NCBI RefSeq assembly: GCF_006716765.1
Contig: NZ_VFPO01000001.1
Span: 6,138,001 to 6,202,000 of the forward strand
Source: Actinomadura hallensis
Lineage (GTDB): Bacteria; Actinomycetota; Actinomycetes; Streptosporangiales; Streptosporangiaceae
Direction of reading: 5' to 3'
Length of the DNA stretch: 64,000 bases
The notes under the pieces are model-generated. The model did not search any database. It saw only the letters and a list, made by a program, of their open reading frames with translations, and was not told where the DNA came from. Below are positions 1 through 64,000 of the stretch, piece by piece. Position 1 is the first letter of the stretch, and every line of letters starts with the position of its first letter. Both the position numbers and the translations under genes were made by a program.

Positions 1-950
1 TCGCGACCGGCCTGTCCCTGCACCCCGACGGCCTGGAGATCATCCCCGGCTCCGTGGCCCCCGCCCGGATCGGCGCGCTCTTCCCCGGCGTCCCCCTGAT
101 GGTCGCCGGCCGGTTCCGCGGAGCCCCGTCGGGCTCGCTGTCCGTCCGCGGCACCGGGCCGAACGGAACCGCCTGGGAACAGCACGCCACCGCCACGGTC
201 ACCGAGAACACCGCCGCCACGTCCCTCTGGGCCCGCGCGCACCTGCGCGACCTGGAAGACCGCTACGCGACCGGCGGCCCCGACGACCTGGAGCAACGCA
301 TCATCGACACGTCCCTCCGGTTCGGCGTCCTGTGCCGATTCACCGCGTTCGTCGCGGTGGACAGCCGCGTGGCCACCGAAGGCGACGCCCCACACCAGGT
401 CGTCCAGCCGGTGGACATGCCCCGAGGCTGGGCCCAGCCCGAGGCCGCCCCGAGGATGGCGACAGCCGCCTTCGCCGGCGCGCCGGAAACGCTTCTGGGA
501 TCAGCCGGTCCCCCGGCTCCCCCGGGGGCTCCTCCTGCGCCCTCCGGCCCACCTCCCGCCTACGTCACCGGCATGCCGACGAGAAGCGCCGGACGCTCCC
601 TGGGCGCACCGGGCGCCCGCGGCGGGATGCAGCCGCCGCCCCAGCTCACGTTCCAGCGAGAACTGACCAACGTGCTCGACCGGCTCCGCCAGGTCCCGGA
701 CACACGTGACCAGCGCGTCCACCACCTGCTGAGCGACCTGCTGCCCATCCTGGAGTCGATCGTCCAGCGCATGGAGACGCTGTCCCTGGACACCGCGTCA
801 CTGACGACCCTCCGCGACGACCTACGCCGCCTCAATCCCGCAGCAGACCAGGCCACCGTGAACACCCTGTGGACCCGCGCCCTCCAGGTCCTCCAAGACT
901 TCACAGGCGCACCGAAACGCCGCCGCCCCTTCTGGAAGCGCCAAACCTAA
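1..950 (+). CDS. VIT/von Willebrand A domain protein, C-terminal part (5' truncated by window edge)
   Basis: Reading frame 3 is open from the first base, so the gene starts upstream of the window and only about 315 C-terminal residues are visible. A segment reading LWARAHLRDLEDRY followed by a block ending FGVLCRFTAFVAVD matches the region that follows the vWA domain in bacterial inter-alpha-trypsin-inhibitor-like (VIT + vWA) proteins, where the usual text is SLRYGVLTPFTSFVAVE. After it comes a Pro/Ala/Gly-rich linker and then a charged helical tail ending in a basic WKRQ patch. The role of such proteins in actinomycetes is poorly defined (protein binding, possibly stress- or envelope-related). 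The nominal GTG at 54 lies inside conserved sequence and is not the true start. Confidence 0.75.
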   Translation, partial: ATGLSLHPDGLEIIPGSVAPARIGALFPGVPLMVAGRFRGAPSGSLSVRGTGPNGTAWEQHATATVTENTAATSLWARAHLRDLEDRYATGGPDDLEQRIIDTSLRFGVLCRFTAFVAVDSRVATEGDAPHQVVQPVDMPRGWAQPEAAPRMATAAFAGAPETLLGSAGPPAPPGAPPAPSGPPPAYVTGMPTRSAGRSLGAPGARGGMQPPPQLTFQRELTNVLDRLRQVPDTRDQRVHHLLSDLLPILESIVQRMETLSLDTASLTTLRDDLRRLNPAADQATVNTLWTRALQVLQDFTGAPKRRRPFWKRQT

Positions 951-1461
951 AGGTCCCCTCCCACACCGGCCAAGACAGGGGACAGCAACCCGAAGCCAGT
1001 TGGAGCGGCCGGCCGAGCAGGTCGCGTCCTGAAGTCGTTGAATGCCGAGCTGCAGGCACTGGTGGACGACGCCCGGTTCATGTCCGGGAGCGCAGCGCTT
1101 GCGAGCGGCGCGCACCCAGAGGTGCCCGCCCCGGCCGCGCGCCTCCACGTGCCCGCCCCGACCGCGCGCCTCCAGGTGCCCGGCCGGGGCGGGCCCGCCG
1201 CGACGGCCAGCGGCACCGAGGGCTCGGGGAACGGGCCGATTCGGGCGTGACCGGGCGGGGTCCCCGCCGAGCACACCCGCGTCACGTACTCCTCGACTCG
1301 TCTGCTCGTCGAGCTGCCGGAGAACGCACCGCGGCCGCCTCACCGGCCCCAACCCGGTCGACTGAGCTACCTGCAGGAATCTCCGAGCTTTAGTTCACGC
1401 GCCGGGAGGGTCCGAAGCGGTCGAAGCTCGGAGGCACCGAGCTGGACGGCTCGCACAGCCC
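951..1461. other. Intergenic region between convergent genes, with a short tandem repeat and a doubtful small reading frame
   Basis: This 0.5-kb stretch separates two convergent genes and has no convincing gene. A TTG-initiated frame at 1038-1250 would encode 70 residues beginning NAELQALVDDARF, followed by PAPAARLHV/PAPTARLQV repeats. The opening looks protein-like, but there is no clear ribosome binding site, and the repeats could equally be non-coding expansion. It may be a gene relic. Confidence 0.35.
1121..1183. repeat. 27-bp tandem repeat, about 2.3 copies
   Basis: Unit 1 (1121-1147) and unit 2 (1148-1174) differ at only two positions, and a third partial copy follows to 1183. The unit is a multiple of three, so in the doubtful frame at 1038-1250 it would encode a nine-residue repeat. 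Confidence 0.8.
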
Positions 1462-2937
1462 TCAACCACTCCGCCGGGTGCCGGCGCGGGGTCGGTGACG
1501 GTACAGGGCGACGAGGTTCAGCGACAGGCCCACCACCGCGACCGCGGCGACCAGGTTGACGCCCGGGGTGAAACCGGCGAAACCGGCGCCGGTCGTCCCG
1601 GCCGCCACCAGTGCGGTGACCACCGCCAGGACGAGGGCGGCGCCGACCTGGCCCGAGGTGTTGACCAGACCGGAGGCCAGCCCCTGCTCGGAGTCGTCGA
1701 TGCCGTCCGTCGCCTGACTCATGATCGAACTGAATCCGAACGCGAACCCGCCGCCCAGCAGCACCATCGTCGGGAAGATCGTCAACGCGTAGTGCGGGGC
1801 GTTCCCGGCCGTGGCGAGGAACCACCCATATCCCAGCGTCAACGACGTCATGGAGGTGACGATCAGACGGGACGCCCCGTACCGGTCGATCAGTCGGCCG
1901 AGGAACGGCGAGCCGACGGCCACGACCAGTCCCCCGGGCAGCAGCGCCATCGCCATCCTCAGCGGTGACCAGCCCAGGACGTCCTGCAGGTACAGCGTCA
2001 TCACGAACTGGAAGCTCAGGTACGAGCCGAACAGCGCCACCATGCTCAGGTTGGCCTGCACCACCGTCCCGATCCGGAGGATGCCGAGACGGACCAGCGG
2101 ATTCCGCACCTTGCTCTCGGTGACGAAGAACCCGGCCAGCAGGGCCGCCGCCAGTGCGGCGAAGCCGAGCGTCACCGGGTCGAGCCAGCCTCGTTCAGGC
2201 GCGGACACGACGGTGTACACGGCGAGCAGCATGCCGCCCGTGAGGGTCGCGGCGCCGACGAGGTCGTGGCCCCCGTTCGCCGCCGGTCTGTCCCGGGGAA
2301 TCAGGGCGGCGCCCGCGACCAGGGCGAGGACGGCGAGGGGCACGGGCGTCAGGAACGTCCAGCGCCACCCGAAACCGGTCAGCAGCCCGCCGAGGATCAG
2401 GCCCGACGAGTAGCCGCTGGCCCCGAAGACCGAGAAGACCGACAGCGCCCGGTTGCGGGCGGGCCCCTCATGGAACGTGGTGGTCAGGATGGAAAGCGCG
2501 GTCGGAGCGGTGAACGCGGCCGCCAGCCCCTTGACGAAACGGGTGACGACCAGCAGGGCGCCGTTGTCCACGAGCCCGCCCACCAGGGACGCGACGGCGA
2601 ACACGCCCAGCGCGACGAGGAAGACCCGGCGGCGGCCGAGAAGGTCGGCCGTACGGCCGCCGAGCAGGAGCAGACCGCCGTAGCCGAGCACGTAGCCGTT
2701 CACGATCCACTGCAGCGACGTCGTCGAAAGACCCAGCTCGGCGCCGATCGACGGGAGCGCCACGCCCACCATCGAGACGTCGAGCGCGTCGAGGAACAAC
2801 ACGGCGCACAGGACTGCGAGAACCCCCCAGAGACGAGGGCTCCAGGTCTGTTCGGCCGCCGCGTTCGGGACGGCCGGAGCGCGGACAGGTGAGGTGTCGG
2901 TAATAGCCACGCCGAGGGACGGTACATGCACGTGCAT
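1462..2937 (-). CDS. MFS drug-efflux transporter, DHA2 (14-TM) family
   Basis: Proton-driven export of small molecules across the cytoplasmic membrane is the expected role. After a polar N-terminus the protein has LFLDALDVSMVGVALPSI in helix 1, a DHA2 hallmark, then QWIVNGYVLGYGGLLLLGG and the loop 2-3 motif GGRTADLLGRRRVF. The roughly 490-residue length and many hydrophobic segments fit 14 helices. An in-frame ATG at 2967 lies inside the divergent operator, so I prefer the ATG at 2937, which is itself part of a palindrome. No clear Shine-Dalgarno precedes either, so a leaderless transcript is possible. It is divergent from a MarR regulator that probably represses it. The substrate is unknown. 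Confidence 0.85.
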   Translation of the reverse strand: MHVHVPSLGVAITDTSPVRAPAVPNAAAEQTWSPRLWGVLAVLCAVLFLDALDVSMVGVALPSIGAELGLSTTSLQWIVNGYVLGYGGLLLLGGRTADLLGRRRVFLVALGVFAVASLVGGLVDNGALLVVTRFVKGLAAAFTAPTALSILTTTFHEGPARNRALSVFSVFGASGYSSGLILGGLLTGFGWRWTFLTPVPLAVLALVAGAALIPRDRPAANGGHDLVGAATLTGGMLLAVYTVVSAPERGWLDPVTLGFAALAAALLAGFFVTESKVRNPLVRLGILRIGTVVQANLSMVALFGSYLSFQFVMTLYLQDVLGWSPLRMAMALLPGGLVVAVGSPFLGRLIDRYGASRLIVTSMTSLTLGYGWFLATAGNAPHYALTIFPTMVLLGGGFAFGFSSIMSQATDGIDDSEQGLASGLVNTSGQVGAALVLAVVTALVAAGTTGAGFAGFTPGVNLVAAVAVVGLSLNLVALYRHRPRAGTRRSG

Positions 2938-2982
2938 CAAATGTCTACGCACTAAATTTGTGCGCATCTAATGTGTTCACAT
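2926..2982. promoter_or_regulatory. Divergent operator with three palindromes between the MFS and marR genes
   Basis: Three inverted repeats crowd this 57-bp AT-richer stretch: ATGCACGTGCAT (2926-2937, perfect), CGCAC-N7-GTGCG (2948-2964) and ATGTG-TT-CACAT (2971-2982). MarR dimers usually bind 16-20-bp palindromes that overlap their own promoter and a divergent transporter promoter. This is therefore the likely autoregulatory operator of the adjacent regulator. The palindromes are seen directly; binding is inferred. Confidence 0.65.
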
Positions 2983-3012
2983 GAGATGCTCATGCATGCT
3001 ACGATCCGCCGC

Positions 3013-3405
3013 ATGAACGCGGAGGCTGCCCTGGTCGGCCATTGGCGCAAGCTCGCCACCAGCTACAACACGATCGCGTGCGCCCTCGAACGCGCCCTCC
3101 AGGACGCCCACGGCATCACCATGAGCGAGTACGAAACGCTCGATCGCCTCGTCGACCTCGACTGTGAGAAATGCCGCGTGCAGGACGTCGCCGCCGCCAT
3201 GTACCTCAGCCAGAGCGCGCTGTCCCGCACCGTCGCCCGACTGGAGAAACACGGATACGTCCAGCGCGCCCTCTGCCAGGACGACCGCCGCGGCATCTTC
3301 GTCAGAGTCACCGACGCGGGCCGCCGGCGCCACGCCGAAGCACGCAATACCCACCTGAAGGTCCTCACCGAGCACCTGCCTCCGCCCCCGGCGAAGCCCA
3401 TCTGA
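3013..3405 (+). CDS. MarR-family transcriptional regulator
   Basis: A winged-helix repressor of about 130 residues. The recognition region LSQSALSRTVARLEKHGYVQRA and the wing with the DDRRGIFVRVTDAGR signature are textbook MarR. A Cys pair (DLDCEKC) just before the recognition helix and another Cys after it (ALCQDDRR) occur in an actinobacterial subgroup and may sense oxidants or metals; that role is inference. Upstream in-frame ATGs at 2971 onward lie inside the palindromic operator, so the ATG at 3013 (MNAEAALVGHW) is the likelier start. Divergent from the DHA2 transporter, it probably represses both genes until a substrate or redox signal releases it. Confidence 0.85.
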   Translation: MNAEAALVGHWRKLATSYNTIACALERALQDAHGITMSEYETLDRLVDLDCEKCRVQDVAAAMYLSQSALSRTVARLEKHGYVQRALCQDDRRGIFVRVTDAGRRRHAEARNTHLKVLTEHLPPPPAKPI

Positions 3406-3649
3406 CGGACATCAGTGAGCGCCCACCCGCAACCCCCACCTCCAAACCTCCTCCGGCAGCCCGCCCAACCGGTCTGACTCCCGGACGATCACCATGCGGT
3501 GACCGCGCCTCCCGAGAGATCACTTCGGTGATGATGCGGTGGGCGACCTTCGGCAGCAGGTGGACGCGCTCCGGCGCGATAAATCTCGCCGCCGCCTCGC
3601 GCGGCGCGGCGGCCTCGCCCCGGACGCCCCGGACGCCGCGCTCGCCGTC

Positions 3650-3901
3650 CCGCCGCCTGGCCATGCACCGCCAAGGCGGGAACCGCCGGCCGCCCGCCGC
3701 AGCGACCAGCCCTCCTCCACCACGCACCGGGCCAGGCGAAGCCGGCCCAGCTCGGTCAGCGGAGCGTTACGGTGGACCAACGAGGACCTCCTTGGCGTGG
3801 AGTTGGTGTGTGGTAGCTCCACACCACGCCAGGAGGTCCTCCCTATTTCAAGATCATCCAGCCCGTGTCACCGTCACCAACGTCCATGGGCAGTACATCT
3901 A
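3650..3901 (-). mobile_element. Relic of an IS481-family insertion sequence (N-terminal end of transposase)
   Basis: On the minus strand from about 3777 the frame reads VHRNAPLTELGRLRLARCVVEEGW, the conserved N-terminus of IS481-type transposases. The helix-turn-helix that should follow breaks up after SLRRAA and continues only in a shifted frame (RRFPPWRCMARRR). The DDE catalytic domain is absent. The outer end (about 3877-3901, ACCAACGTCCATGGGCAGTA then CATCT) resembles IS481 terminal repeats. No opposite end or target duplication is visible, so the element is inactive. Confidence 0.55.
3782..3841. repeat. Large imperfect hairpin at the 5' edge of the IS481 relic
   Basis: GAGGACCTCCTTGGCGTGG (3782-3800) pairs with CCACGCCAGGAGGTCCTC (3824-3841), leaving one bulged T. 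Additional TGTGG/CCACA pairing is possible inside the loop. It sits over the presumed translation start of the dead transposase and may once have occluded initiation. Confidence 0.6.
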
Positions 3902-3973
3902 GGCGCGCGTGATCCGGTCGGCCGAGGTGGCTGCGGCGGACGTGTTCGCTGCTGTTAGCAAGTCTGGTAGCAG

Positions 3974-4005
3974 AGAGGCCCCTTCCGGGAGTGGAAGGGG
4001 CCTCT
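3974..4005 (-). terminator. Hairpin terminator after tRNA-Thr
   Basis: A perfect 13-bp stem (AGAGGCCCCTTCC / GGAAGGGGCCTCT) with a 6-nt loop lies 5 bases beyond the CCA end of the tRNA on the minus strand. There is no U-tract, as is usual for high-GC actinomycete terminators. Confidence 0.8.
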
Positions 4006-4009
4006 GACG

Positions 4010-4085
4010 TGGAGCCGCCTGTCGGAATCGAACCGACGACCTATTCATTACGAGTGAATCGCTCTGCCGACTGAGCTAAGGCGGC
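4010..4085 (-). tRNA. tRNA-Thr (anticodon CGU), CCA encoded
   Basis: Read on the minus strand, the acceptor stem GCCGCCT pairs with AGGCGGC. The D-arm TTAGCTCAGTCGG, the anticodon arm ATTCA-CTCGTAA-TGAAT with anticodon CGT, and the T-arm GTCGGTTCGATTCCGAC are all intact. The discriminator is T, followed by an encoded CCA. The tRNA reads ACG codons. Confidence 0.95.
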
Positions 4086-4149
4086 CTGCCGTTCAGGGTA
4101 CGGCGGGAGAGAGTCTACCGGGTCCGCGGGGGTGGATGTGCACCGGTTT

Positions 4150-5646
4150 TCAGCGGCAGGTGGTTCCGTTCTTGGGCGGGTCGGTGGTGACGAGGTAGTC
4201 GTCGACGGCGTTGGTGATGCAGGCGTTGCCCTGCAGGTAGGCGGTGTGGCCGTCGCCCTCGAAGGTGAGGAGGACGCCGCTGGAGAGCTGGTCGGCGAGG
4301 TTCTCGGACCACTTGTAGGGGGTGGCCGGGTCGCGGGTGGTTCCGACGACGAGGATGGGGTCGGCGCCGTTGGCGGTGAGGGGTTTGGGCTCCGGGGCGC
4401 TCTGGGTGGGCCAGTAGACGCAGGGGACGCCGCCCCAGACGACGAAGGGGCCGAAGCGGGGGGCTGACTTCTCGGCTTCGGCGGCGGCCTTGCCGTAGGC
4501 GGCGAGGTTCTGCGGGGTGGGTTTGTCGACGCAGTTGACGGCCATGTTGGCGTCGGTCTGGTTGCTGTAGGTGCCGTCGGCCTTGCGGTCGACCATCTCA
4601 TCGGCGAGGCCGAGGAGGATGGTGCCGTCGGAGTCGTTGATGGCCTTGGTGAGGGCCTGGCGGAGGACGGGCCAATACTCCTTGACGTAGAGGGACCTCG
4701 CTATGCCCATCACGGCGAGGGACTCGGTGACCTCGCGGTCGTCGCGGGTGCTGGTGAGGGGCTTCTTGTCGATGTCGTCCAGGAGGTCGCCGATGCGGGT
4801 GACGACGGCGTCGGCGGAGTCGCCGAAGGGGCAGCCGTTGGCGACGCAGTCCTCGGCGAAGGCGCGCAGGGCGGTCTCGAAGCCCTTGGCCTGCTCGATC
4901 AGCAGTTCGGTGGAGGACAGCGTCGGGTCGACGGCGCCGTCCAGGACGAGGGCGCGGATGTTCTTGGGGAACTGCTCGGCGTAGAAGGCTCCGAGGTAGG
5001 TGCCGTAGGAGGCGCCGTAGTAGGTGAGCTTGTCGTCTCCCAGGGCGGCGCGGAGGACGTCCATGTCGCGGGCGGCGTTGACGGTGCCCACGTGGGGGAG
5101 CTTGTCCGCGGCCTTGGTCTCGCAGTTCTGGGCGAACTCCTCGCCTTCCGTTCCGAGGGCGCGGGTCTCCTGCTCGTCGTCCGGGGAGGCGTCGGTGGAG
5201 AAGAAGTCGTCGAGCTGGGCGCCGGTGTTGCAGCGGACGGGGTCGCTGCCGGCGACGCCGCGGGGGTCGAAGCCGACGATGTCGAAGCGGTTGCGGAGGT
5301 CGGCGCCGAAGGCGCGGCCGACCTGGCGGACGAAGTCGACGCCGGAGCCGCCGGGTCCGCCCGGGTTGGTGAGCAGCGAGCCGATCCGGTCGGAGGAGTC
5401 CTGGGCCGGGAGCCGGATGACGGAGATGCCGAGCTTGTCGCCGGACGGCTTGGAGTAGTCCAGCGGCACCTCGACGGTGGTGCACTCGAAGCCGTCCTCG
5501 CAGTCCTTCCAGGAGGGCTTCTGCTCGTAGAACGATTCGAGGCCCGCGGGGACGGCGGAGGGGCTCGCCGTGTCCTCGTCGCCGTTGCAGCCGGCCGCGG
5601 CGAGCGCCAGCGCCGTGGCCACGCCGATGTACTTCACTGCCCGCAC
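4150..5646 (-). CDS. Secreted lipoprotein alpha/beta hydrolase, tripeptidyl aminopeptidase (TAP/SlpD) type
   Basis: An exported serine hydrolase of 498 residues related to Streptomyces tripeptidyl aminopeptidases and Slp mycelial proteases, expected to trim peptides outside the cell. A short signal with lipobox LAAAGC (Cys20) predicts a membrane-anchored lipoprotein. The oxyanion-loop segment NPGGPGGSG (about residue 94) and the nucleophile motif GASYGTYLG (Ser213) are clear, and the C-terminal TAP-like lid domain carries the Asp in TTRDPATP and the His in GDGHTAY. The many Cys fit a disulphide-bonded secreted protein. It is transcribed towards tRNA-Thr. Confidence 0.88.
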   Translation of the reverse strand: MRAVKYIGVATALALAAAGCNGDEDTASPSAVPAGLESFYEQKPSWKDCEDGFECTTVEVPLDYSKPSGDKLGISVIRLPAQDSSDRIGSLLTNPGGPGGSGVDFVRQVGRAFGADLRNRFDIVGFDPRGVAGSDPVRCNTGAQLDDFFSTDASPDDEQETRALGTEGEEFAQNCETKAADKLPHVGTVNAARDMDVLRAALGDDKLTYYGASYGTYLGAFYAEQFPKNIRALVLDGAVDPTLSSTELLIEQAKGFETALRAFAEDCVANGCPFGDSADAVVTRIGDLLDDIDKKPLTSTRDDREVTESLAVMGIARSLYVKEYWPVLRQALTKAINDSDGTILLGLADEMVDRKADGTYSNQTDANMAVNCVDKPTPQNLAAYGKAAAEAEKSAPRFGPFVVWGGVPCVYWPTQSAPEPKPLTANGADPILVVGTTRDPATPYKWSENLADQLSSGVLLTFEGDGHTAYLQGNACITNAVDDYLVTTDPPKNGTTCR

Positions 5647-5814
5647 TGGTCCCCGTCCCGTCGTCGCGCCTCGTACGCCGCCGCCTACGCTACGTCGGCC
5701 CGGTGGCCGGTGTCACTCAGCGTCGTGTTGCTTTCCGATCCCTCCGGGTATCTCCCAGCGCCGGATGGAACATCGGCTGATGATGTGATTCCGATCGCTT
5801 TGGCGGTCAGGGTC

Positions 5815-5857
5815 TTGCCACCGTTTCCTACGGTTCCGTAGCTTACGGGACCGTAGG
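5815..5857 (+). promoter_or_regulatory. Promoter with overlapping TetR-type palindrome before the reductase/desaturase operon
   Basis: CCTACGGTTCCGTA (5827-5840) and TACGGGACCGTAGG (5844-5857) form a 31-bp inverted repeat with one mismatch around a 3-nt centre. It overlaps a plausible -35 TTGCCA (5815-5820) and a -10-like TAGCTT (5839-5844), and lies 23 bp before the start codon. Size and symmetry suggest a TetR-family repressor. No such regulator is adjacent, so it would act from elsewhere. Confidence 0.6.
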
Positions 5858-5880
5858 TTACGCGTCATCGGGGAGGCATC

Positions 5881-6951
5881 TTGGCCGCATCCCGGAACAC
5901 GGTCGGGCGGCGGCTCGCCGCGGCCGCGAGGCAGCTCACGACGCCGTTGCTGCCGGAGGACTACCTCGGCCTGGTGAACCCGCTGCTGTCCACGGAGGAG
6001 CTCCGCGGCAGGGTCGAGGCCGTCCGGCACGAGGCCCCGGCCGTGGCGACCCTGGTCATCCGGCCGGGCCGTGCGTGGCGGGGCCACAAGCCCGGTCAGT
6101 GGGTCAAGGTCGGGGTGGACGTCGACGGCGTCCGGCACTGGCGGACGTTCTCCCTGTCGTCCCCGCCGAGGCCGGACGGCCGCATCACCATCACCGTCAA
6201 GGCCGCGCCGGACGGGTTCGTCTCGGCTCATCTCGTCGGCCGCGTGAGGCCGGGGACGATCGTCCGGCTGGAGCCGGCGGAGGGCGACTTCGTGCTGCCC
6301 TCGCCGGTCCCGGAGAAGCTGCTGTTCGTCACGGCGGGCAGCGGGATCACGCCGGTCATGGCCATGCTGCGGCACCTGCGCGGCGCGTCCGGCCGCGCCG
6401 CCGCAGACGTCGTGCTCGTCCATTCGGACCGGACGGCCGGGAACGTCATCTTCGGCGCCGAGCTGCGCCGGATGCCCGGGGTGCGGCTGTACGAGCGGCA
6501 CACCGCGGCGGACGGGCGCCTCAAGCCGTCGGAGCTGCCGGAGATCTGCCCGGACTGGGCGGAGCGCGAGGCGTGGGCCTGCGGCCCGGGCGCGATGCTC
6601 GACGACCTCGCCGAGCACTGGCGGGCCGCCGGTGTCGAGGACAGGTTGCGCGTGGAGCGTTTCCAGACCGTCCTGGCCGGCGCCCACTCCGGGGAGGGCG
6701 GGCGCGTCACGTTCACCAAGAGCGGCGTCGAGGTGGACGCGGACGGGGCCACGCCGCTCCTGGTGGCGGGCGAGGAGGCGGGGGCGCTGCTGCCGAGCGG
6801 CTGCCGGATGGGCATCTGCCACAGCTGCGTCGGCCGCCTGTGCTCCGGGCGGGTCCGCGACCTGCGCACCGGCGAGGTTCACGGCGAGGAGGGCGAGATC
6901 GTCCAGACGTGCGTCTCGGCCGCCGCCGGCCCGGTGGAGATCGAACTTTGA
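5881..6951 (+). CDS. Ferredoxin-NAD(P)H reductase fused to 2Fe-2S ferredoxin, electron donor for a desaturase
   Basis: A three-domain electron-transfer protein of 356 residues. It has an FAD-binding barrel (WRTFSLSSPP), an NAD(P)-binding domain (VTAGSGITPVMAMLRHL) and a C-terminal plant-type ferredoxin whose cluster ligands are in CRMGICHSC (from about residue 308) plus the following Cys of GRLC and a late Cys in VQTCVS. A TTG start is chosen because a GGGAGG ribosome site sits just upstream. It is followed 13 bp later by an acyl desaturase, the same arrangement as the mycobacterial Rv3230c-desA3 pair, where the reductase feeds electrons from NADPH to the di-iron desaturase. Confidence 0.9.
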   Translation: MAASRNTVGRRLAAAARQLTTPLLPEDYLGLVNPLLSTEELRGRVEAVRHEAPAVATLVIRPGRAWRGHKPGQWVKVGVDVDGVRHWRTFSLSSPPRPDGRITITVKAAPDGFVSAHLVGRVRPGTIVRLEPAEGDFVLPSPVPEKLLFVTAGSGITPVMAMLRHLRGASGRAAADVVLVHSDRTAGNVIFGAELRRMPGVRLYERHTAADGRLKPSELPEICPDWAEREAWACGPGAMLDDLAEHWRAAGVEDRLRVERFQTVLAGAHSGEGGRVTFTKSGVEVDADGATPLLVAGEEAGALLPSGCRMGICHSCVGRLCSGRVRDLRTGEVHGEEGEIVQTCVSAAAGPVEIEL

Positions 6952-6964
6952 GAGGAGCACGACG

Positions 6965-8137
6965 ATGACCATCACGGACGTCGACACCAGGAGCCCCGGC
7001 GCCAGGCGCCTTGAGTCCGTGTCGGACCGGCTCACGGACGAGGACTACGCGGACATCGCCCGCGAGCTCGACGCCCTCCGCGAGGAGATCATGAGCGGGC
7101 TCGGGGAGCGCGACGCCGCCTACATCCGGCGGGTGATCCGCTGGCAGCGCGGCCTGGAGGTCGGGGGCCGCGCGCTGCTGCTGATGTCGTCGCTGCCGCC
7201 CGCCTGGGTCGCCGGGACCGTGACGCTGGCCGTCGCGAAGATCCTGGAGAACATGGAGATCGGGCACAACGTCATGCACGGCCAGTGGGACTGGATGCGC
7301 GACCCGAAGATCCATTCGACGACGTGGGAGTGGGACAACGTGTCCCCCGCCGACCAGTGGAAGCACTCCCACAACTTCATCCACCACACGTACACCAACG
7401 TCCTCGGCAAGGACAACGACGTCGGCTACGGCATCCTGAGGGTCGCCCCGGAGCAGAAGTGGAGCCCGGTCCACCTCGCGCAGCCCCTCTACAACCTGCT
7501 GCTCGCGATGTTCTTCGAGTACGGCGTCGCGGTGCACGACCTGGAGATCGACAAGATCCGGAACGGCGAGGTCGACGAGGAGGTGACCCGGGAGAAGCTG
7601 CGCGCGGTCGGACGCAAGATCCGCCGCCAGTGGGGCAAGGACTACCTGGCGTTCCCGCTGCTCAGCGGCCCGCAGTTCTTCTCGACGCTGGCGGCGAACT
7701 TCACCGCCAACGTCATCCGGAACGTGTGGGCCCACACGATCATCTTCTGCGGGCACTTCCCGGGGGACGTCGAGTTGTTCGGGGAGGAGCGGCTGGAGGG
7801 CGAGACGAAGGGCGAGTGGTACGTCCGGCAGCTGTGCGGCTCGGCGAACATCAGGGGCGGGAGCCTGTTCCACCTGATGACGGGCAACCTCAGCCACCAG
7901 ATCGAGCACCACCTGTTCCCGGACATGCCGAGCAACCGCTACGCCGAGATCGCCCCGCGCATCCGGGCGCTGTGCGAGAGGTACGGGCTGCCGTACCACA
8001 CGGGGTCGCTGTCGGAGCAGGTCACGAGCACGTGGAAGAAGATCGTCCGGTACGCGTTCCCGGGCGGGAAGCCGATCGGCAAATCCCGCGGGCCCGCCGC
8101 GCGGGCGAGGGCGCGCGCGAAGGCCCTGGCCGGGTAG
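6965..8137 (+). CDS. Membrane fatty-acid (acyl-CoA) desaturase, DesA3-like
   Basis: A di-iron integral membrane desaturase of 390 residues that introduces a double bond into long-chain acyl groups, probably delta-9 as in DesA3. All three histidine boxes are present: HNVMHGQWDW (about residue 101), HSHNFIHHTYTN (about 134) and HQIEHHLFPD (about 311). Hydrophobic stretches before and between the boxes fit four membrane helices. The GAGGAGCACGACG ribosome site precedes the ATG at 6965. It forms an operon with the upstream reductase, and expression is probably set by the palindrome before that gene. It is convergent with the PSP1 gene, 18 bp away. Confidence 0.92.
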   Translation: MTITDVDTRSPGARRLESVSDRLTDEDYADIARELDALREEIMSGLGERDAAYIRRVIRWQRGLEVGGRALLLMSSLPPAWVAGTVTLAVAKILENMEIGHNVMHGQWDWMRDPKIHSTTWEWDNVSPADQWKHSHNFIHHTYTNVLGKDNDVGYGILRVAPEQKWSPVHLAQPLYNLLLAMFFEYGVAVHDLEIDKIRNGEVDEEVTREKLRAVGRKIRRQWGKDYLAFPLLSGPQFFSTLAANFTANVIRNVWAHTIIFCGHFPGDVELFGEERLEGETKGEWYVRQLCGSANIRGGSLFHLMTGNLSHQIEHHLFPDMPSNRYAEIAPRIRALCERYGLPYHTGSLSEQVTSTWKKIVRYAFPGGKPIGKSRGPAARARARAKALAG

Positions 8138-8155
8138 CGGGGGCGGTCGCGGAGA

Positions 8156-8989
8156 TCAGGTCGCGTCGCCGTCGCCGGAGCCGTACATCGCGTCGTGCTG
8201 GCGGCGGGGGGAGCAGACCGAGGCGGAGGGGCAGGAGCAGCGGCCGCCGCCGTTGAGCCGGACGGTGACCTTGTCGGCGGGGACGTTGCGTCCCACGACC
8301 TGCCCCGGGCCCTCGGGGGTCTCCACCCGGGACCCGAGGGCCGGCATCCGCTGGTGGGCCTCGACGTAGAGGGGGTGCTCGTACTTGAGGCAGCACATCA
8401 GGCGGCCGCAGGCCCCGGCGATGCGGAGCGGGTTGACGGGCAGGTCCTGGTCCTTCGCCATGCGGACGGAGACGGGCTCGAAGTCCTTGAGGAACGTGGC
8501 GCAGCACAGGTCGCGGCCGCAGGGGCCGATGCCGCCCTGGAGGCGGGCCTCGTCGCGGGGGCCGACCTGGCGGAGCTCGACGCGGGCCTTGATGCCGCGG
8601 GCCAGGTCGCGGACGAGGGCGCGGAAGTCGACGCGGTGCGGGGCCGTGAAGTAGATCTTGAAGATGTTGTCGGCGTCGAGGTAGTCGACCCCGATGACCT
8701 TCATCGGAAGGTCGTGCTTGCGGATGAGGCGCTTGGCGATCGAGCGTCCCTCGGCGCGGCGCCGCCGGTTGGCCTCGTCGCGGGCGAGGTGCTCCTCGGT
8801 GGCGGGGCCGGCGCACACGGGCAGGCCGCCGATGTCCTCCGACACCCACTGCGGCGCCCACACGCACTCGGCCACCTCGGGGCCCGCGTCGGTGGGGACG
8901 AGGACCTTGTCGCCCACCTTCGGGCTGTGCGGGCCGGGGTCGAGGTAGTAGAGGCGGCCGTACCGGGTGAAGCTGACTGCCATCACCAT
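8156..8989 (-). CDS. PSP1-domain protein (RicT/YaaT-like)
   Basis: A cytoplasmic protein of about 278 residues with the PSP1 C-terminal domain. It shows MAVSFTRYGRLYYLDPG at the start, then a Cys-rich middle (GGIGPCGRDLCC, ACGRLMCCLKYEHPLY) that matches RicT/YaaT, which in Bacillus forms an Fe-S-containing complex affecting RNA processing and sporulation. The actinomycete role is not established. The tail has an extra CSCPSASVC cluster. A longer GTG-initiated frame begins at 9058 inside the tandem repeat, but the ATG at 8989 has a GGAG upstream and matches the family start. It belongs to the conserved topA-tmk-holB neighbourhood. Confidence 0.85.
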   Translation of the reverse strand: MVMAVSFTRYGRLYYLDPGPHSPKVGDKVLVPTDAGPEVAECVWAPQWVSEDIGGLPVCAGPATEEHLARDEANRRRRAEGRSIAKRLIRKHDLPMKVIGVDYLDADNIFKIYFTAPHRVDFRALVRDLARGIKARVELRQVGPRDEARLQGGIGPCGRDLCCATFLKDFEPVSVRMAKDQDLPVNPLRIAGACGRLMCCLKYEHPLYVEAHQRMPALGSRVETPEGPGQVVGRNVPADKVTVRLNGGGRCSCPSASVCSPRRQHDAMYGSGDGDAT

Positions 8990-9053
8990 GCCCACGGTTT
9001 CGCTCCGTTCGCCCGGTTCCGTGCGACCCACTTTAGGCCGTCCGCCCGTGTGG

Positions 9054-9158
9054 ATCACCAGGCCGCGCGCAGATCACCAGGCCGCGCGCAGGTCACCAGG
9101 CCGCGCGCAGGTCACCAGGCCGCGCGCAGGTCACCAGGCCGCGCGCAGGTCACCAGGC
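9054..9158. repeat. 19-bp tandem repeat filling the gap between two genes, five full copies plus a partial
   Basis: The unit (R)TCACCAGGCCGCGCGCAG runs head to tail at 9054, 9073, 9092, 9111 and 9130, with a sixth partial copy from 9149. The first two copies differ from the others by one base. On the minus strand each unit carries GCCTGGTGA, the final Ala-Trp-stop of the gene ending at 9150. The array therefore looks like a repeated copy of that gene's stop region. There are no spacers, so it is not a CRISPR array. Confidence 0.95.
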
Positions 9159-10151
9159 GGCGTCGGCGAGGTCCTCCCCTGGGACGGGCCGGGCGTCCTG
9201 CGGATACACGTCCCCGGCGGTGGCGAGGAAGCCGCTGTCGGACGGGTTCGCGTCGAGGTCGGTGAGGTCGCCCTTGACGTTCTGCTTCCACAGAACCTCA
9301 CCCGGCCGGCCGTCCGGCGTGTACGACTGGAGGGTCAGCTGGGAGTCCTTGACGATGCCGACGACGATCGTCTTGCCGGTGTAGACCGCGGCGGTACCGC
9401 CCTGGGGAAGGGTCAGGACGGCTTTGCTCATCCTGAGGTCGCCCGTGGAGCCCGAGGTGTCGAGGATCCGGACCTCGTGCTTGATCTCCCTGAGCTCGCC
9501 CCCGACCGAACGGACGGGACTCCAGACGAACGAGAGCGTCGCGTCGGCCCACGAGAGGCTGCCGATACGGCCGGGCGACTGTGTCGTCCACACCTTGTGG
9601 TCGCCGGTCTCGGGGGAAACGACCTCCACGCGGGCGCGGGTGCCCTTGTAGGTGACGTAGGCGATGCGGTCGCCGTCGGGGCTGACGGCGAGTTCCGACC
9701 ACTTGGTGGACGCGCCGGCGACGCTGACGTCGGGGATGTCCTCAAGGTCCTTGGGACGCCCGTCCTCGTCCAGGTGGAAGCGCTGGAACGTCACCTCTGG
9801 GCCCGCGTAGGACGCGACGATGTACGAGCCGTCCCGCACGGCCGCGACCCTGTGGAAGCGGCGGTCCGGCGGCGCCGCGACGGGCAGGCCCACGTTCTCG
9901 CCGGTCTGGACGTCGCGGACGACGAGGGCGGCACCGGACTCGGTGACGCCGACGACCCACCGCGCCGGGGTCTCCTGCTCGTCCGCGGCGATCTTGGCCT
10001 CGCGCTTCTTGGCGGCGCGCTGGTGCTCGCGCACCACGTCGACGCCCGCGCCGACGGCCAGCGCCACGGCGGCCGCGATGCCGATCGGGACGAGCCCCTT
10101 CCACGACCCGAGACTCGTGTCCGGGGGTGGGTCCTCGCGCCTGTCGTTCAT
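9150..10151 (-). CDS. Membrane-anchored beta-propeller-like protein (TolB/WD40-like), function unknown
   Basis: A 333-residue protein with a short cytoplasmic tail (MNDRREDPPPDTS), one membrane helix (GLVPIGIAAAVALAVGAGV) and an extracellular domain. That domain shows repeated beta-strand motifs such as SELAVSPDGDRIAYVTYKG and LSWADATLSFVW, typical of TolB/WD40 propellers. The start is placed at the ATG at 10151 because 22 upstream in-frame residues are basic and uncharacteristic. The stop codon is the first member of the 19-bp tandem array downstream. Specific function is not recognisable; a sensor or scaffold on the outer face is possible. Confidence 0.7.
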   Translation of the reverse strand: MNDRREDPPPDTSLGSWKGLVPIGIAAAVALAVGAGVDVVREHQRAAKKREAKIAADEQETPARWVVGVTESGAALVVRDVQTGENVGLPVAAPPDRRFHRVAAVRDGSYIVASYAGPEVTFQRFHLDEDGRPKDLEDIPDVSVAGASTKWSELAVSPDGDRIAYVTYKGTRARVEVVSPETGDHKVWTTQSPGRIGSLSWADATLSFVWSPVRSVGGELREIKHEVRILDTSGSTGDLRMSKAVLTLPQGGTAAVYTGKTIVVGIVKDSQLTLQSYTPDGRPGEVLWKQNVKGDLTDLDANPSDSGFLATAGDVYPQDARPVPGEDLADAAW

Positions 10152-10318
10152 GGGGACGCCCCGCACCTGCCCTTCCGTTGCCCGTGCTCCGTCGTTTCTA
10201 TCTCTACATCGCCACAAACACCCACGAATGTGGAATTACCACTTCGCAGTGAAGTCGGCGCCCGCGTCCGGCCCGGTGCCCGGTCCATGGCCCGGCCCGC
10301 GTCCGGTCGCGTCCTGTC

Positions 10319-11185
10319 TCAGCCGAGCGCGGCCCGTGCCGCGTCGACCAGGGAAGCACGATACGACGTGCCGAAGAGCGCCACGTGCACGAGCAGCGGA
10401 TGCAGCTGGTGCAGCGGGACGCGTGCGCGCCACCCGTCGGCCAGCGGCGCGGCCTCATCGTAGGCGGCGAGGACGCGTTCCAGGTGCGGCGTCCCGAACA
10501 GCGCCATCATCGCCAGGTCGGTCTCGCGGTGGCCGCCGTGCGCGGCCGGGTCGATGAGCATCGCCCGGTCGCCGGTCCACACGATGTTGCCCGACCACAG
10601 GTCGCCGTGGATGCGGCTCGGCGGCTCCGGCGGCCCGGCGAGCGACTCGATGTCCTCCATCACCCGCTCGACCAGCCGGACGTCGCCGGACGACAGGTGG
10701 CGGGCGCCGAGCCGGAGGAACGGCTCCAGTCGGCGCTCGGCGTACCAGCGGGGCCAGTCCCGCTCGTCGGGCGTGTTGTCGAGGGGCAGGTCCGCGATGA
10801 AACCGTCCCAGGGCGCCCCGTAGAGCCGGGGGCGGGCGCGGGTGTGCAGGGCGGCCAGCTCGCGTCCGAGGCGCTCGGCGGCGGACGGGGTGGGCGACGC
10901 GGACGGCAGCCACGGCAGGACGAGCATGCGGTCGTCGGCCGCCAGCACCTCCGGGACGGGCGTCCCGGGGCCAGCCTCGCCCAGCCACCGCAGGCCCGCC
11001 GCCTCCGCCGCGAAGACCCCGGCGCCCGCCGGGCCGTCCTCCCTCGCCGCCCCGGACGCGGCCTTCACGAACACCTCGCGGCCGTCCGCCAGGGACGCCC
11101 GGTGCAGCGTCCAGGAATGGCTGGAGCCCAGGTCGCGCAGCGCGTCGACCCGGGTTCCCAGCATCCGTTCAAGCCGGTCCCGCAC
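10319..11185 (-). CDS. Fructosamine/ketosamine-3-kinase family protein
   Basis: A cytoplasmic APH-fold kinase of 288 residues. The family phosphorylates ketoamines on glycated proteins or small molecules so that they decompose. The catalytic loop HGDLWSGNIVW and the metal-binding segment LIDPAAHGGHRETDLAMM are intact, and the N-lobe has an invariant-type Lys in VFVKAAS. The start codon lies 4 bp after the stop of the tyrosine phosphatase gene, so the two are probably co-transcribed. Substrate in actinomycetes is not known. Confidence 0.88.
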   Translation of the reverse strand: MRDRLERMLGTRVDALRDLGSSHSWTLHRASLADGREVFVKAASGAAREDGPAGAGVFAAEAAGLRWLGEAGPGTPVPEVLAADDRMLVLPWLPSASPTPSAAERLGRELAALHTRARPRLYGAPWDGFIADLPLDNTPDERDWPRWYAERRLEPFLRLGARHLSSGDVRLVERVMEDIESLAGPPEPPSRIHGDLWSGNIVWTGDRAMLIDPAAHGGHRETDLAMMALFGTPHLERVLAAYDEAAPLADGWRARVPLHQLHPLLVHVALFGTSYRASLVDAARAALG

Positions 11186-11189
11186 CGGC

Positions 11190-11669
11190 TCAGGCGGCCT
11201 TGAGCCCGTTGCGGATCTCGTCCAGGAGGCCCGGCATGGCCGCCTCCACCTGTTTCAGGACGAGGTCGAAGTCCTCTGTGCCGCCGTAGTAGGGGTCGGG
11301 GACGTCGAGGTCGCCGCCCGCCTCGGGGTCGAACTCCCGCAGCAGTCGGATCTTGCGGGCCGCCTCCTCGTCCGGGGCCATCGCCTTCAGCGCACGCTTG
11401 TGGCCGCTGTCCAGCGCCACGATCAGGTCGTAGCGATCGAACCAGTCCGCCTCGAACTGCCGGGCGATGTGCGCCGACCGGTACCCCGCCCTCTCCAGCG
11501 TGGCGATCGTCCGCTCGTCGGCGGCGTTGCCCACGTGCCAGTTCCCGGTGCCCGAGCTGTCAACCTCGACGTCCAGCCCCTCCTCCTCGACGTGATGGCG
11601 CAGGATCCACTCGGCCATCGGGGACCGGCAGATGTTGCCGGTGCAGACGAACGTGACTCGGTACGACAT
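11190..11669 (-). CDS. Low-molecular-weight protein-tyrosine phosphatase
   Basis: A 159-residue cytoplasmic phosphatase with the active-site P-loop VCTGNICRSP near the N-terminus (CX5R) and the general-acid loop DPYYGG near residue 128. Both are in the usual places for the LMW-PTP family (PtpA-like). It dephosphorylates phosphotyrosine; actinomycete homologues affect development and secondary metabolism, which is known for the family but not shown here. It is followed after 4 bp by the fructosamine-kinase-like gene. Confidence 0.92.
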   Translation of the reverse strand: MSYRVTFVCTGNICRSPMAEWILRHHVEEEGLDVEVDSSGTGNWHVGNAADERTIATLERAGYRSAHIARQFEADWFDRYDLIVALDSGHKRALKAMAPDEEAARKIRLLREFDPEAGGDLDVPDPYYGGTEDFDLVLKQVEAAMPGLLDEIRNGLKAA

Positions 11670-11754
11670 GCCTTCATCATGCCTGAGGCCGCGCAGCGCC
11701 CGGTGACGGCCGCGTCCGCGCCCTCTGCCGCCTCCCGGACGCCGGGGAAAGAAC

Positions 11755-11783
11755 GCGGCCCCCGGCTGATGTCCGGGGGCCGC
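11755..11783 (-). terminator. Hairpin terminator after the subtilase gene
   Basis: An 11-bp perfect stem (GCGGCCCCCGG / CCGGGGGCCGC) with a 7-nt loop lies just past the stop of the subtilase gene and before the phosphatase gene on the same strand. Confidence 0.75.
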
Positions 11784-11814
11784 ATCCTGGGGTGGGTCCT
11801 GGGCGGGTTCAGGG

Positions 11815-13524
11815 TCAGTGCTGGACGGCGTTCAGCGCGTTCACGACGCCGTTGCCGAAGAACCCGTTCCTCTCCTTCGAGCCTTCACAGGTCTGCGTCG
11901 AGGTCCGCTTCTGCCACTCGCCGCCAGACTGGGCGTACCAGACGTACTCCACGGTCCGGGGGCTCGGGCACGGCTTGGCTGTGGCGGTGCCCCGCAGGAT
12001 CTGCTCGACGCGGCGCGGGCTGAGCGTGAGGCCGCCGTTGCGGCGGTCCCGGTGCCCGTACTTGCTGACGATGAGCGCGGCGACCCCGACGGCGTGCGGC
12101 GCCGCCATCGACGTGCCCTGGATCGACTGGTAGTACGCGCAGTCGTCGCCCTTGCAGCTCTGGATGACGTACGGCACGTTCGGCGTCCCGTCGGCGTTCA
12201 GCTCGCCGCGCGCCTTCGCGAGCCGCTCGGGGTACGCGGCCCAGATGCCGCCGCGGTCGTCGGGACGCTGGTCGGGGGTGTCGACCTTGTCGCCGCCCGG
12301 CGCCGCCACCGCGACGTAGCCGTCGCCGAAGCTGCTGTAGTACGACTTGCGGCCGCTCGGGCCGGTCGCCGACACCGGGATGACGTGGTCGCCCTCGGAC
12401 GGCATCGACACGCACGACGGCGGGATCGTCCGCTCGTAGGGCTTCTCGCCCGGCACGGACGGGAAGCCGGGGCTGCCCGTGTCGGTGTTCGTCTTCGTGT
12501 AGTCGACGAAGTCGTTGCCGGCCGCGGAGATCAGCGTGACGCCCCGCTCGTGCGCGAAGTTCAGCGCGCGCTGCGTCGCCTTGATGATGGTGGCCTGCTC
12601 CAGCCGCGCCTCAGGGCCGTCGGCCGGGTTGTCGACGCAGTTCCAGAGCCAAGGGTCGACGTAGTAGCTCATGTTGACGACGTCGATGCCCGTCTTGCCC
12701 GCGTAGGTGAGGCCGTCGACGGTCGGCTGGAGGAAGAAGTAGCCGGAGTCCTGCCCGACCCGCAGGTTCACGATCGACACGTTCGGCGCGACGCCCGCCA
12801 TGCCGAGGCCGTTGCGCGGTGAGGCGATCGTGGACGCGACGTGCGTTCCGTGGTCGTTGTCGTCCCAGTCGACGGGGTCGACGCAGGACGCGAATTCACA
12901 CGGCCCGTCCAGTTCGTCGCCGTTTCCGTCGGTCGGGATGTCGCGGGTGAAGTTGCGGCTGAGCTTGCGGTTGAAGTTCGGCTTGATGTCCGGGTGGCTG
13001 CCGTCGACGCCGGTGTCGAGAATTCCCACCAGGACGCGTTTGTCGCCCGGCTCCTTCTTGTAGGAGCCGTCCGCCGTCGCGCCGATCTGCTTCATGTCCC
13101 ATTGCAGGTCGGCGAGCGGTTCGGTGTCCTTCGACGGTTTGCCGGCCGGCGAGATCGCGGCCTTGGAGCCGACGGTCTCCTCGATTTTCGCGGCCTTCTT
13201 CTTCGCGGGCTTCGGCGCCTTGCCGATGACGCGGTTGTGCGCGACCCCCTCCAGTTCCCTTTCGCGCATCGCCGCGCGGACGAAGCCCGGGTTCTTCGAG
13301 CGGACGGTGGCGACGCCGACGTCGCGGTTCTCGTGGACGACCTTTCCTCCGGCCTCCCTGACCGCGCGCCTGGCCCGGCTCGGATGCACGTCCTCCCTGT
13401 AGAGCACGACGTACTCCGACTCCTCGCCCTTCGTGTGCGAAGGGCCGGGAGCCGCTGACGCGGGCGCCGCGAGGGCCGTCATGGTGGCGACGGCACACGC
13501 GGCGGAAATCAACGCTCGCCGCAA
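11815..13524 (-). CDS. Secreted subtilisin-family (S8) serine protease
   Basis: A 569-residue exported protease. The signal peptide has a hydrophobic core then ASAAPG. An inhibitor-I9-like propeptide follows (EYVVLYREDV), then a Lys-rich linker and the catalytic domain. The catalytic Asp is in GILDTGVDGSHPD, His in DNDHGTHVAS and Ser in QGTSMAAPHAVGVAALI. Two Cys pairs (CEFASC, CKGDDC) suggest disulphides. A convincing hairpin terminator follows. It shares the neighbourhood with holB and topA, as in other actinomycetes. Confidence 0.93.
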   Translation of the reverse strand: MRRALISAACAVATMTALAAPASAAPGPSHTKGEESEYVVLYREDVHPSRARRAVREAGGKVVHENRDVGVATVRSKNPGFVRAAMRERELEGVAHNRVIGKAPKPAKKKAAKIEETVGSKAAISPAGKPSKDTEPLADLQWDMKQIGATADGSYKKEPGDKRVLVGILDTGVDGSHPDIKPNFNRKLSRNFTRDIPTDGNGDELDGPCEFASCVDPVDWDDNDHGTHVASTIASPRNGLGMAGVAPNVSIVNLRVGQDSGYFFLQPTVDGLTYAGKTGIDVVNMSYYVDPWLWNCVDNPADGPEARLEQATIIKATQRALNFAHERGVTLISAAGNDFVDYTKTNTDTGSPGFPSVPGEKPYERTIPPSCVSMPSEGDHVIPVSATGPSGRKSYYSSFGDGYVAVAAPGGDKVDTPDQRPDDRGGIWAAYPERLAKARGELNADGTPNVPYVIQSCKGDDCAYYQSIQGTSMAAPHAVGVAALIVSKYGHRDRRNGGLTLSPRRVEQILRGTATAKPCPSPRTVEYVWYAQSGGEWQKRTSTQTCEGSKERNGFFGNGVVNALNAVQH

Positions 13525-13654
13525 AGCAGAACCTCCTGGCCGTTGGGGGGATAGCCCGGTTCGGTGTTGATCAGCCAGGCGACGCTACTCGTGTTCCTGT
13601 TGAGAGTCGCGTACGGGAACGTAACGAATGGGGACAGCTCTTGTAAGAACCCCG

Positions 13655-14794
13655 TCATCCCGTGCGAAGGGCGAGCGTGAGCGCTTCGACGGCGAGCAGC
13701 GGATTGACGTTCGCGTCCAGCCGCTCCCTGCACTCCATGATGGCGTCGAGACGTTTGAGGGTGTCCTCGGGGCGGCCGTTCTGCGCGGCGGTCCGCAGCT
13801 CAGGAGCCATTTCGGTGTTCACCAGGCCGTCGCCCGCGCCGAGCTGGATCGCCAGCACGTCCCGGTAATAGGACGCCAGGTCCAGCAGCGCCCGGTCGAG
13901 GGCGTCGCGCTTGATGCGCGTCGCGCGCGATTTCTGCCGGTCCTCCAATTCCTTGAGCGCACCGGCCGTTCCCCTCGGCATCCGCCCCTTGGCGCTTTCA
14001 CCGAGGGCCTGCCGCAGCGCGGACGTCTCGGCCTCGTTCAGCTCCTCCGTCTGCGCCTTCGCCTCCGCCTCGGCCGCCTTGACCAGCACCTCCGCCGCCG
14101 CGACCGCCGGGCCCACCGACGTCAGCCGCCGCGGCACCTCCAGAATCTCCGCGCGCCGCCGCCGCGCCTCCGGGTCGGTCGCCAGCCGCCGCGCCCGGCT
14201 GACATGCCCCTGCGCCGCCCGCGCCGCCACGGCTGCGGTCTCGGGGTCGACGCCGTCGCGCCGCACGAGGACGTCCGCGACCGCGTCGGCCGGCGGGGTC
14301 CGCAACGTCACCAGCCGGCACCGCGACCTGATCGTCACCAGCAGGTCGTCCGGGGACGGGGTGCACAGCAGCCACACCGTCCGCGGCGGCGGCTCCTCGA
14401 TCGCCTTCAGCAGCGCGTTCGCGGCCGACTCGGTGGCGCGGTCGGCGTCCTCGAACAGCACGATCTGCCAGCGGCCCGCGCTCGGCGACGACGACGCCCG
14501 CAGCACCAGCGCGCGGGTCTCCTTCACCCCGTACGACAGGCCCGCCGGACGGACGACCTCCACGTCCGCGTGCGTCCCCTGGAGGACCTGGTGGCAGGAC
14601 GCGCAGTGCCCGCAGCCCCGCGGCGTCTCCTCGCACTGCAGCGCCGCCGCGAACGCCCGCGCCGCGGCGGACCGGCCCGCCCCCGGCGGCCCGGTGAACA
14701 GCCACGCGTGCGCCAGGCCGCCCGTCCCCTCCGCGGCCGCCGACAGCTGCGCGACGACGGGCTGCTGCCCCACCAGGTCATCCCAGACGCTCAT
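13655..14794 (-). CDS. holB: DNA polymerase III subunit delta' (HolB)
   Basis: The clamp-loader delta' subunit, 379 residues. The AAA+ domain shows GPPGAGRS (altered Walker A) at about residue 35 and a zinc module CGHCASCHQV. LFEDADRATESAANALLKAIEEPP is the classic clamp-loader Walker B/sensor text, and TIRSRCRLV follows. The C-terminus is a helical collar typical of actinobacterial HolB. It lies 60 bp after the tmk fusion gene and belongs to the topA-tmk-holB series. Confidence 0.93.
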   Translation of the reverse strand: MSVWDDLVGQQPVVAQLSAAAEGTGGLAHAWLFTGPPGAGRSAAARAFAAALQCEETPRGCGHCASCHQVLQGTHADVEVVRPAGLSYGVKETRALVLRASSSPSAGRWQIVLFEDADRATESAANALLKAIEEPPPRTVWLLCTPSPDDLLVTIRSRCRLVTLRTPPADAVADVLVRRDGVDPETAAVAARAAQGHVSRARRLATDPEARRRRAEILEVPRRLTSVGPAVAAAEVLVKAAEAEAKAQTEELNEAETSALRQALGESAKGRMPRGTAGALKELEDRQKSRATRIKRDALDRALLDLASYYRDVLAIQLGAGDGLVNTEMAPELRTAAQNGRPEDTLKRLDAIMECRERLDANVNPLLAVEALTLALRTG

Positions 14795-14854
14795 GCGAGA
14801 AGGCTAACCGGACCCGTCACCGCCCCGGGACCCGCTTGGCGCCACCCGGGCGGG

Positions 14855-16948
14855 TCAGAAGTCCCGGATGACCGGGAAGGTGCTCGTGGCGTCCTCCGTG
14901 CCGGCGGGAACGGGGTCGGGCAGGATCTCCCGGATGCGGTACTGGATCTCGCGGCTCAGCTCCCCCTGCGGGCGGCTCGCGTCCAGCACCAGGTAGCGGT
15001 CGGGGTCGGCCTCCGCGAGGGCGCGGAAACCCTGGCGGACCCGCTCGTGGAACTCCCGCGACTCCGACTCGATGCGGTCGGCGGGCGCGGACAGCCGGCT
15101 GAGCCCCTCCTGCGGCGGCAGCTCCAGCAGCACCGTCAGGTCGGGGACGAGGCCGCCGGTCGCCCACGCGTTGACGCGGGCGATGTCCTCGACGGGCAGC
15201 TGCCTCCCGAAGCCCTGGTAAGCGAGGGAGGAGTCGACGTACCGGTCGCTGACCACGATCGCGCCCCGCTCGATCGCCGGTTTGATCACGTTGGCGACGT
15301 GGTCGGCGCGGTCCGCCGCGTACAGCAGGGTCTCGGCGCGGTCGGACAGTCCCGTGGTGTCGCGGTCGAGCAGCATCGCCCGCAGCCGCATGCCGATCTT
15401 GGTGGCGCCGGGCTCGTAGGTGGTGACGACGTCGTAGCCGTGGTCGCGCAGCCAGATCGCCGCGAGCCGCGCCTGGGTCGTCTTGCCCGCGCCCTCCCCG
15501 CCCTCGAACGCGATGAACACGCCGCGCTCGCGCCGGATGGTCCGCTGCTGCGCGGCGGCGGCCGCGGCCTGCTCGGGCGGCGTGTAGACGTCGCCGTGCA
15601 GGGCGGCGCGCAGGTCCGGGACGAGGGGGATGCCGCGGCGGTCGTCCAGCCGCCGGTACGCGAGCAGGCCGAAGACCGCGGCGAGCACGGCCGCGACGAG
15701 CAGCGCGGCGCCCGACCCGTGCACGTCGTAGACCGCGCCGCCGACCTCGAGGCGGTGCGACCCGATCAGGCCCGCGACCAGCGGCACGGCGGCGAACGCC
15801 ACCACGGCCGTGACGAGGGCGACCGAGCGCAGGTACGCCGACGGCCGGGTGTCCTGCTGAGCGTCCCCGTCGCCGGAGCCGCCGACCACGCCGGAGCCGT
15901 TCGCCCAGGCGGCCCCGGCGGACATCCCGAGGAAGCCCGTCGCGAACACGACGACGACCAGGTTCTGCACGACGGCGATCACGGCCAGCGCGAGCGCGGC
16001 GGCCACCACCGCGAGGCCCGCGAGCCTGCGGCGGCTGAACGGCACGAGGACGCGGGGCCCGGCGAACAGCCCGAACCCGAGCCCGAACACCAGCCCGGCC
16101 AGGACGCTGCCGTACCCGGCGTCGCCGCCGCCCAGCTCACCGGCGTGCACGCGGGCGACCGCGACGACCGCGCCCGCGGCGAGGGACACGGCGGCGACCG
16201 CGAGGCCGAGACCGCGCGCGGCGGCCGTCCCGGCCCCCTGGAAGAGCGACTTGAGCGGCGCCGGGACCGGGGCCGGCGGCTCCGCGGGGATCTCACGGAT
16301 CAGCGCGACGGCGACGGCGGACGCGAGGAACACCGCGGCCGTCACGTACAGGGCGAGGCCGGCGCGGGAGCCGCCGCCGAGCGTCGCGTCCGCGACGAGC
16401 GCGACGACGGCGAACAGCGGCGCGGCGGCCAGCGCCGGACCGAACAGGACGCGGTTCGCCGACCGGCGGGCGGCGGCGCGCGTCTCCTCGTCGGCCGCCA
16501 TCGCGGGCAGCGAGGCGCGCACGGTCGGCGCCCACAGCAGGTTCAGGCACGCGACGAGGAACGCGGCGGCCATCGTCCACGGCAGCATTCCGAGCAGCGG
16601 CACCGTCACGATGATCACGAGCCGCAGCACGTCCGCGATGATCAGCATGAGCCGTCGGTCGACCCGCGCGGCGAGCGTCCCGCCGAGCGGCGCCAAGAGC
16701 ACCGCCGGCAGCAGCATCAGCGCGAGGACGCCGCCGACCGCCTGCGCGCGGACCCCCTCGTCGTCGCGGGTCAGCATCGCGGCCATCGCGGTCAGTGCGG
16801 GGACGGTCAGCCACATCCCCAGCGCCGACAGGGACACGGCGGTCCGCAGCCGCCGGAGCGGCCCGACCATCGAATGCGACGAAGGTGACGAAACACCCGG
16901 CGGCGGGGAGGCTGCGGGGTGCGGCCGGGGTGCGCCCGTTCTGGTCAT
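14855..16948 (-). CDS. tmk: MFS-like membrane domain fused to thymidylate kinase
   Basis: The C-terminal part (from about residue 478) is a complete dTMP kinase that makes dTDP for DNA synthesis: P-loop FEGGEGAGKTTQ, the DR(Y/F) motif in VVSDRYVDSSLAYQG, and a LID-like region with DRIESES. The first roughly 460 residues are a transporter-like domain of about 12 helices (LTVPALTAMAAML, LMLLPAVLLAPLGGTLAARVDRR), resembling MFS_1 proteins. The same fusion is found in Streptomyces (tmk region next to topA), so it is lineage-typical rather than an assembly error. Whether the membrane part transports anything is unknown. A later start at 16870 (MVGPLRRLRTAV) is possible. Confidence 0.88.
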   Translation of the reverse strand: MTRTGAPRPHPAASPPPGVSSPSSHSMVGPLRRLRTAVSLSALGMWLTVPALTAMAAMLTRDDEGVRAQAVGGVLALMLLPAVLLAPLGGTLAARVDRRLMLIIADVLRLVIIVTVPLLGMLPWTMAAAFLVACLNLLWAPTVRASLPAMAADEETRAAARRSANRVLFGPALAAAPLFAVVALVADATLGGGSRAGLALYVTAAVFLASAVAVALIREIPAEPPAPVPAPLKSLFQGAGTAAARGLGLAVAAVSLAAGAVVAVARVHAGELGGGDAGYGSVLAGLVFGLGFGLFAGPRVLVPFSRRRLAGLAVVAAALALAVIAVVQNLVVVVFATGFLGMSAGAAWANGSGVVGGSGDGDAQQDTRPSAYLRSVALVTAVVAFAAVPLVAGLIGSHRLEVGGAVYDVHGSGAALLVAAVLAAVFGLLAYRRLDDRRGIPLVPDLRAALHGDVYTPPEQAAAAAAQQRTIRRERGVFIAFEGGEGAGKTTQARLAAIWLRDHGYDVVTTYEPGATKIGMRLRAMLLDRDTTGLSDRAETLLYAADRADHVANVIKPAIERGAIVVSDRYVDSSLAYQGFGRQLPVEDIARVNAWATGGLVPDLTVLLELPPQEGLSRLSAPADRIESESREFHERVRQGFRALAEADPDRYLVLDASRPQGELSREIQYRIREILPDPVPAGTEDATSTFPVIRDF

Positions 16949-16976
16949 GTCGGTCAGGGTATCGGCGCGGATGTCC

Positions 16977-19682
16977 CTAGGAGCCGGACTTTGCGGAGGT
17001 TCGGCGGCGCGTTGCCGTCTTCTTCGCCGGCTTCTTCTTGCCGCCGCTCGCCGCCACCTTCTCGCGCCGCTCGGCGAGCAGCTCCGCCGCCCGCTGCAGC
17101 GTGATCGACTCGACCTCGTCGCCCTTGCGCAGGCTCGCGTTCGTCTCCCCGTCGGTGACGTACGGGCCGAACCTGCCCTCCTTCACCACCACCGGCTTCT
17201 CGCTGAACGGGTCGTTGCCCAGCTCCCGCAGCGGCGCCGAGGCCGCCGCGCGGCGCCCGCGCTGCTTCGGCTGCGCGAACAGCTCCTTGGCCTGCTCCAG
17301 CGTGATCGTGAACAGTTCCTCTTCGGAGTTCAGCGAGCGGCTGTCGCTGCCCTTCTTGATGTACGGGCCGAACCGCCCGTTGTGCGCCGTCACCGGCTCG
17401 CCGTCCAGCTCGCCGAGCGTCCGCGGCAGCGACAGCAGCTTCAGCGCGTCGTCCAGCGTGATCGTGTCGAGCGACATCGACTTGAACAGCGAGCTGGTGC
17501 GCGGCTTCGGGGCGTCGGACTTCTTCGTCCGCTTCTTCTTCTCACCCTCCGCCGGCTCCGGCAGGATCTCCGTGACGTAGGGGCCGAACCGGCCCGACTT
17601 CGCCACGATCGTGTGCCCGGTCTCCGGGTCCACGCCGAGCTCCCGGTCGCCGGACGGCCGCGAGAACAGCTCCTCGGCCTTCTCGGCGGTCAGCTCGTCC
17701 GGCGCGATGTCGTCGGGGATGTTGACGCGCTCGCCGTCGCGGTCCAGGTACGGGCCGTACCGCCCGACCCGCACCACGATGTCGGTGCCCTTGATCGGGA
17801 AGGAGCTGATGCCCTTCGCGTCGATGTCGCTGATGTCGCTGACCAGCTCCTTCAGGCCCTCCTCGGAGTTCTCGCCGTCCCCGAAGTAGAACCGCTCCAG
17901 CCAGCGGACGCGCTCCGCCTCGCCCCGGGCGATCTCGTCGAGACCGTCCTCCATGTGGGCGGTGAAGTCGTAGTCGACCAGGTTGCCGAAGTGCTGCTCC
18001 AGCAGGTTCACCACGGCGAACGCCAGGAACGTCGGGACCAGCGCCGTGCCCTTCTTGAACACGTACTCCCGGCCGATGATCGTGCTGATGATCGCGGCGT
18101 AGGTCGACGGCCGGCCGATCTCCCGCTCCTCCAGCTCCTTCACCAGGCTGGCCTCGGTGTAGCGGGCCGGCGGGCGGGTCGAGTGGCCCTCCGCCTCCAC
18201 GGCCGCCGCGGTCAGCGCGTCGCCCTCCGCCAGGTTCGGCAGGCGCCGCTCCTGGTCGTCCCGGTCGGTGGCCGGGTCGTCCGCGCTCTCCACGTACGCC
18301 TTGAGGAACCCGTGGAACGTGATGGTCTTGCCGGTCGCGCTGAACTCGGCGCGCTCGCCGTCCGTCGACTCGCCCGTGACGCGGATCGACACCGACTGGC
18401 CCGCCGCGTCCTTCATCTGGGACGCGATCGTCCGCTTCCAGATCAGCTCGTACAGCCGGAACTGGTCACCGGACAGGCCCGTCTCCGCCGGGGTGCGGAA
18501 CGTGTCGCCCGCCGGGCGGATCGCCTCGTGCGCCTCCTGCGCGTTCTTCACCTTCGACGCGTACACCCGCGGCCTGTCCGGCACGTACTCGCCGCCGAAC
18601 AGCGCCGCCGCCTGCCGCCGCGCCGCCGCGATCGCCGTCTCCGACAGCGTTATCGAGTCGGTCCGCATGTAGGTGATGAAGCCGTTCTCGTACAGCTTCT
18701 GCGCCACCGACATCGTGTACTTCGCGGAGAAGTTCAGCTTGCGGCTGGCCTCCTGCTGGAGGGTGGTCGTCCGGAAGGGCGGATACGGCTTGCGCGTGTA
18801 CGGCTTCCGCTCGACGGACTTGACCTCGTACGGCCGTCCCCGCAGCCGCTCGGCCAGGCCCCGCGCCGCCTCCTCGTCCAGGTGCAGGACGTCCTTCGTC
18901 TTCAGCGTGCCGTCGGACGCGAAGTCACGGCCCTGCGCCACGCGCTTGCCGTCGACGGACACGAGCCCGGCCTTGAACGCCTTCGGCTCCTCGTCCCTGC
19001 CGGTGTCGAACTGGGCCGCGATGTCCCAGTAGTGGGCGGGGACGAATGCGATCCGCTCCCGCTCCCGCTCCACGACCAGCCGCGTCGCCACCGACTGCAC
19101 CCGGCCCGCCGACAGCTTCGGCATGACCTTCTTCCACAGGACGGGGCTGACCTCGTAGCCGTAGAGGCGGTCCAGGATGCGGCGCGTCTCCTGCGCGTCC
19201 ACCAGCCGCAGGTTCAGCGAACGGGGGTTCGCGGCCGCCTGCTGGATCGCGTCCTTGGTGATCTCGTTGAACACCATCCGGTGGACCGGGACCTTCGGCT
19301 TCAGGACCTCCTGGAGGTGCCAGGCGATCGCCTCGCCCTCCCGGTCCTCGTCCGTCGCGAGGTAGAGCTCGTCGGCCTCCGCGAGCAGCTTCTTCAGCTT
19401 CTGCACCTGCTGGCGCTTGTCGGAGTTCACGACGTACAGCGGTTCGAAGTCGCGCTCGACGTTCACGCCGAGCTTGGCCCACGGCTCGCCCTTGTACTTG
19501 GCCGGCACCTCCGAGGCGCTACCCGGGAGGTCCCGGATATGGCCGATACTGGACTCCACGATGTAGCCACGACCCAGGTACCCGGCGATCGTCTTCGCCT
19601 TCGCGGGCGACTCGACGATCACCAGGCGGGTACCGGCGCCGTTGCCCCGGCCACTCTTCGCGGTGCCGTTGTTGGCTGGCAC
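16977..19682 (-). CDS. topA: DNA topoisomerase I (type IA)
   Basis: This enzyme relaxes negative supercoils. A GTG start at 19682 with GGAG five bases upstream gives 901 residues; a longer frame exists but its extra N-terminus is atypical. The Toprim domain has LVIVESPAKAKTIAGYLG and LATDEDREGEAIAWHL. The catalytic Tyr is in ITYMRTDS (about residue 337), and RVQSVATRLVV is also present. Several C-terminal repeats of the type GRFGPYV (about five copies), followed by a Lys-rich tail, are typical of actinobacterial TopA, where they raise processivity. It begins the topA-tmk-holB run. Confidence 0.95.
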   Translation of the reverse strand: MPANNGTAKSGRGNGAGTRLVIVESPAKAKTIAGYLGRGYIVESSIGHIRDLPGSASEVPAKYKGEPWAKLGVNVERDFEPLYVVNSDKRQQVQKLKKLLAEADELYLATDEDREGEAIAWHLQEVLKPKVPVHRMVFNEITKDAIQQAAANPRSLNLRLVDAQETRRILDRLYGYEVSPVLWKKVMPKLSAGRVQSVATRLVVERERERIAFVPAHYWDIAAQFDTGRDEEPKAFKAGLVSVDGKRVAQGRDFASDGTLKTKDVLHLDEEAARGLAERLRGRPYEVKSVERKPYTRKPYPPFRTTTLQQEASRKLNFSAKYTMSVAQKLYENGFITYMRTDSITLSETAIAAARRQAAALFGGEYVPDRPRVYASKVKNAQEAHEAIRPAGDTFRTPAETGLSGDQFRLYELIWKRTIASQMKDAAGQSVSIRVTGESTDGERAEFSATGKTITFHGFLKAYVESADDPATDRDDQERRLPNLAEGDALTAAAVEAEGHSTRPPARYTEASLVKELEEREIGRPSTYAAIISTIIGREYVFKKGTALVPTFLAFAVVNLLEQHFGNLVDYDFTAHMEDGLDEIARGEAERVRWLERFYFGDGENSEEGLKELVSDISDIDAKGISSFPIKGTDIVVRVGRYGPYLDRDGERVNIPDDIAPDELTAEKAEELFSRPSGDRELGVDPETGHTIVAKSGRFGPYVTEILPEPAEGEKKKRTKKSDAPKPRTSSLFKSMSLDTITLDDALKLLSLPRTLGELDGEPVTAHNGRFGPYIKKGSDSRSLNSEEELFTITLEQAKELFAQPKQRGRRAAASAPLRELGNDPFSEKPVVVKEGRFGPYVTDGETNASLRKGDEVESITLQRAAELLAERREKVAASGGKKKPAKKTATRRRTSAKSGS

Positions 19683-19939
19683 AGTCGCTCCAACCTCGCT
19701 GTCTCGGTCCTTCTGAACAGGCTTCCTCTTACCGGCATTACAACGTCGCAGGACGGCGCGTTCATGCCCGCGGCTCACCTCGACCGCATCGACACCGCCG
19801 CACCACCGTCGTTCCGCCCCGGGACGGGATTCTCATCGCCGCGCGCCCAAGACAGGATGACATGCCGCCGGGCCCGGCGCGGACCGGGACGCCCCGGTAC
19901 GCTGTCGCTTCCCCGGTAGACCTAGTAATAATGGTCGCA

Positions 19940-20125
19940 ATGGCGGAGTACTCATACCTCGTCCTGTCGCTGCCCCGCGGAACCACCCGGGACGCCGCGC
20001 GGCGGATCCTCACCGAGCACGCAGAGCACGGCGGCTGGGAGATCGATCGGTTGCGCCTCTACCCGGACGGCCGCCGCCGTATTCGGCTCCGCCGCAAGGT
20101 CATCCGCGCCGTCCGCACGTTCTGA
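19940..20125 (+). CDS. DUF5703 small protein
   Basis: A 61-residue basic protein starting MAEYSYLVLSLPRGTTRD and ending LRRKVIRAVRTF. It matches the DUF5703 family found beside topA in actinomycetes. The ATG at 19940 is chosen because family members begin M-x-E-Y; an ATG at 19931 is an alternative. No strong ribosome site is visible. Its function is unknown. It is divergent from topA. Confidence 0.75.
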   Translation: MAEYSYLVLSLPRGTTRDAARRILTEHAEHGGWEIDRLRLYPDGRRRIRLRRKVIRAVRTF

Positions 20126-20300
20126 GCCCGTTCCCGCCCGAGCCCGTCCGCTCCGCCGGTCCGGCGGGAGCGTAGCACTCCGCACCCCGCCTCCGGCGCG
20201 ATCCCGCAAGGCGCCTCCGGCGCGATGCGGGCGAGAGGGCTCCGCCCGCCCCGGTCCGCGCCCCCGGGACGGGCGAAGCGTCTGCGCCGGCCGCGGCGGG

Positions 20301-20759
20301 TCAGCGGCCGCTCCTCCGGACCGCCCTCAGCACCCCGGCCGCGAGGGCCAGCAGCCCGGCGGCCGCGAACGTCCATGCGGCTCCGGCGTCGTCGTCGGCA
20401 GGGGGACGCCGCCCCGCCGAGATGTCCGTCATCGCCCGGCTCTCCGACGGCGCCTCCCGCGCCGCCGTCCCGTGCGCCGGTGGACCTTCTGCCTCGGAGA
20501 CGCTCACCTGCTCGTGGCTCACCGGACCGCCGCCGAGCCCGGCCGAAGGTACAGCCCACGCGGGGACGTCGCGCGTTCTCAGCGGATCGTCACAGGGCTC
20601 GCCGGGGCAACCGTCGACCGGCAGGGAGACCGGCAGGCCGGGCCAGATGCCGCCGAGGTCCGCGCCGTCCGCCACGGCGGTGCGAGGCGGGGCGGCGACG
20701 GCGCCCAGGGCGACGATGCCGGCGGCCGGCGCCGCGGCGCGCAGAAGGCCTTTCGCCAT
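20301..20759 (-). CDS. Small exported protein with C-terminal membrane anchor, unknown function
   Basis: About 152 residues: an N-terminal signal-like segment (MAKGLLRAAAPAAGIVALGAV then AVADG), a short extracytoplasmic region with a Cys pair (VDGCPGEPC), a charged linker, and one C-terminal helix (AAWTFAAAGLLALAAGVL) ending in basic residues. This architecture resembles small surface-anchored actinomycete proteins, but I do not recognise the family. The start at 20759 gives a clean signal peptide. Confidence 0.5.
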   Translation of the reverse strand: MAKGLLRAAAPAAGIVALGAVAAPPRTAVADGADLGGIWPGLPVSLPVDGCPGEPCDDPLRTRDVPAWAVPSAGLGGGPVSHEQVSVSEAEGPPAHGTAAREAPSESRAMTDISAGRRPPADDDAGAAWTFAAAGLLALAAGVLRAVRRSGR

Positions 20760-20886
20760 GCTGTTCCGTTCGTGAAGGGGGGCATGCGAGGGCACGGAGC
20801 CGTCGGTCAGCCACGAGACCGGACGCCCGAACCACCCTCGACGAACGGTGACGATATCACCACGCAGAGCGAAGGCATCGGCAAAG

Positions 20887-22206
20887 TCAGGCGCGATCGA
20901 GGAATTTGTCGAGGACCCTGACCCCGAACTTGAGACCGTCCACCGGAACCCGCTCGTCCACCCCGTGGAACATGCCGGAGAAGTCCAGCTCGGGGGGCAG
21001 CTTCAGCGGGGCGAACCCGAAGCACCGCATGCCGAGCCGCGCGAACGACTTGGCGTCCGTCCCGCCGCTCAGGCAGTACGGCACCGGCAGTGCGCCCGGG
21101 TCCTCCGCGGTCAGCGCCGCCTCCATCGCCGCGACGAGCGCACCCTCGTAGTCGGTCTCGACCGCGTGGTCGTAGTGGACGAAGTCCCGCTGCACGTCCG
21201 GCCCGAGAAGCTCGTCCACCACCTGGAAGAACTCCTCCTCGTGGCCGGGCAGGAAGCGCCCGTCCACCTGGGCCGTGGCGCTCTGCGGGATGACGTTCGT
21301 CTTGTATCCGGCGTCCAGCCGCGTCGGGTTCAGGGTGTTCCGCAGCGTCGCCCCGATCATCCGCGCCATCGGCCCGATCTTGTCGAGGCACTCCTCCGGC
21401 CGCTCCGGGTCGAACTCGACCCCGTACGCCATGCAGACCCGCTCCAGGAACGCCCGCACCGACTTCGTCAGCCGCACCGGGAACTCGTGCGACCCCAGCC
21501 GCGCCACGGCCCCCGCCACGGCGGTCACCGCGTTGTCCGGATGCACCATCGACCCGTGGCCCGCGGTGCCCCTGGCGGTCAGGTTCATCCACGCGATGCC
21601 CTTCTCCGCCGTCTCGATCAGGTACATCCGCCGGTCGCCCGGCACCGTCAGGCTGAACCCGCCGACCTCCCCGACGGCCTCCGTGCACCCCTCGAACAAC
21701 TCCGGGTGCTCCCTGACGAGCCACTGCGCGCCCCACTTGCCCCCGGCCTCCTCGTCGGCCAGGAACGCCAGCACCACGTCCCGCGGCGGCCTGCGCCCCT
21801 CCCGCAGCCGCTGCCGGACGACCGCCAGGATCATCGCGTCCATGTTCTTCATGTCCACGGCCCCGCGGCCCCAGACGCAGCCGTCGATGATCTCCCCGCC
21901 GAACGGGTCGTGCGTCCAGTCCTCCGCCTGAGCCGGCACCACGTCGAGATGCCCGTGCAGCAGCAGCGCGTCCCGCCCCGGGTCCTCCCCCTCGATCCGC
22001 GCCACGAGACTCGCCCGCCCCGGATGCGACTCGAGGATCCGCGTCTCCAGCCCGACCTCCTCGAGCTTCTCCGCGACGTACTCGGCCGCCTCCCGCTCCC
22101 CCGGCCCCGAGTGGTCCCCGGGGTTGCTCGTGTCGATCCGGATCAGCTCCTGGCAGAACCGGACGACCTCGTCCTCAGCGGTCGGCTCCTGGCCCACAGT
22201 GATCAC
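20887..22206 (-). CDS. M20/M25/M40-family zinc metallopeptidase (DapE/ArgE/carboxypeptidase type)
   Basis: A 439-residue cytoplasmic dinuclear zinc hydrolase. The metal-site motifs are LLLHGHLDVVPA (His then Asp), GRGAVDMKNMDAM (bridging Asp) and the catalytic FLADEEAGGKWGA, with a late His in DFSGMFHGVDERVPV. The lid/dimerisation domain contains TARGTAGHGSM. Close relatives are annotated as peptidase or acetylornithine-deacetylase-like proteins; the exact substrate (N-acyl amino acid or dipeptide) cannot be read from sequence. Confidence 0.88.
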   Translation of the reverse strand: MITVGQEPTAEDEVVRFCQELIRIDTSNPGDHSGPGEREAAEYVAEKLEEVGLETRILESHPGRASLVARIEGEDPGRDALLLHGHLDVVPAQAEDWTHDPFGGEIIDGCVWGRGAVDMKNMDAMILAVVRQRLREGRRPPRDVVLAFLADEEAGGKWGAQWLVREHPELFEGCTEAVGEVGGFSLTVPGDRRMYLIETAEKGIAWMNLTARGTAGHGSMVHPDNAVTAVAGAVARLGSHEFPVRLTKSVRAFLERVCMAYGVEFDPERPEECLDKIGPMARMIGATLRNTLNPTRLDAGYKTNVIPQSATAQVDGRFLPGHEEEFFQVVDELLGPDVQRDFVHYDHAVETDYEGALVAAMEAALTAEDPGALPVPYCLSGGTDAKSFARLGMRCFGFAPLKLPPELDFSGMFHGVDERVPVDGLKFGVRVLDKFLDRA

Positions 22207-22324
22207 CTTCGCGCCTCGTGTGCTGACCTACCGCCCCCCATGGTGCCCCGCCGATCGACTTCGCCGCGACTCGTCTCCTTTGGTATGGTGAACCGGCCGC
22301 AGGCAACATGCGGCCTGCAACCAG

Positions 22325-22413
22325 GTCCGGGTGGCGGAATAGGCAGACGCGCTAGCTTGAGGTGCTAGTGCCCTTCACGGGGCATGGGGGTTCAAGTCCC
22401 CCCTCGGACACCA
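22325..22413 (+). tRNA. tRNA-Leu (anticodon GAG), CCA encoded
   Basis: Acceptor GTCCGGG pairs with CTCGGAC with one G-T pair. The anticodon arm CTAGC-TTGAGGT-GCTAG has anticodon GAG. The long variable arm (TGCCCTTCACGGGGCA) and the T-arm GGGGGTTCAAGTCCCCC confirm a class II leucine tRNA that reads CTC/CTT. CCA is encoded. A decayed recombinase gene abuts its 3' end. Confidence 0.95.
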
Positions 22414-22417
22414 CAGG

Positions 22418-22873
22418 TCACCCTAGAGCAACGTTCGGGAGTGACGATCCGATCCGGGTCGAGGACAGCCTCGGCTCGGATTTCTTGTTCGCCCGGATGG
22501 TAGGTGAGCTGCGCACGCGAGTTCGGATCCTGTTGCGCTCGCCTTTGGACAGCCCGCCGAAGACCGACATGATCATGTCGTGCGCTTCGTTCTCCGGATC
22601 GCTCGGACCGCCGACCTCGGGAACCCACAGCGGTACGCCGTAGTGGTCGAACACGGGGAAGGTCAGGCCGTACTGTCCGCCGCAGAACGCACGGTGCGGT
22701 TCACCGACCACCACCGCGTCGAAGCCTCCCTGAGAAGGCACAGGTGCCCGCGGTACGCGGCGCTGCAGTCCCGTAGATCTGCTGCATCCTCTCGGTCGGC
22801 GCTTCCCGCAGGGCGACGACCGGCGGTCCGTCCGCGGGACGGACGCGGAGCAGATATCTGTGATCTGGGTCAC
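22418..22873 (-). pseudogene. Decayed serine recombinase (resolvase-domain integrase) next to tRNA-Leu
   Basis: The frame contains GFDAVVVGEPHRAF, YGLTFPVFDHYGVPLWVPEV and MIMSVFGGLSKGERNRI, which match the catalytic domain of large serine recombinases of actinomycete integrative elements. Upstream the N-terminal catalytic-Ser region is scrambled and split between frames (LRVRPADGPPVV in another frame up to about 22973). Downstream the frame leaves homology after RIRTRVR and stops five bases from the tRNA, so the recombinase and zinc-ribbon domains are missing. This is a dead remnant of an element once integrated here. Confidence 0.7.
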
Positions 22874-22993
22874 TTCCCATCATGAAACGGCCCGCTGTCT
22901 CGTCTCTGTTGGGCGAGTGCAACGAACGCAGACGAACGGAGACGTCGTGAAGCGCTTCAGTGCGATGCGTCACCTGCAGGACGGGGTCACGTC

Positions 22994-23938
22994 ATGACCG
23001 CGGCCATCGCTACGTCCGAGTTGGTGAAGACCTTCGGTTCCACCCGTGCGCTGGATGGCCTCGACCTCACCGTGGAGACCGGCGAGGTGCACGGGTTCCT
23101 CGGGCCGAACGGCGCCGGCAAGTCCACCTGCATCCGGGTGCTCCTCGGGCTGCTGCGGGCCGACGCCGGCCGGGCGGAGGTGCTCGGCGGCGACCCGTGG
23201 TCCAGCGCGGTGGAACTGCACCGCCGGATGGCGTACGTGCCCGGGGACGTGGAGCTCTGGCCGAACCTCACCGGCGGTGAGGCGATCGACCTGCTCGGCC
23301 GGCTCCGCGGCGGCCTCGACCGCGGCCGCCGGGCCGAACTGATCGAGCGGTTCGACCTCGACCCCAGCAAGAAGGGCCGCACCTACTCCAAGGGCAACCG
23401 GCAGAAGGTCGCGATCGTGGCGGCGCTCGCGTCGGACGCGGAGCTGCTGCTGCTCGACGAGCCGACCTCCGGGCTCGACCCGCTGATGGAGGTCGTGTTC
23501 CAGGACGTGGTCAAGCAGCTCAAGGCGGAGGGACGCACGGTGCTGCTCTCCAGCCACATCCTGGCCCAGGTCGAGCACCTCGCCGACAAGGTCAGCATCA
23601 TCCGGCAGGGCAAGATCGTGCAGTCGGGGACGCTCGCCGAGATGCGGCACCTCACCCGCACCACCATCGAGGCCAGGACCGGGCGCCCGGTCACCGGCCT
23701 GGAGGGCGCGCCCGGCGTCCACGACCTGGAGGCCACCGGCGACCGGGTGCGGTTCGCGGTCGACGGCGACCACCTCGACGCCGCGGTCCGCGTCCTGAGC
23801 CGGTTCGAGATCCGCAGCCTGGTCAGCCACCCGCCGACGCTGGAGGAGCTCATGCTGCGCCACTACGGCGACGAGCTCGCCGCGGCCGGCAACGGCACCG
23901 GCCGGGAGCCCGTCCCCGCCGGCGGGGAGGAGCGGTGA
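22994..23938 (+). CDS. ABC transporter ATP-binding protein (drug/antibiotic exporter type)
   Basis: A 314-residue ATPase that powers the adjacent permease. Walker [10 protein letters not shown], a signature region in the shortened form [15 protein letters not shown], Walker [13 protein letters not shown] and the switch His in LLSSHIL are all present. The DUF4162-like C-terminal domain follows. The stop overlaps the permease start by 4 bp (GTGA), so the two are translationally coupled. The family exports peptides, antibiotics or lipids; the substrate is unknown. Confidence 0.93.
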
Positions 23939-25584
23939 CCGCGACCACCGCCCGGGAGCAGACCCGGGCGCCCGCCGCGCCCGCGCAGGGCGGTGCGCTC
24001 GCGGGCGCCGGCACGCTGGTCCCGTTCATCCTGCGCCGCGACCGGATCAAGCTGCCGGCCTGGCTGCTGGGCATCACGTTCTTGCTCTTCTACTTCCACA
24101 ACGTCGTCGCCCAGGCGACCGAGACGGAGGAGCAACTCCAGGACGTCAGGCGGTTCATGGAGGGGACCATCGGCGCCCTGTTCGGCCCCGGTTACGGCCG
24201 CGACGACATCACCACGGAGCGGTACCTCACCAACGTCTACGGCGTGTTCTTCTTCGTGCTCGCGGCGCTCATGAGCATGCTGCTCGTCTCCCGGCACACG
24301 AGGGTGGAGGAGCAGAGCGGCCGGTCCGAGCTCATCCGCTCCAACGTGGTGGGGCGGCACGCCCAGCTCACCGCGACGCTCGCCGTGGCGGCCGGCGCGA
24401 ACATCGTGCTGGCCCTGCTGCTCGCCGGCGCCCTCGCCGCGAACGGCCACGACGCCGGCCAGGGGCTGCTGTTCGGCGCCGCCGTCGCGGCCGTCGGGCT
24501 GGTGTTCGCCGGGATCACCGCGCTCACCGTGCAGGTCACCGAGTACTCCCGGACCGCGACCTCGCTCGCGGGCGCGGTGCTCGGCACGGCCTGGGTGGTC
24601 CGCGCCGTGGGCGACATGCTGGGCGACCACGGCAGCCCGCTGTCGTGGTTCTCGCCGCTGGCCTGGTCGAACCAGACCCGGGTGTACGTGGACGGCCGGT
24701 GGTGGCCGCTGCTGCTGTCGGCCGGGCTCGCGGCGGCGGCCGCGGCCCTCGGCTACGCGCTGTCGGGCCGCCGGGACGTCGGCGCCGGACTGGTCGCCGC
24801 CCGCACCGGGGCGCCGGAGGCGGCGCCGTGGCTCGGCTCGCCGCTCACTGCCGCGTTCCGGCTCCAGCGGGCCGCCCTGATCTGGTGGACGGCGGCGCTG
24901 GCGGCGTTCGGCTTCGTCTTCGGAGCGGTCACCGACCAGATCGCAGACCCCGACGACATCAGCGGAGACCGGCTGGAGATGTTCGGCGGCTCCCTGGACA
25001 CCCTGGCAGACGGCTACCTCGGCGTGATCACGCTGTTCATCGCGGTCTTCGCGGGGGTGATGGTCGTCCTCGGCGTCCAGTCGGTCTGGGCGGAGGAGAG
25101 CAAGGGCCGGGCCGAGCCGATCCTCGCGACCGCGACCAGCCGGACGTCCTGGTTCGGCGGCTACCTCGCGGTGATCGCGGCCGGCCTGGTCGGACTGCTG
25201 CTGGTGGCCGGGTTCGCGACCGGTCTCGGCGCGGCCGTCTCGCTGGGCGACGGCTCCTACATCCTGGACGTGACCGCGGCCCACCTGGCGCACGTCCCCG
25301 GCGTCCTGGTCATGCTGGGGATCGCGGCCCTGCTGTTCGGCGTGTTCCCCCGGGCGATCGGCGTGGTCTGGGCCGTGCTCGGCTACAGCCTCTTCGCCGG
25401 GCTCTTCGGGACGATCACGGACATGCCGCAGGCGGCGCGCAACCTGATGCCCATGGAGCACGTCGGGCAACCGCCCCTTGACGGCGTCTCCTGGACGGCG
25501 ACGGTCGTCCTTCTCCTGGTCGCCGTCGCGCTCTCGGCGGCCGGGCTGGCCGGTTTCCGGCGCCGCGACCTGAAAGGGCGATGA
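23935..25584 (+). CDS. ABC-2 type permease (exporter membrane subunit)
   Basis: A 549-residue protein with about 12 hydrophobic segments arranged as two ABC-2-like halves (first half from [16 protein letters not shown], second from [15 protein letters not shown]). It resembles the fused permeases that pair with single ATPases in actinomycete antibiotic exporters. It starts with GTG inside the stop of the ATPase gene. A strong hairpin follows 20 bp after the stop, so the two genes form a complete operon. Confidence 0.9.
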
Positions 25585-25604
25585 ACGGCCCGTTTGATGA
25601 TCAG

Positions 25605-25634
25605 GCGGCCCCCCGGGACTTCCCGGGGGGCCGC
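25605..25634 (+). terminator. Hairpin terminator of the ABC exporter operon
   Basis: A perfect 13-bp stem (GCGGCCCCCCGGG / CCCGGGGGGCCGC) closed by a 4-nt loop lies 20 bp past the permease stop. Confidence 0.85.
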
Positions 25635-25916
25635 GGTATGCAAACCGCGCCTGGAGCATCGAGTGATGAATCCCCTGGAAAAGCCCGTCACCGGCGCTAG
25701 GCAGCGGCATCCCGTCTTGCTACGGTGCATTCCATGGCGCAGCAGGAGTCACCGGCGCATTCAAGGCTGAACGAATCCGCGGGAAGGGGTTCCGGACCAT
25801 TCGGCGGTGACTGCGGCCGTCGGCGCGTATTCGGATACCGATGCCACGCCGGTCCGTCCGGGCGCCGCAGCACGCGGTGGTGCGCGGCCTGCGGCAAGGG
25901 ATCGATCTAACGCGAT

Positions 25917-26840
25917 ATGTCCATCTCGGAACTGTACGGCGAGCTGCGACCCCGGGCATTCTCCATCGCCTACCAGATGCTGGGCAGCATCAGCGAGACC
26001 GAGGACGTGGTGCAGGAGGCGTTCCTGCGGATGCACCAGGCCCTGCAACGCGACGAACGGATCGACTCGCCGCGGGCGTACATCACCACGCTGGTCACCC
26101 GGCTGGCGATCGACCAGTTCCGCTCGGCGCGGGCGCGCCGGGAGCGGTACGTCGGCGAATGGCTGCCGGAGCCGCTGGCCGCCGAGTCGACGCCGGCCGA
26201 CCAGGTCGAGATCGTCGACTCGCTGTCGCTGGCGTTCCTGGTGCTGCTGGAGAGCCTGACCCCGCACCAGCGGGCCGCGTTCCTGCTGCGCGACGTGTTC
26301 GAGTACCCGTACTCCGAGGTCGCCGACATCATCGGCACCGATGTGGACGGCACGAGGCACCTGGTCGCGCGGGCCCGCACCCATGTGCGCAAGCACCGGT
26401 CGCGCTACAACGCCACGCCGCGGCAGCGGGACGAACTCGCCCGGCGCTTCTTCGCCGCCACCGAGCGGGGCGACCTGTCGTCCCTGGAGGAACTGCTCGC
26501 CCGGGACGTGACGCTGCACGTCGACGGCGGCGGGAAGGTGCCGGCGCAGCTGCGTCCGGTGAACGGGCGGCAGCGCGTGGCACGGGCACTGGTGGGCGCG
26601 ATGTCCGTGCTGTCGCGCCGGGGCGTGCACGTCCACGCGACCGAGGTCAACGGCCGGCCCGGCGCCGTCACGGTCGACGAGGACGAGCGGCCGACCGGCG
26701 TCCTGGGGCTCGACTTCCACGACGGCCGGATCGGCGCGATCTACTTCATCGCCAATCCCGACAAGCTCCAGCGCGTCGGCCGGGTCGGCGGCCGCGACCT
26801 GCTCCGGGCGGGCCCGCACTCCGGCGAGGCCGGCGCCTGA
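25917..26840 (+). CDS. ECF sigma factor, ECF41/SigJ type, with C-terminal SnoaL-like domain
   Basis: A 307-residue sigma factor. Sigma-2 covers about residues 8-75 (AYQMLGSISETEDVVQEAFLR) and sigma-4 about 108-160 (LTPHQRAAFLLRDVFEYPYSEVADIIG). An NTF2/SnoaL-like extension runs from about 172 to the end. The extension carries the two ECF41 hallmarks, DGGGK (HVDGGGKVPA) and NPDKL (FIANPDKL), which in this group control activity without an anti-sigma factor. ECF41 genes usually sit beside a carboxymuconolactone decarboxylase, oxidoreductase or epimerase; none is adjacent here. Its neighbour is the start of the meroterpenoid cluster, but a regulatory link is unproven. Confidence 0.92.
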   Translation: MSISELYGELRPRAFSIAYQMLGSISETEDVVQEAFLRMHQALQRDERIDSPRAYITTLVTRLAIDQFRSARARRERYVGEWLPEPLAAESTPADQVEIVDSLSLAFLVLLESLTPHQRAAFLLRDVFEYPYSEVADIIGTDVDGTRHLVARARTHVRKHRSRYNATPRQRDELARRFFAATERGDLSSLEELLARDVTLHVDGGGKVPAQLRPVNGRQRVARALVGAMSVLSRRGVHVHATEVNGRPGAVTVDEDERPTGVLGLDFHDGRIGAIYFIANPDKLQRVGRVGGRDLLRAGPHSGEAGA

Positions 26841-26850
26841 CCGGCGGCCG

Positions 26851-26878
26851 CGGCGCCCCGGCTCTCGCCGGGGCGCCG
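26851..26878. terminator. Bidirectional hairpin between the sigma factor and prenyltransferase genes
   Basis: A perfect 12-bp stem (CGGCGCCCCGGC / GCCGGGGCGCCG) with loop TCTC sits in the 55-bp gap between two convergent genes and can serve both. Confidence 0.8.
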
Positions 26879-26895
26879 GGGATGCGGCGCGGCGG

Positions 26896-27801
26896 CTAGT
26901 CAGCGGATTCGGACACGCTCGCGTGCATGTGCTTCACCAGCCGGGGACGCCACTGGTAGTACGCGTTGACCTTGCAGTACTCACCCTCCTTCGGCGAGGT
27001 GGCGAGGTAGACGACCTTGGGCTCGTCGACGCCGTACGGGATCTCCGTCAGGAAGTGCTCGATCTTCGGGTCCACGCGCTCGAGCAGCGACAGCGGCTCC
27101 CGTGTGATCGCGGAGTAGCAGAACCGCTGGATCTTCGGGGAGTCCCAGCTCAGGGTCGCGTAGAAGCCGAACGCCTGCCGGGCGAAGTTCAGCATCTGCT
27201 CGCTCGGTTCCGGCATCTCCATGTCTCGGAGCATCGACTTCACGGCCTCCGGCTTGAGGCATTCGTCCGCCTCACCGAAGTACACGTTCATCGTCTTGTG
27301 CTCGTAGTCCATCCCGATCAGGGTGACGTTCTCCGCCAGACCGTGGCGGGCGAAGAGGTCCATGTTCGCGGCCAGGCCGGTCGCCATGGACGGGATCTCG
27401 GCGAGGTCCGACAGCTTCTGCATGCTGTCGCCGGGGAAGCACGACCACGCCTTCTGGAAGCCGCCCACCACTCCGAAGTCGATGCCGTAGCTTTCGACGG
27501 GCAGCCGCTTCTCGATGTCCGCCAGCAGGTCGCCGACGGGGTGGTCCGTCCCTTCCAGGAGGCCCTTTGAGAGGGCCAGGGCATACGGGTCGACGTCGCC
27601 CGGGAGCATCATCATGTGGCAGTTGACCTCTCCGGCGTGACGCGCGTCCGTCGCCAGCCGGAAGAGGATCGCGGCCTTCGGGATCGCGGCCTGGAACGCG
27701 CTCAGGACCGGCCATACCTTGTCGCGCGAGCAGGGTACGTCCAGCAGGCCGGTCGTTTTCTCGATGGCCGAGTACAGGTTTTCCGCGGCTTCCCTGGACA
27801 T
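26896..27801 (-). CDS. Aromatic prenyltransferase, ABBA fold (NphB/CloQ family), copy 1
   Basis: A soluble 301-residue enzyme that attaches a prenyl group to an aromatic acceptor, here probably a naphthoquinone or naphthol. Family segments include LFRLATDARHAGEVNCHMMM, FGVVGGFQKAWSCFPGD, LAEIPSMATGLAANMDLFARHGL and IGMDYEHKTMNVYF, the last carrying the Lys/Tyr of the diphosphate shield. There is no DDxxD motif, as usual for this family. The ATG at 27801 has a GGAGG site. It is the last gene of the minus-strand block and is followed by a bidirectional terminator. It is paralogous to the second copy at 30172-31080, sharing for example RHAGE, VGGF and LAEIPSM. Confidence 0.92.
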   Translation of the reverse strand: MSREAAENLYSAIEKTTGLLDVPCSRDKVWPVLSAFQAAIPKAAILFRLATDARHAGEVNCHMMMLPGDVDPYALALSKGLLEGTDHPVGDLLADIEKRLPVESYGIDFGVVGGFQKAWSCFPGDSMQKLSDLAEIPSMATGLAANMDLFARHGLAENVTLIGMDYEHKTMNVYFGEADECLKPEAVKSMLRDMEMPEPSEQMLNFARQAFGFYATLSWDSPKIQRFCYSAITREPLSLLERVDPKIEHFLTEIPYGVDEPKVVYLATSPKEGEYCKVNAYYQWRPRLVKHMHASVSESAD

Positions 27802-27938
27802 GCGTCCTCCATACGTCACTCTCGGTGTCTTCCCGAGCCGGGCGGCGATGGGCCGTCCCGGCTCGCGGTCCCTTCCAGACGGGGCCGTTCTCATGCCGGG
27901 CCCGTTTCCGTGCGGGGCAGAGCGCTTTTCGCCGCCGC

Positions 27939-28358
27939 CTATGCGTCCAGGTAGCGCTGGATGGTGGGGGCGAAGGTCTCGACGAGTTCGTCCACCGACG
28001 TCGAGGCGATCGGCTCCATCTTCATCACGTAGCGCGTCATGATCACGCCCACGACCTGGACCACCACCGCATTGAGGTTCAGCCGCGGGGCCTCGACGAC
28101 CTCGCCGACCCGTTCCACCAGCATGGACGAGAAGTGGTCGCGAAGCCTGGCCGCGCCCGCGTCGCTGGTGGCGGCGGAGCGGATCTTCTCCAGGAGCTGC
28201 GGCCGCAGGTCGGGGTTCTCCCAGGCCGTCAGGGACATGCGGAAGAGCCGTTCGCCGAGTTGCTCGCGCGGCCCGGCGAGGGCCTCGGCGAAGCGTGCCG
28301 CCGCGTACGCGGCCAGGTCCTGCGGTTCTGCGTTCTGCGCATCGGCGGTTTCGGTCAC
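27939..28358 (-). CDS. TetR-type C-terminal (ligand-binding) domain protein lacking the DNA-binding domain
   Basis: A 139-residue protein whose whole length matches the TetR_C_16-type effector domain, with text such as LGERLFRMSLTAWENP, LLEKIRSAATSDAGAARL and VVGVIMTRYVMKMEPIASTSVDELVETFAPTIQRYL. TetR repressors carry a helix-turn-helix of about 50 residues before this domain, and none is encoded here: the GTG start (28358) has a GGAGG site, and upstream lie only terminator hairpins and the haloperoxidase stop. It probably folds as a helical dimer that could bind a cluster product or intermediate, or heterodimerise with a full TetR protein. It could be a sequestering regulator, a carrier or a co-opted enzyme; none is shown. 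Confidence 0.8.
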   Translation of the reverse strand: MTETADAQNAEPQDLAAYAAARFAEALAGPREQLGERLFRMSLTAWENPDLRPQLLEKIRSAATSDAGAARLRDHFSSMLVERVGEVVEAPRLNLNAVVVQVVGVIMTRYVMKMEPIASTSVDELVETFAPTIQRYLDA

Positions 28359-28433
28359 GTGTCCTCCGGTTCTGCCGTTGCCGCTCGTCCGGCGGTGTTC
28401 GGCCGCCCGGCACGGGGCGGCCCCGCCATGGGG

Positions 28434-28498
28434 CCGTGTGCCGCCCGCCGGGGCGGACGGCACACGGAAACGCGGCGGGCGGCGCAGCCGCCCGCCGC
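28434..28498 (-). terminator. Tandem hairpins after the haloperoxidase gene
   Basis: CCGTGTGCCG/CGGCACACGG (28434-28443 with 28458-28467) and GCGGCGGGCGGC/GCCGCCCGCCGC (28472-28483 with 28487-28498, 3-nt loop) are two back-to-back perfect stems immediately after the haloperoxidase stop at 28510. They may end or attenuate transcription before the TetR-like and prenyltransferase genes. Confidence 0.65.
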
Positions 28499-28509
28499 GG
28501 GGGGCAGGA

Positions 28510-30066
28510 TCAGCGCCTGACCTGGCCCTTAATGTGCCGCTGCGCGAACTCGTAGGCCCGGTCGCCGAACTGCTTACCCCACTCCATGGAGGTCTCGACC
28601 GTGTTCCGGAAGTGCACTCCACCCCACACCCGGCTGATGGCGCACTCCCGGACGAACTCGGTCCAGGTGCCATAGTTCAGCTCGAAGTCCTTTGCGGGGA
28701 CGAGCCCCGGCTCGGTCAGCAGCGAGCCCGCCGGCACGGAGTGCTTCCACTCCAGGACGTCGTCCCCGAGGAAGCGCCGCGCCGCCTGCGCCTCGGCGGC
28801 GCAGAGCGTCGTGGAGCCCGACGGGTACTCGGGGTGGTCGCCCACGGGCAGGTAGCTGGCCCACTCGTTCGCGGGCATGTCGGAGACCGTCCCCTTGCCG
28901 ACGCCGCCCCAGGCGGTCACCTTCCGGTCGCCGTAGACGTGCCGGACCGCGCTGAACGGCCGGACGGCGTCGAACCTCCGCTTGTGGTACCAGGCGGCGA
29001 TCAGGTCGTCGAACTGCGCCACGGCGGTGGCGAAGTGCAGGTGGACCCAGTTGTCCAGGTCCAGGTCGTGGGCCCTGCCCGCGGCCATCGTCGCCTGGCC
29101 GATGCCGAGGAACTTGTTGTCGAAGAACTCCGCCTTGACCTTCTGCGCGTCGGTGAGCCCGGCCGACGCCGCCAGGATGTCGTCGACCGAGCGCTTGTAG
29201 TTGGCGCCGCGGAGGTGCACGGGCTCGGGGAGCCCGAACCGCGACGGGTCGCGGTAGGTGTGGGCCTTGACCCGCGCCAGCTGCGGAGTGACGAACCGCT
29301 GGACGACGAAGATGCCCTTGTCGCCGGGCCCTCCGCCGACCCGGCGGCGGTGCGGGTGGATCGCCGGCTGCCAGCGCGCGGGGTCGACCAGTTCGTAGGC
29401 CGTGTTCACCGGCTTGTAGCCGGTGTAGTCGTCGTAGGGCTGGCCGTTGTACTTGCGGCCCTCGTTCCCGAGGAAGTTCATCCCGTCCCGGCTCCGGGCC
29501 CGGACGGCGGAGTTGCCGGCGATGTTGCCGATCCCGACCGGGGTGGTGGGGTCCTCCGACTGGTCGGACGGGTCCAGGCCGATCAGCTTCATCACCTGCT
29601 CGACCGACGCCAGCCGCTCCGGGTTCGTCGCCTTGATCACCTTGTGGGTGGCGTGGATCGCGGCGATGTTCTTGTTCCGGTTGGTCTTGGACTCGCCGGC
29701 GGGCCGGCGGGGGATCCTGGAGTGCACGCCGACCGCGGTCGGGTGGTACGGGGCCAGCGCGTCGAACCACGACGTGGTCATCATGTCCGCGATCCAGATG
29801 ATCAGGGACGCGTCCATCGGACCGAACGCCAGCTCCCCCCCGTAGGTCGGGTCGCCTTGGGCGGCGATCAGGTCCCGGTGGAAGTTGCCGGTGTCGAAGT
29901 CGAAATCGATCTGCGGGGCGGCCGGCGCGGACGGCGCGGACGGACTGGCGGCGGCGACGCCGGTCCTGCCCAGGGTCGCCAGCGCGGCGGCCGAGGCCCC
30001 ACCGATCAGCAGTGACCTGCGCCCCATCGCGGAGGCCGAGCCGCCAGCACGTTCGGACCTTGTCAT
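28510..30066 (-). CDS. Vanadium-dependent haloperoxidase (NapH/Mcl type), exported by Tat
   Basis: A 518-residue enzyme that uses vanadate, H2O2 and halide for halogenation or halonium-driven cyclisation, as in napyradiomycin and merochlorin assembly. A twin-arginine signal is visible (MGRRSLLIGGASAAALATLG), so it probably acts outside the membrane. Vanadate ligands: KRRFDAVRP (about residues 361-369), PSGSTT (about 413-418) and RVWGGVHFRN (Arg about 478, His about 484). The PSGS form, with Ser where fungal and algal enzymes have His, is typical of Streptomyces meroterpenoid chloroperoxidases. The ATG has a GGAGT site. It lies between the two prenyltransferases, so it probably acts on their products. 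Confidence 0.93.
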   Translation of the reverse strand: MTRSERAGGSASAMGRRSLLIGGASAAALATLGRTGVAAASPSAPSAPAAPQIDFDFDTGNFHRDLIAAQGDPTYGGELAFGPMDASLIIWIADMMTTSWFDALAPYHPTAVGVHSRIPRRPAGESKTNRNKNIAAIHATHKVIKATNPERLASVEQVMKLIGLDPSDQSEDPTTPVGIGNIAGNSAVRARSRDGMNFLGNEGRKYNGQPYDDYTGYKPVNTAYELVDPARWQPAIHPHRRRVGGGPGDKGIFVVQRFVTPQLARVKAHTYRDPSRFGLPEPVHLRGANYKRSVDDILAASAGLTDAQKVKAEFFDNKFLGIGQATMAAGRAHDLDLDNWVHLHFATAVAQFDDLIAAWYHKRRFDAVRPFSAVRHVYGDRKVTAWGGVGKGTVSDMPANEWASYLPVGDHPEYPSGSTTLCAAEAQAARRFLGDDVLEWKHSVPAGSLLTEPGLVPAKDFELNYGTWTEFVRECAISRVWGGVHFRNTVETSMEWGKQFGDRAYEFAQRHIKGQVRR

Positions 30067-30171
30067 GTACCACTCCTGTCTTCTGCGAATTGCAGATCAT
30101 GCGTTTCCCCGCAGTCTCGGGACGCGGGGACACAGCGGATGGCGAGGGCTTCGAAGAACCGCTACGCCTGT

Positions 30172-31080
30172 TTATTCGGGGTCCTCCACGAAAAGCTTCT
30201 GGAGCATCGCCGACAGCTGGTAGTACGAGCACACCTCGAGGAATTCGCCTTCGGGCGCCCATTTGACGGCGAAAAGGTTGACGCGGTCGCCGGAGTAGGT
30301 GCGCGGAATGCCCGTGGCGAACCGTTCGATGTGCGGTTCTATGCGCGCGGGGACCTCCGAAAGGTCCAGGCCGCGGCGCGGCGGAGGCGCGAGGGCGACC
30401 CGGAGGACGTCCGACGACTCGTAGCCCAGGGTGATGTTGGCCCGCAACGTCCTGTGGGCGAAGTCGAGGAGCTTCTCGTCCGGGTCCGGGAGGCCGACCT
30501 CCCGCAGCATCGCCCGGACGGCATCGGGCTCGGGCCGGGTATCGGGAGTGAACTGGAAGTACACGCTCACGTGGCGCTGCCGGTAGTTCACCCCGATCAT
30601 CGCCACCTTCTCCATGCCGTACCGGGTGAACAGGCCGACGTTGTCGGCGAGGGAACGCGGCATGGACGGGATCTCGGCGAGTTTCGCCACCTCCTGCAGG
30701 TCGTGCGGGAAGTGCGCGTAGAGCTTCCGGAAGCCGCCGACGACGCCGCAGTCGCAGAAGTGCTCGGCGACGGACGCCTGCGCCCGCACGTCCGAGAGCA
30801 GCGTGGCGGTGGGGTGGCCGGTCTCAACGACGAAGCCGTGCGACACCGCGTGGGCGTACGGGTCCTCGATCTCCGGAGGAACCGTGATGGCGTAGTTGAG
30901 CTCGCCGGCGTGACGCTCGTCGGCGTGCACGCTGAACACGATGCCGTTGCCTTCGGCGAAGGCGCCCCGGTAGCCGGTGAGGAGCGGCCGGACCTTGTCG
31001 CGGTCGAACGGCACGCCCATCATCCGGGAGGTTTCCTCGACGGCGTTGTAGAACTTCTCTTCCTCGGTCTCGCGGGACAT
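30172..31080 (-). CDS. Aromatic prenyltransferase, ABBA fold (NphB/CloQ family), copy 2
   Basis: A soluble 302-residue prenyltransferase paralogous to the enzyme at 26896-27801, sharing the N-terminal MSRE, RHAGELN, CGVVGGFRKLYAHFP, LAEIPSM and IGVNYRQRHVSVYF. The ATG at 31080 has a GGAGG site five bases upstream; longer upstream frames are spurious. It lies directly after the cis-prenyl synthase, so that enzyme's branched diphosphate may be its donor. Two paralogues in one cluster suggest two prenylation steps, different donors, or functional divergence. Confidence 0.92.
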   Translation of the reverse strand: MSRETEEEKFYNAVEETSRMMGVPFDRDKVRPLLTGYRGAFAEGNGIVFSVHADERHAGELNYAITVPPEIEDPYAHAVSHGFVVETGHPTATLLSDVRAQASVAEHFCDCGVVGGFRKLYAHFPHDLQEVAKLAEIPSMPRSLADNVGLFTRYGMEKVAMIGVNYRQRHVSVYFQFTPDTRPEPDAVRAMLREVGLPDPDEKLLDFAHRTLRANITLGYESSDVLRVALAPPPRRGLDLSEVPARIEPHIERFATGIPRTYSGDRVNLFAVKWAPEGEFLEVCSYYQLSAMLQKLFVEDPE

Positions 31081-31142
31081 CCTGGCCTCCAGGCGGTCGT
31101 CGTCGGTGAGCTGTCCCCCGGCGGAGCGGCGTTCGGCGCGGC

Positions 31143-31796
31143 TCAGGCGGGGTAGACGCCGTAGCGCCGGTCCCGCCCGCGGAGATCCTTGAGCGCGGCG
31201 TCGAAGTCGGCGCGGGTCATCTCGAGCAGCAGCGGCTGACAGAAGTGCATTTCGGTGAACGGGGACATCAGCGGGTAGAACGAGGACATCCGGATATGGC
31301 CGCCGGGGCGGATCAGATAGTCGATCGGCTCCGGGATGTACGCGTTCTCCGCCAGCAGTTCCTCGGTGAATTCGTCGACCTTCCCGTTGAACTTGTTGAA
31401 GATGTCGACCACTTCCCGGGCGAGGGACATTCCCAGGACGAAGTGGAGCGTGAAGTCCGAGTCCTTGGCGGACTCGTCCTGCAGCTCTTTCAGTGGAGTG
31501 AGGTAGCGTTCCGGGACGACGTCGAACGTCCCGGAGAGGCTGAAGTTGAGATCGGCGTGGCAGCGCCGCGCCACGTCGATGTACGAATTCATGGCGATGT
31601 CGACCACGTATTCGGAGCGGCTGTAGTTCGCGACGGAGGAGCACGCGATGTAGAGGGTGGAGAAGCCCTCGTCCCTGACCCAGCCGGTGAATTCGACGAG
31701 CTTGTCCGCCATCGCGGCATAGCTCTCGGCGATGGAGACGCCGTTCTTCAGGGACCAGCGGCGCATTCCGTCGGGCAGCAGCATCAAGTTGGTCAT
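31143..31796 (-). CDS. Cis-prenyl diphosphate synthase of the lavandulyl type (UPPS fold; CLDS/Mcl22-like)
   Basis: A 217-residue member of the undecaprenyl diphosphate synthase superfamily. The N-terminal LLPDGMRRW stands where UPPS has MDGNxRW, keeping the catalytic Asp (residue 9), and is followed by [24 protein letters not shown]. Shortened relatives with PDGMRRW-like text, such as cyclolavandulyl diphosphate synthase and merochlorin Mcl22, make branched (lavandulyl, isosesquilavandulyl) diphosphates by head-to-middle condensation. That activity is inferred here, and chain length cannot be read. The start has a GGAGAG site. It is the first gene of its block, some 400 nt behind two tandem cluster promoters. 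Confidence 0.85.
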
Positions 31797-32207
31797 CGTG
31801 CTCTCCTTCGCTGCGTGATCTGCGGTCTCGGAGTCTCCGCGCGGAGCGTGCGCTCTCTCCCGGAGGGGAGGTCGGGTGTCGGGTCGGCCGGGTTCGCTTC
31901 CGCGGTGGCGTGCGAGTGGTCTGAGCTGCGCGTTCGTGGGGCGGGCGCGGGTCAGTGCGGTGGGGCTGGTCGAGTGGTCCGGCCGCGTGCCGGTGTCGCG
32001 GCGGCGAAGTGGGGCCCGCGCGGGCCCGCGAGCGGGTGACCGCCGACAATGCGGAACCGCCCCGCCCGGGATCGTCGATCACGGAGCTGGCGGGACGAAA
32101 TTCCGGAGAGGTCGGCGGGAGATCTCGACGTCCACGCCGATGCCGTTCCGGGCTGTTTTCACGGACTATATACCGATGGAAAGGCAGAATCCGGCGCAGG
32201 CAGTATA

Positions 32208-32236
32208 GATATATGTTCTTCGTCGCAGGTTGTCAA
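32208..32236 (-). promoter_or_regulatory. Cluster promoter, copy A
   Basis: Minus strand: -35 TTGACA (32231-32236), 17-nt spacer containing CGACGAAGAACA, and -10 TATATC (32208-32213). Spacing and most spacer bases match the copies at 32395-32423 and 46395-46423. It drives the lavandulyl-synthase block with a leader of about 400 nt. Confidence 0.8.
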
Positions 32237-32394
32237 GGCTTGAGTGGCCCGCGCTCCTACCGCCGCGGCGTGCGGCGTGCGCCGCTCACGACCGTCGCCG
32301 AATGTCGAGGCAGGGTGAAATGAATGCGGAGAAAATGAGAGTCGACCGCAGAAAGCGAGCCCATATGAGGGCGCACTCTAAAGGCGCCATCCTA

Positions 32395-32423
32395 GATATA
32401 GGATCTTCGCTCCGGGATGTCAA
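32395..32423 (-). promoter_or_regulatory. Cluster promoter, copy B
   Basis: Minus strand: -35 TTGACA (32418-32423), 17-nt spacer containing GGAGCGAAGATC, and -10 TATATC (32395-32400), followed by TAGG. It lies 187 bp upstream of copy A on the same strand, giving tandem promoters for the 31796 block. Confidence 0.8.
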
Positions 32424-33655
32424 GGGCTCCGCGGCGGCGAACTCCGGCGATCACTTGGGCATTACCGCCGTTCACGCGGCGTTCCCGGTGTTCACGGCCT
32501 CGCGGCCCGGTGCGGGGCGCGCCGGCGCCGGGCCCTCCGCGACGGCCGCGACCGCCGGCCGGGAAGCCCGGCGCGGAACCGGCCGGCGGAGGAGCCGCCC
32601 CTACCCGTTGCGGCGGCGGTCCCCGCCCGGACCTCCGTCCGGCCCGGCACACGCCTCGGTCACGACGGGCCCTGCCCGGGCGTCCTCAGTCGCTCTTCCG
32701 CTCCTCTCTCACGGCCCGAATCGGCACGGAGGAGCCCTCCGACAATGGTCCGGAGTTCGCATAGATCCACCTTGCCGTTGACCGGATCGCCGTGGGAGAG
32801 CCGGAGCGGCTTGAACGCCTGCCGACGCGATGGAACCGCTCCTGAATAATTCCCGGATGGCGCATGGCGTTCCTCACCACGGCGACCTGCCGAACAATGC
32901 CATAACGCGGGCGGTGCACCGCGGCAACTCGTTCTCAGATGGTCATCGGAGGCCGGATGAGGCCGTGTGGCACGGCCTGACATGAGGTAGGGATGACGAT
33001 ATAGCGCAGAGGGCCCGCACGGAGGCACAGGCCGGCCGGCGGACGCCGGCCGACCCGGGAAGCCGGCGCTCCCGGCCGGAGGGCGCGCCCGGGAGACGGT
33101 GGACACCCCGGCGACCGTGACACTTGCCGGTGGCACAGTCCGACGGTCGATTCGCGGGCGGATGCGCCGCGTCCGAACCGGGTGGCTCGCCGCGGATGCG
33201 GCGGATCGAGCCCCGGCCGGCCGCGTTCGACCGGCCGGTACGGTCGCCCACCGCACCTCACCCCGCTGTCAGCCCCATCCTCCGACGGTCGTCTCTCGGT
33301 CCGAGAAGACATCGCCGCGACGCTCCGGACCGTCCGAAAACTTGGATGCGGACCGGCGTCGCCACAGCGCAATAACCTTGGAATATGACAGTCTGTGATC
33401 AACTTATAGCCATGAATAACAGTTCATCTTTTCATCCTGGCCCCTATTGCCGATAATCACCGGACCTGATCACCGGTCGGCGAGAAGATCCGCACTCAGA
33501 CGTCAGTCGGCTCGCCCGGCAGTAGCGTTCATTAACCCTGTGTTCTCTCGTGTGGCTATTGACGGAGATGACCATTTTGAAGAGTATGCAGAGAGCATGG
33601 CTGGACTGCGCGCAGAACCGACGGCCCACCACGGACGAGGCTTTACGGGGAGAAC
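32424..33655. other. Non-coding stretch in the middle of the cluster, with possible gene relics and promoter region
   Basis: No credible intact gene. The left part is very GC-rich. The right part (33360-33655) is AT-richer and must hold the promoter of the zinc-ribbon gene; TATAG at about 33405 is a candidate -10. One minus-strand frame near 32740-32800 reads PLRLSHGDPVNGKVDL and vaguely recalls the N-terminus of SARP activators (LGPLRLSHDG), but the match is short and no downstream homology follows. Confidence 0.4.
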
Positions 33656-34294
33656 ATGAAGGGACACGTACTGTGTCAAGTTGGATCGTGCCAAAGACCG
33701 AGCGATAATCTTGGCAAGAAGGCACGTAGTGCCGGCGACGGCCGGCTCGTGTGTTCGGTATGCCTGGACCGGCTGGTGGGAGACATCCGAAGCCTGCCCA
33801 CACTGTACGACGACTGCATGAGCCAGACGGGCTCGGGGACCGTGCGCGTGATACGCAACCGCCCCCGCAAGAGCACCACCGCCGACCCGATGAGCGCCGC
33901 GGCGACCGAGGTTCGCACCGCAATTCGCAAAGTGCTGGCCTCCTGGGCCAGTCTCGTCGCCGACGAACGCCGGCTCCAACGCCCCCCGCGGGACATCCTG
34001 GAGCTTTCGCAATTCCTCTGCCGACACGCGGAGTGGCTCGCCGCGCATCCTGCGGCGGCCGAGATCGTGGACGAGATCGGCGAGCTGACGCGCACCGCGC
34101 GCCGGGTCGCCTACTCGCACGGCGGCAGCCGGGTGCCCGTCGGTTCCTGCCCCACCTGCAGCGGGGAACTGGTCGCGTACATGCGCCGCCGCGAGGATTC
34201 GCTGCCGGCGGAGATCGTGTGCGACACGGTGCCCGACCACAGGTGGCCCGCCACCCGATGGGCCACGCTCGCCCGCGCGATCCAAGAACGCTGA
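33656..34294 (+). CDS. Zinc-ribbon-containing protein, probable regulator of the cluster
   Basis: A 212-residue protein with Cys motifs at both ends. The N-terminal set is CQVGSC with CSVC about 24 residues later; the C-terminal set is CPTC, with a single Cys about 28 residues later that could complete a site (CDTVPDH). The middle is helical (AATEVRTAIRKVLASWASLV). The GGGGAGAAC site supports the ATG at 33656. Similar zinc-ribbon proteins paired with a small HTH protein occur in actinomycete secondary-metabolite loci and integrated elements. Here the partner HTH gene lies 585 bp downstream on the same strand. A regulatory role is inferred from position; no enzyme motif is seen. Confidence 0.7.
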   Translation: MKGHVLCQVGSCQRPSDNLGKKARSAGDGRLVCSVCLDRLVGDIRSLPTLYDDCMSQTGSGTVRVIRNRPRKSTTADPMSAAATEVRTAIRKVLASWASLVADERRLQRPPRDILELSQFLCRHAEWLAAHPAAAEIVDEIGELTRTARRVAYSHGGSRVPVGSCPTCSGELVAYMRRREDSLPAEIVCDTVPDHRWPATRWATLARAIQER

Positions 34295-34879
34295 CCGGGA
34301 GGAACACCTGACCGTACGGTCGGGGCCGTACACCCCCGACAGTACTGCTCCCCACCCCCTGCACGCCTGGTCCCGCTCCCCTCCCCCCGCACCTGCCCGT
34401 GCACGCCCGGGCCGCACCGCCGCCCACCTCCAAGCCCGTCCCGGCGCGATCGCAGGCGGCGGAACGCCGTACCGAGGTCTCCCGCACGTCATGCGGCACC
34501 GCGCGCCCCCCGCAGCCCCTCAGAGCCGTACGAGCCGACCCGACCGCCAACCCGCAGCCCGCGGCCGAGCAGCTCGATCGACCGCACGGTGGGCGTCGCC
34601 GTGCTCCCTTTCGCAACCGATCGTCCTCCGGCCGGTCTCCAGCCGTTCCGAACGGCTGGGCGACAGGTTCCAGAACACCCTGCTCTCGCCGCTCCCCCAT
34701 CGCACACATTCGCCGTCGACGACGCTCCGATGACCGGAACGCGTTCGCGATCGGCTCGTTTCCGACGCGATCGAGCAGCGCGTTTCCCGCCCCGCTGGTC
34801 GACCGTCAAGCATCTCGCAATGCTCCCGCCGGATCCACAAGGTCACTCTGCTCCGGCAGATGGTCATAACAGGAGGAAC
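34295..34879 (+). other. Non-coding gap between the zinc-ribbon and HTH genes
   Basis: This 585-bp GC-rich stretch contains only frames with atypical composition. In-frame extension of the small HTH gene upstream to 34589 is possible but has no ribosome site or homology. I see no repeat or strong hairpin in it. Confidence 0.4.
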
Positions 34880-35071
34880 ATGCTGGATCACGCAATCCAT
34901 AAGGTCGGCCTGACTGTTGATGACATCGCCGCCATTTGGCGCGTGCCGAAGGGCACCGTCTACCGCTACGCCCACCAGGCACAATGGCGGCGCTACACCC
35001 ACAACCGCCGCGTCTACTACCACCCGGACGACGTCATGGACACCTTCGACCCCCCGGCCCAAGACTCCTAG
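34880..35071 (+). CDS. Small helix-turn-helix (MerR/excisionase-like) DNA-binding protein
   Basis: A 63-residue protein: LTVDDIAAIWRVPKGTVYRYAHQAQWRR is a winged-helix/excisionase-type HTH, followed by RVYYHPDDVMDTF, the usual wing and end. A perfect AGGAGG lies 3 bp before the ATG at 34880. It resembles the small HTH partners of the zinc-ribbon protein upstream, and together they are candidates for control of the cluster promoters. Excisionase-like proteins also act in element excision, but no integrase is nearby. Confidence 0.8.
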   Translation: MLDHAIHKVGLTVDDIAAIWRVPKGTVYRYAHQAQWRRYTHNRRVYYHPDDVMDTFDPPAQDS

Positions 35072-35293
35072 TCGCGACCCTTTTCCTTGCGATACCGCTT
35101 CGTCCGATACCCACTTCCTCCGATGCCGCGCACGACCCGCCTCGCCCACCGAGACCATGGGCAAAAACCCGCCGGGGCCGGGCGCGGCCCGACCGGCCCC
35201 GGGTCACGAGCACCCGGGACCGGTGAGCGAAAAACCCCGGCAGCGACGCGGGAGGCCGCCCTGCCGGGGGTGTGTCCTTCGCGATGCGATTCC

Positions 35294-35355
35294 GCGAACG
35301 CTCCGCGCGACGATTCTCCGGAGAATTCCGGAGAATCGTCGCGCGGAGCGTTCGC
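35294..35355. terminator. Perfect 29-bp inverted repeat, bidirectional terminator
   Basis: Bases 35294-35322 pair perfectly with 35327-35355 around a 4-nt loop (GAAT), beginning GCGAACGCTCCGCGCGACGA. It lies between the HTH gene (plus) and ispG (minus), which converge, so it should end both transcripts. It is the longest perfect palindrome I found in the window. Confidence 0.85.
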
Positions 35356-35381
35356 CCTCCGGTCGGCGCGTCAGCCGCGCA

Positions 35382-36548
35382 CTAGCCCGGGACGGTGATG
35401 ACCTCCGGCTTCCCGGACGCCGTCTCGCCGTCGCCCGCCTCCTCGGCCAGGCGCATGGCCTCGTCGATGAGCGTCTCGACGATCTTCGATTCGGGGACGG
35501 TCGCGATGACCTTGCCCTTGACGAAGATCTGCCCCTTGCCGTTCCCGGACGCGACGCCCAGGTCGGCCTCGCGCGCCTCGCCGGGGCCATTGACGACGCA
35601 GCCCATCACCGCGACCCGCAGCGGCACCTCCAGCCCGTCCAGCCCGGCGGTGACCTCGTCGGCGAGCTTGTAGACGTCCACCTGGGCCCGGCCGCAGGAG
35701 GGGCACGACACGATCTCCAGGCCGCGTTTGCGCAGGCCGAGCGACTCCAGGATCGCGATCCCGACCTTGACCTCCTCGACCGGCGGCGCCGACAGCGACA
35801 CCCGGATCGTGTCGCCGATGCCCTCCGCCAGCAGAGCGCCGAACGCCACCGACGACTTCACCGTGCCCTGGAACTTCGGCCCCGCCTCGGTCACCCCGAG
35901 ATGCAGCGGGTAGTCGCACGCGGCTGCCAGCTTCCGGTACGCCGAGATCATCACCAGCGGATCGTGGTGCTTCACCGAGATCTTCAGGTCGCCGAAGCCG
36001 TGCTCCTCGAACAGCGAGCACTCCCACAGCGCCGACTCGACCAGCGCGTCGGCCGTGGCGCTGCCGTACTTGGCCAGCAGCCGCTTGTCCAGCGAGCCCG
36101 CGTTCACCCCGATCCGGATCGGGACCCGCGCCGCCTCCGCGGCCTTCGCGATCTCCGCGACCTTGTCGTCGAACGCCCTGATGTTGCCCGGGTTCACCCG
36201 GACGGCGGCGCACCCGGCGTCGATCGCCGCGAACACGTACTTGGGCTGGAAGTGGATGTCGGCGATCACCGGGATCTGCGACTTGCGGGCGATCTCCGGC
36301 AGGGCCTCGGCGTCGTCGGCCGAGGGCACCGCCACCCGCACGATCTGGCATCCGGACGCCGTCAGCTGCGCGATCTGCTGGAGGGTCGCATTCACGTCCG
36401 CCGTGACCGTGGTGGTCATCGACTGGACGCTCACCGGCGCCGTGCCGCCGACCTGCACGGCCCGGTCGTCGTGGCCCAGGGTCAGCTGTCTGCTCTTCCG
36501 CCGCGGGCTGAGCACTGGCGCCACCTTGGGCATACCGAGATCGACCAT
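35382..36548 (-). CDS. ispG: 4-hydroxy-3-methylbut-2-enyl-diphosphate synthase (IspG/GcpE)
   Basis: The sixth-step enzyme of the MEP pathway, converting MEcPP to HMBPP using a 4Fe-4S cluster. It is 388 residues, the usual size for the two-domain bacterial form. The N-terminal TIM barrel has [22 protein letters not shown] and [10 protein letters not shown]. The C-terminal cluster domain has [11 protein letters not shown] and [10 protein letters not shown] with the three Cys ligands and a Glu. It lies 62 bp after the IspH-DXS fusion in the operon and ends at the long palindrome. It is probably a cluster-dedicated second copy to raise isoprenoid supply. Confidence 0.95.
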
Positions 36549-36610
36549 GTCCGATCATCCTCTCTTCGGTCACCGGGCTCCGGACCGACGGCCGCCGGGA
36601 TCGCCGGCGG

Positions 36611-39463
36611 TCATCGCGGGCTCGTCTCCGCACCCGTCCGGGCGGAGACGCGCAGGTCGGCGTGGTAGTCCCGCACCGTCCGGGCGATCTCCTCGCCGGA
36701 CAGGCCCATGTCGGCCAGGAGACCGGTCCGGTCGCCGTGCTCGATGAAGGCACGGGGAAGGCCGAGGTTGCGGACGGGGGTGCGCACGCCCTCGTCGGCG
36801 CAGGCCTGGGCGAGGCAAGCGCCGACGCCGCCGGTGCGGGAGCTGTCCTCGACGGTGACGACGAGCTGGTGCCGGGCAGCGAGGCCGGTCAGGGCGGGAT
36901 TGACCGGGATCACCCAGCGCGGATCGATGATGGTGACGCCGATGCCCTGGTCTTCCAGGATGTCGGCGGCCTGGAGGCACGCCTCGGCGAGCACCCCCGT
37001 GGAGACGATGAGCACGTCGAGGGAGAGCCCGCGGCTGCGGCGCAGCAGGTCCATGCCGTCGACGCGGACGACGGCGTCGATGTCCGGCCCGGCGGTGGCC
37101 TTCGGGAAGCGCAGGACGGTCGGCCCGTCGCTGACCTCCACGGCCTCCCGGAGGGTCTCGCGGAGCCGGGCGGGGTCGCGGGGCGCGGCGACCCGCACGC
37201 CGGGCACCACGCCGAGGATCGACATGTCCCACATGCCGTGGTGGCTGGCGCCGTCCGGGCCGGTGATCCCGGCGCGGTCCAGCACGAACGTCACCGGCAG
37301 GCGGTGCAGGGCGACGTCCATGACGACCTGGTCGAACGCCCGATTGAGGAACGTGGAGTAGACGGCGACGACGGGGTGCAGCCCGCCGAGGGCCAGCCCG
37401 GCCGCGGAACCGGCGGCGTGCTGTTCGGCGATGCCGACGTCGTACATGCGGTCGGGGAACCGTTCCGCGAACGCGGACAGCCCCGTGGGTCCGGGCATGG
37501 CGGCGGTGATGGCGACGACCTCGTCGTGGTCCTCGCCCACCGCGCACAGCTCGTCGGCGAAGATCTTCGTCCAGGAGGTGCCGGACGACGCGGGCGCCTT
37601 CCCGGTCTCCGGGTCGATCTTGCCGATGCCGTGCATGTGGTCGGCCTGGTCGTTCTCGGCGGGCGCGTAGCCCCGGCCCTTCCGGGTGACGACGTGCACG
37701 ACCACGGGACGGCCCATGGCGCGCGCCGCCTCCAGGGCCCGTTCGCAGGCGGACACGTCGTGCCCGTTGACGGGGCCGATGTAGCCGAAGCCCATGGTGG
37801 TGAAGAGGTTGTCCTCCGCCGCGCGGCCGTCGCGGGTGTAGACCTCCAGCCACGAGTCGGACGAGTTCCGCAGGTGCTGGAGGTGCCGGCCGATCCCGCC
37901 GATGGTCGGGGCGTAGGAGCGGCCGTTGTCGTTCAGCACGACGATCACCGGCCGGTCGGGGGCGCCGGCCAGGTTGTTGAGGCCCTCCCACGCCATGCCG
38001 CCGGTCAGCGCGCCGTCGCCGATCACCGCGACCACGGACCGGTCGGCGAGCCCGCGGCGCTGGTAGGCCTTGGCCAGGCCGTCCGCGTAGGAGAGCGCGG
38101 TCGAGGCGTGCGAGTTCTCCACCAGGTCGTGCACCGACTCGGCCTGCGACGGGTACCCGGACAGACCGCCGCGCTGGCGGAGCCGGTCGAAGCCGTCCGC
38201 CCGGCCGGTGAGCAGCTTGTGCACGTACGACTGGTGGCCGGTGTCGAAGATGAACTTGTCGTCGGGCGAGGCGAACACGCGGTGCAGCGCGATCATCAGC
38301 TCCACCACGCCGAGGTTGGGACCGAGGTGCCCGCCGGTGCGGGCCACGGCCCCCACCAGGAAATCGCGGATCTCCGCCGCCAGCGCGGGCAGTTCCTCCG
38401 CGGGCAGTTCCCGCAGATCAGCCGGGTCGCGGATGCCTTCCAGCAATGTCCTTGGTGGCCCTTCTCCGGGCCGCTCCGTTGCGGCCGCGGACGTGCGGGC
38501 CCGCGACGCGGACTGCGCCGTGCCCGGATGGTCCAGCTCGCGCGGCAGGGCGAAGTGCATCCCCTCCGTGACCGGCTCGATCTCCTGGACCTCGTCGTAT
38601 CCTCGTTCGCGCAACCAGGTCAGCACGTCCTGGACGAGTTCGTCGGGGACGGACGCGCCGCTCGTCAGCCCGACGGTCGTCACGCCGTCGAGCCACGACT
38701 CGTCGATCTCCTCGGCACAGTCCACGAGGTGGGCGGCGGTGCCGCACTCCCGTGCGACCTCGACCAGGCGGACGGAGTTGGACGAGTTCGCCGAGCCGAC
38801 GACGATGACCAGCTCGGAGGCCGCCGCGATCTCTTTCACCGCGACCTGGCGGTTCTGGGTGGCGTAGCAGATGTCGTCCGACGGCGGATCCATCAGGTTG
38901 GGGAACCGCCGGCGGAGGGCCGCGACCGTGGCGAGGGTCTCGTCCACCGACAAGGTGGTCTGCGACAGCCACACGACGCGGTCGGGGTCGCGCACCTGCA
39001 CGTTCTTCACATCGTCCGGTCCGTCGACCAGGTGGATGTGGTCCGGGGCCTCGCCCAGGGTGCCGATGACCTCTTCGTGGCCGTCGTGCCCGATCAGCAG
39101 GATGTCGTAGTCCGCCTCGGCGAAGCGGACGGCCTCCCGGTGGACCTTGGTGACGAGCGGGCACGTGGCGTCGATCGTCGTGAGGTTCTGGGCTCTGGCC
39201 TCCTCGTGCACGGACGGCGCCACCCCGTGCGCGGAGAACACGACGGTGGCGCCCTCGGGCACCTCCTCGGTCTCCTCGACGAAGATGACGCCGCGTTCCT
39301 CCAGGGACTTCACGACGAAGGTGTTGTGGACGATCTGCTTCCGCACGTAGACGGGGGGTCCGTACTTCTCCAGGCAGATCTCTACGGTCCGCACGGCCCG
39401 CTCCACGCCGGCGCAGGAACTGCGCGGCTTCGCGAGCAGGACGCGGCGATGGGAAAGCGCCAT
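36611..39463 (-). CDS. Bifunctional IspH-DXS fusion: HMBPP reductase and 1-deoxy-D-xylulose-5-phosphate synthase in one chain
   Basis: One uninterrupted 950-residue frame joins the last and first enzymes of the MEP pathway. Residues 1 to about 310 are complete IspH: Fe-S Cys17 ([12 protein letters not shown]), Cys101 ([11 protein letters not shown]) and Cys199 ([11 protein letters not shown]), His46, His79, His129 and [11 protein letters not shown] linker of about 30 residues rich in Ala/Ser/Arg follows. From about residue 338 a complete DXS runs to the end: [29 protein letters not shown] (His410), the TPP motif [16 protein letters not shown] (482-497) and [15 protein letters not shown]. IspH makes IPP/DMAPP; DXS condenses pyruvate with GAP. 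It lies 28 bp after the THN synthase and 62 bp before ispG. Confidence 0.95.
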
Positions 39464-39491
39464 GATTCCTCTCAGGGTGGGCTGTCTCGTC

Positions 39492-40595
39492 TTAATGGAG
39501 GGAGGACGTCAGCTCATCCGGCTGAGCTCGTTCCATGTCCGCGGGGGTGTCCACGGTCCAGCGGCCGACCGCCATCTCGGCGGTGATCCCGGGACCGAAG
39601 CCCGCGATCACGCCGGTGTCGCCGGGCGTCATCTCGTCGTCCTCGAACAGCCTGCGCAGCGCGTCCAGCACGACCGCGCTGGCGATGTTGCCGTACTGGG
39701 TCAGCGTCGCCCAGCTGTAACGGAACATGTCCCGGTCGACGTCGAGGAACTTGGCGAGGTCGTCCAGGATGCGGGGGCCGCCGGCGTGGATGATGTAGAA
39801 GTCGAGGTTGCGGACGTCCCAGCCGTGGGCCGCCGCGAGCTCGCGCAGCACCGGGGCGAGGGGCTCCATCGTCCCGGGCACCCGGCGGTCGAGCTGGAAG
39901 TGGAAGCCGGTCTCCCGGACGGCGTAGGAGATCCATTCCTCGGTGCCGGGGATGAGGTACGACGAGTTGCGCTCCAGCGCGACGCCGAAGCCGCCGCTGC
40001 CCCGCACCACCGCCGCTCCGACGGCGTCGCCGAACAGCCCGTCCGACAGCAGCGCGCCGATGTTGTCGTCGCCCGGCTGGTAGCACAGTGAGCAAAGCTC
40101 GCACGACACGATCAGGACGTTGCTCTCGGGGTGGGCGGTGCAGAACTCCTGGGCGCGGTTGATCGCCGCGCCGCCCGCCGCGCAGCCGAGCTGGGCGATG
40201 GGGATCTGCCGGGTGTCGTACCGGAAGCCCATGTTGTTGATCAACCAGGCGGTCAGCGACGGCATCATGAAGCCCGTGCACGACACGTAGATGATGGCGT
40301 CGATGTCGCGCACCGTCACCGCGGCGTTCGCCAAGGCCTCCTCGATGACCTCGGGGCACCGCTTCTTGGACTCGGCCTCGTAGAGGCGGTTGCGCTCCTC
40401 GAAGCCGGGGTGGAGCAGGGCCTCCTCAATGGGCTGGACGATGTGCCGTTTCTTCACCCCGGTGTTCTGGATCAGGCGGAGCGCCAAGGGGAGCTGCGGT
40501 TTTCCCGCGTGCACCTTCTCGGCGAACTCCAGGGTGTCCTCCATGGTGACGACGTACTCCGGCACACGAATCGACGGCTTGCACAGCGTTGGCAT
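39492..40595 (-). CDS. Type III polyketide synthase, 1,3,6,8-tetrahydroxynaphthalene synthase (RppA-like)
   Basis: A 367-residue chalcone-synthase-fold enzyme that condenses five malonyl-CoA into THN, the naphthalene core. The catalytic triad falls at the RppA positions: Cys about 136 ([10 protein letters not shown]), His about 267 ([10 protein letters not shown]) and Asn about 301 (TQYGNIASA). [18 protein letters not shown] and the CoA-binding tail [10 protein letters not shown] are also present. It starts the aromatic branch of the pathway. It is in the operon directly before the IspH-DXS gene. Confidence 0.93.
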
Positions 40596-40681
40596 GTATC
40601 GGATCCACTTTCTTCAGAGGCCACACGTTGCGGTCCGGGCCGGGGCGGGCGGCGGGGATGGGCCGAACCGCCGCGACCGGT

Positions 40682-40721
40682 GTCCGAGGAGTTGGGGGCG
40701 GGTCCGAGGAGTTGGGGGCGG
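40682..40721. repeat. Perfect 20-bp tandem duplication
   Basis: GTCCGAGGAGTTGGGGGCGG occurs twice in direct succession (40682-40701, 40702-40721) in the 274-bp gap between the methyltransferase and THN-synthase genes. This is the largest gap inside the operon. Confidence 0.95.
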
Positions 40722-40869
40722 TCGGGCGGGGACGTCCGGCGTGGGGCGGGGCCGGGCGGGGCACGGCGTCCCGCTCGCGGGGCGCGGGACGCCGTGTTCC
40801 GGACTCGGGCCGCCCGCGTTCGCGGCGTGCCGGAGATCACGCGGTCTTTCGGGCGTTCTTCAGGGGTCC

Positions 40870-41937
40870 TCAGGCGGTCTTGGTCCCGGAGAGGATGGCC
40901 GGCACCGGGATGACGTCCTGCGGCAGTTCCGCGGGGTCCTTGGTGACCGTCCTGGTCACCTCGAAGCCGCTTTCCTCCAGCCAGCTCCGGTAGGTGGAGA
41001 GCTTCTGCGGCCCGCCCTGGCCCATGGTGCAGCCGATGAAGAAGGCGGGGAAGAAGTCGACGTTGAGGTTGTCGGTCTCCGTGACGTCCTCCGGATACAC
41101 GGGGACCAGGATGTTGACCTGCCCGCCGACCGGCAGCGACTTGTGGACGCCGTTCAGGATCTGGATGACGGCGTCCCTGTCGAACATGTCAAGGAAGTGC
41201 TTGATCAGAACGACGTTGTAGCCTTCGGGCACCCCGTCGAAGACGTTGCCGCCGATGAACGAGCAGTGCTCCGCCACGCCGTGCGCCCGGAAGTTCTCCA
41301 GGCACTCGGTCTCCTTCTCCGGCAGGTCGAAGGTCGTCACCCGCATGCCGGGGACGTGCTTCATCTTGTAGGTGTGCACGGCCCCGAGCCCGGTGTTCCC
41401 GGCGAGGTCGAGCACCTGCGCGCCGGACGGCATGTCGATGTTGGCGAAGAACCAGGGGTCGATGTTGGCCGTGACGGTGTCCATCAGCTTCGCCCACGCC
41501 TCGCGGAGGTCCCGGTGCTCGGCGACCGCGTCGTACAGGGTCCCGTCGGCGCCGTAGAGCTCCTTCAGCCCCACGAGCGTCCCGGTCCGGGCGCTCTCGG
41601 TCAGGTTGAACAGCTGCCGCAGCGCGACCACCTTGATCATGTTCATGTAGGCGAGCGCGCGCTTGAGGTCCCGTTCCGGGACGTCCGCGAGCGCGGCGAG
41701 GGAGTAGCCGCGGCCGTCGTCGTAGGCGACGAAGTGCTCCTTGACCAGCAGGAACAGGAGCTGCTCCACCGCGTCCGGCTTCACGCCGACCGCGTCGCCG
41801 AGCTCCGCGGCCGTCATCCCGGGCCGCTCCCGCAGCGCGTCGATGATGCCGAGTTCGAAGCAGGACAGCAGCGTCATGAACCGCGTGGGTCCCACCATGT
41901 ATTCGCGGAATCGCGCGAGCGTCGCTTCCGGTGTCAT
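40870..41937 (-). CDS. SAM-dependent methyltransferase, O-methyltransferase (family 2) fold
   Basis: A 355-residue methyltransferase. The N-terminal dimerisation/winged-helix domain (TLLSCFELGIIDALRERPGMTAAELG) is followed by a Rossmann SAM domain with AQVLDLAGNTG and VTTFDLPEKE. At the usual catalytic-His position the text is VVLIKHFLDMFDRD, so a His is present but shifted from the common LHDW form. In related naphthoquinone clusters such enzymes O- or C-methylate the flaviolin-type core; the site cannot be read here. AAAGGG before the ATG serves as a ribosome site. Confidence 0.85.
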   Translation of the reverse strand: MTPEATLARFREYMVGPTRFMTLLSCFELGIIDALRERPGMTAAELGDAVGVKPDAVEQLLFLLVKEHFVAYDDGRGYSLAALADVPERDLKRALAYMNMIKVVALRQLFNLTESARTGTLVGLKELYGADGTLYDAVAEHRDLREAWAKLMDTVTANIDPWFFANIDMPSGAQVLDLAGNTGLGAVHTYKMKHVPGMRVTTFDLPEKETECLENFRAHGVAEHCSFIGGNVFDGVPEGYNVVLIKHFLDMFDRDAVIQILNGVHKSLPVGGQVNILVPVYPEDVTETDNLNVDFFPAFFIGCTMGQGGPQKLSTYRSWLEESGFEVTRTVTKDPAELPQDVIPVPAILSGTKTA

Positions 41938-42007
41938 TGCACTGGCCCTTTCGCGTCGGTTCGTCCACCCCCGCTGCCGGGGGCGGGTCGCGGGGAACGG
42001 TCCCGGG

Positions 42008-43594
42008 TCAGGCCCGGTCCTTCATCTCTTCCTTGAGCCGGCGGGACAGCGCGAGCCGCTGCACCTTGAGCGTCCCGGTGCGCGGCAGCTCGGCCCGGGG
42101 GATCTGGACCGGTTCGGCGAGCTGGGGGAGGCCGGCGACGGCCGCGCGCCAGCGGTCCCGGTCCAGCGGCGCGTCGTCGGTGGTGCAGACCACCGGCACC
42201 GGCTGGGACTTCACGCCGTGGACGACGACGAGCTCGCACAGCTCCTCCAGCTTGCCGAGCACCTGGTCCTCGACCTCCAGGGAGCTCCGCACCCCGCCGA
42301 TCATGTCGACCTCGCGGTCGAGCATGTGCAGGCAGCCGAACTTGGTGCGGTAGCCGACGTCCCCGGTGCGCCACCAGTCGCCGAACCGGTTCTCGTCGTA
42401 GCGGTCCTGCTCCGCGAAGTAGGTCTTGGCGAGGCCGCTCCAGGCGACCTCGATGTAGCCGGGGTTCTCCTCGGACACCGGCCGGCCGTTCCGGCTGACC
42501 AGGCGGATCTTCGCGCAGCCGAACGGCATCTGCCAGCCGACGCAGCGCCCGTTGGTCCGGTGTGCGGAGTGGCGGAAGTAGGCGCGGCCGACCGCCGGGC
42601 CGACCTCGCTCTGCCCGTAGATCTGGAAGAAGATCGCCCCCCGCCGCGTGGACGCCTTGAGGAGCCGGCTCATCGTCCGGGGGTGGATGGCGTCGAAGGT
42701 GCTGCTGAAGTACTTCACCGTGGAGAACGGCTTGCGCGGGTCGTCGGCCAGCGGCTCCCACTCCATGAGGGAGTTGGGCAACGCCTCCACGAAGCCGGGT
42801 CTGTGCTCCAGGAACGCCTCGGCGACCTTGTCGAGGGAGGGCTCGCGCAGGAGGACTACCGGCATCTCCTGCAGGAGCGCGAGGGACATCGCGGCGACCA
42901 TGCGGGAGTGCACGAACGGGATGTGGATCGCCACGGTCTCCTTGCGGCGCATCAGCGACAGGAGCCGCCACTGCGGCTTGAGCCGGACGGCCTGCGTGCG
43001 GGGCGTGTGCACGACGAGCTTGGGAATTCCGGTCGTGCCGGACGTGTGGGTGATGACGGCGGCGGCGTCGATCCGCCGGATCCGCGGCGGGACGTCCGGC
43101 GACCCGGCGAGGTCCTCGAGCGACTGCGCGCCGGGCCGGTGGCCGCGCACGAGCAGCGTCCGCTGGACGAGGTCGGCCAGCGGCAGCTCGCCGAGCACGT
43201 CGAGCTTGGGCTCGTCGGTGAGCAGGGTCGGCTGGTCGAGCCGCTTGAGCAGCGCGCCGACGTTGATGGCGTCCAGCGAGGGCGACAGCATCACCGGGAC
43301 GGCACCGATCCGGGACGTCGCGGCGCCGAGCAGCCAGGCGTCGGCGTTGGCGGTCTTGTAGACGACGACGTGCTCGTCGGGCCGGACGCCGACCGCCCAC
43401 AGCCGGGCCGCCAGGTCGCGGAGGTGGCCGGCGAAGTCGGTGACCGTCATGTGCCGCCCGGCCCCGGGCAGCACGTCCAGGTCGTGGTCGAGGTCGATCG
43501 GCGTCGCGGGGTTCATGGCCGCGGCCAGCTCCGGCAGCAGGCCGATGTGGAGACCGCGCTTCTGAACCGATTTGTAGGCGATGGAACGCTTCAT
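42008..43594 (-). CDS. AMP-forming adenylate/acyl-CoA ligase family protein
   Basis: A 528-residue ANL-superfamily enzyme that activates a substrate with ATP. The core motifs are intact: HTSGTTGIPKLVV (P-loop), IYGQSEVGPA (A5), WRTGDVGY (A7) and the C-terminal Lys in RTGTLKVQRLAL. There is no obvious carboxylic acid in a THN-derived pathway. Possible roles are activation of a side-chain acid, or, as in the CreM-type branch of this superfamily, ATP-dependent diazotisation of an aromatic amine made by the aminotransferase. No nitrite-forming CreD/CreE pair is visible, so that is speculative. Confidence 0.85.
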   Translation of the reverse strand: MKRSIAYKSVQKRGLHIGLLPELAAAMNPATPIDLDHDLDVLPGAGRHMTVTDFAGHLRDLAARLWAVGVRPDEHVVVYKTANADAWLLGAATSRIGAVPVMLSPSLDAINVGALLKRLDQPTLLTDEPKLDVLGELPLADLVQRTLLVRGHRPGAQSLEDLAGSPDVPPRIRRIDAAAVITHTSGTTGIPKLVVHTPRTQAVRLKPQWRLLSLMRRKETVAIHIPFVHSRMVAAMSLALLQEMPVVLLREPSLDKVAEAFLEHRPGFVEALPNSLMEWEPLADDPRKPFSTVKYFSSTFDAIHPRTMSRLLKASTRRGAIFFQIYGQSEVGPAVGRAYFRHSAHRTNGRCVGWQMPFGCAKIRLVSRNGRPVSEENPGYIEVAWSGLAKTYFAEQDRYDENRFGDWWRTGDVGYRTKFGCLHMLDREVDMIGGVRSSLEVEDQVLGKLEELCELVVVHGVKSQPVPVVCTTDDAPLDRDRWRAAVAGLPQLAEPVQIPRAELPRTGTLKVQRLALSRRLKEEMKDRA

Positions 43595-43719
43595 GGGGGG
43601 TGACTCCCTTGCGGTGTTCAGCTACGTCGGCGGGGGTGCGCCCGAGCGTTTCGGGTCGTGGACGGGCCCGCCGTGGAGAACGAGGCGGCGGGCCCGGAGT
43701 CGGGGGTGCGCGGGAGTCG

Positions 43720-44328
43720 TCAGGCGGTGCGGGCGGCCTTGAGCGCGGCCGCGACGTCGACGGCGCGCCTGGCCTGGTAGGCGGCCGCCCGCAGCGGCAC
43801 GTCGCCCGGAGCGCCGTCGGCCGCCCGGTGGGACGTGCCGTAGGGGTTGCCCAGCTCGAACTGGACGGGGTCGGTGTAACCGGGAGGCACGATGACGCCG
43901 CCCCAGTGGTAGAACACGTTGCCCAGCGCGAGGATCGTGGACTCCTGCCCGCCGTGCGCGGTGCCGGTGGAGGTGAAGGCCGAGTACACCTTCCCGGCGA
44001 GCCTGCCCTCTCGCCACAGCCCGCCCGTCGTGTCGATGAACGCCTTGAGCTGCATGGACGGGTTCCCGAACCGGGTCGGGGTGCCGAACAGCACCACGTC
44101 GGCCCACTCCAGGTCGTCGAGAGCGGCCTCGGTGACGTCCGCGGCATCCTCGATGTGCTGGGCCCAGGCCGGGTTGGCGTCGATCGCGTGCTGCGGGGCC
44201 AGCTCGGGGACCCTGCGCAGCCGCACCTGCGCACCGGCCTTCTCCGCGCCCTCGGCCGCCGCCGAAGCCAGGGCGTGCACGGTGCCGGTCGAGCTGTAGT
44301 AGATGATCGCGGCGTTCACAGTCCGCAT
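43720..44328 (-). CDS. WrbA-like NAD(P)H:quinone oxidoreductase (flavodoxin fold)
   Basis: A 202-residue FMN protein that reduces quinones by two electrons. The FMN phosphate loop YYSSTGTVHALA and the isoalloxazine-contact region FGTPTRFGNPSMQLKAFIDTTGGLW match WrbA, as does STGTAHGGQESTIL. In this operon it probably keeps naphthoquinone intermediates in the hydroquinone state that aromatic prenyltransferases prefer, or protects the cell. It is 36 bp from the aminotransferase gene. Confidence 0.9.
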   Translation of the reverse strand: MRTVNAAIIYYSSTGTVHALASAAAEGAEKAGAQVRLRRVPELAPQHAIDANPAWAQHIEDAADVTEAALDDLEWADVVLFGTPTRFGNPSMQLKAFIDTTGGLWREGRLAGKVYSAFTSTGTAHGGQESTILALGNVFYHWGGVIVPPGYTDPVQFELGNPYGTSHRAADGAPGDVPLRAAAYQARRAVDVAAALKAARTA

Positions 44329-44364
44329 GGTCGGTCTCCTCTCCTGCTGCTGGAACGGGCCCGG

Positions 44365-45522
44365 TCACCGCTCCGGACCCGCGTGGGCGCGCAGCGCGGC
44401 CCGCAGGGCTTCCGCGACCCGCTCGACCTGGCCGGGGGTCAGCTCGGCGTGCATGGGAATGGCGAGGCTGCGCCGGAAGAGGTCCGCCGAGACCGGGCAG
44501 GTTTGGTCGGTCTTGTAGGCAGGCTGCAGATGGCTCGCCCAGGTGCCGTGCCCGCAGCCGATGCCCTGGGCACGCAGGTCGGCGGCGACGGCGGCCCGGT
44601 CGACGCCCGGCTCCAGCGTCACCATGTACGACTGCCAGGCGTGGGTGCGGTCGGCCGGGACGTGCGGGAGCGTGATGAGCTCCTCGTCCTTGAGGAGCTC
44701 GTGGTACCGGGCGGCGACCGCGTTCCGGCGCTCCAGCAGCGCGCCGAGCCGCCCGAGCTGCACCTGGAGGATCGCGGCGCCGATGTCGGACAGCTTGTAG
44801 TTGAAGCCGATCTCGGCGAACTCGGGGATCGGCAGGCCGATCACCTTCGCCTGGTCGGCGATGCTGCCGATGCCGAAGGACGACCGCAGCCGCACGGTTC
44901 CGCCGAGTGCCGGGTCGGTGGTGAGCAGCGCGCCGCCCTCGCCGCTGGTGATGCCCTTGCGCCCGTGGAAGGACAGGCAGGCGACGGACGCCAGCGTCCC
45001 CGCCGGGCGGCCCCGGTAGGTCGCGCCGACCGCGCACGCGGCGTCCTCGATGAGGAACAGTCCGTGCCGGTCCGCGATCTCCTGGAGCTCCGCGTAGTCG
45101 GCGGGCAGGCCGACCGTGTCGACCGCGATGATGCCCACCGTCCGGGGCGTGACGAGGTCGGCCACGGCCTGCGGGGCGATGGTGCCGGTGTCGGCGCGGA
45201 CGTCGGCGAAGACGGGCACCGCGTCGACGTACCGCACCGCGTGGGCGGGGGCCGGGAACGTGAAGTCGGCGACGATGACTTCGTCGCCGGGCCCGGCGCC
45301 GAGCGCCAGCAGGCTCAGGTGCAGCGCGGCCGCGCAGCTGCTCAGCGCGACCGCGTCGGCGACCCCGAAGTGCTCGGCCAGCTCCCGTTCCAGGGCCTTG
45401 CCGCGGGGGCCCTGCCCGGCCGGCCAGTCGGACGCGAACACCTCCTTGACGGCCGCCAGTTCCCGCTCTCCCAGGCTCGCGTGCACCAGTGGGATCACGT
45501 CCATCGGGTCACCTCCCGTCAT
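44365..45522 (-). CDS. PLP aminotransferase, DegT/DnrJ/EryC1/StrS family, probable naphthoquinone aminotransferase
   Basis: A 385-residue aminotransferase of the sugar-aminotransferase family. The PLP Lys is in LSFHGRKGITSGEGG (about residue 187) and the PLP-contact Asp in LIEDAACAVGA. The start overlaps the cupin stop by ATGA, so translation is coupled. No sugar-nucleotide genes are present. Homologues beside THN synthase and a cupin oxygenase aminate mompain-type quinones to 8-amino-flaviolin in furaquinocin-type pathways. That reaction is the most likely one here and is inferred from context. Confidence 0.9.
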   Translation of the reverse strand: MTGGDPMDVIPLVHASLGERELAAVKEVFASDWPAGQGPRGKALERELAEHFGVADAVALSSCAAALHLSLLALGAGPGDEVIVADFTFPAPAHAVRYVDAVPVFADVRADTGTIAPQAVADLVTPRTVGIIAVDTVGLPADYAELQEIADRHGLFLIEDAACAVGATYRGRPAGTLASVACLSFHGRKGITSGEGGALLTTDPALGGTVRLRSSFGIGSIADQAKVIGLPIPEFAEIGFNYKLSDIGAAILQVQLGRLGALLERRNAVAARYHELLKDEELITLPHVPADRTHAWQSYMVTLEPGVDRAAVAADLRAQGIGCGHGTWASHLQPAYKTDQTCPVSADLFRRSLAIPMHAELTPGQVERVAEALRAALRAHAGPER

Positions 45523-46040
45523 GCCGGGCTTCCGTAGCGCAGCGGTGTGATCTGCGTGATGTCGTAGCGCTCGCGCATCCGCTCAACGGCCCCGGAGTCG
45601 ACGGTGCGGCCGCTGGAGAAGATCTCCGCGATCTCCTCGAAGTAGCGTTCGTGGTCGGGCGACGGGTAGCTCTGGAACAGCATCCGCACCGGCTCGCCGG
45701 TGGAGTTGGTGAACGCGTGCGGGCAGCCGGACGGGACGAACATGCAACTGCCCGGCCCCGCGCGGACGACCCCGTCCCCGTCGGGGGACTTCCAGTCCCG
45801 CCAGTCGTCCCCGGTTCGCTCGACCGGCTCGAACGCCAGCAGGTCGATCTCCCCCTCCAGGACGTAGAAGAACTCCTGCGCGTTCTGGTGGACGTGGGCT
45901 CCCACGTCGAACCCGGGCGGCACCACCACCTCGAACGTCGAGACGACGAAGCCGTCCGCCGCCGTGACCTTGAAAGTGATCTCCTGCGCCTTCGTGATGA
46001 GCTTTCGTCCCTCGCCTGGCGGGACAATGAGGCCGCTCAT
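45519..46040 (-). CDS. Cupin-domain monooxygenase (MomA-like), THN to flaviolin oxidation
   Basis: A 173-residue single-domain cupin. The metal-binding motif 1 is GAHVHQNAQEFFYVLEGEIDLL and motif 2 is FVPSGCPHAFTN. The family includes MomA, which oxidises THN to flaviolin and onwards to mompain in Streptomyces. It is the first gene of the eight-gene operon, about 355 nt downstream of cluster promoter C, and its stop overlaps the aminotransferase start. Quinone formation from the THN-synthase product is therefore its likely job. Confidence 0.85.
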   Translation of the reverse strand: MSGLIVPPGEGRKLITKAQEITFKVTAADGFVVSTFEVVVPPGFDVGAHVHQNAQEFFYVLEGEIDLLAFEPVERTGDDWRDWKSPDGDGVVRAGPGSCMFVPSGCPHAFTNSTGEPVRMLFQSYPSPDHERYFEEIAEIFSSGRTVDSGAVERMRERYDITQITPLRYGSPA

Positions 46041-46394
46041 GCGACTCGCTTTCTTGTCGTTTGCGGAGAACCCGTCTCATGACGTGGCACCGGTGCGGCG
46101 GGACGCCGCACCGGCCTTCTGCGCGTGCCGGAACCTCACAACGGCGCCGACACGGCAGTGAGGTGGGGAAGGACGTTGAAAACGCCGGACCGCGCGCCTA
46201 ATGAGGGCGCGCGCGGGTGAATTTTCGGTGAACTGTGGTCGTCAGTCCGGTGACCTTCCGAGATCACCGGTGTCCGGTCGGGACCGTTCCCGTTCTCCCG
46301 CGGTATCGCGGGCGGAGTTTCGCCGACCCGATCATCCAGTGGGCTTCCGAATAGGAAACCGGGCATGAAGCCGTAATCGGGGCGAGCAAGTCTA
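46041..46394 (-). other. Long 5' leader of the main biosynthetic operon
   Basis: About 350 nt separate the -10 of promoter C from the cupin start. The leader holds no clear reading frame but contains a GC-rich inverted repeat (CCGCGCGCC at 46190-46198 with GGCGCGCGCGG at 46206-46216) that could act as an attenuator or processing site. Nothing resembling a known riboswitch was recognised. Confidence 0.4.
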
Positions 46395-46423
46395 GATATA
46401 AGTTCTTCGCTCCCGGCTGTCAA
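46395..46423 (-). promoter_or_regulatory. Cluster promoter, copy C
   Basis: Minus strand: -35 TTGACA (46418-46423), 17-nt spacer containing GGGAGCGAAGAAC, and -10 TATATC (46395-46400), then TAGA. It matches copies A and B in both hexamers, the spacing and the GCGAAGA core. It should drive the operon beginning with the cupin gene. Confidence 0.8.
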
Positions 46424-46497
46424 GCCTCGGCCGCCCCCGGCGGCCCGTCTTTCGCACCGGCCCGCGGCGCTCCCGGCCGTCGCCGGCGACACCGCGA

Positions 46498-46611
46498 ATG
46501 GACGGCCAACCCGCACGCGGCTACGGCGGTACCGCCGACGTCGTCCAAGCCGCCCACGCCGTCAACAAGCCCGTCCGAGTCATCTGCCTCCACCTGACCA
46601 GCGCAGACTGA
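46498..46611 (+). pseudogene. C-terminal relic of a hypothetical nucleotide-binding-like protein
   Basis: A 37-codon frame reads DGQPARGYGGTADVVQAA then NKPVRVI and stops. This resembles the C-terminal strand-helix-strand of actinobacterial proteins containing WDGxPARGxGGTADVV. No upstream coding sequence survives, because promoter C of the neighbouring cluster starts within 80 bp. Confidence 0.35.
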
Positions 46612-46627
46612 AGATGGAAAAGGCTCC

Positions 46628-46765
46628 GTGACCGCCGCCGACGAGTCGGGTCTGGCCGTCCAGGCGCAACTGGACACATGGGCGAACAGCCTGGGGGTCA
46701 AACTGGAGCGGGTGACCGACACCTACGACTCGCTCGTCCGACAAGCACAGCATCACAGCACGTGA
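46628..46765 (+). CDS. Hypothetical 45-residue protein
   Basis: A GTG frame (TAADESGLAVQAQLDTWANSL and on to AQHHST) with a weak AAAGG upstream. The text is amphipathic, helix-like and protein-like in codon use, but too short to assign. It may be a relic like its neighbour. Confidence 0.3.
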   Translation: MTAADESGLAVQAQLDTWANSLGVKLERVTDTYDSLVRQAQHHST

Positions 46766-46835
46766 ACCAGCTCAGAACAGCGCATCTGGTGGCCGGGGCG
46801 GCGGCAAGGACTCCAGAGCCGTCTGGAAGGAGGTG

Positions 46836-46958
46836 ATGAACTGCTGCTTGCGGGTGGTCTTGCTCTCGCTGGGCGGAATCATCGCGAGCGTGATGCGCGT
46901 TCACCGGAGCCTGAACGCACCGCGCCTGCAGCGAGCCACGCCGACGCGTTCCGTCTAA
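46836..46958 (+). CDS. Possible 40-residue membrane peptide
   Basis: The frame reads MNCCLRVVLLSLGGIIASVM followed by a basic tail. A complete AGGAGGTG sits almost on top of the ATG, with spacing shorter than ideal. It has one hydrophobic helix and two adjacent Cys. Its 3' end overlaps the convergent aldo/keto reductase by 4 bp. Existence as a gene is uncertain. Confidence 0.3.
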   Translation: MNCCLRVVLLSLGGIIASVMRVHRSLNAPRLQRATPTRSV

Positions 46959-47944
46959 GGGGTGGTGAGTCCTGGGGTTGGGTGGCGGGGGATTGTTCGG
47001 GTGAACGCGTCGCCGAAAACTGAGGGTTCCACCTCGGTGATGAAGTCGTTCGGGAAGCCCGGGGTGAAGTCGGTGGCCTTTTCTAGGCGGGCAACGACGT
47101 CTGGAGGGAGGGTGAGGTCCAGGGCGGACAGGGCCTCGTCGAGCTGGTCGACCGTGCGGGGGCCGGTGAGGGGGTGTACGGCGGTGGAGTGGGCTCTGGT
47201 CCAGGCCAGTGCCACCTGTGCGGGGGTAACCCCCAGTTCGTCGGCGATGTCGCGGACGGCCGTCACTACGGCCGGTTCCTTGGTCGCGCCGGCGGATCGG
47301 GCCAGGGCGCCGTGGCCGAGCGGGCCCCAGGCGGCCACTGTGAGGCCCAGAGACTCCGCCATGGGCAGGAGTTCGCGTTCGGCGTCGCGGCGCAGGAGGC
47401 TGTAGGGGACCTGCAGGGCGGCGAACGGCGTCCAGCCGCGCCAGTCGGCGAGCGTGTTGGCCTGGGCGACGATCCAGGCCGGGGCGTCGGAGATGCCGAT
47501 GTAGCGGATCTTCCCGGCGCGTACGGCGTCGTCGAGGGCGCGCATGGTCTCGGCCACGGGGGTGTGCCGGTCCCACATGTGCACCCAGTACAGGTCGATG
47601 TAGTCGGTCCGGAGGCGGCGCAGGCTCTCCTCCAGCGACAGGACGAGGTTCTTGCGGTGGTTGCCGGCGGCGTTCGGGTCGGTGGGGTCGCGGGTGACGG
47701 TGTACTTGGTGGCGAGGACGAAGCGGTCCCGGCGTCCGGCGAGCAGTTCGCCGACGACGCGTTCGCTTCGGCCGTCGCCGTAGAAGTTCGCCGTGTCGAC
47801 GACGTTGCCGCCTGCGTCGGCGTAGTGGTCGAGGACTCGCCGGGCGTCCGATTCGGACAGGCCGCCCGGGGCGCCGTAGGCCATCGTGCCGAGGAAGAGT
47901 TCGGAGACGCGCAGGCCGGTATTGCCCAGTAGTCGGTATCGCAA
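46955..47944 (-). CDS. Aldo/keto reductase
   Basis: A 329-residue NADPH-dependent reductase with a TIM-barrel fold. The catalytic tetrad is visible: Asp in NVVDTANFYG, Tyr in the same motif, Lys in LATKYTV and His in YWVHMWDRH. A TTG start at 47944 is chosen because GGAG lies five bases upstream and the text RYRLLGNTGLRVSELFLG is the family start. It follows the FMN reductase by 28 bp as its operon partner. The substrate is unknown. Confidence 0.9.
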   Translation of the reverse strand: MRYRLLGNTGLRVSELFLGTMAYGAPGGLSESDARRVLDHYADAGGNVVDTANFYGDGRSERVVGELLAGRRDRFVLATKYTVTRDPTDPNAAGNHRKNLVLSLEESLRRLRTDYIDLYWVHMWDRHTPVAETMRALDDAVRAGKIRYIGISDAPAWIVAQANTLADWRGWTPFAALQVPYSLLRRDAERELLPMAESLGLTVAAWGPLGHGALARSAGATKEPAVVTAVRDIADELGVTPAQVALAWTRAHSTAVHPLTGPRTVDQLDEALSALDLTLPPDVVARLEKATDFTPGFPNDFITEVEPSVFGDAFTRTIPRHPTPGLTTP

Positions 47945-47972
47945 TTCAGCTCCTACATCGTTTCTTCGGCGT

Positions 47973-48572
47973 TCACGCCTTGCTGCGGGCTCGCAGCGGT
48001 GCCAGTGCGCCCGCCCACGCGACCAGCTGGTCGAGCATCTCGGTGAGGTCCTCCTCCTGGTGCGGCATGGGGCGAAGGTACTGGAGGTCCTCGAAGTCGG
48101 TGTGCAGCCCGAGCCCGACCTGGGCGGACACATCGGCGATCTGGAGCTCGCCCATCATCGACCGGAGCTGCTCGACGGCCCGCGCACCGCCGAACACGCC
48201 GTAGCCGACGAAACCGGCGGCCTTGTTGGTCCACTCGGCGTACAGGTAGTCGAGCGCGTTCTTGAGCGCGGCCGGAGGCGCGTTGTTGTACTCCGGGGTG
48301 ACGAACACGTAGCCGTCGAAGCGGTCGATGGTCTGCGACCAGGTCTCGGTGTGCGGCCTGGTGTAGCGGGCCATCATCGGGGTGAACGGCTCGTCGAACA
48401 AGGGCAGGTCGATCTCGGCGAGGTCGATGAGCTCGAACTCGGCGTCGTCGCGCTTGCTCGCCAGATCGAGGACCCAGCGGCCGACGTCACCGCCCTTGCG
48501 GGGGATGCCCCGGACGTTCCCGTTGCTGCCTGGACGGGTGCTGCCCACAATGATGGCGATCTTGATCGTCAT
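47973..48572 (-). CDS. NADPH-dependent FMN reductase (flavodoxin-like)
   Basis: A 199-residue flavoprotein. IVGSTRPGSNGN is the FMN phosphate loop and FVTPEYNNAPPAALKNALDYLY the classic second motif of the FMN_red family. It reduces FMN or quinones. The ATG at 48572 has an AGGAGT site. It is divergent from an AraC regulator that probably controls it together with the downstream aldo/keto reductase. Confidence 0.92.
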   Translation of the reverse strand: MTIKIAIIVGSTRPGSNGNVRGIPRKGGDVGRWVLDLASKRDDAEFELIDLAEIDLPLFDEPFTPMMARYTRPHTETWSQTIDRFDGYVFVTPEYNNAPPAALKNALDYLYAEWTNKAAGFVGYGVFGGARAVEQLRSMMGELQIADVSAQVGLGLHTDFEDLQYLRPMPHQEEDLTEMLDQLVAWAGALAPLRARSKA

Positions 48573-48686
48573 TCGGACTCCTCTCGCGTCGTGTTCGGCA
48601 GGGACGACGCTACGCGGGTGATCCGAGACTTCCAATAAGCGATCATCGCGTCTTTTTAATCAGGCGTCTCGCGACCTAGACTTCGG

Positions 48687-49583
48687 GTGGTGGACGTTCT
48701 GAGCGACGTGATCGCGAGCATGCGCATCGGGCGGCCCGGTTTCGCGCGTTCCGGGCTGCGCTCGCCGTGGGGAATGCGGTTTCCGCCGAGCCCCGGCACC
48801 GCGGGGTTCACCGTGCTGCTCCGCGGGTCCTGCTGGCTGCTGGCCGACGACCGCGACCCGGCCGCCGTCGGACCCGGCGACGTGATCTTCACCCCGCGCG
48901 GGGACGGCTACGGGCTCGCCGACGATCCGTCCACACCGCTGGTCGAGGCCGTGCACCCGCCGCCACCGGCCGAGGACGCCGACGTGGTGACGCTGTGCGG
49001 CGGCTACCGGCTCGACCCCGACCGCGTCCACCCGCTGCTGCGGGACATGCCCGCGGTGCTCCATCTGCCCGCGCAGGTCGGACGGCACGACGGTCTCCGC
49101 ACGACGATCGACGCGCTCGGCCGGGAACTCGGGCAGTCCCGTCCCGGCGGCGCGGCGCTCGTCCCGCTCCTGCTCGACATGCTGCTGCTGTACGTGCTGC
49201 GCGCCTGGTTCGAGGACCAGCCGCGCCGGCCCGGCGGCGCGGGCTGGGCCGCGGCGCTGGCGGACCCTCCGGTCAGCGCGGCGCTGCACGCCATCCACCG
49301 GGATCCGGCGCACGCGTGGACCGTCCAGTCGCTCGCGGAGCGGGCGGGGCTGTCCCGCGCCGCGTTCGCCCGCCGGTTCACCGCCGCGACCCGGCAGCCG
49401 CCGCTGGCCTACCTGACCTGGTGGAGGCTGACCACCGCGGCGAGCATGCTCCGCGACACCGACGACTCTTTGGAGCAGATCGCCGCCCGCGTGGGCTACT
49501 CCTCCCCGTTCGCCTTCGCCAACGCGTTCAAGCGGCAGTACTCCGTCCCACCCGGACGCTTCCGCCGCACCGCGCGAAAGTGA
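48687..49583 (+). CDS. AraC-family transcriptional regulator with cupin-type sensor domain
   Basis: A 298-residue regulator. An N-terminal cupin_6-like domain (GFTVLLRGSCWLL, GDVIFTPRGDGYGLADD) is followed by a C-terminal double HTH, with WTVQSLAERAGLSRAAFARRFTAATRQPPLAYL and IAARVGYSSPFAFANAFKRQYSVPPGRFR. The start is one of two adjacent GTG codons. It is divergent from the FMN reductase/aldo-keto reductase operon over 114 bp. This arrangement is common, with the regulator activating the oxidoreductases in response to an electrophile. Confidence 0.92.
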   Translation: MVDVLSDVIASMRIGRPGFARSGLRSPWGMRFPPSPGTAGFTVLLRGSCWLLADDRDPAAVGPGDVIFTPRGDGYGLADDPSTPLVEAVHPPPPAEDADVVTLCGGYRLDPDRVHPLLRDMPAVLHLPAQVGRHDGLRTTIDALGRELGQSRPGGAALVPLLLDMLLLYVLRAWFEDQPRRPGGAGWAAALADPPVSAALHAIHRDPAHAWTVQSLAERAGLSRAAFARRFTAATRQPPLAYLTWWRLTTAASMLRDTDDSLEQIAARVGYSSPFAFANAFKRQYSVPPGRFRRTARK

Positions 49584-49655
49584 CATGGGCGGCGCCTTTC
49601 CAGTGGCGCATTTCATTTCTCGTGGGCCGGACGGGCTCGCGACTAGGGTGCTGTC

Positions 49656-49973
49656 ATGCGCCAGATGCCGTCGTCCGACATGGTCAGCTTGATCTCATTT
49701 CTTGCTGTTCTGCTGATATTTTTCAGCATCGACGTGCGTTCGAGGGTTTCATCGTCCCCTCAGCCCTGGCACGCGCATTTCTTCGCATGGGCCTCCCGGA
49801 TCGGAGGGGTCTCCACCGCACTGTCGCTGACTCTGGGGTGGACCGACCTGTTCCTCCCGGATGAGAACAGCCCGATCCACACGGCTTTCGTGGCCGCCCC
49901 CGGGTCACTGGGGGTGTTGTGCGCCATCGTGCTCGGGCTGGAAATGCTCTGGCAGCGATTCGATTCGACATAG
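49656..49973 (+). CDS. Small membrane protein, unknown function
   Basis: A 105-residue protein with three hydrophobic stretches (LISFLAVLLIFFSI, GVSTALSLTLGWTDLFL, GSLGVLCAIVLGLEML). I do not recognise the family. Composition is less GC-extreme than its neighbours. A weak ribosome site precedes the ATG. Confidence 0.5.
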   Translation: MRQMPSSDMVSLISFLAVLLIFFSIDVRSRVSSSPQPWHAHFFAWASRIGGVSTALSLTLGWTDLFLPDENSPIHTAFVAAPGSLGVLCAIVLGLEMLWQRFDST

Positions 49974-49987
49974 CGGCCTGCCGGTGC

Positions 49988-50563
49988 TCAGGGGATCCAC
50001 ATCCGTGCCATGGTGTGGGTTTCCTTCACGTCCACCTGCACCTTCTCCAGCTTCCTCTCGTCCAGCAGGCGGTACTCCTGGATCTCCTCATAAAGCTCGG
50101 TTGAGATGATGACGGCGAACTCCGCACCGTACTCCCTCATTTTCGCCTTGAAGTCCGGAGCGTCCAGGAGCCGCGCGGCCCGGTTGACGGGGACACCCGC
50201 GTATCCCCTGTCGTCAAGATGCACATAGCCGGCGTCCAAGGCTTGGCGGAGCTGCACCCGCACTTCCGGGCACACGGTCTCGTTGTACCTGCGCACTGCG
50301 TCGCCCAAACGACGCGGGAAGTCGGTCACCAGCATTTCGATGCCGCAGTCGGTGACGAGCATGAGTCCGTCACCGCGATCGCTGTGCGCTTCAGGCCGCA
50401 GATCGATACTGAGATCGGCGGCGACGCCCTCGATGATCCCGAACATTTCCTTCCGTACGTGGGCCTGGCCCGCGACATCGAGGGCGGCGAAACGGGAGAC
50501 GTCCAGGGCGATGCAGTGCAGGTGACGAGGCTCTAAAGGGCGGACATAGAGATTCGATGACAT
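49988..50563 (-). CDS. Nucleotidyl-cyclase-like domain protein
   Basis: About 191 residues with a class III adenylate/guanylate cyclase homology layout: LDVSRFAALDVAGQAHVR at the metal-binding strand position, a second acidic turn in DRGDGLMLV, and YVHLDDRGYAGVPVNRAARLLD, a common actinomycete variant. Some catalytic residues appear altered, so it may bind rather than cyclise nucleotides. The ATG at 50563 gives the family start; upstream in-frame residues are unlikely. Confidence 0.65.
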   Translation of the reverse strand: MSSNLYVRPLEPRHLHCIALDVSRFAALDVAGQAHVRKEMFGIIEGVAADLSIDLRPEAHSDRGDGLMLVTDCGIEMLVTDFPRRLGDAVRRYNETVCPEVRVQLRQALDAGYVHLDDRGYAGVPVNRAARLLDAPDFKAKMREYGAEFAVIISTELYEEIQEYRLLDERKLEKVQVDVKETHTMARMWIP

Positions 50564-50876
50564 CGAAGACCTGGCTTCGGCTCGAAGTATGAAAAGGGAC
50601 TCATGCGGGGACGGCGACCTCGTTGGGAACCGTCCACCACTTGCCTCACCATGGCACATCTCACTACCAATCGGGGCCTATCAGGCGATACCCGAAAGGA
50701 AATCTCAAGAAGCGAGTCGAAGGCATGAGGAAAGAATCTGAAACTCTCAGGGCATGAGAAAACGGGCAGGCGTCACATCAAGGCTCAATGCGTACGGTGC
50801 AGCACAGGTTGCGGTGGGTCGTCAGCCGCTCCGCGCTTCGCGCCGGTGAGGACGGCCGGCAGCGGGCGGGCTCGGG
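50564..50876. other. Intergenic region, nothing recognised
   Basis: About 313 bp between two minus-strand genes. It is less GC-rich than its surroundings in the middle (50690-50770), suggesting promoter DNA for the cyclase-like gene. No repeat, RNA gene or hairpin of note was seen. Confidence 0.4.
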
Positions 50877-51743
50877 TCAGTCCCCCAGCCGCGGCGGCTG
50901 AACGCGGAGATCAGGGGACTCGACGCGCTCGGCGCACCGCTTGAAGACGCGGAGGGCGTCACCCTCGCCGCGGACTTCAGCCGCGTGGGCCAGGATGCGG
51001 GCGTGGGAGGCGGCCCGGTCGGCGTCAAGGTCGGCATTTGAGTCGAGGAGGTCGGACGCCGGTGAGGAGCCAGGCGCGGCGGCCGCGGCCGCGATGGCGA
51101 ACTGGGACGCGCGCCGGTTGTGAGGTTCGGACGAGGTGCCCAGCATCACGGCGACTTCGTAGAACGCACCGTGCTCCGCGTTGGCCGACTTCAGCGCCTG
51201 CCTCCGGGCGTAGTCGCCGAGAGCGCTCAGGACGTGCATCTCGTCGCCGGTCACCTCGATGGGGACCGTCTGGATCGGAATGGCCGGCGGCAGCGCCGCG
51301 TACTCCGCGCGCGGTAGCACGGGCAGGCGCAGCGGCCGGTCGACGTCGTACTCGTCGTCGCGGATGAAGAGCCTTTGCGTCCTCTGGTGCTGGTCCAGCG
51401 CTTTGGCCTGGGTCAGCCGGGCCTGCCACCCGGTCAGCGTGGCGCAGCCCGGATCATCCTCTCGGACGTGCCCGTGGTAGGCGAGGTTCTGCAGAGCGAG
51501 AACCAGCACGTTGAGCTGTTCGGTGGTGGGCAGTCTCTGATGGCCGCCCCGCAGGATCTTGTAGATGTTGATCGCGGAGAGCCCCGTCGCGTCTCTGCCC
51601 CGGTAGTCGGGGTAGAGCTCACGGATCCGTCCCGCCACCTCGGCGATCTCCTCCGGCGGGAACCCCCCGCTGAGGACGTGGTAGCCGGAAAGCAGCTTGA
51701 CGAACATCTGGTGCGCGGGGGTCCGCCGCGGCGTCGTTGCCAT
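50877..51743 (-). CDS. Actinomycete regulator-like protein with N-terminal XRE-type region
   Basis: A 288-residue protein. The N-terminus (GRDATGLSAINIYKILRGGHQRLPTTEQLNVLVLALQ) resembles an atypical XRE helix-turn-helix. The middle has a short beta segment (IPIQTVPIEVTGDEMHVLSAL), and the C-terminal part is Ala-rich and helical. Similar proteins occur near DUF5753-type regulators in actinomycetes. It is probably a DNA-binding accessory; the function is not established. Confidence 0.55.
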   Translation of the reverse strand: MATTPRRTPAHQMFVKLLSGYHVLSGGFPPEEIAEVAGRIRELYPDYRGRDATGLSAINIYKILRGGHQRLPTTEQLNVLVLALQNLAYHGHVREDDPGCATLTGWQARLTQAKALDQHQRTQRLFIRDDEYDVDRPLRLPVLPRAEYAALPPAIPIQTVPIEVTGDEMHVLSALGDYARRQALKSANAEHGAFYEVAVMLGTSSEPHNRRASQFAIAAAAAAPGSSPASDLLDSNADLDADRAASHARILAHAAEVRGEGDALRVFKRCAERVESPDLRVQPPRLGD

Positions 51744-51870
51744 GGGACTGCGCTCTCCTGCCTCTCGAACAGGAACGAAGAATCAGGGACGGCGTACGTG
51801 CGGCGCAGCCGCCCGACGCGCGGAACGCGTTCACGAGGACCTCGCGGAGCCCTGGGACGGCCGCAGCATC

Positions 51871-52887
51871 TCAGACGCGAGCACCCGTTTCTGTGTCATC
51901 CGCCACACATGTGGCACCGGTAACATCCGTGTCACCGGCGGGGGCGGCCGCATTCGCCAGGTCGCGGATCGCCTGGCGCAGCCGGCCCGGAGTCTGGTCG
52001 GGACGGGCCGCCTGGACCGCCAGCTTGTTCAGCCAATGCCGCGCCCGGTCGATCTCCAGGGGATACATGGCGATCTCGGGCTGCTGCAGATAGGCCACCC
52101 GGGTGACGTCCCGGTCCCGCAGCACCCGTACCAGGGCGATCGCTCCCGGCGGCAGCGCGATCCCCGCCGCCAGCGGCAGGACCTGGACCGTGATGTGGGG
52201 CAGCTCGCACAGGTCCAGCAGGTGGTCGAACTGGCGGTACATCGTCCTGGCCGGTGCCGCCCGGCGGAGCAGCACCCTCTCGTCGAGGACCACCCACACA
52301 CGCGGCGGTTCGGCCGCGTGGAGGATCTCCTGCCGGCGCAGCAGCAGGTCCAGCCGCCGCCGCACCTCCTCTTCCCCGGCGCGCGGACGCGAGCGGACGA
52401 TCAGGGCGCGGGCGTAGTCGGGATGCTGCAGCAGATCGGGGACCGCGTCCACGGCATAGCAGCGGATCATCTGTGCGGCCTGCTCGGCGCCAAGGTACGG
52501 CAGGAATCCCGGCCGGATCAGGTCCCGGTAGGGTTCCCACCACCCCACCTGCCCCGAGTGCAGCGCCAGTTGCAGCAGCACGGATCGGGTCTCATGGTCC
52601 GTGACCCCGTAGAGCGTGGCCAGGGTCATCACGTGGTGCGGGGAGGACGCCGTCACACCCCGTTCCATCGCCTGTAGCAGCGCCCGGGACCCGACGGCCG
52701 CGGCGGCGTCCTCCAGCGAGACCCGCCGCCGCATTCGCAGACCGCGGAGCCGGGCCGCCAGCAGCAGCCGGGGACGGGTCAGTGCGTCCGGCTCGCACTG
52801 CGGCACCCATATCGGCGCCATGGTGCATCGACCGTGGCCGCAGCCGCTCACACAGTCCACGCAGCCGGGGTCCCGCTCCGGGCTCAC
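51871..52887 (-). CDS. Helix-turn-helix regulator with DUF5753-type domain
   Basis: A 338-residue protein: a Cys-rich leader (CVDCVSGCGHGRC), an XRE-like HTH (RLRGLRMRRRVSLEDAAAAVG) and a DUF5753 domain. The latter is recognisable from IRCYAVDAVPDLLQHPDYARALI, RRLDLLLRRQEIL and LLDLCELPHITVQVLPL. These are the typical WhiJ/BldB-associated actinomycete regulators, often paired with small DUF397 proteins; no such partner is seen. A GTG start at 52887 includes the Cys cluster, while an ATG at 52821 would omit it. Confidence 0.85.
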   Translation of the reverse strand: MSPERDPGCVDCVSGCGHGRCTMAPIWVPQCEPDALTRPRLLLAARLRGLRMRRRVSLEDAAAAVGSRALLQAMERGVTASSPHHVMTLATLYGVTDHETRSVLLQLALHSGQVGWWEPYRDLIRPGFLPYLGAEQAAQMIRCYAVDAVPDLLQHPDYARALIVRSRPRAGEEEVRRRLDLLLRRQEILHAAEPPRVWVVLDERVLLRRAAPARTMYRQFDHLLDLCELPHITVQVLPLAAGIALPPGAIALVRVLRDRDVTRVAYLQQPEIAMYPLEIDRARHWLNKLAVQAARPDQTPGRLRQAIRDLANAAAPAGDTDVTGATCVADDTETGARV

Positions 52888-52991
52888 CTGCGCGCCCCCC
52901 TCATCTGCGATCCGCAGCCCACTCGATCCCTGCCTTCCACGCTGTAGCCCCGACTCACCGAACGGCCCGACGCTCGGTCGTCGGGCCGATG

Positions 52992-53813
52992 TCAGGGTTT
53001 ACGGCCGACGCCGCCGAACTGATCGACCGGGGCGGGCAGCACGTCGGCGGTCTCGGGGCGCCACCGGTTGCACGAGACGACCCCCGGTTCCAGCAGTTCC
53101 AGCCCGACCGCCGCGAACAGGTCCTCCAACTGCCGCTTGGACCGGCAGACCCCCTTGGGGGACGCGTCCCGGTTCCACATCTCCACCGCGTCCCGCGCCC
53201 GCCGCCCGGTCACCTCATCGGTCTGGTGGCTGATCGCCAGGTGGCTTCCCGGCGCGGCCCGCTCCACCAGCCGGCCCAGAACGCGCACCGCCTCGTCGTC
53301 ATCGACGATGTGCCAGACCACCCCGAGCATGGTGATCGCCAGGGGCCGGTCCAGGTCCAGGGTCTTGCCCGCCAGCTCGAGGATGCGGTCGGGATCGTGC
53401 ATGTCGGCGTCCAGGTACGCGATCTCGCCCTGTGGAGTGCCCGCCAGCAGCGCGCGAGCGTGCGCCAGGACCAGCGGGTCGTTGTCGACGTAGACGACCC
53501 GTGCCTCCGGCCGCAGCCGCTGGGCGACCTCGTGGGTGTTGTTGGAGGTGGGCAGCCCGGTCCCGATGTCGAGGAACTGGTCGAGGCCCGCCTCACCGGC
53601 GAAGAACTCCACCACCCGCCGCAGGAACAGCCGGTCGGCCCGCGCCTGGTCGACGATGTCCGGCAGTAGCCGCTCGACCTCGTCGGCCATCGCCTTGTCC
53701 GCCGGATAGAACTCGTCGCCTCCCAACCAGTAATCCCACACCCGTGCCGAATTGGGCACGCCGGGGTCGACACCGGGTATCGACGGCAGCTCCCGTCCGT
53801 ACTGCTCGTCCAT
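52992..53813 (-). CDS. SAM-dependent methyltransferase (Methyltransf_19 / DUF574 type)
   Basis: A 273-residue protein with the markers of the actinomycete S-adenosyl methyltransferase family: NSARVWDYWLGGDEFYPAD, FLDIGTGLPTSNNTHEVAQ (SAM loop), VVYVDNDPLVLAHARALL and YLDADMHDPDRIL. The substrate is unknown. The family is abundant beside DUF5753-type regulators, as here. Confidence 0.88.
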   Translation of the reverse strand: MDEQYGRELPSIPGVDPGVPNSARVWDYWLGGDEFYPADKAMADEVERLLPDIVDQARADRLFLRRVVEFFAGEAGLDQFLDIGTGLPTSNNTHEVAQRLRPEARVVYVDNDPLVLAHARALLAGTPQGEIAYLDADMHDPDRILELAGKTLDLDRPLAITMLGVVWHIVDDDEAVRVLGRLVERAAPGSHLAISHQTDEVTGRRARDAVEMWNRDASPKGVCRSKRQLEDLFAAVGLELLEPGVVSCNRWRPETADVLPAPVDQFGGVGRKP

Positions 53814-54121
53814 GAGAACCCCATCTGATCGGACATAAAGGCTACCTGGAGGATAAGCGCCTCACATCGTCCGATTAGTGACCTCAACAGGACATGGTTC
53901 CCTGCAATCAACCCCGGGATCGTAGGCGCTGGTCCCGCGAGGGCGAAGACCGGATGTCATCATCCTCGCCGCCCCCTCCACAGGACAGGCGGCTTGCATC
54001 GACGCAAGTCACTCCCCGCAGGCGAATAGCCGTTCCACCCCGAGAAGAACGTGATTTCGGACATCTCACAGTCATTTTATGGCGTCGTCTTCCGGGATAA
54101 AACGGCCGATTGCGGCGTCAT
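53814..54121. other. Intergenic region, nothing recognised
   Basis: About 300 bp of mixed composition upstream of the methyltransferase. It probably contains that gene's promoter. No gene or structured repeat was seen. Confidence 0.4.
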
Positions 54122-54430
54122 TCACGTCGTCCGAAACGAATCGGTGCGGGCGTTCGGGTCGTCCATCAGCCAGTGGCGGAGCCGGTCCGCGGTCGGGCCG
54201 CGCGCGTCGTCGCCGTTCAGCAGCGCGGTGACCAGGGCGTGCCGCGCCTCCCGCCGTTCGCCGTACAGCTGCTCCTGGACGTGGGGCGAGCGTCACGGCG
54301 GTCACGACCGAGCGCAGGTGGCCGAGCAGGTGCAGCCCGAAGTCCGGGAGGTCGGCGGCGCCGTCCGGCCCGGCCTCCTCGGCCGCCGCCCGCCGGCACA
54401 CCTCGATCGCCAGGTGGTACGCCGGGATGG
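54122..54430 (-). pseudogene. Frameshifted fragment of a PucR/CdaR-like regulator
   Basis: Two minus-strand frames join to one protein-like text. The first reads AIEVCRRAAAEEAG and then LHLLGHLRSVVTA. After a frameshift the second continues HVQEQLYGERREARHALVTALLNGDD and stops at 54122. The layout (helical region, then RREARxxLVxALLxGD) resembles the middle of PucR-type regulators, whose C-terminal HTH is absent. The N-terminus is also broken. The family call is tentative. Confidence 0.4.
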
Positions 54431-54539
54431 CCGCGCCCGGCGATCAGCCGGGTGCTTCGGCCGGCGACAGGCTGTTCCCGTCGGAATCGGCCACAACAAC
54501 GTGAGGCACGCGTTGCGGACCGAGGTGGGGGGCTGGAAC

Positions 54540-55595
54540 TCATCCGTGGGGCGTCGGGTGGATGACGATTTTTCCGATGTGGGAGCTGCGGCGGAAGTCC
54601 TCTTGGGCTGCGTGGATTTCGTGCAGGTGGTACCTGGCGGCGATGTGCGGGCGGATGTCGCCGGTGCGGGCGAGTTCGGCCAGCTCCGCGAAGTGGGCGC
54701 GGGTGTGCATCGAGGAGCCGATCAGGCTGAGGTTGTGCAGGTAGAGGCGCCGCAGGTCGAACCGGACCACCGGACCCGCCACGGCGCCGGCGATGACCCA
54801 GCGGGCGCCGTCGCGGAGTTCGGGCAGGACGCGTTCCAGCCAGGGGCCGCCCACGACGTCGGCCACGGCGTCCAGGCCGCCGGGCGCCGCCGTGCGCAGC
54901 TCGCGGCGGAACTCGTCCGGGTCCATGTCGCGGGAGAGGGTGACTTCGGCACCGGCGGCGCGGATCGCGTCGGCCTTGTCGCCGCTGGTCAGGGCCAGAA
55001 CCCGCGCGCCGCGCGCGGCGGCAAGCTGGACGGCGGCGAACCCGACGCCACCGGAGGCGCCGGTGACGAGCACCGTCTCGTCCTTCTTGATCTGGCCGCG
55101 CTCCAGCATGCCCATCGCCGTGCCGTAGGCCACCGGCAGCGCGGCGAGCTCCTCGTCGGACAGCGGTGAGGCGCTCATGTCGTGCAGCCGGGCGGCGTCG
55201 ACCGCGACGTATTCGGCGAAGCCTCCGTCCGCCTCGCTGCCGAGCAGCCCCACCGGCACCGCGTCCTCGTGCTCGCCGGCGTAGAACGCGGGGTCGACCA
55301 GCACCCGGCGGCCGCGCCAGGTGTCGGGGACGCCCGCGCCGACCGCGCTGACGGTGCCGGCGATGTCCCCGCCCTGCACGCGGGGGAAGCCGACCGGGCC
55401 GCGCCAGCCGGCCTTCGCGTCCGGGCGTCCGGGCAGGCCGTACGCGCCCTCCCGCGTCCAGATGTCGGTGTTGTTCAGCGCCGCCGCGTGCACGCGCACG
55501 AGCGCCTGCCCCGGACCGGCCTCCGGCACGGGCCAGTCGTCCCGCACCTCCAAGACCTCCGGCCCGCCGTGCCGTCGCAGCACGGCGGCGGTCAT
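54540..55595 (-). CDS. MDR-family quinone oxidoreductase-like dehydrogenase (non-zinc)
   Basis: About 351 residues of the medium-chain reductase superfamily. The GroES-like domain has HAAALNNTDIWTREG and VQGGDIAGTVSAVGAGV; the Rossmann domain has VLVTGASGGVGFAAVQLAAARGARV. The zinc-ligand Cys set is absent, pointing to the NADPH:quinone reductase/enoyl reductase branch. The ATG at 55595 (MTAAVLRRHGGPEVLE) is the family start; earlier in-frame starts exist. Confidence 0.88.
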   Translation of the reverse strand: MTAAVLRRHGGPEVLEVRDDWPVPEAGPGQALVRVHAAALNNTDIWTREGAYGLPGRPDAKAGWRGPVGFPRVQGGDIAGTVSAVGAGVPDTWRGRRVLVDPAFYAGEHEDAVPVGLLGSEADGGFAEYVAVDAARLHDMSASPLSDEELAALPVAYGTAMGMLERGQIKKDETVLVTGASGGVGFAAVQLAAARGARVLALTSGDKADAIRAAGAEVTLSRDMDPDEFRRELRTAAPGGLDAVADVVGGPWLERVLPELRDGARWVIAGAVAGPVVRFDLRRLYLHNLSLIGSSMHTRAHFAELAELARTGDIRPHIAARYHLHEIHAAQEDFRRSSHIGKIVIHPTPHG

Positions 55596-55796
55596 GCTCG
55601 AAACCCCGGTCACAGGCCCCATCTCCCCCGCCGACACAAGGCAGGCTTCCCGCGGGGGACCCGTCGCAACCACCGGCGAACGGCCATTACAGACGACACG
55701 AACACTGACCAGAGGTGGCCGCAAAGGCATGTTCATGACGGGGAAGGGGAAACGCGCGTGTCACCAGGGGGCTCATACGACTCCAGGGGAGGAATC

Positions 55797-56708
55797 GTGG
55801 ACCCCGTCACAAGGCGTCTTCGCACGGAGATCGAAAGGCTGACCAAAGAGAACGCCAGACTGCGCAGCGAGCTGATCGTGACGCGGTTATGGAACCCGCC
55901 TGCCGAGCTCGAAAGGGCCTGTGAGCACGCGTACGGCTGGAAGTGCCTCCCGCTGCCGGAGGCCGAGGGCGGCCCGGCGCCGACGCTGATCCTGATCGCG
56001 GGCACCGCGGGCGCGGCGCCGCCGGATCCGGAGGTCGCCGGACGCATCTGGCGCTACCTGCTGACCGCCGCGCCCGCCCACGGCCGGATCGGCCCGTTCA
56101 CCCGCGCCGAGATGCCCGTCCACCTGCTGGGATACCTGCGTGAGCAGGGCGGGCGCACGGTGATCGTGCTCAACACCGACCTACCGCGCGGCCAGCTCGC
56201 GTACGCGGCCCGGATGCTGCGGACGCACGCCAAACGCCGCTGGCGGGGCCGGCACCTGCCCGAGATGTCCGTGGTCTCGCTGCTGGGTCTGTGGGCGTTG
56301 CTGCGGATCGGCGGCGTCAAGAGCCTGTTGGCCGGCACGGTCCCCGCCGCGGCCATCACGGCATCGGTGGCCCTGTTTCCGGGCGACGCCCCCGCCGACG
56401 CCGCGCCGGCCCCGATCGCGGCCGGCCGCCCGTCCTGGGCTCGCGACCACGTCGAGCGCATCGCACCGGACCCGTCCCCACGGACGACGACGATCACGAC
56501 TCCGAGGCCGACACGCACGGAGCGGCGGACCCACGGCTCTCGCTCCGATCCGCCGAGACCGCGGGCGCCGGCGCCCGTGTCGCCGGCGCAAACCCCGGAG
56601 CCGAGCACCGCACCGTCACCGCAGCCCGGTTCCCCACCGCCGGGCACTCCGTCCGCATCCCCGTCCGCGACCCCGGCCGATGGGAGCAGTCCGCCGGAGC
56701 AGGAATGA
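55797..56708 (+). CDS. Membrane protein with N-terminal coiled coil and Pro/Ser/Thr-rich tail, unknown function
   Basis: A 303-residue protein with a GTG start behind GGGGAGGA. A short coiled coil (LRTEIERLTKENARLRSEL) leads to a globular region with beta-alpha text (TLILIAGTAG, RTVIVLNTDLPRGQLAYAARML). One or two membrane segments follow (VVSLLGLWALLRIGG, TVPAAAITASVALF), then about 100 residues of Pro/Ser/Thr/Ala-rich, probably extracytoplasmic, sequence. I do not recognise the family. Confidence 0.6.
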   Translation: MDPVTRRLRTEIERLTKENARLRSELIVTRLWNPPAELERACEHAYGWKCLPLPEAEGGPAPTLILIAGTAGAAPPDPEVAGRIWRYLLTAAPAHGRIGPFTRAEMPVHLLGYLREQGGRTVIVLNTDLPRGQLAYAARMLRTHAKRRWRGRHLPEMSVVSLLGLWALLRIGGVKSLLAGTVPAAAITASVALFPGDAPADAAPAPIAAGRPSWARDHVERIAPDPSPRTTTITTPRPTRTERRTHGSRSDPPRPRAPAPVSPAQTPEPSTAPSPQPGSPPPGTPSASPSATPADGSSPPEQE

Positions 56709-56796
56709 GCACGCGGCCCCGGACCGCGCTGCGACCCGGGGCGCGGGCCGGCGCCGCCGGCGGCCATGGCCTGGCGCCCCGGCGTGCGGTCGCCGG

Positions 56797-57582
56797 TCAG
56801 TCCAGCGTGTAGGCGCGCAGGGACGCGAACTCGAACTCGCAGTTGTCGCCGCGCAGGCCGATCGAGCCCGGGCGGGTGATCGGCGCGCCGTGCTCGCCGC
56901 CGTCCACGGCCTTCAGCAGTGCACGGCCGTTCCGGGAGACGGTGACGGTGACGCGCGACCGGCCCGAGGAGGTGATCCGGACGTCGAACCGCTGCCACGC
57001 GCCGAGCCGGAACGGCCGGTGGACCTGGCCGAGCGCGACGTACGCGCCGCCGTTCTCGGTTCCGCCCGGCAGCTTCTTCTTGATCACCAGCAGTCCGTCC
57101 CGCCGGTTCAGCGAGGCCACATAGAGCTCGGTCTGGTCTTGGCGGCGCAGCATCAGGTGGACGCCGTCGGTCGGCACGGCCGGGACCCGGCCGCCGGCGG
57201 CCACGAACCGCAGGATGCGGATCCGCAGCGAGACCCGCACGTCGCGGAAGTCGGCGCGGCGGGTGTTCATCCGGAACACGCTCGACCCCGTACGCGTGGA
57301 CGACCGGGCGTCGGGGGCCGTCCAGTCCGGCGGACCCGACCAGCCGACACCGTCTCGGATGAAGAAAGATCCGCTGGTCACGTCCCAGTCGGCGGAGCGG
57401 CGCGCGTCGGGAGCCCGCGGGTTCCAGTGCGCGTACTCGTTGGTGACCAGCCGGTCGGGTCCGGACGTCGCGGGCGCGAAGTCCGCGCCGACCCGCCCGG
57501 CGCCGCCGGTCAGCGCCCAGACGGCGGCGGAGACCACGGCGACGGTGAGGACTCCCGCGATGACGGTCTGCCTGGGGAGCAC
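56797..57582 (-). CDS. Secreted glucanase/LamG-like fold protein of the exopolysaccharide operon
   Basis: A 261-residue exported protein with an N-terminal helix (VIAGVLTVAVVSAAVWALTG), then a beta-sandwich with FFIRDGVGWSG, VRVSLRIRILRF, VHLMLRRQDQTELYVASLNRRDG and VTVSRNGRALL. These are typical of concanavalin-like/DUF1080 domains that bind or cleave glycans. No clear catalytic Glu pair was identified. It starts with GTG 3 bp after the preceding deacetylase stop and is the last gene of the operon. Confidence 0.65.
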   Translation of the reverse strand: MLPRQTVIAGVLTVAVVSAAVWALTGGAGRVGADFAPATSGPDRLVTNEYAHWNPRAPDARRSADWDVTSGSFFIRDGVGWSGPPDWTAPDARSSTRTGSSVFRMNTRRADFRDVRVSLRIRILRFVAAGGRVPAVPTDGVHLMLRRQDQTELYVASLNRRDGLLVIKKKLPGGTENGGAYVALGQVHRPFRLGAWQRFDVRITSSGRSRVTVTVSRNGRALLKAVDGGEHGAPITRPGSIGLRGDNCEFEFASLRAYTLD

Positions 57583-57585
57583 CGC

Positions 57586-58389
57586 CTACCCCTGGTGGAG
57601 CGCCGTGCAGAGACCCCGCGCGCGGAGCCCGGTGATGATCGCCGGCAGGGCCTCGATGGTGGCGGCGGAGTTGGCGACGCCGTCGTGCATCAGCACCTCC
57701 GCGCCGGGACCCGCCTTGTCGAGGACGGTGGCGGCGATGTCGGCGGGCCGCCGCCCCCGCCAGTCCTCGGTATCGACCGACCAGCGGACCACGCGCAGCC
57801 CGAGCGCGCGGGCCTGCCGGTTCACGACGTCGTCGGTGTCGCCGAACGGAGGCCGGAACCGGGTGGGACGCGGCGCCCCCGCGCGTGTGATCGCGATGTT
57901 GGTGGCGGCGAGCTGGCGATGGACCGCGGCGGCGTCGAGGTCGGTCATGTGCGGGTGGTCCCACCCGTGGTTCTCGGCGAGGTGCCCGCCCGCGACGACC
58001 GCGCGGACCAGGTCCGGGCGCGCGGCGGCCTTCTCGCCCGACATGTAGAACACGGCGTGGACGTTGTAGGCGCGCAGGACCCGGAGGACCTGCGGCGTGT
58101 AGACGTCGGGGCCGTCGTCGAAGGTGAGCGCGACCCGTCCGCGCCTGCACACGTTGCTCGTGTCGGCCTGCTCGAGCATGGCGGAGGACACGACGGTCCT
58201 GGCGTGCGCGGTGCCGGCGTCGCGGTGGTCCGGGAACAGCGCGCCCTTCGCCGGCGGGATGACCGCGGTGAGCGCGAGGACGCCGAAGCCCAGTTCGGTC
58301 AGGTGGCGGCGCCTCCGCCGGCGCCCGGGCCCGCCGCGCCGGGCGGGGCGGCGGGGTCTCCCGGGTCCGGTCGCCGTCTTCGCCCTCAT
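57586..58389 (-). CDS. Polysaccharide deacetylase (NodB domain), membrane-anchored
   Basis: A 267-residue carbohydrate esterase family 4 protein. After a very basic N-terminus and one helix (LTELGFGVLALTAVIPP), the NodB domain shows ALTFDDGPD (motif 1, catalytic and metal Asp), ENHGWDHPHM (motif 2, zinc His pair), RFRPPFGD (motif 3), WSVDTEDW (motif 4) and VLMHDGV (motif 5). All five are intact. The ATG at 58389 overlaps the stop of the preceding gene as ATGA, so translation is coupled. It removes N- or O-acetyl groups from an extracellular polymer. Confidence 0.92.
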   Translation of the reverse strand: MRAKTATGPGRPRRPARRGGPGRRRRRRHLTELGFGVLALTAVIPPAKGALFPDHRDAGTAHARTVVSSAMLEQADTSNVCRRGRVALTFDDGPDVYTPQVLRVLRAYNVHAVFYMSGEKAAARPDLVRAVVAGGHLAENHGWDHPHMTDLDAAAVHRQLAATNIAITRAGAPRPTRFRPPFGDTDDVVNRQARALGLRVVRWSVDTEDWRGRRPADIAATVLDKAGPGAEVLMHDGVANSAATIEALPAIITGLRARGLCTALHQG

Positions 58390-59696
58390 GAGCCCAGGTC
58401 CGCGAGGGAGAAGTCGTCGACGACGAGGGCGCCCACGCCGGGCAGCGCCACGCCGAAGCTGATGTTCGTGGCTCCCTCGGGCACGGGCGGGGTCGTGACG
58501 AGGGTCTGCTGCCACGTGCCGGTCCCGCTGAGGGCGGGACCGTTCGTCCAGAACGTCCACACCCCGGTGGCGCTCCGGTAGTAGATGCTCATCTTGGCGC
58601 GCACCGCCGACGACCAGGTGCCCTTGTACCAGACCCCGAGCCGGTACGTGCGGCCCGGTACCGCGGCGGGCGCGCAGGTGCCGGCGTCCTGCCTCGTGAC
58701 GAGCTTCCGGTCGCCGTCGGTGCGCGCGGTGACGTCGACCCTCTGGGCGTACTGCCCGGTGTGCGAGTCGTTCGTCCGCGTCCAGGTGTAGGTGTTGGCG
58801 CCGTATCCGCCGAGCTGGAAGCAGTCGGGGACATCACCGGTCGCGGTCTCCAGCGACGGGTTCTGGACGTCGGCCGGCGACGGCGGCCCGTCGACGGGCG
58901 GTTGCAGGGCCCCGCCGACGACCTGGTCGACCGTCTTGACGGTCGTGCCGTTCGCCGACCTCGGCGCCAGCCAGCCGAGGAACGACGAGAGGGTGGACGG
59001 GCTCACGGCGTAGGTGGAGTCGCACCCCTCGCAGACGTGGTGGATGACGAGCTGCACCCATCCGCCGCCGTTCGCCTCCGCCTGCGTCACGTACCCCTTG
59101 AGCTGGGCAAGCGTGGTGCTCGTCTTGACGGAGTCGGGTGTGCGGGTCGAGTGGGCGTCCGCGGGCGGGACCGTCTCGGCGTGGTCGCATCCGTTGCAGC
59201 CGCCGGGGGAGACGATCCCTCCGACCCTCCGCGCGCTGTTGTAGCCGCAGTCCCGCGCCACCTGCTCCGACGTGCCGTCGGCGTTCCCGTACGGGTAGGC
59301 GAAGTTCTTGACGGTGAAGCCCATGTTCAGCAGCGCGACGCGGTCGCCGCAGACCTGCCGCCTCTGCTCCGCGGCGGGCAGGGCGGGCAGGTCGGCGTGG
59401 GCGACGGTGTGCCCGCCGATCTCGTGCCCGGCGGACTCCAGCGACTCGAGCTGCGCCCGCGTCATGTAGCCGGGCGCGTCGACCCGTGCGCTGTTGACGA
59501 AGAACGTCGCCGGCGTTCCGTGTTCGGCGAGCAGCGGAAAGGCGTTGTCGTACTGGTCCCGCGCCCCGTCGTCGAAGGTCAGCGACACGACCGTGCCGGT
59601 CGCGGCGCGCGCGGGCGCCGCGACGGCGGACACGGCGAAGGCGGACGCGGCGGCCAGCGCCGTCGCGAGAAGGACGAGAAGGATTCGTGGATGCAT
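58386..59696 (-). CDS. Secreted polysaccharide deacetylase with C-terminal carbohydrate-binding-like module
   Basis: A 436-residue exported protein with a signal ending PARAA. The NodB domain carries VSLTFDDGARDQ, GGHTVAHADL and FAYPYGNADG, with the Cys-rich insertion GGCNGCDHAE and QLVIHHVCEGC. A beta-sandwich of about 150 residues from NPSLETATGDVPDCF to the end resembles CBM family 4/9-like modules that bind glycans. It belongs to the same coupled operon as the neighbouring deacetylases. Confidence 0.9.
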   Translation of the reverse strand: MHPRILLVLLATALAAASAFAVSAVAAPARAATGTVVSLTFDDGARDQYDNAFPLLAEHGTPATFFVNSARVDAPGYMTRAQLESLESAGHEIGGHTVAHADLPALPAAEQRRQVCGDRVALLNMGFTVKNFAYPYGNADGTSEQVARDCGYNSARRVGGIVSPGGCNGCDHAETVPPADAHSTRTPDSVKTSTTLAQLKGYVTQAEANGGGWVQLVIHHVCEGCDSTYAVSPSTLSSFLGWLAPRSANGTTVKTVDQVVGGALQPPVDGPPSPADVQNPSLETATGDVPDCFQLGGYGANTYTWTRTNDSHTGQYAQRVDVTARTDGDRKLVTRQDAGTCAPAAVPGRTYRLGVWYKGTWSSAVRAKMSIYYRSATGVWTFWTNGPALSGTGTWQQTLVTTPPVPEGATNISFGVALPGVGALVVDDFSLADLGS

Positions 59697-59717
59697 CAGC
59701 GGTCTCCGTTGAGTCGG

Positions 59718-61265
59718 TCAGCCCGCGTGGAGCGGGCCGAACATCGGTTCGTGAAAGGTGAGCGTGCGCCGGTCCCGTGTCGCGATCCCGAAGGCGGGGC
59801 TCCCCCGGCCGAGCCGCGTGTCGATCGCGGCGCGCAGCGGTGCGGCGCCCGCCACGGCGACGGTGAGCCGCGCGCCCCGCACCTCGATCCGGACGTCCCG
59901 GGCCCCGGTGCGCGAGGCGATCGGCCGCCGGCCGAGCACCACGGGGCGGCCGTTGCCGAACTGCTGCCTGGCCAGGACGGACGCGGCGCCGATGACGACC
60001 TCGACGCGGCCCCGGTGGCCGGCGCCCGCACCGTCCCGAACCGCGATCAACGCGCTGGTCCGCGGGTCGATCCCGGAGACCGCCGTGGTCACCCGGTAGT
60101 CCGTCCACTGGCTGGTGTTGACGCCGGACAACCGGCAGCCCCCGTAGGCGTGGCCGGAGACCAGCAGGTCGGACCCGCGGCGTCGGCACCGCGCCCGGTC
60201 GCCCGTCCACGGCGACGCGGACAGGTCGCGCGGCGGCGGGGCGGGGACGGCGGCGCGGATCATCGTCAGCAGCGCGGCCGTCGACGTGGTGGCGCGGACG
60301 CCGATCCGGTCGAGCGCCCAGCGCGGTGAACGCGCCGTCAACGCGTCCACGTGGCCGGTCGGGACGTCCTCGCCCACGAACGCCTCGGCGAACCCCGCCT
60401 CCCGGAGGAGCGCGGGCAGTTCCGCGGCCGTCCGCGGGTCGTTGCCGGACCCGCCCGGCTCGCCGAACGGGTAGGAGAACGCCGTCGCCTCGCGCCCGAG
60501 CGTCTCGCGGAAGAAGCGCTGGCTGCGGGCCAGGTCGCGGCGGACGCGGGCACGCCAGTGCTCGATCGTCTCCCGCTTCCCGTCCACGAGGATCAGGTTC
60601 GGCAGGGGCGCGGCGACGTCCCCGGGAACGTCCGTGAGGTCGTGCTGGTCGTGGCTGTGCGAGCCGAACTCCCAGCGCCCGGTCGCGGCGAGTTCCCGGA
60701 CCTGCCTCGTCGACAGGTGGCGCGACGGCGTCCCCGGCCGGACGATCTTCCCGGTGGTGAGGAAGCCGACCGCGGTGAAGCCGTGCTCCCTCAGGACCGG
60801 GTCGGCGTTCGTCCAGTCAGTGAGCCGGCCGTCGTCGAACGTGATCAGCAGCGGGCGGGACGGCAGCCGGACGGGCCGGCCCGCCAGCAGGTCCTCCACG
60901 TCCCGCAGCCGGACGGTCTCGTATCCGGCGGCCGCCAGCGTCGCCATGTGCTCGCCGAACAGCTCGCGTGACAGCGTGCCGCCGGCGCCGCCGGCGTCGG
61001 ACACCCCGTGGTACGTGAGGGCGAGGACGGATCCCGGATGGCGGGGGAGCTCCGCCGCGGCCCGCGCCGCCGCCGGGTCCGGCCGCACGGCCGGGGCCGC
61101 CTCCTGGCCCGGGTCGAACGGGCGGCTCAGCGCCACCCACGTGACGACCGCGAGGCCGAGCGCGCACAGGAACATCAGGCCGGTGAACGCCCGGATCGGC
61201 CGGGCGGGAGCCGGGACCCGGGCCGGCGACCCGTCCTCCCGCACGGGTCCCGCGCGCTCAACCAT
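59718..61265 (-). CDS. Membrane-anchored polysaccharide deacetylase with extra C-terminal domain
   Basis: A 515-residue type II membrane protein: an N-terminal helix (FTGLMFLCALGLAVVTWVAL), then a PgaB/IcaB-type deacetylase domain (LALTYHGVSD, LLITFDDGRLTDW, GSHSHDQHDL, FSYPFGEPGG). A C-terminal beta-rich domain (TDYRVTTAVSGIDP, RVEVVIGAASV) is similar in style to the glucanase-like protein of this operon. It overlaps the glycosyltransferase gene by 8 bp. PgaB-type domains deacetylate poly-N-acetylglucosamine during export, which hints at an amino-sugar polymer. Confidence 0.9.
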   Translation of the reverse strand: MVERAGPVREDGSPARVPAPARPIRAFTGLMFLCALGLAVVTWVALSRPFDPGQEAAPAVRPDPAAARAAAELPRHPGSVLALTYHGVSDAGGAGGTLSRELFGEHMATLAAAGYETVRLRDVEDLLAGRPVRLPSRPLLITFDDGRLTDWTNADPVLREHGFTAVGFLTTGKIVRPGTPSRHLSTRQVRELAATGRWEFGSHSHDQHDLTDVPGDVAAPLPNLILVDGKRETIEHWRARVRRDLARSQRFFRETLGREATAFSYPFGEPGGSGNDPRTAAELPALLREAGFAEAFVGEDVPTGHVDALTARSPRWALDRIGVRATTSTAALLTMIRAAVPAPPPRDLSASPWTGDRARCRRRGSDLLVSGHAYGGCRLSGVNTSQWTDYRVTTAVSGIDPRTSALIAVRDGAGAGHRGRVEVVIGAASVLARQQFGNGRPVVLGRRPIASRTGARDVRIEVRGARLTVAVAGAAPLRAAIDTRLGRGSPAFGIATRDRRTLTFHEPMFGPLHAG

Positions 61266-62622
61266 CGCTCACCGCCGTGCGGCGGACGGGGCGCGGCCCC
61301 GGCGCGGACGGCCGTCCGGGCGTCGCCGCGTCACGCGTGCCCCACTTCCCGTCCCGGATCCGTGCGATCGCCCACAGCAGCTGGGGCGAGAACATGACGT
61401 AGAAGAACGTCCCGATGAACGCGTAGCTCCACATGCCGTCGTCGCGCAACATCCGGTACGTCAGCGCGTAGCCCATCGACACCAGGTACAGGCCGAGGAA
61501 GTAGACCATCGGGAAGCGGCCGCCGGCGACCGGCGTCACCAGGCTGTACACCACCACGATCGGGCTGAGCAGCCCGGCGAGCGTCTGCACGGCGATCGAC
61601 GGCAGCGCCCGCGTCCGGCTCCGCCACACGTGCGCGAGCAGCAGCGGCCCCTCCCGGCTCCAGGACTTCTTCCACCGCAGCTGCTGCCGGAAGAACTTGC
61701 GGTACCGGTCCGGCGCGTCCGTCCACGCCTCCGCGCGGGCGTCGTAGCGGGTCGTCCAGCCGGCCCTGATGACCCGGTTCGTGAGGGCCCGGTCGTCGCC
61801 GTAGGTGCACTCGACGCCGAGGAACCGCTGGTGCTCCCACGCGTCCAGCAGCGGCGCGATCGCCGTCCGCCGGTACGCCGCGAAACAGCCGGAGCAGCAG
61901 GTGACGGCGCCCAGCACCGACTCGGCGCTCTTGAGGAGCTGGAACGACACGTAGTAGCGCGCCGCCTGCATCCTGGTCAGCACGTTGCTCTCGGCGTTCC
62001 GGACGTGGGTGAGCCCGGAGATCGCGCCCACCCTCTCGTCCGCGAACCCCTGCACCAGCCGCCGGACCGACTCCGGGGCCGGCATCGAGTCGGAGTCGAC
62101 GAAGACGAGGATCTCCGCCGACGTCGCCCGGATCCCCGCCGCCATCGCCGCGCGCTTCCCCTTGTTGGCGCCGAGGTCGACGCACCGGACCCGCCCCCGC
62201 GGGTACTGCGCGGCGGCGGCCCGCATGTGCTCCCATGTGTCGTCGGTGGAACCGTCGTTGACCACGACGATCTCCAGCTCGTCCTCGGGATAGTCCAGTC
62301 CGAGGCAGGAGTGGACGGTCCGGGCGACGGCCTCGCCCTCGTTGTAGGCGGGCACCACGATCGCGACGGACGGGGCGATGCCCGCGTCGCGCGGCGGCCG
62401 GTAGAACGCCGCCAGCACGAACCGGCTGATCACGTAGCCGGTGACCAGCACCGTGTACGCCGGCAGCAGCGGGTCGCCGCGCAGGTACGCGACCTTCACG
62501 CCGACGTGCCAGGTGACGACGGCGCAGATCACCGCCACGCCGGTCAGCGCGCCGAGCGACAGTGCGCGCGCCCCCCACGGCAGGTCGTGGAAGGGGATCG
62601 GCGGTGTCCGGCGGCGGGTCAC
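61258..62622 (-). CDS. Processive glycosyltransferase family 2 (hyaluronan/cellulose-synthase-like)
   Basis: A 454-residue membrane polymerase. Two N-terminal helices lead to a GT-A domain with VVPAYNEGEAVART, VVNDGSTDDTW (first Asp), FVDSDSMPAPE (DxD), GDDRALTNRVI (catalytic Asp) and the processivity motif QQLRWKKSW (Q-x-x-R-W). At least three C-terminal helices follow. GTG at 62622 overlaps the previous stop (GTGA). The layout matches HasA- or PgaC-type synthases that polymerise and extrude a glycan from UDP-sugars. Confidence 0.93.
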   Translation of the reverse strand: MTRRRTPPIPFHDLPWGARALSLGALTGVAVICAVVTWHVGVKVAYLRGDPLLPAYTVLVTGYVISRFVLAAFYRPPRDAGIAPSVAIVVPAYNEGEAVARTVHSCLGLDYPEDELEIVVVNDGSTDDTWEHMRAAAAQYPRGRVRCVDLGANKGKRAAMAAGIRATSAEILVFVDSDSMPAPESVRRLVQGFADERVGAISGLTHVRNAESNVLTRMQAARYYVSFQLLKSAESVLGAVTCCSGCFAAYRRTAIAPLLDAWEHQRFLGVECTYGDDRALTNRVIRAGWTTRYDARAEAWTDAPDRYRKFFRQQLRWKKSWSREGPLLLAHVWRSRTRALPSIAVQTLAGLLSPIVVVYSLVTPVAGGRFPMVYFLGLYLVSMGYALTYRMLRDDGMWSYAFIGTFFYVMFSPQLLWAIARIRDGKWGTRDAATPGRPSAPGPRPVRRTAVSDG

Positions 62623-63905
62623 AGCGCCACGCGCCCCGCGCGGCCGGGGAAGCGGTACGTCGCGTCCAGCAGTAACTGGCCGTCGCGCAGCCGGCCCAGG
62701 TCGAGGGCCCGGTGCGGGGTGTGCGCGATCACGAGGTCGGCCGGGCCCGGTTCGACGCTCTGCAGTTTCGTCCCGCCCCCGGTGACCACCTCGGGCACCC
62801 GGGGATCGTGGTACCTGACCCGCGCGCCCGCCGCCAGCAGCCCGTCGATGATCTCCAGTGCGGGCGACTCCCGCAGATCCGCGACCTCCGGCTTGTAGGC
62901 GACGCCGAGGACGAGCACGTCCGCGCCCGCCAGCCCGCGCCCCCGGTCCGACAGCACCTCCCGGGCCCGTTCGACGACCCGCCTCGGACGCGTCGCGATG
63001 GCGTTCATCGCCGCCGACACCAGCGGCGTGTCCAGCCGGTCCCGCCGGAGCTGCCACAGCAGGTAGTGCGGATCGCACGGGATGCAGTGCCCGCCCGCGC
63101 CGGGCCCCGGCAAGAACGGCATGTACCCGTACGGCTTCGTCGCCGCCGCCTCGATGACCTCCATCACGTCGAGGCGCAGCACCCGGCACGCGTCCGCGAA
63201 CTCGTTGACCAGCGCGATGTTCACCGCCCGGAACGTGTTCTCCAGCAGCTTGGTCATCTCGGCGGCGTCCGCCGACGACACCGTGCACAGTTCCCTCGCG
63301 TACCGGCCGAGCAGCCCGGCGGCGCGCTCCGCGCACCGCGGCGTCATGCCCCCGACGACCCGCGGCACGTCCTCGTGCGCGTGCCGGTCGTCGCCCGGAT
63401 CGATCCGCTCCGGGCTGAACGCGACGAACACGTCGGTCCCCACCCGGAAGCCCCGCGCGGTCAGCGGCCGCGCGAGCAGCTCCCGCGTCGACCCCACGTA
63501 GCTGGTGGAGGTCAGCACGATCGTCTGCCCCGTGCGGGCGTGCGCGGCGGTGGCGGCGCACGCCGCCGTCAGCGCACCGAGGTCCGGAACCCGCTGCCGG
63601 TCGACCGGCGTCGGGACACAGATGATCACCGCGTCGGCACGCGCCGTCTCGGCGGGCTCCGCGGTCATGGCCAGCCCGTCCCCCGCCGCCCGGAGCCGCT
63701 CGCGGTCGCCGTCCACCAGGTCGACGCGGCCGGACCTGATGGCCTCCAGCCGTCCCGGATCCAGGTCGACGCCGAGCACCCGCAGCCCGGCGCCGCAGAA
63801 GGCCAGCGCGGTCGGCAGCCCGACGTAGCCGAGCCCGACGACCGCGACGTCGTACGTGGACGATCCGGCGCATCGGGCACCGATGGGCGAAGCAGCGATG
63901 GACAT
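62619..63905 (-). CDS. UDP-sugar 6-dehydrogenase (UDP-glucose/UDP-GlcNAc/ManNAc dehydrogenase family)
   Basis: A 428-residue NAD-dependent dehydrogenase that oxidises C6 of a UDP-sugar to a uronic acid. The N-terminal Rossmann motif is VVGLGYVGLPTALAF. The substrate domain has FSPERIDPGD, KLLENTFRAVNIALVNEFA, and the catalytic Cys in GPGAGGHCIPCDPHYL. The C-terminal domain has VLVLGVAYKPEVADLRESP. The ERIDPGD text is closer to the UDP-HexNAc dehydrogenase (WbpA/WecC) branch than to plain UDP-glucose dehydrogenases. It is the first visible gene of the exopolysaccharide operon and probably supplies the glycosyltransferase. Confidence 0.92.
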   Translation of the reverse strand: MSIAASPIGARCAGSSTYDVAVVGLGYVGLPTALAFCGAGLRVLGVDLDPGRLEAIRSGRVDLVDGDRERLRAAGDGLAMTAEPAETARADAVIICVPTPVDRQRVPDLGALTAACAATAAHARTGQTIVLTSTSYVGSTRELLARPLTARGFRVGTDVFVAFSPERIDPGDDRHAHEDVPRVVGGMTPRCAERAAGLLGRYARELCTVSSADAAEMTKLLENTFRAVNIALVNEFADACRVLRLDVMEVIEAAATKPYGYMPFLPGPGAGGHCIPCDPHYLLWQLRRDRLDTPLVSAAMNAIATRPRRVVERAREVLSDRGRGLAGADVLVLGVAYKPEVADLRESPALEIIDGLLAAGARVRYHDPRVPEVVTGGGTKLQSVEPGPADLVIAHTPHRALDLGRLRDGQLLLDATYRFPGRAGRVAL

Positions 63906-64000
63906 GGATCTGAGTTCTCCCCCGTGTAGGCATCAGCCGGGGGTGACTTCCTCCAGTCCGAGACGCCCATTCCTGGGATCGGAGAAAGATAACCAGGACC

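Follow-up and report, generated by a model that had tools for sequence, protein, structure and literature searches.

The window analysed here, a stretch of 64,000 nucleotides from Actinomadura hallensis, carries two enzymes of the MEP pathway, IspH and DXS, in one uninterrupted reading frame, in which the DXS half has no ATG of its own and a TTG is a possible residual start. As established by sequence comparison, ispH and dxs are separate genes in the relatives, and this genome has lost both the stop codon of ispH and the start codon of dxs. We consider it probable that this is a recent stop-loss fusion within the supply block of a cluster of naphthoquinone-meroterpenoid type, and that its product keeps both activities, in a 1:1 ratio, in the service of IPP/DMAPP supply.

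The fusion gene occupies positions 36611-39463 on the minus strand as a single stop-free frame of 950 codons, encoding a protein of 101.6 kDa; the plus-strand reading of this interval is not the gene. Pfam analysis identified the IspH (LytB) domain at residues 8-284 (38612-39442, minus strand), where LYTB (PF02401) scored 306.8 bits against a cut-off of 24.5 and was matched over model positions 1-266 of 267; the assignment agrees with an alignment to solved IspH chains. The DXS domains, recognised by Pfam, NCBIfam and PDB relatives, cover residues 341-932 (36668-38443, minus strand) and stand in the order DXP_synthase_N (from residue 341, 317.6 bits), Transket_pyr (629-789) and Transketolase_C (816-926). 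Both halves exceeded the equivalog cut-offs of NCBIfam, with 541 bits versus 444 for the IspH half (NF002189) and 573 bits versus 466 for the DXS half (TIGR00204). Between these two full-length enzymes lies a linker of about 27 residues (312-338; 38450-38530, minus strand), delimited by alignment with relatives and predicted to be disordered. The gene for IspG (GcpE; 35382-36548, minus strand) follows 62 bases downstream.

Sequence motifs of both enzymes are intact. Cysteines C17, C101 and C199 of the IspH half line up with cysteine residues in IspH chains of solved structure, and the motifs HN, SAHG, GHxGHxE, QTT and SSNS are all kept, the first four of which we take to be the catalytic His/Glu/Thr motifs of IspH. 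The DXS half retains TGGHLGP, GDG...NDN (GDG at 482-484, NDN at 511-513) and IAEQHA, which includes E680, together with H379 and H452; GDG...N is presumably the ThDP motif, E680 the catalytic glutamate and the histidines catalytic. The best PDB relatives of this half are DXS chains, that of M. tuberculosis named among them. The initial annotation, which had described a continuous frame of 950 residues, two full-length halves with three cysteines, a TPP motif and a histidine in place, a linker of about 30 residues and IspG directly downstream, was thus borne out on each of these points. In the available portion of a study of poplar DXS, two alanines are reported to contact IDP (PMC4993486); mapped through the primer letters given there, they correspond to A485 (in GDGA) and A655 (in AAM). 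Since both residues are present, nothing in the sequence points to an alteration of IPP/DMAPP feedback on DXS.

An AlphaFold2 monomer model (705 of 950 residues with pLDDT of at least 70, mean 76.9, pTM 0.55) predicted a disordered linker at residues 312-337 (pLDDT below 50) between two folded parts. Foldseek comparison indicated that the modelled DXS domains were misplaced relative to crystal structures (rmsd about 18). We drew on the model solely for two points, that the linker is disordered and that both folds are present; it is uninformative on assembly.

Alignment of the junction revealed how the two genes came to be joined. In the four closest relatives found, Actinomadura livida, Actinomadura sp. 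6K520 (hereafter 6K520) and two further genomes (G046 and G045), ispH and dxs are separate adjoining genes; ispH ends in TAG in A. livida, 6K520 and G045 and in TGA in G046, and an ATG with a ribosome-binding site precedes dxs in all four. In the window, the former ispH stop codon (38504-38506, minus strand) reads TCG and encodes Ser320, the former dxs start codon (38450-38452, minus strand) reads AGG and encodes Arg338, and the dxs ribosome-binding site (approximately 38457-38467, minus strand), which is AAAGGA in three relatives and GAGGAG in G045, has become AAGGGC. The linker comprises the former tail and stop of ispH, the 51-base spacer that once separated the two genes, and the former start codon of dxs. 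Because the stop and the start are both lost, the dxs part would be read from the ispH start through this spacer. The junction is equal in length to that of A. livida and in frame with it, the two differing at 14 of 96 bases, and in A. livida the same frame is open except for its TAG. Identity to A. livida is 93% for the IspH half and 91% for the DXS half, and to 6K520 94% and 92%. On the simplest order of events, the stop was lost first, by one base change, and the start and ribosome-binding site changed later, since loss of the start before fusion would have silenced dxs.

The genome also contains separate IspH, DXS and IspG genes (C1:1390056, C1:2193600 and C1:4621409), and the fusion block is therefore a second copy. 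Neither these copies nor the unfused genes of the relatives were accessible to the initial annotation. Two further DXP_synthase_N matches elsewhere in the genome were weak (27.8 and 23.0 bits) and were attributed to other thiamine-diphosphate enzymes; a search of the genome for HMG-CoA reductase gave no match.

All genes of the surrounding cluster discussed here lie on the minus strand. A type III polyketide synthase gene, RppA-like (39492-40595; Chal_sti_synt_C, FAE1_CUT1_RppA), stops 28 bases short of the start of the fusion gene and is preceded by genes for a SAM methyltransferase (40870-41937; Methyltransf_2) and an AMP-binding enzyme (42008-43594), whose third-best NCBIfam match is a diazotase (AvaA6), far under the cut-off. 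Further genes, assigned by Pfam and NCBIfam, encode a WrbA-type quinone oxidoreductase (43720-44328) and a DegT/DnrJ aminotransferase (44365-45522), and a cupin gene (45519-46040) is the first found in common with A. livida and 6K520. On the other side of ispG lie genes for a UPPS-like cis-prenyltransferase (31143-31796; Pfam/NCBIfam), an ABBA aromatic prenyltransferase (30172-31155; PTase_Orf2), a vanadium-dependent haloperoxidase-like protein (28510-30066; VCPO_2nd) and a second ABBA prenyltransferase (26896-27801, with 27801 as the likely start). A longer, 505-residue reading of the latter (26896-28413) was discarded, because over its first 200 codons it overlaps a conserved TetR_C-like gene in another frame. 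That gene (27939-28358, minus strand), just before the ABBA prenyltransferase gene, encodes 139 residues matching the C-terminal, ligand-binding part of TetR with no match to the DNA-binding part; similar TetR_C-like genes occur in G046 (L034, 85-504) and G045 (L035). Between ispG and the cis-prenyltransferase gene, about 3 kb of low coding signal (32000-35350) may be a mobile-element remnant, and two plus-strand open reading frames were seen there, one of 212 residues with no Pfam match (33656-34294) and one with a helix-turn-helix match (34589-35071). Elsewhere in the window, a 697-residue frame (14855-16948, minus strand) combines a weak MFS-like N-terminal match with a full thymidylate kinase match at residues 481-668.

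Synteny with A. livida and 6K520 extends over the cupin, DegT, WrbA, AMP-ligase, methyltransferase, type III polyketide synthase, ispH, dxs and ispG genes, which are 88-96% identical gene by gene and aligned over their length. The homologues of the ABBA prenyltransferase, the cis-prenyltransferase and the VCPO-like protein found further on in A. livida are only 36-62% identical, and the 6K520 contig stops 2.7 kb past ispG. Beside its block, A. livida carries two homologues each of VCPO and ABBA prenyltransferase (L037, 16656-21827) that are 36-59% identical to those of the window, compared with 88-94% for the block genes. The tailoring part thus appears to have been exchanged, or to diverge faster than the block genes. 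Type III polyketide synthase, aromatic prenyltransferase, methyltransferase and aminotransferase families are all present around the fusion block; judged by these gene families, the cluster resembles the naphthoquinone meroterpenoid type, and its product may be THN-derived.

The parentage of the ispH in this block was examined in a phylogeny of 52 IspH sequences. One clade (5 rows, 100/99) unites the IspH half with its four relatives and joins the genus's 23 rows of housekeeping IspH in a group of 28 rows (100/99); 18 rows whose genes adjoin dxs in other loci fall in a different group (100/99). Forks within the 28-row group are weak (88/83 and below), and the clade therefore lies either inside the housekeeping rows or as their sister. 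Two label changes were counted in this tree, of which the starred branches force only one, and a long-branch warning applies. The ispH of the Actinomadura block nevertheless seems to derive from the genus's own housekeeping line, and the tree suggests, with weak inner support, that the order ispH-dxs-ispG was assembled more than once. This order recurs in many actinomycete loci and with at least two kinds of IspH (L003 and L004-L007 versus L010, L039, L041 and L119-L156).

Fusion of the two genes is rare. Across 171 loci with 122 distinct dxs starts, ispH and dxs form 25 distinct neighbouring pairs (same strand, gap of -150 to 600 bases), and only the pair of this genome is fused, the remaining 24 being separate. 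Within the genus, 8 of 65 genomes, its own included, matched DXS at E <= 1e-160, and one of these eight carries the fusion. Searches with the DXS half were extended to the family (298 genomes, 39 with a match at 1e-175), the order (345 genomes, 48 at 1e-190), the class (394 genomes, 18 at 1e-200) and the phylum (396 genomes, 5 at 1e-200), in sets that overlap and include the genome itself; they covered the Actinomycetota genomes drawn, under E-value limits that leave out more distant DXS proteins. At least 80 loci were also taken from the named genome collection, from 483 relatives. No second IspH-DXS fusion was found in the genus-to-phylum genome searches or among the named-collection matches listed, and none in a plasmid collection, in which not one of the 489 matching records covered 80% of the query at a single place. 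Some DXS matches lie in long frames (867-1176 residues); in those fetched loci that have an IspH upstream, it was off-frame, behind a stop or too distant. Family and order matches for which no locus was fetched have frames of at most 741 residues and are therefore too short for an IspH-DXS fusion. The natural fusion proposed by the initial annotation thus stands, and a reading of it as an established, conserved architecture is rejected by the single fused pair and by the lack of a second case in the searches from genus to phylum. The fusion so far appears to be one genome's derivative of a recurrent gene order and not a conserved bifunctional enzyme. The initial annotation also knew of no characterised fusion of this kind, in agreement with our searches of the open-licence literature, which yielded no description of one.

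If the fusion acts as we propose, one polypeptide of roughly 102 kDa would be made, in which two active enzymes fold separately and are held together by a flexible tether. DXS would form its usual dimer, so that the particle would be IspH2-DXS2. The fusion would do what the unfused ancestral pair did: additional DXS, for flux control, and additional IspH would, with IspG, raise the supply of IPP/DMAPP on which the cluster's cis-prenyltransferase and its two aromatic prenyltransferases draw. The fusion would now fix the DXS:IspH stoichiometry at 1:1, and neither channelling nor an allosteric link between the halves would be required. Direct channelling would indeed not be expected, because several steps of the pathway separate what DXS makes from what IspH consumes.

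We considered whether the stop loss was instead a neutral accident, tolerated thanks to the housekeeping copies, with halves that may be impaired in a cluster that may be decaying. Second copies of ispH, dxs and ispG are present and the stop loss is seen in a single genome, in keeping with such an event, and the tail added by a stop loss could lower the activity of either half. Between the window and A. livida, dN/dS was 0.118 for IspH, 0.237 for DXS and 0.141 for IspG, and between the unfused A. livida and 6K520 it was 0.095, 0.238 and 0.127, values that do not separate out selection after fusion. Private changes counted with no outgroup hinted at an excess in the IspH half (15 amino-acid and 36 silent changes in the window versus 2 and 22 in the two relatives together; Fisher p 0.07) but not in the DXS half (29 and 53 versus 24 and 40; p 0.86). 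The IspH excess could reflect slight relaxation, yet it vanished when G046 and G045 were used to polarise the changes: 4 amino-acid and 20 silent changes then fell on the window branch in IspH (Fisher p 0.72 against the other branches) and 16 and 32 in DXS (p 0.71). There is accordingly no firm sign of decay in either half at the sequence level. With full-length halves, intact motifs, block genes that align fully with those of the relatives and low dN/dS, a neutral accident with impaired function appears rather unlikely. A neutral origin with retained function is also compatible with our preferred explanation.

That a newborn bifunctional enzyme was kept for changed flux control, through its fixed stoichiometry, a fate shared with Fe-S assembly or altered IPP/DMAPP inhibition, is in our judgement unlikely. 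A functional coupling of pathway entry and exit, of the kind suggested by the initial annotation, in which the fusion was selected for a change in regulation (IPP/DMAPP released locally by IspH might tune DXS, for instance, or DXS be tied to Fe-S cluster status), is quite unlikely. Exactly the entry and exit enzymes of the pathway are joined, and the IspDF fusion, according to the available portion of PMC13001223, likewise joins non-consecutive steps. However, the same gene order is unfused in 24 of the 25 distinct pairs, and adjacency alone therefore explains which two genes fused; the fusion is confined to one genome, the IDP-contact alanines are kept, and small products diffuse fast, so that a tether would give little local rise in concentration.

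It is very unlikely that the gene still yields two proteins functionally, whether because translation also begins internally, at the TTG of codon 340, or because the linker is cleaved by proteolysis. This TTG (38444-38446, minus strand) is the likeliest residual internal start for free DXS: it lies right behind the lost ATG, an SD-like GGAGAAGGG stands about 12 bases upstream, and its SD duplex energy of -8.8 equals that of the dxs ATG in G045; the linker, moreover, is predicted to be disordered. Against this, the spacing is long, the codon is TTG, and the values ahead of the dxs ATG are -9.5 to -10.0 in the remaining three relatives. Nor is -8.8 distinctive, since it falls close to the 10% quantile (-9.1) when 500 positions are drawn at random from the window. 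A second candidate, the ATG of codon 302, was judged unsuitable as an internal start, as GGAGGGG directly abuts it and is too close. Finally, a sequencing or assembly error masking two separate genes is scarcely credible and was set aside, since it would take at least two independent base errors falling precisely on the former stop and start codons, these changes stand amid the 14 differences from A. livida, and the concurrent differences of stop, start and ribosome-binding site in an assembly of one contig (6.70 Mb, rated 99.89% complete) make a single-base error unlikely.

The locus offers a clean case of neighbouring genes becoming a bifunctional enzyme, in which each change is visible against four unfused relatives. 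If both activities are retained, it would serve as a ready-made IspH-DXS construct, with IspG beside it, to increase IPP/DMAPP supply, and would allow a direct test of whether the tether alters feedback control of DXS. The closest known systems are the blocks of A. livida (NZ_BMRO01000006) and 6K520 (NZ_SMLC01000085), which have the same genes, order, orientation and neighbours as the window but keep ispH and dxs as two genes, the stop, SD and ATG being present. By gene family, the type III polyketide synthase, methyltransferase, aminotransferase, AMP-ligase-like, ABBA prenyltransferase and VCPO-like genes of the furaquinocin, napyradiomycin, naphterpin and merochlorin clusters are presumably similar to those of the window. 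In the accessible part of PMC12670698, 8-aminoflaviolin and diazo-forming genes are described as conserved in naphthoquinone meroterpenoid clusters, and aminoflaviolin, diazo and C-methyltransferase genes are named. The likeness of the window to the four clusters is one of gene family only.

As to precursor supply, the portions of PMC6902898, PMC9814573, PMC12814520 and PMC12860625 available contain nothing on MEP genes inside such clusters. According to the available part of PMC4650096, the mevalonate pathway, which is not always present in such bacteria, flanks meroterpenoid clusters where it occurs; clusters with their own precursor supply use that pathway, whereas in this genome it is the MEP enzymes that are duplicated. 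Among fusions involving IspH, that with ribosomal protein S1 (NF000907) also places IspH at the N-terminus, but its partner is not a pathway enzyme, and the window protein scores 220 bits against the cut-off of 624 for this family, through its IspH part only. IspDF, like the fusion described here, joins two non-consecutive MEP enzymes and differs in which enzymes these are; such fusions are called common in the available portion of PMC13001223, whereas IspH-DXS is known here from one genome. The fusion of non-consecutive MEP enzymes is therefore of a known kind, to which IspH-DXS adds a version found in one genome.
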